Source of the DNA: Elusimicrobiota bacterium
GTDB lineage: Bacteria > Elusimicrobiota > Elusimicrobia > UBA1565 > UBA9628
Direction of reading: 5' to 3'
DNA: 36,019 nucleotides
Assembly (NCBI GenBank): GCA_016212825.1
Contig: JACRDS010000007.1
Span: forward strand, 1-36,019
A program made the translations under genes and the position numbers. Numbering within the stretch: position 1 is the first letter of the stretch; each line of letters starts with the position of its first letter. The notes below the pieces were generated by a model that saw only the letters and a list, made by a program, of their open reading frames with translations, did not search any database and was not told the origin of the DNA. Of the stretch, positions 1-36,019 are shown one piece after another.

Positions 1-2175
1 ATAGGTGAAGCCCAGGCGCACGCAGCGGTGGCCCATCAGGGGGTTGGACTCGCGCAGGCCGGCCGAGCTGCGCTCGAGCTCCTCGAAGGAGATGCCCAGG
101 CTCTGCGCCAGCTCCTGCAGCTTGGCGTGCTCGTGCGGTACGAACTCATGGAGCGGCGGGTCGATGGTGCGGATGGTGACCGGCAGGCCCTCCATGGCCT
201 TCAAGGTCGCCTTGATGTCGGATTTGACGTGCGGGAAGAGCTCGGCCAGGGCCGCGCGGCGCTCCGTCTCGGTCTTGGACACGATCATCTTGCGCAGCTT
301 GAAGAGCGGAACTTCCGAGCCCTTGCCGTAGAACATGTGCTCCACGCGGAAGAGGCCGATGCCCTCGGCGCCGAAGCGGCGCGCCCGGGCGGCGTCCTCC
401 GGGGTGTCCGCGTTGGCGCGGACCTTCAGGCGGCGGATGGCGTTGCAGACCTTGAGGAAGTCCTCCAGCATCTTGTTGGACTCGCTGGCGTCGAGCATGG
501 CCATCTGCCCCTCGTAGACCAGACCCTTGGAGCCGTTGAGGGTGATCCAGTCGCCCTCCTTGAGGGTCTTGCCGTCCACGGAGAGGGTCTTGGCGTGCAG
601 TTCGATCTCCAGGCTGCCGCAGCCCACCACGCAGCACTTGCCCCAGCCGCGCGCCACCCGGGCCGCGTGCGAGGTCATGCCGCCGCGGGCGGTGAGGATG
701 GCCTGCGCGGCGCGCATGCCCTCCACGTCCTCGGGGTTGGTCTCCTCGCGGACCAAAATGACCTTCTTGCCGTCCTTGGCCCAGGCCACCGCGTCGGCCG
801 CGGTGAAGACGATCTGGCCCTTGGCGCCGCCCGGTCCGGCGGGGAGGCCTTTCGCGAGAGGCCTGTGCGCCGCCTCGGCCTTGGGGTCCACGATGGGGTG
901 CAGCAGCTCGTCGAGCTGGGATGGGGTCACGCGCAGCACCGCCTCCTCGCGGGTGATGAGCCTCTCCTTGAGCATGTCGAGCGCGATCCGTACAGCGCTC
1001 GGGCCGTTGCGCTTGCCCACGCGGCACTGCAGCATGTAGAGCCGGCCCCTCTCGATGGTGAACTCGATGTCGAGCATGTCCCGATAGTGCTTCTCCAGGC
1101 GCCGGACGATGTCGGCGAGCTCCTTGTAGGCCCCGGGCATGACCTGCTCCAGGCTCTTGAGGTCCCGGGACTGGTCGCTGCGGGAGGCCTCGTTGATCGG
1201 AGCCGGGGTGCGGATGCCGGCCACCACGTCCTCGCCCTGGGCGTTGACCAGGAACTCGCCGTAGAAGCGCGAGTCGCCCGTGCCCGGGTTGCGGGTGAAG
1301 CCCACGCCCGTGGCGGAGTCGTCGCCCATGTTGCCGAAGACCATGGACTGCACGTTGACCGCGGTGCCCCACTCCTCCGGGATGCCCTCGATGCGGCGGT
1401 AGGAGATGGCGCGCTTGCCCATCCAGGAGGCGAAGACCGCGCCGATGGAGCCCCAGAGCTGCTCCATCGGGTCGTCCAGGAAAGGCCGGCCCAGGACTTC
1501 CTGGACCTTGGCCTTGAACCGGGCGCAGAGTTCCTTGAGGTTCTTGGTGGTGAGCTCCGTGTCGAGCTTGACGCCCTCGCGCTTCTTGGCCTCGTCCATG
1601 AGGCGCTCGAGCTGGCGGCGGATGCCCTGGTCCTCGGCCGGGACGATGCCCGCGGCCTTCTCCATGACCACGTCCGAGTACATCATGATGAGGCGCCGGT
1701 AGGCGTCGTAGACGAAGCGCTCGTTGCGGGTCTGGGCCGCCAGGCCGGGGATGGTCGCCTCGGTGAGGCCGCAGTTGAGGATGGTCTCCATCATGCCGGG
1801 CATGGACTTGCGCGCGCCGGAGCGCACCGAGACCAGCAGGGGGTTCTGCGGATCGCCGAACTTGCGGCCGGTGAGCTTCTCCACGCGGGCCAGGTTGTCG
1901 GCCACGAGCTCGCGCAGGCCCTTGGGGTAGGTGCGCTTGTTGGCCCAGTAGTAGGTGCAGACCTCGGTGGTGATGGTGAAGCCCGGAGGCACGGGCAGGC
2001 GCAGGTCGGCGTGGCCGGCCATCTCGGCGAGGTTGGCGCCCTTGCCGCCCAGGAGGTTCTTCATGGACTCGTTGCCGTCGGCCTTGCCGCCGCCGAAGAA
2101 GTAGACGGGCCTGCCTATCTTGAGGGATCTGGAGGAAGAGGAGCTGGACTTGCGGGACAGGACGGATGCTGGCAT
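1..2175 (-). CDS. ppdK: Pyruvate, phosphate dikinase, C-terminus cut off by window edge
   Basis: The enzyme interconverts pyruvate + ATP + Pi and PEP + AMP + PPi in central carbon metabolism in the cytoplasm. 725 codons are visible from ATG 2175; family members are about 880-900 residues, so the C-terminal part of the PEP/pyruvate barrel lies outside. The N-terminal nucleotide-binding region is clear (VYFFGGGKADG, LLGGKGANLAEMA, PVPPGFTITTEVC, then SVRSGARKSMPGMMETILN). The swivelling phosphohistidine domain has the signature TARGGMTSHAARVARGWGK, with catalytic His at about residue 503. Next comes the barrel start with GIGLFRVEHMFY and the conserved SNPLMGHRCVRLG. The start is supported by an AG-rich Shine-Dalgarno-like stretch (AAGGGGG) upstream and a good promoter. 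Some 20 serine-rich extra residues precede the usual N-terminus, so a later start is possible. Product call is very secure. Confidence 0.97.
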   Translation of the reverse strand, partial: MPASVLSRKSSSSSSRSLKIGRPVYFFGGGKADGNESMKNLLGGKGANLAEMAGHADLRLPVPPGFTITTEVCTYYWANKRTYPKGLRELVADNLARVEKLTGRKFGDPQNPLLVSVRSGARKSMPGMMETILNCGLTEATIPGLAAQTRNERFVYDAYRRLIMMYSDVVMEKAAGIVPAEDQGIRRQLERLMDEAKKREGVKLDTELTTKNLKELCARFKAKVQEVLGRPFLDDPMEQLWGSIGAVFASWMGKRAISYRRIEGIPEEWGTAVNVQSMVFGNMGDDSATGVGFTRNPGTGDSRFYGEFLVNAQGEDVVAGIRTPAPINEASRSDQSRDLKSLEQVMPGAYKELADIVRRLEKHYRDMLDIEFTIERGRLYMLQCRVGKRNGPSAVRIALDMLKERLITREEAVLRVTPSQLDELLHPIVDPKAEAAHRPLAKGLPAGPGGAKGQIVFTAADAVAWAKDGKKVILVREETNPEDVEGMRAAQAILTARGGMTSHAARVARGWGKCCVVGCGSLEIELHAKTLSVDGKTLKEGDWITLNGSKGLVYEGQMAMLDASESNKMLEDFLKVCNAIRRLKVRANADTPEDAARARRFGAEGIGLFRVEHMFYGKGSEVPLFKLRKMIVSKTETERRAALAELFPHVKSDIKATLKAMEGLPVTIRTIDPPLHEFVPHEHAKLQELAQSLGISFEELERSSAGLRESNPLMGHRCVRLGFTY

Positions 2176-2212
2176 ATGTTGGGAACCCCCTTGAGGTATG
2201 TAAGACGGAGAG

Positions 2213-2242
2213 ATTATAGGAATTGGGCCGCGGGCCTGTCCA
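2213..2242 (-). promoter_or_regulatory. Sigma-70-type promoter of ppdK
   Basis: On the minus strand, TGGACA (2242-2237) is followed after 18 bases by TATAAT (2218-2213). Transcription would start near 2206, giving a leader of about 30 bases with its own Shine-Dalgarno. This separates ppdK from the small genes upstream. Confidence 0.7.
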
Positions 2243-2271
2243 CGGCGGCGGCCGCTTCCGCGCGAGTCAGG

Positions 2272-2499
2272 CTATTTCCAGTGCTGCCACCATTCCTTCC
2301 GGGGGACCGCAGACGCCCCGGGCGCCGGGATAGCGCGGGCCTCGGGCCCCGCGCGGGATCCGTAGCGGGCCGGAGCCGGGGCGGACGGGGCGTCGGGCAC
2401 CAGCGCCATAGGCTTGCCGCAGCACTGCGGCGGCTGGTCCTGCGGCAGATCGTACGACCTCCGGTGGCTCTGCGTCACCGCGCACATGTACTCAGGCAT
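2272..2499 (-). CDS. Small zinc-ribbon-like protein, 75 aa
   Basis: Unrecognised small protein. Near the N-terminus it has YMCAVTQSHRR and then PPQCCGKPMALV. The CCGKPM piece resembles the second knuckle of desulforedoxin or rubredoxin-like zinc ribbons, whose first knuckle would normally be CxxC; here only a single Cys is visible. The C-terminal 35 residues are Pro/Ala-rich and low complexity, ending KEWWQHWK. A GGGAGG Shine-Dalgarno lies 7 bases before the ATG. The start overlaps the end of the preceding 89-aa gene by 8 bases, so the two are probably translated together and share regulation by the nearby ArsR-type protein. Metal binding is inference only. Confidence 0.6.
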   Translation of the reverse strand: MPEYMCAVTQSHRRSYDLPQDQPPQCCGKPMALVPDAPSAPAPARYGSRAGPEARAIPAPGASAVPRKEWWQHWK

Positions 2500-2761
2500 C
2501 GAGGTTCCTCCCGGCGGCGGCCACGAGCTCCCGGAAGCGCTTGAGCGCGCTCTCCGGATTGTTGTCCAGGCCGTCGACTTCGATGCAGAATAGGTCGCTC
2601 TTGGGGTTGGCCCGCGTGAGGCCCGGGACGTCCTTGAGCTTCGGGATGAGGCGCCGCTGCACGCGCACGCCGAAGTACCGGGAGGTGATGGGTCGGATCT
2701 CCACGATCCCGGGGCCTGCGGTCGAGGCTGGCGGCGCCGTCTGGTCGGTCCTGGTCTTCAT
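2492..2761 (-). CDS. Hypothetical protein, 89 aa, in ArsR-linked operon
   Basis: I recognise no family. The protein has a 17-residue polar N-terminus, then a likely folded core (IVEIRPITSRYFGVRVQ..., DLFCIEVDGLDN) and a terminal helix (ESALKRFRELVAAAGRN). It has no signal peptide or membrane segment, so it is probably cytoplasmic. It is likely real because a near-perfect Shine-Dalgarno (AAGGAGGG, 2774-2767) sits 5 bases before the ATG, the stop overlaps the next gene, and an ArsR-type dyad lies immediately upstream at 2782-2809. The last feature suggests repression by the 2832-3164 regulator. Confidence 0.65.
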   Translation of the reverse strand: MKTRTDQTAPPASTAGPGIVEIRPITSRYFGVRVQRRLIPKLKDVPGLTRANPKSDLFCIEVDGLDNNPESALKRFRELVAAAGRNLDA

Positions 2762-2781
2762 CTCAACCCTCCTTGGGCATC

Positions 2782-2809
2782 ATATGAATATATGCCCGAA
2801 TGTTCATAT
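2782..2809. promoter_or_regulatory. AT-rich dyad, probable ArsR-type operator for the 89-aa/75-aa operon
   Basis: ATATGAATAT (2782-2791) and ATGTTCATAT (2800-2809) form an inverted repeat matching at 9 of 10 positions, separated by 8 bases. It lies between the regulator's stop and the Shine-Dalgarno of the next gene, in an AT-rich island inside a GC-rich genome. The same left half-site and the same 8-base spacing recur upstream of the regulator gene itself. Confidence 0.6.
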
Positions 2810-2831
2810 ATAAGGCAAAAAAACATCTCCG

Positions 2832-3164
2832 TCATACCTGCCCGAGGTGGGCCAGCACGCTCTGGCTTTCCTTCAATTTCTTCCGCAGGATCTCGGCGAT
2901 GGGGCGCAGGACGTGGAAGATGTCGTTGTCGCGCACGGAGTAGAACACCGCGGCCTTCTCCTGCCGGGACGAGAGGATCCCCGCGATGCGCAGTATGGAG
3001 AGATGCTTGGACAGGCCCGACTGTTCGACGCCGATCCCCTTGACCATCTCCCCGACCGACGCCTCCCGGTTCTTGAGGTATTCGATGATCTGCAGACGGA
3101 GCGGATGCGCCAGGGATTTCAGGAAATCCGCCTTGATCTTGAAGACGAGGTCCTTGTCTTTCAT
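2832..3164 (-). CDS. ArsR/SmtB-family winged-helix transcriptional regulator
   Basis: A 110-residue protein of typical ArsR length. It shows the family core: FLKSLAHPLRLQIIEYLKN (helices 1-2), SVGEMVKGIGVEQSGLSKHLSILRIAGIL (the recognition helix around QSGLSKHLS), and the wing SRQEKAAVFYSVRD, followed by a dimerisation helix. There is no cysteine anywhere, so Cys-based metalloid or persulfide sensing is excluded; a D/H-type site (DNDIFH near the C-terminal helix) or a non-metal ligand remains possible. I prefer ATG 3164; an in-frame TTG lies directly before it at 3167. No clear Shine-Dalgarno is present. Dyads on both sides of the gene suggest autoregulation and control of the two downstream small genes. 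Confidence 0.9.
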   Translation of the reverse strand: MKDKDLVFKIKADFLKSLAHPLRLQIIEYLKNREASVGEMVKGIGVEQSGLSKHLSILRIAGILSSRQEKAAVFYSVRDNDIFHVLRPIAEILRKKLKESQSVLAHLGQV

Positions 3165-3170
3165 CAAACT

Positions 3171-3198
3171 ATATGAATATATGACAATAATACCATAT
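3171..3198. promoter_or_regulatory. AT-rich dyad upstream of the ArsR-type gene, probable autoregulatory operator
   Basis: ATATGAATAT (3171-3180) is identical to the left half of the 2782 site. After 8 bases, AATACCATAT (3189-3198) is a weaker inverted half (6 of 10). It overlaps candidate -10 hexamers of the regulator (TATATT 3181-3176 or TATAGT 3173-3168, minus strand), so binding would block its own promoter. Confidence 0.5.
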
Positions 3199-5084
3199 TA
3201 TTTGGCCCGGGCGCAGGAGGCCGGCCCTTGGCCCTTTTCCAGCCGGTCGTGGTAGAGGCGCGCCAGGGCCAGGTAGTGGCCGGGGATGCGGTCCTCGGGC
3301 AGGGACTCCGCCTCCCGCACGGCCGAGCGGAAGTGGGACAGCGCCTCGCGGCAGCGCCCCATGGATTCCAGCAAAGAGCCCAGGTTGACGTGGGCGGCGA
3401 CGCTGGCCGGGTCCAGGGCCAGGGCCCGGGAGAGGTCTTCCAGCGCCCCCTTCTTGTCCCCGGCCAGGACGCGGGTGGTGCCGCGCATGACCAGGGCCTG
3501 GGCGCGGCGGGCGGGGTCCCGGGCCACCAGGACGTCGAAGAGCGCCGCCGCCTGTCCCAGCCGCCCCCGGTCCTGCAGCGCGAGGGCCTCCCGGCGCACT
3601 GTGGCCGAGGAGACGGCCACGGCCTGTTCCAGGAGGGCCCGGTCGGGCGTCTTCGCCAGGAGGCCCTGGGCGATGAGTATCCGGGCGCGCAGGTCCGGGT
3701 GGGTGTCAGGCCCCTCCAGGCGCCGCGCGCGTTCGAGCGCGGCGGAGGCCTCCCGGTCCCGGCCGCGGACCAACTCCTGCCCGGCGCAGCGCAGTTGGGA
3801 CAGCGGGCTCTCCGGCATCCGGCAGGGCAGCAGGCCCCAGGCGGCTTCCGCGGCCAGGTAGCCGGCTCCGAGAAGATAGAGCGCGGCGCAGAGGACGGCC
3901 AGGGATCTCGCAAGCCAGCCCATCCCTTCCGGGAGAGGAGAACGTCCGCCCTCCAGGGACGGCGCGCCCAGGCGCGCCGGGATTTCGGCGAGGCCGCCGC
4001 CGGCCAGGACGCAGAGGCAGGGCAGGACCGGATCGAAGTAGCGGACCTCCCAGGACATGGGGCTGTGCACCGCGAAGAAGTAGAGGCAGACCGCGGCCAG
4101 GAGCCACGGCCCGTCCTCCTTCCGGCGCCGGTACAGGAACAGGCCGGCCAACAGCCACAGGATCCAGTGCAGGCGCAGGGAGAAGACGAAGCGCTTCACG
4201 GTCGAGACGGCGTAGGCGGAGGGGTCGCTGTGCACGTTCTCCCAGGCCATGCCTCCGATGCGCACGATCGGGTCGTTGGCCGCCAGCGGCGCCGTGTCGA
4301 GGCGGCCGGCCAGCACGTCCTGGTAGCCGTAGCCGTCGTTGTTCTCTATGAAGCCGAGGGAGGCCGCGAAGAAGTTCCTGTTGGCGGCGCCCAGCTCGAA
4401 GGGGGAGAAAGAGCCGAAATGCCAGAGGTTGCGCGCGGCCCAGGGCGCCAGCGGCAGATAGGCGGCGGCCAACAACGCCCACCAGCCGCCGCGCAGGCGG
4501 CGCAGCCGGGGGTGGGACTGGAAGACCGCCAGCAGGAAGGGCGGCAGGAGGAACAGGGTCGAACGGCACAGCAGGCTCACGGCCAGGCAGGCCCCGGCCA
4601 GGAGAGCGCCCCTCGGGTCGGGGGCCTTCTCCCAGAGGAGCAGCGCCGCGCACACGGCCATGACCAGCAGGCCGAAGAACGGCTCGATGTTGTAGCCGGG
4701 CACGGCGGCCGTGAGGCTGGGGGCCAGGGCCGTGAGGAGCGCGGCCAGCAGCCCCCCCAGCGGGGAGCCCAGCAGCAGTCCCAGCAAAGCCGCGGCCGGC
4801 ACGGCGGCGGCCGAGATGAGGGCCTGCCAGCGCGGGAAGGGCAGGGCCAGGGGGGACCAGCTCTCCTTGGTGAGCGCGATGACGGCGGGGAAGAGCACCC
4901 CGCGGAAGGCGCCGGGATTCTCGTTGTCTCCCAGGAGGCGGTGGCTGACCAGGTTCTCCCCCAGGAGGAGGTAGTCCGCCTGGGCGTACTGGACGGGCAG
5001 GCGGCTCTCGCCCCAGCGCAGGGCCAGGCCCGCGGCGCAGATGAGGCCGAGCAGGGCCAGCCAGACGGGTCGGCTCAGGTTCAT
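3198..5084 (-). CDS. GT-C-type membrane glycosyltransferase-like protein with C-terminal TPR repeats
   Basis: A 628-residue polytopic membrane protein. An N-terminal membrane anchor is followed by an extracytoplasmic loop (QADYLLLGENLVSHRLLGDN), then many hydrophobic segments to about residue 420, with hydrophilic loops (WAARNLWHFGSF, MSWEVRYFDPVLPCL). This arrangement is typical of ArnT/PMT-like GT-C enzymes that move sugars from polyprenyl-phosphate donors. Roughly residues 440-620 are soluble and contain TPR-like units (VMRGTTRVLAGDKKGALEDLSRALALDP, AAHVNLGSLLESMGRCREALSHF). The donor and acceptor are unknown. On the minus strand a TAGAAT at 5102-5097 could be the -10. The gene ends 33 bases before the ArsR-type gene. 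Confidence 0.75.
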   Translation of the reverse strand: MNLSRPVWLALLGLICAAGLALRWGESRLPVQYAQADYLLLGENLVSHRLLGDNENPGAFRGVLFPAVIALTKESWSPLALPFPRWQALISAAAVPAAALLGLLLGSPLGGLLAALLTALAPSLTAAVPGYNIEPFFGLLVMAVCAALLLWEKAPDPRGALLAGACLAVSLLCRSTLFLLPPFLLAVFQSHPRLRRLRGGWWALLAAAYLPLAPWAARNLWHFGSFSPFELGAANRNFFAASLGFIENNDGYGYQDVLAGRLDTAPLAANDPIVRIGGMAWENVHSDPSAYAVSTVKRFVFSLRLHWILWLLAGLFLYRRRKEDGPWLLAAVCLYFFAVHSPMSWEVRYFDPVLPCLCVLAGGGLAEIPARLGAPSLEGGRSPLPEGMGWLARSLAVLCAALYLLGAGYLAAEAAWGLLPCRMPESPLSQLRCAGQELVRGRDREASAALERARRLEGPDTHPDLRARILIAQGLLAKTPDRALLEQAVAVSSATVRREALALQDRGRLGQAAALFDVLVARDPARRAQALVMRGTTRVLAGDKKGALEDLSRALALDPASVAAHVNLGSLLESMGRCREALSHFRSAVREAESLPEDRIPGHYLALARLYHDRLEKGQGPASCARAK

Positions 5085-5119
5085 GGGCGTGAGGATATTC
5101 TAGTTTGTTCGGGGGGGAT

Positions 5120-5149
5120 TTGGCAGGGGGGCGTCCAAAGAGCTATCAT
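5120..5149 (+). promoter_or_regulatory. Probable promoter of the Ehr-type operon
   Basis: TTGGCA (5120-5125) and TATCAT (5144-5149) are 18 bases apart, in the divergent space between the GT-C gene and the EIIA-like gene. Initiation near 5156 would give a leader of about 80 bases that contains a nested hairpin. Confidence 0.5.
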
Positions 5150-5167
5150 CAGCGGGCTACTCGGAGT

Positions 5168-5209
5168 CCAGGCCGGTCCGCACCGGACCGCGCATTCTTC
5201 CTGGCCTGG
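5168..5209 (+). promoter_or_regulatory. Nested hairpin in the Ehr-operon leader
   Basis: Inner stem CGGTCCG (5174-5180) / CGGACCG (5184-5190) has a 3-base loop. Outer stem CCAGGC (5168-5173) / GCCTGG (5204-5209) encloses it. The structure ends 25 bases before the first ATG and has no U-run, so it is not a standard terminator. Its role is unknown. Confidence 0.45.
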
Positions 5210-5234
5210 CTCAAGCCGGAGGCCGCACCCGACC

Positions 5235-5912
5235 ATGCAGCTAGGGATCAAGGACGCCGCCCGTCTTTTGGACGTTCCGGAGAACACCGTCTATCTCTGG
5301 ATAGAGGAAGGCCGTCTGCCCGCCTACCGGGTCCATTCGCAGTACCGCTTCAACCGCGCCGAGCTCCTGGAATGGGCGACCGCGCAGAGGCTCAAGGTCT
5401 CTCCGGACTTCTACCGCGAGGTCGAGCCCGGCCTGCCCTGCCTCTGGTCCGCCTTGGCGGCCGGGGGCGTGCACCCGCCGCTGGCCGCGGCCGGCAAGGC
5501 CGAGGCCCTCACGGCCGCGGTCGGGCTCATGCGCCTGCCGCCCGAGGTGGACCGCGCTTTCCTGCTGGAGATGTTCCTGGCCCGGGAAGCGCACTCGGGC
5601 AGCGGGGTGGGGGAGGGCATCGCCATGCCCCATGTGCGCAACCCCCTGGTCCTGCCCGTGGAGCGGCCCATGGTCTCGCTGTGCTACCTCGAGCCTCCCG
5701 TGGATTTCGGGGCGCCGGACCGCGTCCCGGTGCGCGTCCTCTTCGCCATCGTGAGCACGGGCATCCGCGGCCACCTGCACCTGCTTTCGCGGCTGGCCGG
5801 CGTCCTGCGCGAGCCCTCCTGCCGGCAGCTGCTGGACCGGCGCGCCGGCGAGGCCGAGTTGGTGGCCGGGTTCCGGCGCGTCGAGGAAGCCTTGACCGGG
5901 ACGGGCGCCTAG
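5235..5912 (+). CDS. HTH (excisionase-type) + PTS EIIA(Ntr/fructose-type) domain regulator
   Basis: A 225-residue two-domain protein. Residues 1-50 are a MerR/excisionase-like DNA-binding domain (GIKDAARLLDVPENTVYLWIEEGRLPAYRV, then QYRFNRAELLEW). Residues 75-220 are a PTS EIIA type 2 domain with the phospho-acceptor motif GEGIAMPHVR (His133), followed by FAIVSTGIRGHLHLLSRLA. No EIIB, EIIC, EI or HPr gene is nearby, so a regulatory rather than transport role is inferred. A GGAGG lies 12 bases before the ATG, a little far. The stop is one base before the hyfB-like ATG, so this is the first gene of the complex operon and probably its regulator or an input sensor of carbon/nitrogen or PEP status. 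Confidence 0.85.
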   Translation: MQLGIKDAARLLDVPENTVYLWIEEGRLPAYRVHSQYRFNRAELLEWATAQRLKVSPDFYREVEPGLPCLWSALAAGGVHPPLAAAGKAEALTAAVGLMRLPPEVDRAFLLEMFLAREAHSGSGVGEGIAMPHVRNPLVLPVERPMVSLCYLEPPVDFGAPDRVPVRVLFAIVSTGIRGHLHLLSRLAGVLREPSCRQLLDRRAGEAELVAGFRRVEEALTGTGA

Positions 5913-5913
5913 C

Positions 5914-7887
5914 ATGGGCGCCTTCCTCCTCAGCATCGGGCTCCTGGCCGCGGGCGGCCTGGGAGCCCTCTTCTTCAGCCGCCGGTCCCGCCTGGCCGGC
6001 CTCTTCGGAGCGGGCGGGGCCCTGCTGGGAGCCGCCGTCGGCTTGGCCGAGGTCCTGCCGGCTCTCCTGGACAGGACGCCGCGGCCCCTGCGCCTGGACT
6101 GGGGGCTGCCGCTGGGTTCCTTCTCCTTGGCCCTAGACCCGCTCTCCGCCTTCTTCGCCGCGCCCATCCTCGGGCTCTGCGCCGCGGCCGCGCTCTACGG
6201 CGTCGAGTACATGGAGGCTCACTCCTCCCGCCGGAGCTTGGGACCCTCCTGGTTCTTCTTCGACCTGCTCATGGCGAGCATGCTGGTGCTGTGCGCGGCG
6301 CGCGACAGCGTGCTCTTCCTCATCGCCTGGGAGCTCATGACCCTCTCCTCTTTCTTCTTGGTGACCTTCGAGGACGAGAAGGAGAGCGTGCGCCGGGCGG
6401 GCTGGACCTACCTCGTGGCCGCGCACCTGGGCACCGCGGGACTGTTCCTGCTCTTCATGCTTCTGAGCCGCCAGGCCGGCTCCACGGACCTCTCCGCGGT
6501 CCCGGCCCTCTCCCCGCTCCACGCCGACGCCGCTTTCCTCCTGGCTTTGGTCGGGTTCGGGACCAAGGCGGGCTTCATGCCCATGCATGTCTGGCTGCCC
6601 GAGGCCCACCCCGCCGCGCCCAGCCATGTCTCCGCGGTCATGTCCGGGGTCATGATCAAGACCGGCATCTACGGCTTGCTGCGCGTCCTGTCTTTGCTGG
6701 GCGCGCCGCCCGCCTGGTGGGGCTGGTGCCTGCTTGCCGTCGGGGCGGTCTCGGGCGTTCTGGGAGTGCTCTTCGCCCTGGCCCAGCACGACCTCAAGCG
6801 CCTGCTGGCCTACCACAGCGTGGAGAACATCGGCATCATCGCTTTGGGCCTGGGCGTGGGCCTGCTGGGGCGCGCGCACGGCATGCCTCTGGTGTCCGTG
6901 CTCGGCTTCGCCGGGGCCTTGCTGCACGTGCTCAACCACGTGCTCTTCAAGGGCCTGCTCTTCCTCGGCGCCGGCTCGGTCCTGCACGCGGCGGGCACTC
7001 GGGACATGGAGCATCTGGGCGGGCTGCTCAAGCGCATGCCCTGGACCGGCTCCACCTTCCTGATCGGCTCCGCCGCCATCTGCGGCCTGCCCCCGCTCAA
7101 CGGCTTCGTCAGCGAGTTCCTCATTTATCTGGGCGCCTTCTACGCCGTGGTGGCGGGCGGGGCCGCCTGGGGCGCGGTGGCCATCGGCGCTCTGGCCCTC
7201 ATCGGCGGCCTGGCCTTGGCCTGCTTCACCAAGGCTTTCGGGGTCGTGTTCCTGGGCGAGCCGCGCGGGGAGAAGGCCGCGGCCGCGCATGAGTGCGGCT
7301 GGCCCATGCGCCTGAGCATGGCCGCTTTGGCCGCAGGCTGCGTGCTGGTCGGCCTGTGCGGACCGATGGTCCTGTTCTGGTCGAGCGGGACTTTGCTCCA
7401 GGTCTGCGCCCTGCCTCCCGCAGCCTTCCAGTCTCTGCTTTTTGGAAGCGTCCTGCCGCCTCTGCTGTGGGTCTGCGGCGCCGGCGCGGCCCTGCTGGCC
7501 GCGCTCATCCTGGGCGCTCTGGCGCGCGCCTGGCTGCTGCGCGGCCGGCCGGTCGGCGAGAGCGGCACCTGGGACTGCGGCTACGCCGCGCCCGGCCCGC
7601 GCATGCAGTACACCGCCTCATCCTTCGCGCAGCCCATCACCGGTCTTTTCAGCTTCTTCCTGCGCCCGCGCGAGCGCGCTTCCGGACCCGAAGGGTATTT
7701 CCCGGCCTCGGCTTCCTACGCGACCGAGACCCCGGACCTTTTCCGCGAGCGCCTCTACGAGCCTGTGTTCTCCGGGGTCCTGCGCCTGGCCTGGCGCCTG
7801 CGCTGGCTCCAGCACGGCCGCATCCAGCTCTATGTCCTTTATATAGCCCTGACCTTGCTGGTTCTCCTGCTCTGGAGGCTCGGATGA
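5914..7887 (+). CDS. hyfB: HyfB-like antiporter-type membrane subunit of Ehr-type complex
   Basis: 657 residues, close to HyfB/HycC length, with about 14-16 membrane helices. It belongs to the NuoL/M/N-Mrp proton-translocating family. Key charged residues are present: Glu140 in LIAWELMTL, Lys218 in GFGTKAGFMPMHVWLPEAHP, Lys249 in VMIKTGIYGLLR, and HDLKRLLAYHSVENIG. The C-terminus has the HyfB hallmark WDCGY...MQYTASSFAQPI. It would form part of the ion-pumping membrane arm. The gene starts one base after the regulator's stop and ends with ATGA overlapping the next gene. The alternative label, a NuoL of complex I, is unlikely because the following genes are HyfC/HyfE types. Confidence 0.92.
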   Translation: MGAFLLSIGLLAAGGLGALFFSRRSRLAGLFGAGGALLGAAVGLAEVLPALLDRTPRPLRLDWGLPLGSFSLALDPLSAFFAAPILGLCAAAALYGVEYMEAHSSRRSLGPSWFFFDLLMASMLVLCAARDSVLFLIAWELMTLSSFFLVTFEDEKESVRRAGWTYLVAAHLGTAGLFLLFMLLSRQAGSTDLSAVPALSPLHADAAFLLALVGFGTKAGFMPMHVWLPEAHPAAPSHVSAVMSGVMIKTGIYGLLRVLSLLGAPPAWWGWCLLAVGAVSGVLGVLFALAQHDLKRLLAYHSVENIGIIALGLGVGLLGRAHGMPLVSVLGFAGALLHVLNHVLFKGLLFLGAGSVLHAAGTRDMEHLGGLLKRMPWTGSTFLIGSAAICGLPPLNGFVSEFLIYLGAFYAVVAGGAAWGAVAIGALALIGGLALACFTKAFGVVFLGEPRGEKAAAAHECGWPMRLSMAALAAGCVLVGLCGPMVLFWSSGTLLQVCALPPAAFQSLLFGSVLPPLLWVCGAGAALLAALILGALARAWLLRGRPVGESGTWDCGYAAPGPRMQYTASSFAQPITGLFSFFLRPRERASGPEGYFPASASYATETPDLFRERLYEPVFSGVLRLAWRLRWLQHGRIQLYVLYIALTLLVLLLWRLG

Positions 7888-8801
7888 GGCCCGAGCTGCT
7901 GCACCTGCCCCTGGCTTTGTTCTGCGCGCCCCTGCTGCCCGGCATCATCAACCGGGTCAAGGCCTTCTTCGCGGGCCGTTGCGGGCCCAGCGTGTTCCAG
8001 CCCTATCGGGACCTGCTCAAGCTCCTGCGCAAGGGCGCCGTGTTCAGCCGCACCGCGACCTGGGTGTTCCGCGCCGGTCCCCTGGCGTCGCTGGTCTGCG
8101 CCGCCGCGGCGCTCGCCCTCCTGCCCCTGGGCGGTCTGCCCGCGCTGGTCTGCTTCCCCGGGGACATCGTGCTCTTCGCCTACGTCCTGGCCCTGGGCCG
8201 CTTCTGCACCGTGGCCGCGGCCCTGGACACGGGCTCGGCCTTCGAGGGCATGGGCGCCAGCCGCGAGGTCTGGTTCGCGGCTTTGGCCGAGCCAGCCTTG
8301 CTGCTGGGCCTGGCCGCCATGGCCCGGCAGGGCGGGGAGCTCTCCCTGACCGGGCTTTACGGCTCCTTGGAGCCGGCCGTGCTCCTGGCGCCGGGCGGGC
8401 CCGCGCTGCTGCTGGTGGCCGCCGCCTTGCTCATCATCACCCTGGCGGAGAACTCGCGCATCCCCTTCGACGACCCCGACACCCACCTCGAGCTCACCAT
8501 GATCCACGAGGTCATGGTCCTGGACCACAGCGGGCCGGACTTCGGGCTCATCCAGTACGCCGCCGCCCTGAGACTGTGGCTGCTGGGCGCCCTGGCCGCC
8601 GGGCTGCTGCTGCCTGTGCGCACGGGGCGGCCCTGGCTCGACCTGACCGCGGGGCTCTGCGGCCTGTGCGCGGTGGCCCTGTTCACGGGCGTGGTGGAAT
8701 CCGTGATGGCGCGCCTGCGCCTGACCCGGGTCTCCCAGCTGCTGGCCGCGGCCGCGGCCTTCTCGGTGCTGGCCCTCATGCTGGTGCGGGGGGCGCCATG
8801 A
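7884..8801 (+). CDS. hyfC: HyfC/HycD-like (NuoH-family) membrane subunit
   Basis: A 305-residue protein with about eight membrane helices, homologous to NuoH and HycD/HyfC, which anchors the soluble arm to the membrane arm. The diagnostic loop ENSRIPFDDPDTHLELTMIH continues as EVMVLDHSGPD, near-canonical for this family. The N-terminal RVKAFFAGRCGPSVFQPYRDLLKLLRKGAV matches the conserved cytoplasmic loop of HycD-type subunits (GRxGPxxxQPYxDLxKLL). The start codon overlaps the previous stop (ATGA) and the stop overlaps the next start (ATGA), which indicates tight translational coupling. Confidence 0.93.
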   Translation: MRPELLHLPLALFCAPLLPGIINRVKAFFAGRCGPSVFQPYRDLLKLLRKGAVFSRTATWVFRAGPLASLVCAAAALALLPLGGLPALVCFPGDIVLFAYVLALGRFCTVAAALDTGSAFEGMGASREVWFAALAEPALLLGLAAMARQGGELSLTGLYGSLEPAVLLAPGGPALLLVAAALLIITLAENSRIPFDDPDTHLELTMIHEVMVLDHSGPDFGLIQYAAALRLWLLGALAAGLLLPVRTGRPWLDLTAGLCGLCAVALFTGVVESVMARLRLTRVSQLLAAAAAFSVLALMLVRGAP

Positions 8802-9445
8802 GCTTCTGGCTGGAGTCGCTCATCATCCTCGTGGTGCTCTGCAACCTGCGCGTGCTGGGATCGAGCCGCCTGACCGCCTGCATCCAGACCGTGGCCCTGC
8901 AGGGCGCTCTGCTGGGCCTGCTGCCCGTGCTGGCCCACCTCGACGCGCTGAGCGCCCGCCTGCTCCTGCAGGCCGCCGCGAGCACGGTCCTCAAGGCCGC
9001 GGTCTTCCCCTGGCTCCTCAACCGCGCCCTGCGCCAGGCCGGCCTGCAGAGGGAGGTGGAGCCTTTCGTGGGCTTCACCGCCTCCTTGGCGGCCGGCGTG
9101 CTCTTCCTGGGCGCCGCCCTTTGGCTGGCGGCGCGCCTTCCGCATGCCGGCCCCGAGGCTCTGAGCCGGCTGGTGCCCACGGCCCTGTTCACCATATTCG
9201 TGGGGCTCTTCGTCATCGTGAGCCGGCGCCAGGCCGTGACCCAGGTCCTGGGCTACCTGGTCTTCGAGAACGGCATCTACGCCTTCGGCATGGCCTTCGC
9301 CGAGAAGCAGCCGCTCCTGGTGGAGCTGGGCATCCTGCTCGACGTGTTCATGGGCGTCTTCGTCATGGGCATCACCTTGTTCCACATCCACCGGGAGTTC
9401 GACCACCTCGACACGGACCGGCTCACGGCCCTGAGGGACTCATGA
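8798..9445 (+). CDS. hyfE: HyfE-like membrane subunit (NuoK-like)
   Basis: 215 residues with about six or seven membrane helices, matching hydrogenase-4 component E in length and character; its C-terminal half is related to NuoK. Recognisable pieces are ASTVLKAAVFPWLLNRAL, IVSRRQAVTQVLGYLVFENGI and ELGILLDVFMGVFVMGI, with the conserved Glu in the FENG and ELGILLD segments. It is predicted to lie in the membrane arm between the HyfC-like and antiporter-like subunits. It starts by ATGA overlap with hyfC-like. After its stop the operon is interrupted by an 84-base gap containing a palindromic element, the only sizeable gap in this gene set. Confidence 0.9.
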   Translation: MSFWLESLIILVVLCNLRVLGSSRLTACIQTVALQGALLGLLPVLAHLDALSARLLLQAAASTVLKAAVFPWLLNRALRQAGLQREVEPFVGFTASLAAGVLFLGAALWLAARLPHAGPEALSRLVPTALFTIFVGLFVIVSRRQAVTQVLGYLVFENGIYAFGMAFAEKQPLLVELGILLDVFMGVFVMGITLFHIHREFDHLDTDRLTALRDS

Positions 9446-9456
9446 CCTGCAATATG

Positions 9457-9519
9457 GGGACACCTTACTTAATTCAAGGCGTCTGCTGCAGATTGGTGGG
9501 GAATTAAGTAAGGTGTCCC
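9457..9519. repeat. 63-bp palindromic REP/MITE-like element, copy A
   Basis: Two perfectly complementary 19-base arms (9457-9475 and 9501-9519) with outer end GGGACACC and inner end TTAATTC enclose a 25-base spacer. It lies between hyfE-like and hyfF-like genes. The arms match the second element at 16351-16413 over GGGACACnnTACTTAATTC, i.e. 17 of 19 positions. There is no poly-U run on either strand. The related copies suggest a dispersed element, such as those mobilised by Y1/RAYT transposases, rather than a chance hairpin. Confidence 0.8.
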
Positions 9520-9529
9520 GGAATAACTC

Positions 9530-10999
9530 ATGATCTGGACTCTGCTGGGCGTCCCTCTTGCCTCGGCCGCGGCCGCGTTCGCCATCCGGGCGGACGGGCC
9601 GCGCCGGGGACTCCTGCTGGCCGCGGCCCTGACGCACGCGGCCTTGACCGCGGCCTGCTGGACGATCCAGCCGGCCCCGGTCTTCGGCGGCTATCTGGCG
9701 CTCGACGCTGCCGGGCGGCTCTTCCTGAGCCTTCTGAGCGCGTTGTTTTTGGCCGCATCCTTCTATGGGGCGGGCTACCTGCGGGCCGCGGGCCGCACCA
9801 AGGAGGAGGAGGACGCGGCGGGCTTCCTCTTCGCCAACGCGCCGGAGGCCGTGTTCACGGGCTGCCTGCTGTGCTTTCTGGGCACCATGTCTTTGGCCGT
9901 GCTGAGCCAGCACTTCGGCCTGCTCTGGGTGGGCATCGAGGCCACCACCTTGTGCAGCGCGCCGCTCATCCACTTCCACCGGCAGCGCCGCTCGCTGGAG
10001 GCGACCTGGAAGTATCTGCTGGTCTGCTCCGTGGGCATCGCCCTGGCTTTGCTGGGCAACTTCTTCCTGGCCGTGGCCGCGCGCCAGCACCACGACCTCC
10101 TCATGACCGTTCCGGAGCTGGTCGCGCAGGCGGGCCGGCTCGACAAGCAGTGGCTCAAGGCCGCTTTCCTGCTCTTCCTCGTGGGCTACGGGACGAAGAT
10201 GGGCCTGGCGCCCATGCACACCTGGCTGCCCGACGCGCACAGCGAGGCCCCTTCCGTGGTCTCGGCTTTGCTCTCCGGGGCTCTGCTCAACTGCGCCTTC
10301 CTGGCCCTGCTGCGGGTCAACGCGGTGCTGGCCGCCGCAGGCCTGGCCGACTTCAGCGGGGAGCTGCTCGTGGGCTTCGGCCTGCTCTCCATGGCCGTGG
10401 CCGCGGCGTTCATCATCGGGCAGGGGGATTTCAAGCGCCTGCTGGCCTATTCCAGCGTGGAACACATGGGCATCCTGGCTTTCGGCGCCGGGTTGGGGGC
10501 CGCCGCGCCCGCGGCCCTGCTCCATGCCGTCAACCACTCCTTGACCAAGGGCTTCCTGTTCCTGACCGCGGGCAACCTGCTCGCCGCAAGCCGCACCAAG
10601 TCCGTGGGAGAGATCCGCGGCCTGCTGCGCGCCCTGCCGCGCTCCGGCGCGCTGTGGCTCGTCGGTTTCCTGGCCATAACCGGCTCGCCCCCGTTCGGGA
10701 CCTTCGTCAGCGAGCTCTGGATACTCCAGGGCGCGCTGGCCCGGCACCGGGGCGTCCTGGCCGCCCTCTATCTGGCCTTCCTGGCCGCGGTCTTCGCGGC
10801 CATGGCCTCGGTGGTGCTCAAGATGTCGCAGGGGGAGCCCTCGGATCGGCTCAAGGAGGTGCCGGGCGACGATGCCGACCCCTGGCGGTTCTGGCCGCCC
10901 GCTTTGCTGGCCGCCGCGGTCCTGGTCCTGGGGCTGTGGGTGCCCCCGCCTCTGCTCGACGCGGTGCGCGAAGCCGCCGCGGTCCTGGGGATGCGCTGA
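9530..10999 (+). CDS. hyfF: HyfF-like antiporter-type membrane subunit (NuoN/M family)
   Basis: 489 residues with about 13-14 predicted helices, related to HyfF and NuoN/M proton-pumping subunits. Charged pump residues are visible: Glu137 in LLWVGIEATTLCS, Lys223 in GYGTKMGLAPMHTWLPDAH, and DFKRLLAYSSVEHMGIL. The motif SPPFGTFVSELWILQGAL is also typical. It provides a second ion-translocating module besides the hyfB-like subunit. The ATG follows the palindromic element by 10 bases and has no strong Shine-Dalgarno, so its expression may depend on that element's structure or on readthrough. Its TGA overlaps the next ATG by one base. Confidence 0.92.
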   Translation: MIWTLLGVPLASAAAAFAIRADGPRRGLLLAAALTHAALTAACWTIQPAPVFGGYLALDAAGRLFLSLLSALFLAASFYGAGYLRAAGRTKEEEDAAGFLFANAPEAVFTGCLLCFLGTMSLAVLSQHFGLLWVGIEATTLCSAPLIHFHRQRRSLEATWKYLLVCSVGIALALLGNFFLAVAARQHHDLLMTVPELVAQAGRLDKQWLKAAFLLFLVGYGTKMGLAPMHTWLPDAHSEAPSVVSALLSGALLNCAFLALLRVNAVLAAAGLADFSGELLVGFGLLSMAVAAAFIIGQGDFKRLLAYSSVEHMGILAFGAGLGAAAPAALLHAVNHSLTKGFLFLTAGNLLAASRTKSVGEIRGLLRALPRSGALWLVGFLAITGSPPFGTFVSELWILQGALARHRGVLAALYLAFLAAVFAAMASVVLKMSQGEPSDRLKEVPGDDADPWRFWPPALLAAAVLVLGLWVPPPLLDAVREAAAVLGMR

Positions 11000-12468
11000 T
11001 GGCCGCTGCCCTCGTCTTGCGCAACGGGCAGGCCGCCCCCTTGTCTCGGCTCCCGGTGCTGGGCGCGGAGGAGTTCCGCGGCGCGGTCCTGGAGGCGGTG
11101 GGCGCTGGCGCGCGTTTGAGCGCCTTGTTCGCCCGCCCCAAGGCCGCGGGGCTCCTGGCGGCGCTGGCCGACGACGAGCGGGGGACGGTCTCCTTGCTGG
11201 GCATGGAGCCGGCCGGCTCCTATCCGGCTCTGACCCCGGACTGCCCCCAGGCGCATCTCTTCGAGCGGGAGATCTTCGAGCAGTCCGGCGTGCGTCCTCA
11301 GGGGCATCCCTGGCTCAAGCCGGTGCGCTTCCCTCCGAAGGAAGGGTCGGTCTGCGGGATGATGGACTACTTCCGCGTGGACGGGGAGGAGGTCCACGAG
11401 GTGGCCGTGGGCCCGGTGCATGCGGGGGTCATCGAGCCCGGCCACTTCCGCTTCCAATGCCACGGCGAGAACGTGCGGCATCTTGAGATATCCTTGGGCT
11501 ACCAGCACCGGGGCGCGGAGCGCGCCTTGACGGGCGGGCCGGACCGGCGCACGGTCCATTACATGGAGACTCTGGCCGGAGACAGCACCGTGGGCCACGC
11601 CTGGGCCGGCTGTCAGGCGCTCGAGGCCCTGGGCAAGATGGAGGCCCCTCCTCGCGCCGCGGTGCTGCGCGGGGTGGCGCTCGAGCTCGAGCGCGTCGCC
11701 AACCACATCGGCGACCTGGGCGCCTTGGCCGGGGACGTGGGGTTCCTGCCCACGCAGTCCTATTGCGGGCGCCTGCGCGGCGACGTGCTCAACGCCACGG
11801 CGCTCTTGTGCGGCAACCGCTTCGGCCGCGGCCTGCTGCGGCCCGGCGGGGTGACGCAGGACGCGGACGCGGCCAGGGCCAAGGATCTGCTCGACCGACT
11901 GGAGGACATCGGCCGGGACACGGCCTCGGCCGTGGGCCTGCTCTGGGACTCGCCCTCCGTGACCGGGCGCTTCGAGGAGACGGGGACGGTCTCCTTGGAG
12001 GACTGCCGCCGGCTGGGCCTGGTGGGGGTCGCGGCCCGGGCCTGCGGGCTCAACCGGGACGTGCGCCGCGACCTGCCTTTCGGGGTCTACCGCTACGCCA
12101 TGATCCCGGTCTCCAGCTGGCACGCGGGCGACGTGTTCGGCCGGGCCCAGGTCCGCTGGCTGGAAGTCCAGCGGTCCTTGCAGTTCATTCGTGAGCTCCT
12201 GGAGTCGCTCCCCGGCGGGAGCCTGCGCCGCGAGCCGCCGGGCCTGAGCCCGGAGCATGCGGCGGTCTCCTTGATCGAGGGCTGGCGCGGCGAGATCTGC
12301 CATGTGGCGCTCACCGGAGCCGAGGGACGCTTCTCGGCCTACAAGGTCGCAGACCCCTCTTTCCACAACTGGTTCGGCCTGGCCTTGGCCCTGCGCGGGC
12401 AGCAGATATCGGACTTCCCCTTGTGCAACAAGAGCTTCAACCTATCCTACTGCGGGTTCGACCTGTGA
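10999..12468 (+). CDS. Ehr-type large subunit: HyfG/HycE-like (NuoCD-like) lacking NiFe cysteines
   Basis: 489 residues. Residues 1-135 resemble NuoC/HycE-N (HLFEREIFEQSGVRPQGHPWLKPVR). Residues 136-489 resemble the group 4 [NiFe] large subunit/NuoD (GPVHAGVIEPGHFRF, EISLGYQHRGAERAL). Where hydrogenases have ERxCGxC, this protein has E190-T-L-A193-G-D-S196, continuing TVGHAWAGCQALE. The C-terminal DPCxxC motif is replaced by SDFPLC476-N-K-S479. At least three of four metal ligands are therefore absent, and there is no cleavable C-terminal extension after the motif. This pattern is that of energy-converting-hydrogenase-related (Ehr) complexes, whose substrate is unknown. No hyp maturation genes are in the window. 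A hydrogenase annotation would be wrong. Confidence 0.9.
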   Translation: MAAALVLRNGQAAPLSRLPVLGAEEFRGAVLEAVGAGARLSALFARPKAAGLLAALADDERGTVSLLGMEPAGSYPALTPDCPQAHLFEREIFEQSGVRPQGHPWLKPVRFPPKEGSVCGMMDYFRVDGEEVHEVAVGPVHAGVIEPGHFRFQCHGENVRHLEISLGYQHRGAERALTGGPDRRTVHYMETLAGDSTVGHAWAGCQALEALGKMEAPPRAAVLRGVALELERVANHIGDLGALAGDVGFLPTQSYCGRLRGDVLNATALLCGNRFGRGLLRPGGVTQDADAARAKDLLDRLEDIGRDTASAVGLLWDSPSVTGRFEETGTVSLEDCRRLGLVGVAARACGLNRDVRRDLPFGVYRYAMIPVSSWHAGDVFGRAQVRWLEVQRSLQFIRELLESLPGGSLRREPPGLSPEHAAVSLIEGWRGEICHVALTGAEGRFSAYKVADPSFHNWFGLALALRGQQISDFPLCNKSFNLSYCGFDL

Positions 12469-12472
12469 GGCC

Positions 12473-13219
12473 ATGCTGAAAGTCCTCTGGACGCGGCTCA
12501 AGCAAGGACACCGGACCATGGGATATCCGGATGGCCCGGCGCCGGAGCTTCCGGCCCGGTTCCTGGGCCGCCCCCGGTTCGACCCTTCCCGCTGCAAACC
12601 GGACTGCGCCGGCTGCGCCGGCGTCTGTCCGACCGGGGCGCTGGGCGGCGGCAAGCTCGACCTGGGCCGCTGCCTCTTCTGCGGCGCCTGCGCCGCGGCC
12701 TGTCCCGAAAAAGCAATGGAGTTCACGCAGGAGCATCAGATGGCTGTGCGGGTTCGGGAGCATCTGGAACTGGGCGGCCAGACCTACCGTCTGGCCCATG
12801 CCCTGGAGCAGCGGACCCGGAAGCTTTTCGGCCGCAGCTTGAAGCTCCGGCAGGTCAGCGCGGGCGGCTGCAACGCCTGCGAGGCGGACGTGAACGTGCT
12901 GGGCACCATCGGCTGGGACCTGGGGCGCTTCGGGATCCAGTTCGCGGCCTCGCCCAGGCACGCGGACGGGCTCTTGGTCACGGGTCCGGTCACGGAGAAC
13001 ATGCGCCTGGCCTTGCTCAAGACCTGGGAAGCTGTGCCGGCGCCCAAGCTCGTCATCGCCTCGGGCTCCTGCGCCATCGCGGGCGGGCCCTACCGCGGCC
13101 ATCCCGAGGTCCACGACGGCTGCGGCAAGTTCCTGCCCGTGGACCTCTTCATCCCCGGCTGTCCGCCCCATCCCCTGACCATACTCGACGGGCTGCTGCG
13201 CCTGCTGGGCCGCCTCTAG
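12473..13219 (+). CDS. Fused ferredoxin / NuoB-like small subunit of Ehr-type complex
   Basis: 248 residues combining two subunits that are separate in Hyf/Hyc (HyfH and HyfI). Residues 35-85 are a 2[4Fe-4S] ferredoxin domain. The second motif is canonical (C67LFCGACAAACP). The first is CKPDCAGCAGVCP with three rather than two residues between Cys41 and Cys45. Residues 120-248 are the small-subunit/NuoB domain, keeping the proximal-cluster ligands GGC133NAC136E, GSC200 and PGC230PPHP. The electron path to the large subunit thus looks intact although the NiFe site is gone. The ATG is four bases after the large-subunit stop, and this is the last gene of the operon. Confidence 0.92.
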   Translation: MLKVLWTRLKQGHRTMGYPDGPAPELPARFLGRPRFDPSRCKPDCAGCAGVCPTGALGGGKLDLGRCLFCGACAAACPEKAMEFTQEHQMAVRVREHLELGGQTYRLAHALEQRTRKLFGRSLKLRQVSAGGCNACEADVNVLGTIGWDLGRFGIQFAASPRHADGLLVTGPVTENMRLALLKTWEAVPAPKLVIASGSCAIAGGPYRGHPEVHDGCGKFLPVDLFIPGCPPHPLTILDGLLRLLGRL

Positions 13220-13297
13220 GAGTCCTTCCGCGTGCTCGGCCCCGCAAGTCCCGGGGGCTGACTGTCCCCAAACTAGTTTTCCGGGATTCCCGACGAT

Positions 13298-13385
13298 GGT
13301 TTTGTCGCGATCCTCGATCCACCCAGAGCATTAGGCCTGCGTAGAAGCTTGGGATGCTGCGGCTCCCTTGGATTGCGACAAAACC
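13298..13385. repeat. 88-bp inverted repeat with 16-base arms
   Basis: GGTTTTGTCGCGATCC (13298-13313) and GGATTGCGACAAAACC (13370-13385) are inverted copies with one mismatch, enclosing 56 bases. Inside, AGCAT (13327-13331) and ATGCT (13354-13358) could form a second stem. It is unrelated in sequence to the GGGACAC palindromes. No target duplication is obvious. It could be a small non-autonomous element or a structured RNA. Confidence 0.55.
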
Positions 13386-13572
13386 CTCCCCGGAGAATTC
13401 AAAAAATGATTTCGGAGCAGGCATACCCCCGGAGTCCCATGGATAGGGCGCGCCGGCGGATTTCTGGGCCCTTGGTCCGGCCCGGGGCCCAGGCCGCGGG
13501 CCCGGCTTGCGGGGCCCAATGCCTCCGCCGGCAGCGGACCTTCGACCCTCATGGACGGCGCGCTCTCTGCGC

Positions 13573-13604
13573 TATGATGGTCCCACGATACCCGTATCAG
13601 GAGA
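13573..13604 (+). promoter_or_regulatory. -10 element and ribosome binding site of the subtilase gene
   Basis: TATGAT (13573-13578) is a good -10; I see no strong -35. AGGAGA (13599-13604) lies 9 bases before the ATG at 13614. This gene therefore has a conventional leader, unlike several neighbours. Confidence 0.5.
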
Positions 13605-13613
13605 CATATCCCG

Positions 13614-16346
13614 ATGAAACGCAGCCTCTCCATCGTCATCGCCGCTTCCATGCTGGTCCTGTCCTGGGGCCCGGCCGCCCCGGTCGCTCTGGCCGCGGCC
13701 GCCGCGGTCCAGGTCAAGGTCCAGGCGCCGACCTCGCCTTTGACCGTCCTGCCGACGATCCACTCCGGGCTGACCTCGCTGAGCGCTCCGGCCCTCGGCG
13801 GCAGCCTCATCTCCCCGGTCCTCTCGTCCCAGCTCCCGGCCGCGCCCAAGCTCGCGCCGGCCGCTCCTCTGGTCGCGGCCCCGGTCGCCGCTCCCGCGGC
13901 GATGCCGGCCGTGATGACCGAGAAGATCACCCAGGACCAGGACGGGTCGCCCACCCCCTTCGCCCTGTCCCTGCAGGCCCTGGCCGCGCCGGCCCCGGGA
14001 TATCAGGACATGGCGGCGGGCGAGACCCGCGGCGCCGCGGACGACGACTTCCAGCAGCGCATCGGCCGGTCCGGCGAGGTGGAGCTGCTGGTCTCCGCCC
14101 CCGAAGGCTCGGGCAAGGTCATGACCGAGGACGTCTACCCGCTCGGGCTCTCCCAGCCGGGTCTCAGCGTCAAGGACATCGACTCGGCCATGGGCAAGCA
14201 GCTCAAGAACCTGGGCGTTTCCCCGGACCTTCTCGCCGCCCACGACGCGCGCGCCATCGGCGCGGTCTCCCAGATCAACACCGCGGTGCTGAAGGTCGCG
14301 GCCGGCAGCGCGGACACGCTCAAGGCCGCCCTGGAAGCCCAGGGCCTGCAGGTGCAGTTCGGCCGGGTCTTCCACGTGCCGCAGCCCCAACAGGCCGAGC
14401 CTTCGGCCCGCACCGTGGGCCTCTCCGAGATGGCCAAGATCATCGGCGCGGACAAGCTCCAGTCCGAGCTGCGCAAGGTGCTGGGCGACCCCATCGGGCC
14501 GGGCGGCAAGAAGAAGGGCTCCCTCGTCGCGCGGGCCGCGGCCTTCGCGGGCAAGGCCCTGCGCGCGGCGCTGGGCAAGGCCGTGGAGAACCCGGTCCTG
14601 CCCTGGGCCGTGCTCGACTCCTGGGTCTCGGTGGACCACCCTTTCCTCAAGGGTCATTTCCTCAAGTCCGTGACCAACGACGACGACGGCGAGTCGCACG
14701 GCACGCACACCGCCGGCACCGTGGTGGGCATGGACCGCTGGAACACCCACGGCCGCAACTACAACATCTTCCCCAACGGCTCGGCCTCGGAGAGCGACAT
14801 CCTCTTCAAGCTCAACATGGCCCAGACCGACGGGGCTCTGGGGACCACCAACTCCTGGGGCGACACCTCGGGCGACCCGGAGGGCGCTATCGAGAAGCTC
14901 TTCGTCAAGCAGGCTCAGGCGGGCATGCACCACAGCATCTCCGCGGGCAACTCGGGCAGCCGCAAGAACACCATCGGCGGCCCGGCCATCGCGGTCGCCG
15001 ACGCCGACATGGTGGTCAACGGCAAGGTCGTGGGCCGGGTCAAGCGCATCAAGGCCATCGCGGCCTCGGACGCGGACAAGAAGACGGCTTACTTCTCCTC
15101 CCGCGGCCCGGGCAGCCGGACCACGGCCGGCAACCCGGAGCAGTACAAGGACTACCCGCAGAAGCCCGACGAATCAGCCGTGGGCGTCAACCTCGTGGCC
15201 CCCATACCGAAGGGCTCCAACGTCCCCGAGCTGGGCGGGCCGGGCGGCTCCATGTCCGGGACCTCCATGAGCAACCCGGGCGCCTTCGGAGCCTTCCTGC
15301 TGCTGACCCGCTCCATCCTGGTCCTGCTCAAGGACAAGCTGCCCGTGGTCCCCACCGCGCAGCAGACCCAGTTCGCCATGGACCTGGCCCGCTTCGCCAT
15401 GACCCGGACCGCCGAGAAGGTGGCCGGGCCCGACGAGGTGGGAGACGGCTTCATCAACGTCTGGTCCGCCTTCGAATACGCGGGCAAGCTCCTGCAGGAC
15501 AACGCCCCCGCCAGCCGGCCCGCGCGGGACCTGAGCCTCAAGGAGTTCGGCATCCTCAACGGGCTCGGCGTGGCCGCGTCCTTGGCGGCCGGCATCCTGG
15601 GGCACGCCGTGCTGCTGGGCATCCTGGGCATGTATGTCGCGCCCATCCCGGTGCTCTTCGCCTATGTGGGGATCAAGCGCCTGCTGGGAGACCGGGTGAA
15701 CTGGCCGAGTATCCGCTTCTCCCCGAGCATCTCCTTCGCGGGCAAGCAGTATCCTGCGCGCCGGGCGCCTGCGCCGGCCGGCCGGATGGGCTTCATCTCG
15801 CCTGAGGCGGCCGCGGCTCTGGCGTTGAGCGAGAGGGATTTCGTGACCGCGCTGCGGCTGCTCTCCGGCAAGAATCTCCGCGGCGCCGAGCTGATGGGCC
15901 AGACCGGGCTGAGCTCCGAGGGCCTCCAGGCCGTGCTGCAGCGCCTCGACGACATGGACATGGTCTTCATCAACGGTTCGCTGCGGCCCGGCGAGATCGC
16001 TTTCGCCTACATCGCCATCAAGCCCAGCGCCCAAGGCGCCGCGCTCCTCATCGCCCGCCCCTGGCCCGGCACGGACAGGCTCAGCCGCACGGCCCTCGAC
16101 GCCCTCGGCCTGCTCAAGCAGAGGCTCCGCTTCGGTTATGACCTGATGGCCTCCCTGGGGCTGGACCAGGCCGGGCTCGAGGCGTTCCTCGACGAGCTCC
16201 AGACCGCGGACCTGGTGCGCGTCGTCGGGGAGCCGCGCGGCCCCAACGCGGCGAGCGCCACCGTCTACATCCAGCCCAGCGGCCAGGGCAAGGTCAATGC
16301 CGTGCTGGAGCGCGTGCGCCTGCTCAAGCTCCTGCTGCGGCCCTGA
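13614..16346 (+). CDS. Secreted, membrane-tethered subtilisin-like (S8) serine protease with C-terminal tandem domain
   Basis: 910 residues. A signal peptide (MKRSLSIVIAASMLVLSWGP...VALA) is followed by an Ala/Pro-rich stretch to about residue 100 and a propeptide-like region (130-255) with a repeated V/L-K-V pattern. The catalytic domain shows Asp335 (WAVLDSWV), His362 (ESHGTHTAGTVVG), oxyanion Asn446 (SAGNSG) and Ser551 (GGSMSGTSMSNP), so it should be active. Residues 645-690 form one or two membrane segments. Residues 730-910 contain two similar helical units (ALSERDFVTALRLLSGKNLRG... and SRTALDALGLLKQRLRF...) that resemble winged-helix repeats. Substrate unknown. It is followed five bases later by palindrome copy B, so it is probably monocistronic. 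Confidence 0.88.
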   Translation: MKRSLSIVIAASMLVLSWGPAAPVALAAAAAVQVKVQAPTSPLTVLPTIHSGLTSLSAPALGGSLISPVLSSQLPAAPKLAPAAPLVAAPVAAPAAMPAVMTEKITQDQDGSPTPFALSLQALAAPAPGYQDMAAGETRGAADDDFQQRIGRSGEVELLVSAPEGSGKVMTEDVYPLGLSQPGLSVKDIDSAMGKQLKNLGVSPDLLAAHDARAIGAVSQINTAVLKVAAGSADTLKAALEAQGLQVQFGRVFHVPQPQQAEPSARTVGLSEMAKIIGADKLQSELRKVLGDPIGPGGKKKGSLVARAAAFAGKALRAALGKAVENPVLPWAVLDSWVSVDHPFLKGHFLKSVTNDDDGESHGTHTAGTVVGMDRWNTHGRNYNIFPNGSASESDILFKLNMAQTDGALGTTNSWGDTSGDPEGAIEKLFVKQAQAGMHHSISAGNSGSRKNTIGGPAIAVADADMVVNGKVVGRVKRIKAIAASDADKKTAYFSSRGPGSRTTAGNPEQYKDYPQKPDESAVGVNLVAPIPKGSNVPELGGPGGSMSGTSMSNPGAFGAFLLLTRSILVLLKDKLPVVPTAQQTQFAMDLARFAMTRTAEKVAGPDEVGDGFINVWSAFEYAGKLLQDNAPASRPARDLSLKEFGILNGLGVAASLAAGILGHAVLLGILGMYVAPIPVLFAYVGIKRLLGDRVNWPSIRFSPSISFAGKQYPARRAPAPAGRMGFISPEAAAALALSERDFVTALRLLSGKNLRGAELMGQTGLSSEGLQAVLQRLDDMDMVFINGSLRPGEIAFAYIAIKPSAQGAALLIARPWPGTDRLSRTALDALGLLKQRLRFGYDLMASLGLDQAGLEAFLDELQTADLVRVVGEPRGPNAASATVYIQPSGQGKVNAVLERVRLLKLLLRP

Positions 16347-16350
16347 CGGA

Positions 16351-16413
16351 ATTCAGGGACACAATACTTAATTCGGCGGTCGATCCGCCGGGTTAGGTAT
16401 TGTGTCCCCGAAT
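16351..16413. repeat. 63-bp palindromic REP/MITE-like element, copy B
   Basis: 29-base arms (16351-16379 and 16385-16413) around a 5-base loop are complementary at 25 positions; three of the four differences are G-U compatible on the plus-strand RNA. The core GGGACACAATACTTAATTC matches copy A at 17 of 19 bases, and total length is the same 63 bp. It begins five bases after the protease stop, and its right arm runs into the namZ promoter. Confidence 0.8.
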
Positions 16414-16416
16414 TTG

Positions 16417-16422
16417 TATCAT
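16417..16422 (+). promoter_or_regulatory. -10 element of namZ
   Basis: TATCAT within TTTGTATCATCCCGG. The predicted start point falls at or next to the ATG at 16429, so the transcript is probably leaderless. The -35 region would lie inside the right arm of palindrome copy B. Confidence 0.5.
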
Positions 16423-16428
16423 CCCGGC

Positions 16429-17676
16429 ATGCCCGCCGCTCGTCGGCTTCTTCCCGTCCTGCTCATCCTCCTCGCCGGCTGCATGGAGCCGCCGCAGCGG
16501 CCCGTCAAGGCTCCGCCCGGCAAGGTGCTCACGGGCATCGACGTGCTCGAGGCCAACGGCTTCCAGGAACTGCAGGGCCGCCGCATCGGGCTCATCACCA
16601 ACCACACGGGCCTGGATTCCCAGGGGCGGTCCACGGCCGAGGTCCTGGCCGGCGCGCCAGGGGTGGACCTGGCGGCGATCTTCTCCCCGGAACACGGATT
16701 CCAAGGCAAGATCGAGGAAGGGGGGGTGAGTTCCACCACCGTCAAGCTCGCCGGCCGCGACATCCCGGTCTACAGCCTCTACTCCGGGACCATGGGGGGG
16801 ATGCGGCCCCAACCCGCCCAACTGCAGGGGCTCGACGCCCTGGTCTTCGACATCCAGGACGTCGGCGCGCGCTTCTACACCTACCTCGCGACCATGGGCA
16901 TGGCCATGGAGGAGGCGGCCAGGGCGCGCATCGCCTTCATCGTCCTCGACCGGCCCAATCCCATCAACGGCCTGACCGTGGAGGGACCGCTCCTGACGGA
17001 CCCGGAGCTCCCCACGCTCTCGCCGACATCCTATTTCCCGGTCACGGTGCGCCACGGCCTGACCGCGGGCGAGATGGCGCGGCTGCACAATCAGAAGGCG
17101 CGCGTGGCCCACCTGCGCGTGGTGCGCATGGTGAACTGGAAGCGCGGCATGTGGTACGATCAGACCGGCCTGCCCTGGACCGCGCCCTCGCCCAACATGC
17201 CCGACCTGACGGCTGCCGCCCTGTATCCGGGCCTGGGACTCTTCGAGGCCGGCAACCTCTCGGTGGGCCGCGGCACGCCGCATCCCTTCGGCTGGGTGGG
17301 CGCGCCCTGGCTCGATCCCAAGAAGGTCCTGGGCAAGCTCAACGAGTCGCTCCTCGACGGCGTGGCCTTCTCGGCCCAGGACTACACCCCGACCAAGTCG
17401 GTCTACGCCCAGGAGCCCTGCGCAGGCATCCTCATCACGGTCACGGACCGCGAGGTCATGCGCCCGCTCGACGTGTTCCGCGCCCTCGACCAGGCCCTCT
17501 ACGAGGTCCACCGCGCCGACTACCAGTGGCGCTGGGAGGAGGTCCGCAAGATGACGGGCTCGCGCGAGTTCCAGAACATCTGGGAGCGCGACCATGACCG
17601 CATCAAGATCATGGCCCTGTTCAACTGGGGCGCGGAGAAGTTCGAGAAGTCGCGCCGGGACTGCCTGCTCTATTGA
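16429..17676 (+). CDS. namZ: NamZ-like exo-beta-N-acetylmuramidase lipoprotein (DUF1343)
   Basis: 415 residues. The N-terminus MPAARRLLPVLLILLAGC is a lipoprotein signal with lipobox LAGC (Cys18), so the enzyme is anchored on the periplasmic side or outer membrane. Family motifs are clear: RRIGLITNHTG, FSPEHGFQG, DIQDVGARFYTYLATM, LDRPNPINGLTVEGP, PSPNMP and GRGTPHPFGWVGAPW. DUF1343/NamZ proteins release MurNAc from non-reducing ends of peptidoglycan fragments. Length fits the family. An upstream in-frame ATG exists at 16402, but it lies inside the palindrome and would spoil the signal peptide. A nagZ-like gene and an amidase gene nearby fit a muropeptide-degrading set. Confidence 0.92.
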   Translation: MPAARRLLPVLLILLAGCMEPPQRPVKAPPGKVLTGIDVLEANGFQELQGRRIGLITNHTGLDSQGRSTAEVLAGAPGVDLAAIFSPEHGFQGKIEEGGVSSTTVKLAGRDIPVYSLYSGTMGGMRPQPAQLQGLDALVFDIQDVGARFYTYLATMGMAMEEAARARIAFIVLDRPNPINGLTVEGPLLTDPELPTLSPTSYFPVTVRHGLTAGEMARLHNQKARVAHLRVVRMVNWKRGMWYDQTGLPWTAPSPNMPDLTAAALYPGLGLFEAGNLSVGRGTPHPFGWVGAPWLDPKKVLGKLNESLLDGVAFSAQDYTPTKSVYAQEPCAGILITVTDREVMRPLDVFRALDQALYEVHRADYQWRWEEVRKMTGSREFQNIWERDHDRIKIMALFNWGAEKFEKSRRDCLLY

Positions 17677-18317
17677 ATCCCCCGGCCGCCTTCCTGCGGG
17701 TGTTGGGCGTGCTCCCCCTCATCCTGCTCGGCCTCGTCGGCGCGCTCGCCCCGCGCTGGCTGGGGAGCGGCATGGGGGGGCTCGGGGTCGTCTTCGGCAA
17801 CGAGAGGCTCGGAGGACCGTTCCTGACCGCTGCCTTCGCCCTCCTCTTCGCCTACGCCCCTTGGTCGCGCTTCCGGCTCCTGAGGGCCTTGGGCTATCTC
17901 GCCAACCTAGCCGCCGGCCTCGCGCTCCTGCTGCTCTGCGCGATGATGACATTCGTCACCGCGGCGGGTGGTCCCGATGCCCGGCCCGAGTCCTTGCCCC
18001 CCGCCCACGTGCCCCTTTTGTTCCTTCTCCTGGCGGTCCTGGTCTTGGCCGCCCTGGCCGCCCTGGCCGCCGCCATGCTGGACGCTCGAGAGAGCGGGGA
18101 AGCCCCAGCCGGCATGACCAGGGGAGAGATGATCGTCCTGGCGGCTCTTCCCTGCTTCGCCTTCGCAGGCCTCGTGAGACGGACGATCGTCGAGACGCGG
18201 CAAGGGGAGCGCGAGCGCGAAGAAATAGCAGAGGAGAGGATTGCGAGGGAGAAGGCGGAAAGGGAGATGAGGGAAAGGGCGGCCGCAGCAGCGCAAGGGA
18301 CGCAGCAGGAGCCGTGA
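17673..18317 (+). CDS. Hypothetical membrane protein, 214 aa
   Basis: Unrecognised. Five hydrophobic segments are visible (about residues 7-27, 48-66, 72-95, 108-134 and 149-166), followed by a strongly charged, coiled-coil-prone tail (RQGEREREEIAEERIAREKAEREMRERAAAAA). The best start is a TTG at 17673 overlapping the namZ stop (TTGA), consistent with translational coupling; no Shine-Dalgarno is evident and the exact start is uncertain. Its stop is immediately adjacent to the convergent nagZ-like stop. A role linked to NamZ is only suggested by the overlap. Confidence 0.65.
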   Translation: MNPPAAFLRVLGVLPLILLGLVGALAPRWLGSGMGGLGVVFGNERLGGPFLTAAFALLFAYAPWSRFRLLRALGYLANLAAGLALLLLCAMMTFVTAAGGPDARPESLPPAHVPLLFLLLAVLVLAALAALAAAMLDARESGEAPAGMTRGEMIVLAALPCFAFAGLVRRTIVETRQGEREREEIAEERIAREKAEREMRERAAAAAQGTQQEP

Positions 18318-19781
18318 CTACAGGTCCACGGGCATGCGCCCGGTGACCGGGATGGCCCCGACAAGAGCCTTGGCCGCGGCGCGCTGGCAGACCGGGATGT
18401 CCGAGAAGGCGCAGAGCCCCGGCAGGCCGGAGAAGCCCGACAGTGCGAAGGGGCTGCCGAAGGAGACCACGACCGTCTCGCGGAAGCGCCGCGCCAGGTC
18501 CCTGGCCGCGGCCAGCTCCGCGGGTTCCAGCGCGACGCGGCCGCTGTAGGCCCGCGGCCGCAGGAAGAGCCCCAGGACCAGGATCTCGCCCGGCCGCGCC
18601 GGGCCGGAGGCCAGGCGCAGGGACGCGCCCAGGCGCCGCAGCTCGGTCGCGAAAGCCCGGCCGCGCCAGCCCCGGCCTCCGGCCTCCGCGTAGACGAGGC
18701 GCCGGTCCTTGAGCGCGGCGGGCTTGCCGCGCCAGGCCAGGCAGGACTCAGCGAGCCGCTGGGCCAAAGCCGCGTGTCCGGGGCCGCCCAACTCGGGGAG
18801 GAGTCCCCGGTCGGGCAGGGCATCGGCGAACAGGCCGGCCTGGGTCTTGGCCCGCAGCAGGCGCGCCAGGGCCGCGTCCACGAGGGCCTTGACCGCGGGC
18901 CGCGCGGCCTGGGCTCTCAGGCCGGATAGGAGCCTCTCCGGGTCCTTGGGGACCAGGAGCACGTCCGCCCCGGCGCGCAGGGCGCGCCGGGCGGCGGCGG
19001 TCTCATCCCAGCGCTTGGATATGGCATGCATGTCGAGCGCGTCAGTGGCGACCAGCCCGGCGAAGCCCAGCTCGCCGCGCAGCAGGCGGCCGGCCGCGGG
19101 GGAGAGCGAGAAAGGTCCACGGGCCGAGCCTAAAGCCGGGACGGCCAGATGCCCCAGCATGACCGAGTCGGCCTCGCGAACCGAGCGGCGGAAGGGGGAG
19201 AGGTCATTTTCCAGAGCGGCCTTCCCGGCCTTGATGACCGGAAGCTCCAGGTGGGAATCGCGCACGGTGCGGCCGTGCCCGGGGAAATGTTTGAGGCAGC
19301 CGAGCACTCCCTGGCCGCGCAAGCCTGAGAGATAGGCGCGCACCATGCGGGACACCAGGGCCGGATCGGCGCCGAAGGAGCGGACGTTGACGATGGGGTT
19401 GGCCGGCTCCAGCGCGAGGTCCGCCACCGGCGCCAGGACCCAGCGCACGCCCAAAGCCAGGGCCTCGCGGGCCGTGACCTCGGCCTTGAGTCGGGCGAGC
19501 TCGGGCCGGCCGGAGGCTCCGATGCCCATGTTGGTGGGAAGGGCCGTGGCGCCCTGGCAGTGGGAGGCCGCGCCGTCCTCATAGTCCGCGCAGAAGAGGA
19601 GAGGCACTTCGGCCAGCCTCTGCAGCCGCGCGACCAGGCCCGATATCAGCCGGGGGGTCCCTTTGTAGAGGCAGAACCCGCCGACCCCGGCGCGGACCAG
19701 GGCCGCGGCCCGCCCCGGGTCGTCCCGGCCGAACTGGAAGCTCGGGAAGACCAGTTGGCTGGCCTTTTTCCCGTCGGACAT
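18318..19781 (-). CDS. nagZ: NagZ-like GH3 beta-N-acetylhexosaminidase, cytoplasmic
   Basis: 487 residues without a signal peptide. GH3 features are present: FCADYEDG near the N-terminus, the substrate Lys164-His165 in KHFPGHG, the NagZ-specific general acid/base dyad Asp175-Ser-His177 (DSHLEL), and the nucleophile Asp247 in GLVATDALDM. It should remove GlcNAc from GlcNAc-anhMurNAc or GlcNAc-MurNAc muropeptides. It is longer than Gram-negative NagZ (about 340) by a C-terminal GH3 alpha/beta-sandwich-like region of about 150 residues, as in Firmicute and Bacteroidete forms. It converges on the namZ operon. The promoter places the start point on the ATG, implying a leaderless transcript. Confidence 0.9.
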   Translation of the reverse strand: MSDGKKASQLVFPSFQFGRDDPGRAAALVRAGVGGFCLYKGTPRLISGLVARLQRLAEVPLLFCADYEDGAASHCQGATALPTNMGIGASGRPELARLKAEVTAREALALGVRWVLAPVADLALEPANPIVNVRSFGADPALVSRMVRAYLSGLRGQGVLGCLKHFPGHGRTVRDSHLELPVIKAGKAALENDLSPFRRSVREADSVMLGHLAVPALGSARGPFSLSPAAGRLLRGELGFAGLVATDALDMHAISKRWDETAAARRALRAGADVLLVPKDPERLLSGLRAQAARPAVKALVDAALARLLRAKTQAGLFADALPDRGLLPELGGPGHAALAQRLAESCLAWRGKPAALKDRRLVYAEAGGRGWRGRAFATELRRLGASLRLASGPARPGEILVLGLFLRPRAYSGRVALEPAELAAARDLARRFRETVVVSFGSPFALSGFSGLPGLCAFSDIPVCQRAAAKALVGAIPVTGRMPVDL

Positions 19782-19787
19782 GGGGGG

Positions 19788-19816
19788 ATTATGCCTTATG
19801 ACCTGGGGATTTGCAA
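19788..19816 (-). promoter_or_regulatory. nagZ promoter
   Basis: Minus-strand TTGCAA (19816-19811), 17 bases, CATAAT (19793-19788). Initiation would fall at about 19781, the first base of the ATG. The region overlaps the divergent promoter of the 19851 gene. Confidence 0.6.
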
Positions 19817-19822
19817 TATTTG

Positions 19823-19828
19823 TATAAT
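19823..19828 (+). promoter_or_regulatory. Consensus -10 of the 19851 gene
   Basis: A perfect TATAAT in TTTGTATAATCCCGC. The surrounding 17 bases closely match the namZ promoter (TTTGTATCATCCCGG). The predicted leader is about 16 bases. Confidence 0.6.
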
Positions 19829-19850
19829 CCCGCGATTGTACACTGGAACC

Positions 19851-21917
19851 ATGATGCCGGGGCGCGTCCTCTGTCTGGCGGGGCTCCTGGCTCTGCTCGC
19901 GGCCGAGGTCCCCAGGGCCGAGGATGCCGGACCGGACCAGCCCTACGACTACGCGGCCGCGCCTCTGTCCGGTCTGCAGACCCGGCTGCTGCAGCAGGCC
20001 AGGTACCAGGTCCGGGATGACGGGACCGTCCTGGCCCCGGATTCCCAGCCCGTGCCCCGGGAAGACCTCCCCTACATCGTCCAGAGGCTCGAGAGCGGCC
20101 AGCGCCTCAAGTCGCTCCTGCAGATCAACCTCATCCTCAACCGCAGCGAGGGGGAGAGGGAGAAGGACCTGACTCCCGAGGAGCGCGAGTCCATCCGGGC
20201 CATCGTGAAGGAGAACTGGGAGATCTTCTCCCTGCGCCTGCGCAAAGAGTTCCGCGGCTACTTCTCCCTCCAGGAGCTCGAGGTCATGAACCAGGCGCCC
20301 CTGCCCAGGGCGCGTCTGGCGGAACCTGCGCTCAAGGACATGGAGCCGGAGCAATCCGTCGCGGCGCAGGCCGTTCCCCACGTCCCGACCGCCCCTCCTG
20401 TATCGGCTTCTGTCGCTCCAGCCGTCGCGCCCGCTCCCGCCGCCCCGGTTCCAGTCCCAGCACCGGCCCCCGCTCCCGTCCCGCCGGCCCCGGCGGTCGT
20501 CCCGGCGCGCGTCGCGCCTCCTGCTCCGGCCCCTGTCGCTCCGGCCGTCGCGGTCATGCCCGCCGCAGTTCCCACGCCCGCGCCTGCCCCTGCTCCCATC
20601 TCGCCGGCTCCGGCTCCCGCGGCCCCAATCGCGGCCGCCCCTGCCTCGGGCGCGGTCCCGGTCCCCAGCATCACATCCCCCGCGCCCGCCGCCCGGAGGA
20701 CCGTCCCCGCGGCCGCCGTCCCTCCGGCACCGGCCGCCGCGGCGCCTGCCCCGGCTCCGGCCGTCCCCGTCGTCCCTGCCGTGATCGTGGCTACGGCCGC
20801 TCCTGCTCCCGCTCCGATCCTGGCCTCGCCCGCGCCGCAGCCGCCGGGCGAGCCGCCCCTGGTCCAGGTCCCGGCCGAGGCTTTCGAGAAGTTCCTGACC
20901 CAGGCGCCCTATGGCCGGGAGGTCAAGGCCCTGCTGCGCCTCATCTCGGAAAAAGCTCCCTTCGCGCGCAATCGCGTGCTCAACGACGTGATGAGCGTCG
21001 TGCCGCAGATCGTCATCGACGCGGACCGCACAGGGTCGCGGCTCTACAGCCGGCTCGAGCACGAGCCGGCCTTGGCGCCCCTCATCGCCCTCAACAGCGG
21101 CGTGGTCATGACCGAGGAGTCCCGCTTGTTCTTCGGCAGGACGGTCACCTATCTGCCCTCGTCGGCCAAGGCCTACGCCGAGGCCGGCCTGCCCGCGCCC
21201 GATCTGCAGGCCTTGAGGGACGGGAGCTCGTCCCGGAAGGAGGAGGGCGGCCCCTGGGGAGCCTCCGCCGTCTACGAGGACGGCAGCCGCCGGGCCTCCT
21301 TCACGCCGGAGTCCCAGGCCGGGGTCCTGCTGGCGGAGCTCGTCCGCCTCGACTCCCGTCTGCGCCGGTGGGACGCGTCGGCCGCGGGGGTCGAGACCGC
21401 TGCGCGCACCGCGCAGTGGCTCTTCTACCGCGCGCTGGCCGCGCTCCGCCGCAGCGACGATTTCCTCGACCCTCTGCTGCGGGCCTCGTACCGCGAATGG
21501 CTCGAGAACCCCGCCGCGTACCACGACAGCCTCATCCTGGGGCTCTCGTCCTCGCGCGGGGGCGTGGTGGACCCGCGCAGGGCCAGCCTGTCCGCGGTAT
21601 CGGCGTTCGACCGGAACGCCCTGGCCGGCTGCGTCGCCGCCTCGATCGCGGAGACCGCGTACCGGGACGCCGCGGCGCGCGGGTCCCGCGAAGCGGAGAT
21701 ACGGGCTTACGAGGAGACGGACCTCTTCTCGGAGGACAATCTGGCCACGGCCCGCGCGGCCGCGGCCCGCGCGCCGGCCGAAGCCCCGCTCCCGACGCCC
21801 TGCCGCCCGGAGTGGGCGGCCGAGATGGCGGCTCTGGCCAAGTCCGGCGCCGTCCTGGGCGAGGCCGTGGAGGCGGAGAAGCGCATGCGCCAGGAGGGGG
21901 AGACCCATGCCGAGTAG
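19851..21917 (+). CDS. Secreted protein with long Pro/Ala-rich linker, 688 aa, function unknown
   Basis: A signal peptide (MMPGRVLCLAGLLALLAAEVPRAED) is followed by a small charged helical domain (about 30-160: PYIVQRLESGQRLKSLLQINLILN, EERESIRAIVKENWEIF). About 165 residues of Pro/Ala/Val repeats (roughly 180-345, PAPAPAPVPPAP type) follow, then a C-terminal domain of about 340 residues (AFEKFLTQAPYGREVKALLRLI, LFFGRTVTYLPSSAKAYAE, LLAELVRLDSRLRRWDASAAG) with some cysteines near the end. The linker is long enough to cross the periplasm or cell wall. No family recognised. ATG codons at 19851 and 19854 are both possible. The gene overlaps the next by 11 bases, so the two products likely act together. 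Confidence 0.75.
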   Translation: MMPGRVLCLAGLLALLAAEVPRAEDAGPDQPYDYAAAPLSGLQTRLLQQARYQVRDDGTVLAPDSQPVPREDLPYIVQRLESGQRLKSLLQINLILNRSEGEREKDLTPEERESIRAIVKENWEIFSLRLRKEFRGYFSLQELEVMNQAPLPRARLAEPALKDMEPEQSVAAQAVPHVPTAPPVSASVAPAVAPAPAAPVPVPAPAPAPVPPAPAVVPARVAPPAPAPVAPAVAVMPAAVPTPAPAPAPISPAPAPAAPIAAAPASGAVPVPSITSPAPAARRTVPAAAVPPAPAAAAPAPAPAVPVVPAVIVATAAPAPAPILASPAPQPPGEPPLVQVPAEAFEKFLTQAPYGREVKALLRLISEKAPFARNRVLNDVMSVVPQIVIDADRTGSRLYSRLEHEPALAPLIALNSGVVMTEESRLFFGRTVTYLPSSAKAYAEAGLPAPDLQALRDGSSSRKEEGGPWGASAVYEDGSRRASFTPESQAGVLLAELVRLDSRLRRWDASAAGVETAARTAQWLFYRALAALRRSDDFLDPLLRASYREWLENPAAYHDSLILGLSSSRGGVVDPRRASLSAVSAFDRNALAGCVAASIAETAYRDAAARGSREAEIRAYEETDLFSEDNLATARAAAARAPAEAPLPTPCRPEWAAEMAALAKSGAVLGEAVEAEKRMRQEGETHAE

Positions 21918-22497
21918 CTGGAGCTTCGCCGCCTTGGCCGCGCTCCTGTTCGTCCTGCCCGCGCGCGCGCAGGAATTCGAGGAGCCGCAGCGCGCCGCCC
22001 CCAGATCCAAGCACAGCATGTACACGCCGTCTTCGCATCTGTTCTCCTGCGAACTGCCTTCGGCCTGGCAGCCCCCGGAGGACGAGGACGCGCTGGGGCC
22101 GGTGGCCCGGCTGCTGGGACCGGACAACCCCGCGGGGAACTACCGGACCGGCTTCTCCGTGCGCTGGATCGAGAAGGGGACCCCCGGCTACGTGGAGCCG
22201 CAGAAGGCCGTGGAGAAGATGCGCCGATCCGACAAAGAGACCGGACGCAGCTCGGGCGGGGTCTCGGTCATGCGCGTGGGCGGCCTGCTGGGGCGCCTCT
22301 TCGAGGTCGTGGAGACGCGGACCCTGCCCCTGGAGCGCCTGCCCGCGCGCGACCAGGCCCTGCACCACTACCTAGCGGTGATCCCGAACGGGGAGAACTA
22401 TTATCTGGTGCGGCTTTCCTCCACGCGCGACGTCTACCTCGATTTCCGAGAAGACTGGTTCCGCTGTCTGCGCACCTTCAGGCCGATCGGCCGCTGA
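21907..22497 (+). CDS. Small secreted protein, 196 aa, function unknown
   Basis: Signal peptide MPSSWSFAALAALLFVLPARAQ with cleavage after ARA. The mature part (HLFSCELPSAWQPPED..., NYRTGFSVRWIEKGTP..., NYYLVRLSSTRDVYLDFRE, WFRCLRTFRP) alternates beta-strand-like stretches in an order reminiscent of PsbP/Mog1-fold lipoprotein-like domains. This is a visual impression only. Two cysteines (SCELP, RCLRTF) could form a disulfide. The start lies within the last codons of the upstream secreted protein, indicating co-expression. Confidence 0.7.
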   Translation: MPSSWSFAALAALLFVLPARAQEFEEPQRAAPRSKHSMYTPSSHLFSCELPSAWQPPEDEDALGPVARLLGPDNPAGNYRTGFSVRWIEKGTPGYVEPQKAVEKMRRSDKETGRSSGGVSVMRVGGLLGRLFEVVETRTLPLERLPARDQALHHYLAVIPNGENYYLVRLSSTRDVYLDFREDWFRCLRTFRPIGR

Positions 22498-22513
22498 GTC
22501 CCCGCCCGGGGGC

Positions 22514-22578
22514 TTGACAGGAAAGGGCCGGCCTGTTATAACTCTATCCTCGCGCCGAGGAACGCCCCGTCCAGGAGG
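22514..22578 (+). promoter_or_regulatory. Sigma-70 promoter and Shine-Dalgarno of the amidase gene
   Basis: TTGACA (22514-22519), 17 bases, TATAAC (22537-22542): the most canonical promoter in the window. AGGAGG (22573-22578) lies 7 bases before a GTG at 22586, which decides the start in favour of GTG over the ATG at 22595. Confidence 0.75.
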
Positions 22579-22585
22579 ACCTGCA

Positions 22586-23317
22586 GTGGCGGCGATGCGC
22601 CCCCGTCTCGGCGTCTTTCTCCTGCTCGCCCTCTCCCCCGTCCAGGCCTTCGGCCCCGCGGACGGGACCGCGCCGCGCCCCATCGTCATCGACGCCGGCC
22701 ACGGGGGCGAAGACCTCGGGGCCGTGGTGCGGGGCTGCCGGGAGAAGGACATCGCCCTGCAGGTGGCACTGCGCCTGCGCGACCGCCTGCAGGCCCGGGG
22801 GTTCTCGCCCGTGCGCCTGACCAGGGAATCCGACGAGTTCGTTCCCCTCGACGAACGGGTGGCGCGGGTCTCGGCCTGGGACGGCGGGCTGTTCATCTCT
22901 CTGCACGCCAACAAGGTCTTCTGGAAGAAGAACCGCGGTATCACGGTCTACGCCTACGGCAGGGGCCGCGGCCGCAGCGACCGGCGCCACCGCCGCCACC
23001 GCAGGGTCCCGCCCCTGCCTCCGCCGCCTCCGGAGGAGGCGCGCGCCGGCGGGGAGCTGGCCGCGCGGATCGCGCAGGGCCTGCGTCGGGAGGGCCTCGA
23101 CCCGGGGGAGCCGGACCGGGCCGAGTACTACGTCCTCAAGAACCCGCGCACGCCCAGCGTGCTCGTGGAGCTGGGGTTCCTGAGCAATCCGAACGAGGCG
23201 CGGCTCCTGGCCGACCCGGCCTACCAGGAGCGGCTCGCCGCCGGCCTGGCCGCCGGGCTGGGACAAGGGCCTCAGGAGGCCTTGGAGTCTCGGCGCACGG
23301 ACCTGAACCAGAGATAG
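22586..23317 (+). CDS. N-acetylmuramoyl-L-alanine amidase (Amidase_3)
   Basis: 243 residues from GTG 22586. A short hydrophobic leader (LGVFLLLALSPVQAFG) suggests export. Zinc ligands and catalytic Glu are intact: His39 (IVIDAGHGG), Glu53 (CREKDIALQ), His107 (LFISLHAN) and Glu195 (VLVELGFLSN). The enzyme cleaves the MurNAc-L-Ala bond of peptidoglycan. Odd feature: after ITVYAYG, residues 126-149 form a basic, Arg/His-rich then Pro-rich insert (RGRGRSDRRHRRHRR, PPLPPPPP) at the place where the family has a loop or a regulatory helix. The 3' end overlaps the convergent OPT transporter gene by 46 bases. Confidence 0.9.
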   Translation: MAAMRPRLGVFLLLALSPVQAFGPADGTAPRPIVIDAGHGGEDLGAVVRGCREKDIALQVALRLRDRLQARGFSPVRLTRESDEFVPLDERVARVSAWDGGLFISLHANKVFWKKNRGITVYAYGRGRGRSDRRHRRHRRVPPLPPPPPEEARAGGELAARIAQGLRREGLDPGEPDRAEYYVLKNPRTPSVLVELGFLSNPNEARLLADPAYQERLAAGLAAGLGQGPQEALESRRTDLNQR

Positions 23318-25290
23318 GCGCACAGGCCCGCGAAGAACAGGAAGGAGACCGTCTGCGACGTGCTCTCCGTCCCGTAGAACGGCGTGGGGTGCGTGTCTGC
23401 CCACAGCTTGATGCGCGGGAACATGGACAAGGCCGCGCCCAGGACGCCGCCCAGAGCCCCGCCGGCCATGAGCCCCGAGGCGATGACCACGCCGCGTTCG
23501 CGCATGGACCGGCCGGCCTCGCCCTTGTGCCGGCCGGCCCGCTCGTTGATGTAGTGGTTGATGATGCCGCCCGCCAAAGCCGGGGTATTGAGTTCCAGGG
23601 GCAGGTACATGCCCAGGGCGAAGACCAGGGCCGGGACCTGCAGCATCTCCAGGGCCACGGCGATGGAGGCGCCCGCGCCGAAGAGGATGTAGACCACGGG
23701 CTGGCGGTTCATGAAGCCCTCGACCAGGGCCTTCATGATGGAGGCCTGAGGAGCGGCCAGGACCATCTTCTCGGGCGTCCCCGCAGGCGCGTCGCCGAAG
23801 AAGTAGCCGCCTTGAGCCAGGATCACGATGGTCAGGCCGGCGGCGACTGCGGCCGCGATGATGCCGAGGAACTTGACCCGCTCCTGCACCGCGGGCGTGG
23901 AGCCCAGCCAGTAGCCGGTCTTGAGGTCCGTGATGGCCTGGCCGGAGACCGAGAGCGCGGTGCAGACCATGCCCGCGATGGCCATGACGAAGAACATGCC
24001 CGTGGTGCCGGAGAGGCCGAACTTGAGCAGGACCACGCTGGAGACGATGATGGTGAGCATGGTCATGCCCGAGACCGGGTTGCGCGCTGTGGTCGCGATG
24101 GCGTTGGCCGCTACCGAGGTGAAGAAGAAGGAGAAGAGCAGGGCCAAGCCCAGCCCGACGAAAGCCACGAGCCAGGTCGTCTCGAGAGTGCCGAAGAAGA
24201 CGGCCGTGGCCAGGGTCGCCAGGACCACGCCCGCGAGGATGCTCATGATGGAGATGTCCTGGTCCGTGCGCTCCAAGCCGGCCTTCTTGTCGCCCTGTTG
24301 GAAGGCCTTGACCGCGATGGACAGGGAGTCCAGAACGATGCGCAGGGACTTGATGATGCCGATGATGCCGGCCGTGGCGATGGCGCCCACGCCGATGTAG
24401 CGCACGTAGTTGCGGAAGATCTCGCCCGCCGACATCAAGGCGATGGGTTTGACCGCGGGGTAGACCGCAGCCTCCGGGAAGTGCCGGCCCACGAACCAGA
24501 CCAGGGGCACGAAGACGAAGTTGGCCAGCACCCCGCCCGCGCACAGGATCATGGAGGAGCGCAGACCCATGACGTAGCCCAGGCCCAGGATGAAGGCGAT
24601 GGCGTCGAACCTGGCCACCACCTTGGCGCGCTCGGCCAGGGCCTGCATCGGCGCCAGGAACTGGAAGTCCAAGGTCTCCTTCCAGACCTGGAAGGTGGTG
24701 ACGAGGAAGTCGTAGACGGCGGAGATGGCCGTGGCCTCGACGAGGAGCCGGGCCTGGGCGCCGCCCTTCTCCCCGGTGACCAGGACCTCGGTGATGGCCG
24801 TGGCTTCCGGATAGGGGAACTGGCCGTGCATGTCGCGCACGAAGTAGCGGCGCAGGGGGATGAGGAAGAGCATGCCCAGGTAGCCGCCCGAGAGGCAGAT
24901 GAAGATGGTCTGCAGGGGGTGCGGGTTGAGTTTCAGGGAGTAGAGGGCTGGCAAGGTGAAGATGGCGCCGGCCACGATGGCGGCGGAGGCCCCGCCGATG
25001 CCGGTGATGATGACGTTCTCGAGGATGTTGGACTGGCGGGAGTAGAGCCGGGCCATGCCGATGGCCAGGATGGAGATGGGGATGGCGGCCTCCATGACCT
25101 GGCCGACCTTCAGGCCCGAGTAGACCGAGGCGATGGTGAAGAGCACGCAGAAGAGCAGCCCCCAACCCACGGAGCGCGCGGTGGCCTGCGGGACGTGGGC
25201 CGAGGCGGGGACCATCGGGCGGTAGGTCTCGCCGGGCTTGAGGGGTTCGTAGGCGTTGTCGGGCAGGGACTTGGTCTGCGCGGATTCCAT
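23272..25290 (-). CDS. OPT-family oligopeptide/metal-chelate transporter
   Basis: 672 residues with about 15-16 membrane helices. OPT signatures: SVYSGLKVGQVMEAAIPISIL near the first helices, ILENVIITGIGGASAAIVAGAIFTLPALY, LIPLRRYFV, FPYPEATAITEVLVTGEKGG (the conserved PxPE-A/T motif), and LNTPALAGGIINHYI followed by a GVVIASGLMAGGALGGVL end. The family imports oligopeptides or metal-chelate complexes by proton symport; which applies is not shown by the sequence. The prokaryotic-type length fits. It lies 8 bases downstream of the PPC-domain gene, so the two form an operon. Confidence 0.92.
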   Translation of the reverse strand: MESAQTKSLPDNAYEPLKPGETYRPMVPASAHVPQATARSVGWGLLFCVLFTIASVYSGLKVGQVMEAAIPISILAIGMARLYSRQSNILENVIITGIGGASAAIVAGAIFTLPALYSLKLNPHPLQTIFICLSGGYLGMLFLIPLRRYFVRDMHGQFPYPEATAITEVLVTGEKGGAQARLLVEATAISAVYDFLVTTFQVWKETLDFQFLAPMQALAERAKVVARFDAIAFILGLGYVMGLRSSMILCAGGVLANFVFVPLVWFVGRHFPEAAVYPAVKPIALMSAGEIFRNYVRYIGVGAIATAGIIGIIKSLRIVLDSLSIAVKAFQQGDKKAGLERTDQDISIMSILAGVVLATLATAVFFGTLETTWLVAFVGLGLALLFSFFFTSVAANAIATTARNPVSGMTMLTIIVSSVVLLKFGLSGTTGMFFVMAIAGMVCTALSVSGQAITDLKTGYWLGSTPAVQERVKFLGIIAAAVAAGLTIVILAQGGYFFGDAPAGTPEKMVLAAPQASIMKALVEGFMNRQPVVYILFGAGASIAVALEMLQVPALVFALGMYLPLELNTPALAGGIINHYINERAGRHKGEAGRSMRERGVVIASGLMAGGALGGVLGAALSMFPRIKLWADTHPTPFYGTESTSQTVSFLFFAGLCAYLWFRSVRRDSKAS

Positions 25291-25298
25291 GTTCTCTC

Positions 25299-25724
25299 CT
25301 ATATCTGCCAGAGCTTGAGACCCAGCTCGGGGATGAGGCGGCGCTCGATGCTGCCTTTGAAGACGCGCAGGCTGATCTCACAGGTCGGCATCACGACGGC
25401 GCGGAAGAGGTGGCCGCCGCGCACGCTCATGTCCCTGAGGCTCAGGGCCGCGTGGGCGTGGACGAGGACGGAGCCGTCATCGACGCGCGCGACGTTGCCG
25501 GTGAGGGAGACGATCTCGATGGCTCCGGAGAGGGTCTCCTTGTGGTATTCTTTGGTGACGGGGTCGAAGTGCCCGATCTCGGCCTCGCTGACCGCGCCGA
25601 TGCCGGTGAAGACGCCGGCGCCGACCTTGAGCTCAGTGAGGGCGGCCGTGAACCCGGCGATGAGCTCCTCCCCGGGCAGACCCTTGAAGACCCAGTAGCC
25701 GTCTCCCATGCCGCGATGCTTCAT
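25299..25724 (-). CDS. PPC/DUF296-domain protein, 141 aa
   Basis: A single PPC (DUF296) domain, as in stand-alone bacterial proteins and plant AT-hook proteins. Pattern: YWVFKGLPGEELIAGFTAAL, GAGVFTGIGAVSEAEIGHFD, EIVSLTGNVAR, then VLVHAHAALSLRDMSVRGGHLFRAVVMPTCEI, with the conserved His-x-His and GGH residues that in solved homologues bind a metal. Start ATG 25724 gives the usual length; an internal ATG at 25709 is possible. It is the first gene of the pair with the OPT transporter. A sensing or accessory role for the transporter is inferred from this linkage only. Confidence 0.85.
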   Translation of the reverse strand: MKHRGMGDGYWVFKGLPGEELIAGFTAALTELKVGAGVFTGIGAVSEAEIGHFDPVTKEYHKETLSGAIEIVSLTGNVARVDDGSVLVHAHAALSLRDMSVRGGHLFRAVVMPTCEISLRVFKGSIERRLIPELGLKLWQI

Positions 25725-25745
25725 GATCTCGTCCTCATGACTGTG

Positions 25746-25774
25746 ATTATGCCAATTTGGTATGGTACAGCCAA
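25746..25774 (-). promoter_or_regulatory. Promoter of the PPC-OPT operon
   Basis: Minus-strand TTGGCT (25774-25769), 17 bases, CATAAT (25751-25746), giving a leader of about 15 bases. It interleaves with the divergent TATGGT (25761-25766) in front of the plus-strand GT-C gene, so the two promoters would compete for polymerase. Confidence 0.55.
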
Positions 25775-25776
25775 CA

Positions 25777-27927
25777 ATGTCCAAGCGCCGGGCCCAGTCC
25801 GCCGTCGAGGTCTCGCTCCCGCCTTTCGCCCTGCGCTGGCCCCCAGTCGTCGCATCCCTCATCGTCCTGGCCTGGCTGGCCCTGCTGGCCAAGGGCTACT
25901 GGCCCAACCTCGTGCTCAGGCCGGGCATGCTCGCGGCGGCCGGCGGGATGCTGGGCCGGGCGCTGGCCCACCTCGCCCCGGCCCTGGCTGGCCGCCTGCT
26001 TTGGCTGGCCGGGCTGTGGCTGCTGGCCGCGGCCGTGGGCATGCTCTGGGTCCGGGCGCTGCGGCTCTCCGTTCCGAGAGCGGAGGCCGGGCTCGCGGCC
26101 GCGGGTCTGGGTTTCGGCACGCTCTCCCTGCTGCTCTTGGGCTTGGGCCTGCTGGGGCTCTACAGCCCGGGAATCCTCAAGGCCGCGTTCCTCGTCGGGA
26201 CCGCGGCGGCCCTGGCCGGGGCGCGCTGGTGGTGGGGCTGGCTGCCCAAGCCCGCGCCCGTCAGCCCGGAGCGGCTGGGACCGTGGGAAGGGGCGTTGGT
26301 CTGCCTGCTCATTCTGGGCCTGGCCCTGCAGCTCTGCGGGACCATGACCCCGGAGATCTTCTACGACTCCTTGGTCTATCACCTGGCCCTGCCCAGGCTC
26401 TACCTGCTCCAGGGCCGCGTCGCGGCCCTGCACCACAACATCTTCTCCGGCACGCCGCAGAGCGTGCAGCTGCTCTACGGGCTGTGCCTGTCCGTCTCGG
26501 ATGAGAAGCTGGCCAGCCTCCTGCATCTGTCCTTCGGGGCCGCCGCGTCGGCGGGAGTGTATCTCATCGGCCGCAGGCTGGTCTCCCGCGCCGCGGGCCT
26601 GCTGGCCGCCGCGGCGTTCTTCCTCTGTCCCGCGGTTCTCTACGCGGGCTGGGGCTGCGGCGTGGACTTGGCCGCGTCCTTCCTCTGCGCCGCGGCCTTG
26701 GCCGTGATGCTCGCGGAAGGAGCCCCCCTGGTTGCGGGCCTGCTCCTGGGCTTCGCCTGCGGGGTTAAGTACAACGTCCTGCCTCTGGCCGCCGCGCTCT
26801 GGGCCGTCTGCGCCTGGCAGGCCCTGTGGCAGGGCCGTTCCTGGCGCGGACCCGCGGTGATGGCCGCGGGCGCGGCCGCGGCCTTCGCGCCCTGGCCGGT
26901 CAAGAATCTTGCCCTCCTGGGCAACCCGCTCTACCCTTACCTGCGCGGAGTCTTCGGCGACCCGGGCTGGATCGCGGACTGGACCGCTTTCGCGTCGGAC
27001 GTGGGCAGGCGGGGCCTGGCCGAGACCTTCTCGAGCTGGTCCGGCTGGCGGGACCTGCTCCTGCAGCCGTGGCTCACCTCGGTGGGGACCTGGCCGCTGG
27101 GAGATTGGCCCGGGCCGGTCTTCCTCATCACGGTGCCCTGGCTGGTCCTGCTGCGCCCGCGGCGCCCGGAGCTCAGGATGGTCCTGGCCGCGGCGCTGCT
27201 GGGCTACCTGGCCTGGGCTCTGGCCACGCGTTGGGTGCGCTACATGATCCCGATGCTGCCTCTGTTGGCCCTCTGCGCCGCTCTCGCGGTGGAGAGCGGC
27301 GTTTGGCCGCGCTGGCTGCGCCGCCTGGGCTGGCTGCTCGTCCTCTACGGAGGGCTCTTCGAAATTCAGGCCGCCTTTGGACAGGGAGGCTGGGCCGGGC
27401 AGTGGCAGGCCGCGGCCGGGGAGGTCTCCCGCGCGGACTATCTGAAGACCCAGCGCCCGACCTATCCCCTTCCTTATTATTCCGCAGCCGAGTTCATCAA
27501 CCGGGAACTGCCCAAGGATGCCAAGGTCCTGGTCCTGGGCGAGTCGCGCACCTACTACATCGAACGCGACTGCGTGGCGGCTACGGTCTTCGACCACAAC
27601 CCGTTCTGGCTGGCCGCGGCCGAGGCGCGCGACGGCGAGGATCTCTACGCCCGCGTGAAGGAGCTGGGCGTCACGCACGTGCTCCTCAGCGCGCAGCAGC
27701 TCATCTTCCGCCGTGATTCGCCGGGCATCCTGCCGCGGCCGGCGGCGCGCGGCCGCGCGGTCCGGGAGTTCTGGGCGCGGCGCCTGCGGCTGCTCTTCGA
27801 GGACCGCCAGGACGCCGGCTCCAACCCGCGTTGGCTCCTGGTCTACGAGGTCGCGGACCAGCCCAACCCGCCGGATAAGCCCACCCCGGACCCGGTGGCC
27901 GCGGTGCTCGCGGCCCTGAACGGATGA
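25777..27927 (+). CDS. GT-C-type membrane glycosyltransferase-like protein, 716 aa
   Basis: A polytopic membrane protein with about 12-14 helices. The first large extracytoplasmic loop has MTPEIFYDSLVYHLALPRLYLL, an Asp-containing loop as in PMT/ArnT-like GT-C enzymes. Further motifs are FACGVKYNVLPL and PWPVKNLALLGNPLYPYLRG. The last 190 residues are a soluble domain with AKVLVLGESRTYYIERDC and LGVTHVLLSAQQ, a pattern common at the end of this family. A slightly earlier ATG exists at 25762, but a TATGGT -10 at 25761-25766 would make the 25777 start nearly leaderless. Its stop overlaps the SGNH gene (ATGA), so the two are coupled, probably in envelope glycan modification. Confidence 0.78.
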   Translation: MSKRRAQSAVEVSLPPFALRWPPVVASLIVLAWLALLAKGYWPNLVLRPGMLAAAGGMLGRALAHLAPALAGRLLWLAGLWLLAAAVGMLWVRALRLSVPRAEAGLAAAGLGFGTLSLLLLGLGLLGLYSPGILKAAFLVGTAAALAGARWWWGWLPKPAPVSPERLGPWEGALVCLLILGLALQLCGTMTPEIFYDSLVYHLALPRLYLLQGRVAALHHNIFSGTPQSVQLLYGLCLSVSDEKLASLLHLSFGAAASAGVYLIGRRLVSRAAGLLAAAAFFLCPAVLYAGWGCGVDLAASFLCAAALAVMLAEGAPLVAGLLLGFACGVKYNVLPLAAALWAVCAWQALWQGRSWRGPAVMAAGAAAAFAPWPVKNLALLGNPLYPYLRGVFGDPGWIADWTAFASDVGRRGLAETFSSWSGWRDLLLQPWLTSVGTWPLGDWPGPVFLITVPWLVLLRPRRPELRMVLAAALLGYLAWALATRWVRYMIPMLPLLALCAALAVESGVWPRWLRRLGWLLVLYGGLFEIQAAFGQGGWAGQWQAAAGEVSRADYLKTQRPTYPLPYYSAAEFINRELPKDAKVLVLGESRTYYIERDCVAATVFDHNPFWLAAAEARDGEDLYARVKELGVTHVLLSAQQLIFRRDSPGILPRPAARGRAVREFWARRLRLLFEDRQDAGSNPRWLLVYEVADQPNPPDKPTPDPVAAVLAALNG

Positions 27928-29546
27928 AAGACCGGGGGAAGGTCTGGGCGGTGCTCTTCGGGGCCGGCATCGCGCTGGCGTTCGTGGGCGGCGCCGAGCT
28001 CTGGCTCCGCAGGGCCGGCTTCAAGCCGCCTCCGCCGCGTTCTGCGCAGGCACAGGCGGCGTACGACCAGTTGCTCCGGGAGCTCCGCCAGCCCGCCTAC
28101 GTCCGCTTCCTCTCCCCGGAGGGAGAGCCGCAATGGGCCCCCACCAGGGGCGCCGATATCCGGCATCCCGTGGTCAAGGGCGAGAGGACCCGCCGGATCG
28201 CGGTGATCGGCGAGTCCAGCGCCCTCAAGCTCGGCTACACGGCGGAGGAGGTCTTCTCCGGCGCGGGCGGCGAGACGTTCGAGGTCTTCAACCTCGCGCG
28301 GGGGGGCACTTCCCTGTCATACGTCCGGTCGAGGCTGCGGGAGGCGCTCGGGCTCCAGCCCGATGTCGTGGTGCTGCTGTTCGGCCACAACCTGCACTAT
28401 CGGCACCCTTCCGGCCCCTGGGCCGAGCGTCTCTCGCGCCTCTCGCGGCGCAGCGCTCTCGCCGCCTGGGCGACCCCCCGCGACCCCTCCCGGCCGTGGT
28501 TCCACCCGCGGAGCCTTCCCGAATTCGAGGATTTCCTGCGCGGCGCCGCGCGCCGGCTGCGCCGCCGGGGGATCCCGTTCGTCGTCTGCACCGTGCCGGG
28601 CAACCTCTGGGTCCCGCCGGACGACCTGTCCGGTTGGCTTGCCAGCCGCGAGGGCCTGCGGGCCCTGGTCCAGCGCCACGCGCAAGGCCGGCGCGCGGGG
28701 GTGCGGGCCGTTGAATCCGACCCCGCCAACGCCGATCGCGCGGCGGCCCATTACGTCAGCGCCCGCTGGCTCGCGGAGATGGGCGACCGGGAGGGCGCCT
28801 ATCGCCGCCTGGTCCTGGCGCGCGAGCTCGACGCGCAGGGCGAGCGTGCCACGCTGGAGACCAACGCGCTGGTGCGTCGGCTGGGCGAGCGGGGGGAGTT
28901 CTGGGTCCTCGACCTCGAGAGGTGCGTGCGGCGGGATTCCGCCGGGGGGATCCCGGGCTGGGGCGAGTTCTTGGACCATCAGCATACCAACGACCGGATG
29001 AACCGACGCGAAGCCGCCGCTCTCGGCGAACTGCTGCGCTCCCGGCTCTGGCCCAGGCTGCGCGCCGTGGAAGCTCCCCTCGGCCTCAAGCCGTCCGATA
29101 TCGACTGCTACCTGGGGTTCCTGCGGGGCCGGTTCTCCTGGCCGGACAGCAATTTCACGCAGGCCCTCGAGGACGTGTTCGCGCAGCACATCGACAGGGG
29201 GGCCGCGGGCGCCGCCGCCGTCGCGCGCGCGGCCCGGGAATCCGTGCTCGAGCTCCCGGGCGTCCCGGCCCGGGAGGCTCGGGCGCTCCTGCTCTTCCAC
29301 GCCGGGGGCGCCTTCTGGGCCCGCGGCCGCCGGGCGCAGGCCCGGGAGTTGCTCGAGGCCGCGTGGCGGGCGCATCCTTCCGAACCGGTCGCCTTGCGCT
29401 TGGCGCTCTGGGCGGTCGAGGAGCGCGACCTGGCCTCGGCTCGCCGCTGGCTCCGGAAAGCCCCGGAGGAGGGCGGCCAGGCGCAGACCGTGCTCTCCTG
29501 GCTGGACGGGGGAGAGCCCTCTCTGGTCCCGGCCGAAAGTTTGTAG
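27924..29546 (+). CDS. SGNH/GDSL-fold membrane-anchored protein with C-terminal helical repeats
   Basis: 540 residues. One N-terminal membrane anchor (VWAVLFGAGIALAFVGGAEL) places the rest outside the cytoplasm. SGNH blocks: IAVIGESSA with Ser98 (GES in place of GDS), NLARGGTS (Gly127/128), LLFGHN (Asn156) and FLDHQHTN (Asp351, His352/354). The catalytic set looks complete, so an acyl/acetyl esterase or transferase activity is plausible. Residues 260-330 and 400-540 are helical and TPR-like (AHYVSARWLAEMGDREGAYRRLVLARELD). Coupling by ATGA to the GT-C gene suggests they act on the same surface polymer. Confidence 0.75.
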   Translation: MKDRGKVWAVLFGAGIALAFVGGAELWLRRAGFKPPPPRSAQAQAAYDQLLRELRQPAYVRFLSPEGEPQWAPTRGADIRHPVVKGERTRRIAVIGESSALKLGYTAEEVFSGAGGETFEVFNLARGGTSLSYVRSRLREALGLQPDVVVLLFGHNLHYRHPSGPWAERLSRLSRRSALAAWATPRDPSRPWFHPRSLPEFEDFLRGAARRLRRRGIPFVVCTVPGNLWVPPDDLSGWLASREGLRALVQRHAQGRRAGVRAVESDPANADRAAAHYVSARWLAEMGDREGAYRRLVLARELDAQGERATLETNALVRRLGERGEFWVLDLERCVRRDSAGGIPGWGEFLDHQHTNDRMNRREAAALGELLRSRLWPRLRAVEAPLGLKPSDIDCYLGFLRGRFSWPDSNFTQALEDVFAQHIDRGAAGAAAVARAARESVLELPGVPAREARALLLFHAGGAFWARGRRAQARELLEAAWRAHPSEPVALRLALWAVEERDLASARRWLRKAPEEGGQAQTVLSWLDGGEPSLVPAESL

Positions 29547-29572
29547 GATAGGACCCGGAGCGAGGAGGAGAC

Positions 29573-29995
29573 ATGCCCCAGACCGCCAAGGTCCTGATGC
29601 GAGAAGTCGAGGCCGTACCGCCGGACACCACCGCGGCCGAAGCCGCGCGGCGCATGAAGAAGTCCAACATCGGCTCGCTCTTCGTGGGAGACCCCGGCAA
29701 GCCTGCCGGCATCTTCACGGAGCGCGACCTCGCCCGCCGCGTGGTGGCGGAGGGGCTCGATCCCGAGAAGACCAAGGTCTCCGCCGTCATGACGCGCAAG
29801 CTCGTGACCGTGGAGTCCAGCGAGCCCCTCAACAAGGTGTTCCTCTGCCTGGCCCGCGGGAACTTCCGTCACTTGCCCATCTCGGAGAAAGGCCGGGTGG
29901 TGGGCATCGTCTCCCTCTCCGACCTGGCCAAGGTCCTCGGCGAGATGGCGGCGGACGAGAAGTACCTCAGCACCTTCTCCGACGAGGTCGCCTAG
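29573..29995 (+). CDS. CBS-domain pair protein, 140 aa
   Basis: Two tandem CBS domains fill the protein. The first starts at VLMREVEAVPPDTTAAEAARRMKK, with GSLFVGDPGKPAGIFTERDLARRVV. The second starts at VSAVMTRKLVTVESSEPLNKVF, with FRHLPISEKGRVVGIVSLSDLAKVL. Such stand-alone pairs bind adenosine nucleotides and act as energy-status sensors; the partner is not identifiable here. AGGAGG lies 4 bases before the ATG. The stop is 3 bases from the convergent HD-protein stop. An alternative is a regulator related to IMP-dehydrogenase CBS modules. Confidence 0.93.
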   Translation: MPQTAKVLMREVEAVPPDTTAAEAARRMKKSNIGSLFVGDPGKPAGIFTERDLARRVVAEGLDPEKTKVSAVMTRKLVTVESSEPLNKVFLCLARGNFRHLPISEKGRVVGIVSLSDLAKVLGEMAADEKYLSTFSDEVA

Positions 29996-29998
29996 CCC

Positions 29999-31444
29999 TT
30001 AGAGGTTGAAGCTCAGGAGGTATTCCTTCTGGGCGTCGATCAGCGCGGCCACGTCCGTGGCCGGATCGGGGGGCAGGACCCCGGCGATGGAACGCGCGAA
30101 GCCCAGCCCTCCCGCCGCCAGGTCCGTGAGGTCCGCCAGGGGCAGGGACGATTCGGCCTCGCCCTCCGCCGGCGCGGGGGCCGCTGACTCGAAGAGCCAG
30201 ACCCGGGGCCGGGCCGGATGCATGGGGTTGGGCCGGACCACGACGGCGCGCTGCCCGTCGTCGAGCCTCACCAGGGTCCCCGTCGGATAATACCCCACGG
30301 CGTTGACCAGGAGCTTGAGCAGGGCCGGCTCATGCGGCCGGCCGCGGCGGAGCAGCAGGTGGCGCAGGACCCGGTCCGGGCGGTGGTGACGCCAGTAGTA
30401 TTTGTCCCCGAGATAGGCCAGGTCATAGTGGTCGGCCACGGCGAGTATGCGATGGATGACGTCGGGTTGATAGCCTCCCGCCGGGAGGTCCGCGCGGTGG
30501 TGCAGGGCCCCGAAGAGCCCGATCCCAGGGGAGAGCTCGGGGTGCTTGGTCAGCAGGAAATAGCTCCAGTCCGCATGCTGGCGCACGACCTCGCGGTCGG
30601 CGGCCGACAGGGGCGAGGGGTCGTCCGCCCATTCCGGCGGGATGATGAGCCGCCCCAGATCGTGCAGGAACGCGGTGACGCAGAGGGTCTGCACGTGGCC
30701 GGAGTTGAGGCCGCAGGCCTCGCCCAGGGCGCAGGCCAGCACGGCCACGTTGACGCTGTGCGCGTTCCAGGCGTCGAGCCCCCGGGACAGCCGGGGCAGG
30801 AGCAGGAAGGGCTCGAAGCCCTTGTTGCGGATGGTGGCCATCATGTCGTCGGTCAGATGGAAGAGCGGCCTCAGGTCGGGGTCGCCTCCGGCCATGAACT
30901 CCGCGCGCAGGGCGTCGAGCACCCCCACCGCCTTGACGTACCAGTCGAACAGGGTCTTCTTGCGGGAGACCTTGGACTTGCTGGCCACATCGTCGACATC
31001 CGCCTCCACGATGTGTATGGTGCGCACGCCCATCTTCTCCAGCAGTTCGGCCGGGTGCTCCGCGGAGGGCTTGGTGGCCTCGGCGTTGAGGAGCTGGAAG
31101 AAGGCGAGGAGGTCCTCGGGAGTCACCCCCTTCATGATGGTGAGGTATTTGACCCGGCAGCGGGAGAACCGGTCCACGAGCATCTGGTTGGCGGCCGTCT
31201 CCTCGACGGACATGGCTCCCTCGATGTAGAGGAGCTCGTCCATGAACCCGTAGCCTACGTCTTCGGCCTCCTCGAACACGCCGGCCAGCGTCTCCTGGAG
31301 CCGGGCCATCACCCCGACCACCTCGGCATGGGTGGGCGGGTAGAGGCGCACGTTGTTGAAGGCGAAGTTCATGAAGCGCAGGGCTTCGACCAGGCGGACG
31401 AGGCGGGCCTCGTCCGCTCGGGTGCGCCGCTTATGTCGGGCCAT
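29999..31444 (-). CDS. Degenerate HD-GYP-type protein, 481 aa
   Basis: Residues 13-145 form an N-terminal domain (LYPPTH at 34-39; GVTPEDLLAFFQLL) also found in the upstream HEAT protein. Residues 215-385 are an HD domain: NAHSVNVAVLA (His229), TAFLHDLGRLIIP (His261-Asp262), His290 and HHRAD (315-319) followed by GGYQPD. In active HD-GYP c-di-GMP phosphodiesterases these read HHE and GYP; here Glu is Arg and GYP is GYQ, so nucleotide hydrolysis is doubtful and a sensor/effector role is possible. No signal peptide or receiver domain. It starts one base inside the HEAT gene's stop (TGATG), indicating coupling. Confidence 0.82.
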   Translation of the reverse strand: MARHKRRTRADEARLVRLVEALRFMNFAFNNVRLYPPTHAEVVGVMARLQETLAGVFEEAEDVGYGFMDELLYIEGAMSVEETAANQMLVDRFSRCRVKYLTIMKGVTPEDLLAFFQLLNAEATKPSAEHPAELLEKMGVRTIHIVEADVDDVASKSKVSRKKTLFDWYVKAVGVLDALRAEFMAGGDPDLRPLFHLTDDMMATIRNKGFEPFLLLPRLSRGLDAWNAHSVNVAVLACALGEACGLNSGHVQTLCVTAFLHDLGRLIIPPEWADDPSPLSAADREVVRQHADWSYFLLTKHPELSPGIGLFGALHHRADLPAGGYQPDVIHRILAVADHYDLAYLGDKYYWRHHRPDRVLRHLLLRRGRPHEPALLKLLVNAVGYYPTGTLVRLDDGQRAVVVRPNPMHPARPRVWLFESAAPAPAEGEAESSLPLADLTDLAAGGLGFARSIAGVLPPDPATDVAALIDAQKEYLLSFNL

Positions 31445-33189
31445 CAGGCGTGCCCGTCCTTGCGCAGGGTCTCCAGGGAGCGGCGCGCGGCGCGGCGCAG
31501 CTCCTTGTTTCGGCCGGTCATGATCTCGAACCAGGTGCGCCGGGCCTGCTCCTTGAGGAAGGCCAGGGCGGCGCCGGTGGGGCAGCGACCCAGAGCCGTG
31601 ACCAGGGCGACCCGGGTCGCGGCGTGAGGCGTCTTGCGGCAGGCCGCGATGAGGCGGGCGTCCTGCCCGGGAACGGGCAGCAGGGAGAGCGCCACCACGA
31701 TCTTGGCCGTGTCCTCGGGGTCCGCCCGCGCCACGAAATCGGCCAGGCCGTCCGCCGCGTCCTTGCCCCCGAACTTGAGCAGGGCCCGGGCCGCGGCCTC
31801 GCGCGCCTTGGCGTGCTTGTGATCGAGCAGCGGCAGCAGGCGAGGCACGGCGGCCGGGTCGCCCATCTCCTGGAGTATGGCGACCACGTTGCTGACCAGG
31901 AACCAGTCCTCGTTCTTCAGGGCCTTGAGCAGCGGCCCGGTGCCGGTCCGGGCCGCGAAGCGCGCCAGCAATGAGCAGAGCTGGGCGCGGTGGGCCTTGT
32001 CGGCGAGGCCGGCGAGCTCGCCGAGCAGGAGGGGCATCATGTCCTCTCCCGCGAAGGCCAGGAATTCCACGAGCCGAGCGGCCTCCGGGGCGTCCTTGGG
32101 CAGCAGGCGGATGTGGGCCACCAGGCGCTCCGCGAAGGCGCGAGAGGTCACGGCCTCCTGCACGCCCTTGCGCAAGGCCGGCTCCAGCCCGGCGAAGCGC
32201 TCGAGTTCGCCGAGGAGCTCGGGCACCCGGCCGTCGGCCGCCAGTTCCCGGATGATGCGCGCGTAGGCCAGCCGGGCGTACTTGGGCTGCTTGGGGCTGG
32301 CCGGGCGGTCGAGGAGGGCGCGGGCCAGGTCCAGGGACCAGCGCAGGGCCGCGGGGCGCTCGTGGATGTTCCGGGAATCCAGCGCTTGGCGGTCGGCCCG
32401 GCGCAGCAGACCGGTCCAGGAGATGAGGGAATCGCGGGTCCAGTCCGCCTCGCGGGCGGCTTGCGCGGCGAGCTCCTCGCAGCGCAGACGGATGCGGGGG
32501 TCGTAGCGCGGCCAGGGCATCGCGGCCAGGAACTCGTCCAGGGTGGTCTCCCGTTCGAGGACGGCGCAGAGCAGGTCGGTCACCGTCTCCGCCTCCTTGC
32601 CCGCGAGCCCCTCGTTCTGGCGCAGCAGCAGGGTCAGCAGGTCGGGCAGGTTCGCTGACCGGATGAAGGCGGCCACCTGCTCCTCGCTGAGCTGGCCGGG
32701 GAGTTGTTCCTGCTCGTCCTGCTCGCCGGTGACCACGAAACTCAGGACGAAGACCATCTGCAGGCCGTCGATGCGCAGGCCTTGCACCATCTTCTGCAGG
32801 TCGGTCAGGGTGGTCTTTCCATCCGGCTTGGCCACGAGGAGCTTGAAGAACTCGCAGAGGCCTTCCGGCGGGAGGCGGTTGGTGAGCACGATCGGCCCGA
32901 TGCCCAGGGTGTGCAGTGCGGAGGCGAAGGCCGCCGTTTCCGGGGCGTTCGGGAGCGGGGATTCCTCGACCACCACGGTCTTGGCCTTGATGTCGAGGGT
33001 GAGGGTGTTCTCGCCGCCCAGGCTCTTGTCGAGGATGGTCTTGGTGCGCTCGCAGATCTGGGCGATGGTCGAATGCCCGGGCTGGTAGAGGGCGGCGGTG
33101 CGGGCGCTCGTGACCAGGGTGCGCAGGAGCAGGGCCACGTCACCGAGCTTCTGGCGGAGTTCCGGGGAGTCGTGGGCGGTATCGGTCAT
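31444..33189 (-). CDS. HEAT-repeat protein with the same N-terminal domain as its HD partner
   Basis: 581 residues from ATG 33189. The N-terminal 145 residues parallel the HD protein: LYQPGH falls at exactly residues 34-39, matching LYPPTH there, and LPPEGLCEFFKLLVAKPDG matches GVTPEDLLAFFQLLNAEA. This supports both chosen starts. The middle is helical. Residues 395-575 contain HEAT-like repeats (GPLLKALKNEDWFLVSNVVAILQEMGDPAAVPRLLPLLDHKHAKAREAAARALLKFG). It is probably a protein-protein scaffold working with the HD protein. An upstream in-frame start near 33255 would run into rlmH and is not preferred. The promoter is probably TATGAT at 33214-33209. Confidence 0.8.
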   Translation of the reverse strand: MTDTAHDSPELRQKLGDVALLLRTLVTSARTAALYQPGHSTIAQICERTKTILDKSLGGENTLTLDIKAKTVVVEESPLPNAPETAAFASALHTLGIGPIVLTNRLPPEGLCEFFKLLVAKPDGKTTLTDLQKMVQGLRIDGLQMVFVLSFVVTGEQDEQEQLPGQLSEEQVAAFIRSANLPDLLTLLLRQNEGLAGKEAETVTDLLCAVLERETTLDEFLAAMPWPRYDPRIRLRCEELAAQAAREADWTRDSLISWTGLLRRADRQALDSRNIHERPAALRWSLDLARALLDRPASPKQPKYARLAYARIIRELAADGRVPELLGELERFAGLEPALRKGVQEAVTSRAFAERLVAHIRLLPKDAPEAARLVEFLAFAGEDMMPLLLGELAGLADKAHRAQLCSLLARFAARTGTGPLLKALKNEDWFLVSNVVAILQEMGDPAAVPRLLPLLDHKHAKAREAAARALLKFGGKDAADGLADFVARADPEDTAKIVVALSLLPVPGQDARLIAACRKTPHAATRVALVTALGRCPTGAALAFLKEQARRTWFEIMTGRNKELRRAARRSLETLRKDGHA

Positions 33190-33202
33190 GGCCGGCTCCG
33201 CG

Positions 33203-33214
33203 TATAGTATCATA
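33203..33214. promoter_or_regulatory. Overlapping divergent -10 elements for rlmH and the HEAT gene
   Basis: TATAGT (33203-33208) points to rlmH, with predicted initiation about 6 bases before its ATG. TATGAT (33214-33209) on the minus strand points to the HEAT gene, with a leader of about 13 bases. They are directly adjacent, so the two transcripts exclude each other. Confidence 0.5.
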
Positions 33215-33220
33215 GCGGAG

Positions 33221-33649
33221 ATGAGGCTGCACATCATCACCGTCGGCAAGCCCAAGCTCGCCTACGCCCGCGCCGGGTGGGAGGAGTACTTCCCGCGCCT
33301 AGCCCGCTACCACCAGCTGCGGGCGACGCATATCCCGGACAAGCGCCGCGGCCCCGAGGCGCTGCTGGCCGCTGCGGGGAAGTCCTGCAAGGTCGCTCTG
33401 GTCGTGGACGGCGCGCCGCTTTCCAGCCCGGAGCTCGCCCGCTTCCTGGACCAGCGGGCCCTCGAGGGACGGGAGGTCAGTTTCCTCGTCGGAGGTCCCG
33501 AGGGCCTGCCGGCCGATGTGGCCGCGGCCTGCGCGCACCGCTGGAGCCTCTCCCGGCTGACCCTGCCGCACGACCTGGCCATGGTCGTCCTGCTCGAGTC
33601 GCTCTACCGCGCCAGCACCATCCAGCGGAACCATCCTTATCACAAGTAG
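33221..33649 (+). CDS. rlmH: 23S rRNA (pseudouridine-1915-N3)-methyltransferase RlmH
   Basis: 142 residues, a small SPOUT methyltransferase slightly shorter than the E. coli protein (155). Conserved elements: MRLHIITVGKPK at the start, VALVVDGAPLSSPELARFL, the SAM-binding knot FLVGGPEGLP, and the C-terminal RLTLPHDLAMVVLLESLYRASTIQRNHPYHK. It methylates pseudouridine 1915 in helix 69 of 23S rRNA. The start follows a GCGGAG sequence directly upstream and a -10 only about 12 bases away, so the leader is very short. Housekeeping gene. Confidence 0.96.
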   Translation: MRLHIITVGKPKLAYARAGWEEYFPRLARYHQLRATHIPDKRRGPEALLAAAGKSCKVALVVDGAPLSSPELARFLDQRALEGREVSFLVGGPEGLPADVAAACAHRWSLSRLTLPHDLAMVVLLESLYRASTIQRNHPYHK

Positions 33650-33658
33650 GCGGCCGAT

Positions 33659-34798
33659 CTAGGCGGGCTTGCCGCCTCTTGGGAAGTGCAGGGGCACGGG
33701 CAGGGATATCTGGCGCATGCACTCCAGGGCGAATCCGTCGGTCATGCCCGCGATGTAGTCCGTGACTATGGTCTTGGCCTGGCAGCCTTCTCCCTTATAG
33801 ACGGCTCCCAGCTGCTCGATGTAGTGCCCGAAGTTGCGGTCCACCTCGAACTCCATGGCCGCGTAGGCCTTGAAGTCCGTGCCGTGTTTGGCGTGGAGCT
33901 CCATGAAATAGTCGAAGAGGCTGTGGATGACGGCGCGGATGTGGCGGCGGAACTTGACCAGCCGGGGGTGGTAGTAGATGCGCTCGTAGTTGAATCTGCC
34001 CTGCTCCAGGACCAGGGTGTGCTTCTCCGGGGAGAATCCCACGCTTTCGGAGCGCGCCGAGGCCCCGACCACGTCCGCGATGAGGTTGCTGATGATGTCC
34101 GTGTTGGACTCGCCCAGGGACTCGGCCGTGCGCTTGGGGAGGTCCTTCTTGGTGATGAAGCCCGCGGTGACGGCGTCCTCCACGTCGCGGCCCAGGTAGG
34201 CGATCTTGTCCGAGAGGCGCACGATGCAGCCCTCGTAGGTGCAGGGCATGTAGGCGCGCTCGTGGATGTTCTCGAGGTCGTTGGGCGTCGGGGAGGGCTT
34301 GAGCGCGTTCTGGTTGAAGTCCTCGCCGTTGTGGCAGATGATGCCGTCCTTGACCGCGTAGGTCAGGTTGAGCCCCTGGCCGTGGTTGGCGAGGTGCTCG
34401 ACGACGCGGTAGGAGTTGAGCTCGTGCATGAAGGCTTTGGGCGCGCCGAGCTTGGCGGCGAGCTCCTTCTCTCCCTCGTGCCCGAAGGGCGCGTGGCCGA
34501 GGTCGTGGCCCAGCCCGATGGCATAGGCCAGCTCCGTGTCCAGGGCCCAATCCCCGCCGGAGAGGTTGAGGCCCCGGCAGATGGTGGCCGCGATGGTGGC
34601 CACGTGCAGCACGTGCTCCATGCGCGTGCAGATATGGTCGTTGTCCGGGGCGTAGAAGACCTGGGCCTTGTGCTTGAGGCGCCGGAAGGGGTAGGAGTGG
34701 ATGATCTTGGTCTGGTCGCGGAAGTACTCGGCGCGGATGTCGGGCGCCACCGGCTTGCTGCGGCGCAGGTAGACCTCGTCGGCCAGGGGGTTGCGCAT
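33659..34798 (-). CDS. dgt: dGTPase (deoxyguanosinetriphosphate triphosphohydrolase-like), 379 aa
   Basis: An HD-superfamily enzyme that removes triphosphate from dNTPs, typically dGTP. Family features: RSKPVAPDIRAEYFRDQTKIIHSYPFRRLKHKAQVF, then CTRMEHVLHV (His62), GLGHDLGHAPFGHEGE (His98-Asp99, His102, His107) and RLSDKIAYLGRDVEDA (metal Asp). The length fits the shorter type 2 dGTPase-like proteins (about 340-400). The ATG has little room for a leader: TAGAAT (34810-34805, minus strand) puts the start point on or next to it. It lies alone between rlmH (convergent) and the oxidoreductase (divergent). Confidence 0.94.
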   Translation of the reverse strand: MRNPLADEVYLRRSKPVAPDIRAEYFRDQTKIIHSYPFRRLKHKAQVFYAPDNDHICTRMEHVLHVATIAATICRGLNLSGGDWALDTELAYAIGLGHDLGHAPFGHEGEKELAAKLGAPKAFMHELNSYRVVEHLANHGQGLNLTYAVKDGIICHNGEDFNQNALKPSPTPNDLENIHERAYMPCTYEGCIVRLSDKIAYLGRDVEDAVTAGFITKKDLPKRTAESLGESNTDIISNLIADVVGASARSESVGFSPEKHTLVLEQGRFNYERIYYHPRLVKFRRHIRAVIHSLFDYFMELHAKHGTDFKAYAAMEFEVDRNFGHYIEQLGAVYKGEGCQAKTIVTDYIAGMTDGFALECMRQISLPVPLHFPRGGKPA

Positions 34799-34804
34799 CC
34801 TGTT

Positions 34805-34810
34805 ATTCTA
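34805..34810 (-). promoter_or_regulatory. -10 of dgt, leaderless arrangement
   Basis: TAGAAT on the minus strand ends 6 bases before the ATG at 34798. No good -35 is visible. Confidence 0.45.
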
Positions 34811-34830
34811 GCTTTTTGCCCCTGCCCCGG

Positions 34831-34860
34831 TTGTGGCCGGCCGCGCCTTTGCGCTACACT
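34831..34860 (+). promoter_or_regulatory. Promoter of the FAD oxidoreductase gene
   Basis: TTGTGG (34831-34836), 18 bases, TACACT (34855-34860). The first ATG (34868) lies 7 bases after the -10, implying a leaderless transcript. Confidence 0.5.
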
Positions 34861-34867
34861 AGGGCCC

Positions 34868-36019
34868 ATGGAACCGCGACTGAGCCGGCGCTCCTTCATC
34901 CGCTGGGTCATCTGCGCGGGCGCGGCGGCCTCCATGCCGGCGCCGCTGCGGGCCGCGCTGGAGAAGGCCGGCCGCGGCCGGACGCCGCGGCTGAGCTCCG
35001 AGAGCTTCGCCGTCTGCCACGACGTGCGCGACGGGACGGCTTTGCCGGACCCGGCGCCGACGCTCAAGTGCGACGTCATCGTCGTGGGCGGGGGGCCCAG
35101 CGGCCTGGCCGCGGCCGACCGACTGGCCGGAGCGGACTTCCTCCTGCTCGAGAAGGAGCCCGTGGTCGGCGGCAACTGCACCTCCGATGAGTGGGAGGGG
35201 CTCCGGTTCGGGACCGGGGCGGCGTGGTGCAGCCTGTTCACCCCCGAAGTGGAGAAGCTCTTCAAGCGCTGGAAGTTCAAGCTCCTGCCCATCCAGGGCT
35301 ACGACGCCGTGAGCTTCGACGGGGTCTGGATAGACGATTTCTGGACCGGGCGTCCCGACAACCCTGCGTTGGACAAGCTGCCCTACCCGGAGTCGGTCAA
35401 GGGCGGGTTCCGGAAGTTCGCGGCCGACATCCAGGCCCTTGACCTGGCCAAGGAGAAGGACCGGCTCGACCAGCTCTCCTTCGCGGCTTTTCTCAAGGAC
35501 TACCCGCCGCAGCTGGCGGCTTTCTGGGACGCGTTCGGCCCCTCGAACTGGGGCGCCAAGACGGGAGACACCTCCGCTTATGCGGGCCTGTCCTGCGCCC
35601 GCGACTGGCCGAAGGACCAGCGCTACAGCTTCGAGGGGGGGCTGGGGGTGGGCGCCCAGCGCATCTACGACCAGCTCCCGGCCTCGGATAAGCGGCGCGT
35701 GCGGACCGGAGCCGCGGTCTACCGGGTGCGCCGCGGCTCCCAGGGAGCGGTGGTGAGCTGGTTCGAGGGCGGCAAAGCCCGGGCGGCCCAGGCCAAGGCG
35801 GTCGTGATGGCCGCCCCGAAATACATGGCCCGCCGCCTGGTGGAGGGGATCCCCCAGGCGCAGTCCTCCGCCATGGCCGCGATGCGCTACGCGCCCTATC
35901 TCATGGTGAACCTCTGCTTTGACCGGGCCGTGTGGGACCTGGCCTATGACAACTATCCGGTGGGGGCGCGCGCCTTCACCGATTTCATCCCCGCGGACTT
36001 CGTCCGGGTGGGCGGCGGC
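34868..36019 (+). CDS. Tat-exported FAD-dependent oxidoreductase (amine-oxidase-like), 3' end outside window
   Basis: 384 codons are visible and open to the window edge. The N-terminus LSRRSFIRWVICAGAAASMPAPLRAA is a twin-arginine signal (RRSFI), so a folded, flavin-loaded protein is exported. The dinucleotide-binding motif DVIVVGGGPSGLAAADRL, with LLEKEPVVGGNCTS at the end of the second strand, is the GxGxxG/GG pattern of flavin amine oxidase or phytoene-desaturase-like enzymes. Later pieces (GGLGVGAQRIYDQL, AVVMAAPKYMARRLV) match the same fold. Substrate cannot be told. The missing C-terminus should carry the second FAD-contact motif. Confidence 0.88.
   Translation, partial: MEPRLSRRSFIRWVICAGAAASMPAPLRAALEKAGRGRTPRLSSESFAVCHDVRDGTALPDPAPTLKCDVIVVGGGPSGLAAADRLAGADFLLLEKEPVVGGNCTSDEWEGLRFGTGAAWCSLFTPEVEKLFKRWKFKLLPIQGYDAVSFDGVWIDDFWTGRPDNPALDKLPYPESVKGGFRKFAADIQALDLAKEKDRLDQLSFAAFLKDYPPQLAAFWDAFGPSNWGAKTGDTSAYAGLSCARDWPKDQRYSFEGGLGVGAQRIYDQLPASDKRRVRTGAAVYRVRRGSQGAVVSWFEGGKARAAQAKAVVMAAPKYMARRLVEGIPQAQSSAMAAMRYAPYLMVNLCFDRAVWDLAYDNYPVGARAFTDFIPADFVRVGGG

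Follow-up and report, generated by a model that had tools for sequence, protein, structure and literature searches.

We begin by considering positions 5235-13219 of the window, by which we mean the whole 36,019-nucleotide stretch of Elusimicrobiota DNA analyzed. Pfam and NCBIfam calls on its genes (Table 1) identify a real operon encoding an Ehr-type complex, with HyfB-, HyfC-, HyfE- and HyfF-like membrane subunits, a large subunit resembling NuoC/NuoD and HycE, and a small subunit joining a 2[4Fe-4S] part to a NuoB-like one. A first-pass annotation, made from the sequence alone, had listed the four membrane subunits, a large subunit and a ferredoxin/NuoB fusion in a single operon, and both genes and order agree with it. 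Its assignment to the Ehr type also holds, given antiporter-like membrane subunits and a NuoB-like small subunit in one operon and the absence of [NiFe] ligands. Its description of the operon as tightly packed fits most of the genes, but not ehrE and ehrF, which lie 84 bp apart. EhrL matches the solved HycE at 2.6e-39, and this is no chance pattern; the Pfam Oxidored_q2 match of EhrE falls slightly below the cut-off (25.9 vs 26.1 bits). Two promoter-like sites, one per strand, are found in 4900-13700, against a shuffle mean of 0.2.

Table 1. Coordinates of the operon, its upstream site and the ligand-site equivalents
Feature	Position	Strand	Basis or remark
Sigma-70-like promoter candidate TTGGCA-18-TATCAT, upstream of first gene	5120..5149	+	consensus match only
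First gene, HTH_17 + PTS_EIIA_2 fusion	5235..5912	+	Pfam, NCBIfam
ehrB, HyfB-like antiporter subunit	5914..7887	+	profile matches, conserved charges
ehrC, HyfC/HycD/NuoH-like membrane anchor	7884..8801	+	profile matches, conserved acidic residues
ehrE, HyfE-like subunit with NuoK-like part	8798..9445	+	Pfam, NCBIfam
Palindrome, REP/RAYT-like, between ehrE and ehrF	9457..9519	.	repeated in genome; outside the complex
ehrF, HyfF-like antiporter subunit	9530..10999	+	Pfam, NCBIfam, conserved charges
ehrL, fused NuoC/NuoD-HycE-like large subunit, 489 aa, without [NiFe] ligands	10999..12468	+	
L1-equivalent site E190-T-L-A-G-D-S196	11566..11586	+	alignment with HycE
C476-N-K-S479, earlier called L2; aligns with HycE I-I-G-S	12424..12435	+	phmmer, MAFFT, hhalign
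True L2-equivalent site S483-Y-C-G486	12445..12456	+	MAFFT, hhalign; S483 also phmmer
ehrS, 2[4Fe-4S] HycF-like domain fused to HycG/NuoB-like small subunit	12473..13219	+	

The gene opening the operon, absent from the first-pass annotation, encodes an HTH-PTS EIIA fusion with a phospho-His. The codon of this residue, H133, lies at 5631-5633, and the His is kept in 54 of 57 aligned copies, the window included; at the residue level, the phospho-accepting His of a PTS EIIA is in place. The protein shares with PtsN/EIIA-Ntr an EIIA_2 domain with its phospho-His, but differs in the N-terminal HTH_17 and the operon link to Ehr, and it scores far under the PtsN cut-off (47.2 vs 138.7 bits). The gene lies inside the operon in all 15 judged loci of relatives. 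Of 59 judged named loci, 38 have it, either within the operon or divergently oriented, and 21 do not; two named Elusimicrobia records are without it. It is divergent in Geobacter argillaceus, and Geomonas limicola has it too. The protein probably regulates the operon or the complex by PTS/PEP status, a reading weakened by two Ehr genomes, G008 and G023, that lack EI and by the 21 loci without the EIIA gene.

The Ehr (energy-converting hydrogenase-related) complexes have been described as carrying a group 4-like large subunit without the metal-ligand Cys, and the passages on them call their function unknown or speculative (PMC4378227, PMC6349859, PMC7304191, PMC10284858), in line with the earlier statement that Ehr has no established reaction. 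Their membrane subunits are given there as Hyf/Nuo-like or antiporter-like (PMC4378227, PMC6349859). The same passages of the four papers make no mention of an HTH-EIIA gene, whereas the operon here starts with one. When 624 non-core ORFs within at most 10 kb on each side of 80 named loci were clustered, many of these loci ending early at contig ends, no family beyond the core and the EIIA gene recurred in more than six loci; the formate dehydrogenase that a passage of PMC6349859 proposes for Ehr is therefore not a recurrent neighbor in this set.

The large subunit and its ligand sites

We turn to the metal site of EhrL, using an alignment of 112 large subunits, the window included, of which 111 have letters at L2. 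The L1 site of the first-pass annotation is right: the window's E190-T-L-A193-G-D195-S196 aligns with D238-R-V-C241-G-I-C244 of HycE. The annotation's L2 site, placed at C476-N-K-S479, has to be moved: this segment aligns with I-I-G-S of HycE, upstream of the site, and HycE C531 and C534 fall on S483 and G486, seven residues past CNKS, both in MAFFT and in profile-profile hhalign. A phmmer alignment with PDB 7z0s_E ends at Y484 and so places only C531 on S483, in the same register. The proposed loss of the [NiFe] ligands stands, since the window has no Cys at any of the four Ni/Fe ligand positions; the CxxC pairs at L1 and L2 that mark group 4 [NiFe] hydrogenases are both missing.

Across the family, Cys is missing from both L2 ligand columns in all 111 rows and from the second L1 column in all 112; the first L1 column has Cys in 13 of 112, not including the window. 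No Ehr row has more than one Cys in the four ligand columns, which are Ala, Thr, Ser or Gly in most rows. Two other Cys are common nearby: C476 (Cys in 101/111 rows) and C485, between the two L2 ligand columns (Cys in 84/111, Ala or Ser in 27/111). We also considered C193/C485 as a compensating pair; it is restricted to a few clades, and we make no claim for it. EhrL stops where HycE goes on into its C-terminal extension.

In the pocket around the site, five residues of HycE (E193, H284, R395, E437, R478), to which proton-path roles are assigned in passages of PMC9474812, correspond to E146, H236, R347, E389 and R430 of EhrL, retained in 110-112 of 112 rows. Asp195 and Lys478 are invariant in all 112. 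The peptide patterns behind the 80 named loci span I145/E146 and D472-S479, which makes invariance there partly a matter of selection; the 31 large subunits recovered without using them likewise show no variation at positions 145, 146, 477 and 478. In place of the canopy Asp (HycE D529), which PMC9474812 describes as strictly conserved, the window has Asn481, and 103 of 111 rows overall have Asn; therefore the turnover chemistry may be lost, although an Asn at this position also occurs in one of the genome's own NuoD-like genes.

The earlier suggestion that residues around HAWAGCQALE serve as a NuoD-like quinone site finds no support. Counting along the ungapped alignment with 2fug_4, the complex I quinone residues His38 and Tyr87 of Tth Nqo4 fall on I145, which adjoins E146, and on G194, both invariant in the 112 rows; E. 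coli NuoCD and both NuoD-like genes of the same genome have His and Tyr in these columns. The structure model of EhrL (pLDDT 89.6, with the pocket loop 140-146 and the C-terminus 485-489 below 50) has formate hydrogenlyase HycE as its best PDB match, followed by complex I NuoCD chains.

Electron path, membrane arm and kinship

EhrS has 12 cluster Cys, each kept in at least 84 of 91-94 rows. Its proximal cluster has four conserved Cys, a hydrogenase-type set whose CxxC spacing is like that of MBH and unlike that of MBS; the three-Cys proximal cluster of MBS is not found, and the nearest small subunits are MbhJ and HycG. On the membrane side, EhrB keeps E140, K218, K295, H338 and K346 in all 110-113 rows, EhrC keeps E128, E136, E189, D196, E203 and E209 in at least 94 of 96, and antiporter charges are conserved in both EhrB and EhrF. 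These pump-subunit charges and the ferredoxin-like domain, read from sequence, favor the earlier proposal of an ion-pumping complex with ferredoxin-type electron entry.

The first-pass annotation had called for a tree of NuoD, HycE and Ehr large subunits. In ours (43 rows, including 34 of the 112 Ehr rows, with MBS left out), Ehr forms one clade (100/100), sister to HycE/HyfG (98/95) and apart from NuoD (100/100). Our Ehr type labels are working labels, the window being type 1; type 3 is not one clade in the tree (four rows, with L091 apart), and a type 1 clade excluding type 2 is not shown by it. The loci of Geobacter argillaceus, Geomonas and Geothrix match the window's Ehr, and proteins of Geobacter have reportedly been named Ehr. 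Ehr is spread over many phyla, with at least 572 confirmed relatives, and the operon studied here is a further member of this already named, widespread complex type.

Against known systems, the operon shares with E. coli Hyf and formate hydrogenlyase (HycE, HyfG) the B-C-E-F-G order, the fused NuoC/NuoD-like large subunit and the proton-path residues, but has no counterpart of HyfA or HyfD, joins those of HyfH and HyfI in one protein, and in EhrL has lost the four [NiFe] Cys and the C-terminal extension and has Asn for the canopy Asp. With complex I (NuoD/NuoB) it has in common the fold, the lack of [NiFe] ligands and the NuoH-like and antiporter charges; it differs in its separate clade, its hydrogenase-type cluster motif, the missing quinone His/Tyr pair and the lack of an NADH module in the operon.

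What the complex may do

We consider it probable that the operon encodes a type-1 Ehr complex passing electrons from a ferredoxin-type donor to an acceptor in the emptied pocket, coupled to ion pumping. Reduced ferredoxin or a ferredoxin-like donor would feed the pair of [4Fe-4S] clusters in the HycF-like domain of EhrS. From there the electrons would pass, judging from Cys conservation and homology, to the fully Cys-ligated proximal cluster and end on an acceptor in the former [NiFe] pocket of EhrL. There we observe hydrogenase proton-delivery residues and the invariant Asp195 and Lys478, with neither metal ligands nor a quinone His/Tyr pair; their roles we infer. By analogy with group 4 hydrogenases and complex I, this reduction would power the pumping of H+ or Na+ by EhrC, EhrE and the two antiporter-like subunits, EhrB and EhrF. 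A small molecule that takes up two electrons and protons is the probable acceptor. Our single best guess, a tentative one, is a quinone bound in a manner other than that of complex I.

Quinone binding by the classical His/Tyr pair, in a NuoD-like ferredoxin:quinone oxidoreductase, would agree with the shared fold, the rank of complex I chains among the structure matches and the genome's two other NuoD-like genes, which imply quinone. It is nevertheless unlikely, with I145 and G194 in the places of the pair and a CxxC proximal cluster instead of the tandem CC described for complex I (PMC7684303). Quinone gene counts point both ways and, with ubiquinone pathways only partly covered and the window's own genome 85.7% complete, are indecisive on quinone dependence: UbiA-family matches are over the cut-off in 53 of 57 genomes, with no match in G036, which has Ehr; MenD is found in none of the 57, and MqnA/MqnD over the cut-off in five, not including the window's own genome. 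Reduction of polysulfide or disulfide at the proximal [4Fe-4S] cluster, as in Pyrococcus MBS, appears still less probable. MBS too is hydrogenase-like, lacks full [NiFe] ligands and is without the His38/Tyr87 pair, but passages of PMC7684303 describe two of the four [NiFe] Cys as kept and a three-Cys proximal cluster whose motif is shorter by three residues than that of MBH. MBS catalysis needs that cluster, whereas Ehr has four cluster Cys and at most one of the four ligands. Ehr also groups with HycE/HyfG, albeit in a tree without MBS, and the MBS large subunit matches EhrL at 1.3e-12, far more weakly than HycE.

Could the redox arm be non-catalytic, serving an Mrp-like antiporter purely as a sensor or regulator, with activity set by the EIIA protein? 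The mostly lost canopy Asp and the phospho-His of the EIIA partner would suit such an arrangement, but an idle arm would need neither the 12 cluster Cys nor the intact proton path, and we regard it as improbable. A hydrogenase completed by other residues or by another metal is more improbable by far. The proton path and canopy Arg are kept, C476 and C485 are frequent, and the genome itself encodes HypD and, separately, a PF00374 hydrogenase; on the other side stand the ligand columns and the absent extension for a maturation protease. Group 4 [NiFe] hydrogenases are not known to occur without the Hyp maturation proteins, for which HypD is a marker, yet of the 25 genomes with type-1 Ehr, 17 have no HypD over the cut-off; completeness is 90% or more in 15 of these 17, and one, G037, has a short match below the cut-off. 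We therefore reject a nickel dependence of type-1 Ehr. Rnf, another ferredoxin-using system, was also considered as an alternative to Ehr and rejected, the association of RnfC with Ehr being not significant (10/25 vs 8/32, p 0.26).

Returning to the favored reading of an acceptor in the emptied pocket, type-1 Ehr could possibly have left hydrogen chemistry by a route of its own, a third one in addition to those of complex I and MBS, though we hold this doubtful. The proton wire would be kept, the metal and gas-gate residue would be replaced by an Asp195/Lys478 site for a polar acceptor that the other two do not use, and the pump would be controlled by a dedicated DNA-binding EIIA reading the PTS/PEP state. 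The residue map sets apart the Ehr features that recur in formate hydrogenlyase from those that recur in complex I and MBS, and it points to particular residues and to a partner gene as targets for testing. Once the acceptor is identified, it would become apparent by what route a common group of bacteria conserves energy and how, within the complex I superfamily, a single pocket came to be reused several times.

Metal ligands and pocket of the large subunit

We begin by considering the large subunit EhrL (489 aa) of the energy-converting-hydrogenase-related (Ehr) complex. We align 112 Ehr large subunits including that of the window (105 of type 1, to which the window's belongs, 2 of type 2 and 5 of type 3, these being our working labels) with E. 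coli HycE, HyfG and NuoCD as well as two NuoD-like proteins encoded in the own genome (GCA_016212825.1). The L1 cysteines C241 and C244 of HycE are matched by A193 (Ala in 85, Ser in 14 and Cys in 13 of 112 rows) and S196 (Thr in 88, Ser in 18, Ala in 3, Asn in 2 and Val in 1 of 112), and the L2 cysteines C531 and C534 by S483 and G486, which are Ser and Gly respectively in all 111 rows with letters. An hhalign comparison of 48 Ehr rows with HycE/HyfG gives the identical L2 register, and the phmmer alignment to 7z0s_E runs ungapped through SDFPLCNKSFNLSY / SDAPLIIGSLDPCY and ends there, covering C531 and not C534. EhrL ends just where the C-terminal extension of HycE begins, as NuoD does. The ligand loss claimed in the first-pass annotation is thus borne out at all four positions and, judged from sequence, EhrL carries no [NiFe] ligands, although the L2 residues then proposed, C476-N-K-S479, have to be given up: they lie opposite I-I-G-S of HycE.

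Several further features of these columns were seen. C476 is kept in 101 of 111 rows; Cys at 193 goes with Ala at 485 in 12 of 13 rows and is concentrated in a few clades; the type-3 subunits (L028-L031, L091:17169-19034) have the same ligand loss.

According to the FHL structure paper PMC9474812, HycE E193 lies in the beta1-beta2 loop, R478, D529 and S283 are canopy residues, with the Asp called strictly conserved, and H284, E437 and R395 belong to the proton path. Since their counterparts E146, R430, H236 and E389 (each 112/112 Ehr rows) and R347 (110/112, Lys in the remaining 2) are conserved, Ehr retains most of the hydrogenase proton machinery; the canopy Asp is mostly Asn (N481; Asn in 103 rows, Asp in 5, Ser in 2, Gly in 1), a replacement also found in one NuoD-like gene of the own genome (L037), and S283 becomes N235. 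Two positions, D195 at the centre of the old CGxC motif and K478 five positions ahead of the L2 site, are invariant across Ehr and differ in all five references. In the named loci our search patterns account for part of the invariance at 145-146 and 472-479; residues 145, 146, 477 and 478 are invariant in all 31 large subunits found without patterns. D195 would match the hydrophobic gas-tunnel gate position of soluble hydrogenases.

Ancestry and comparison with complex I

A tree of NuoD, HycE and Ehr large subunits, suggested in the first pass, was built from 43 rows (34 of the 112 Ehr rows; MBS, the Pyrococcus sulfur-reductase complex, left out; MbhL and Nqo4 partial). All its Ehr rows form one clade (100/100), with which HycE/HyfG group (98/95), and NuoD stands apart (100/100). 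Within the clade type 3 is split and type 1 is not separated from type 2. In the PDB, the HycE of FHL is the top match (TM 0.88 by query) for an AlphaFold model of EhrL (48-row alignment, pLDDT 89.6), followed by NuoCD chains of complex I.

The next question is whether the pocket could bind quinone as NuoD does, for which HAWAGCQALE had been put forward. This stretch comes after the columns that correspond to the quinone site. Counted along the 2fug_4 alignment, His38 and Tyr87 of Nqo4 correspond to I145, adjoining E146, and G194, both invariant in the 112 Ehr rows; these columns hold His and Tyr in E. coli NuoCD and in both NuoD-like proteins of the own genome. On these residues, the EhrL pocket is read as not a complex I quinone site. 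G204 within HAWAGCQALE is itself atypical among Ehr (Tyr in 78/112, His in 22).

The small subunit EhrS has a CxxC...C...C proximal cluster motif in which every Cys is kept by 91-92 of 94 rows. Among solved structures EhrS matches MbhJ and HycG best, with complex I behind. The four cysteines follow MBH spacing, unlike MBS, a hydrogenase-like complex turned sulfur reductase whose cluster, as described in PMC7684303, is held by three Cys from a shortened motif.

The operon and its distribution

The genes are arranged as a single operon (5235-13219), overlapping or a few bases apart except for an 84 bp gap that holds a palindrome.

Operon genes and neighbouring features of the window
Feature	Position	Strand	Remark
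Promoter-like site (candidate)	5120-5149		upstream of the HTH-EIIA gene
HTH_17+PTS_EIIA_2 fusion (HTH-EIIA)	5235-5912	+	first of seven operon genes
ehrB	5914-7887	+	HyfB-like
ehrC	7884-8801	+	HyfC/NuoH-like
ehrE	8798-9445	+	HyfE-like
Palindrome	9457-9519		REP/RAYT-like, between ehrE and ehrF
ehrF	9530-10999	+	HyfF-like
ehrL	10999-12468	+	fused NuoC/NuoD-HycE-like large subunit
ehrS	12473-13219	+	2[4Fe-4S] domain fused to NuoB/HycG-like subunit
S8 subtilase-like protein	13614-16346		910 aa, downstream of the operon
NamZ	16402-17673		exo-beta-N-acetylmuramidase
Long open frames	19560-21914, 23389-25695, 25762-27924		without Pfam match at 0.001; possibly not all genes

The palindrome 18-mer, with one mismatch allowed, has 34 sites in the own genome (3.56 Mb, 186 contigs) versus 0 for the reversed control, and one of five Y1 transposase matches there sits between two palindrome copies on C136. 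A related palindrome lies at the equivalent spot in a genome of the same genus (G002, L039:6569-6633); another such genome (G004, L038) is without the gap.

The complex belongs to a kind already known, since Ehr has been described, in the available portions of PMC6349859, PMC10284858, PMC4378227 and PMC7304191, as group 4-like, without metal-binding Cys and of unknown or speculative function. These portions do not mention an HTH-EIIA partner, and a limited literature search turned up only one unrelated paper. The first pass recognized the core subunits and passed over this opening gene.

Among the 57 genomes searched (the own one and relatives), a type-1 large subunit scoring over 500 bits occurs in 25, of which 2 also carry type 2; 4 others have type 3. 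HypD, which is required for [NiFe] site assembly, served as an independent check on nickel. It exceeds the cut-off in 15/57 genomes and in only 8/25 with type 1 versus 7/32 without (Fisher p 0.55); 15 of the 17 type-1 genomes without it have a completeness of 90% or more, and one of the 17 (G037) has a short match below cut-off. The own genome has HypD and a separate PF00374 hydrogenase.

The HTH-EIIA context was checked in the 17 of 25 type-1 genomes with longer stretches; 2 are cut by contig ends, and the gene is within the operon in all 15 with visible upstream sequence. A scan of named genomes confirmed at least 572 Ehr relatives, of which the best 80 loci were used: the gene is in the operon in 36, divergent in 2 and absent from 21 with at least 0.9 kb visible, where a profile search gave zero copies; a further 21 are not judgeable. 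L094 and L112, the two named Elusimicrobia records, are among those lacking it, so the gene is not universal in the phylum. Over 1494 bases, the large-subunit gene of L112 ('Elusimicrobia bacterium GWA2_56_46') shows 100% identity to one in G210, a genome of the window's class in Elusimicrobiota. Type-3 loci L054, L055 and L057 gave no adjacent EIIA match at the search cut-off.

In Pfam, ten mostly divergent copies all match EIIA_2 (that of L108 below cut-off) and nine match HTH_17, the remaining one being a 155-aa piece. The phospho-His is present in 54/57 aligned rows. EI occurs in 54 of the 57 genomes, including the own one, and is absent from two Ehr genomes (G008 and G023).

Two genomes (L033; L034/L035) carry a second, diverged operon of type 2, in tandem with or divergent from type 1, whose large subunit is 46-47% identical. 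Paired HyfB-like subunits occur in type-1 operons L046, L047, L048, L049, L050 and L052 and in 17 of the 80 best named loci; in L062 the pair could be a single broken gene.

A proposed path of electrons and ions

We turn our attention to the pump side. The antiporter-type Glu/Lys residues are kept in EhrB (E140, K218, K295, K346; all 110-113 rows) and EhrF (E137, K223, K302, K340; at least 100/102), as are acidic residues in the NuoH-like loop region of EhrC (at least 94/96 rows). The HycF-like domain of EhrS has eight Cys, each conserved in no fewer than 84 of 91-94 rows. From these residues, their conservation, the gene order and the ancestry we infer the following scheme. The electron donor, probably ferredoxin, would reduce the 2[4Fe-4S] clusters of the HycF-like domain and then the proximal cluster, from which electrons would reach an acceptor bound in the metal-free EhrL pocket. 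Protons for this acceptor may come by way of E146 and H236/E389/R347, residues conserved between hydrogenase and Ehr. Its reduction would be coupled to ion pumping via EhrC/E/B/F, and the EIIA protein may regulate the operon or complex.
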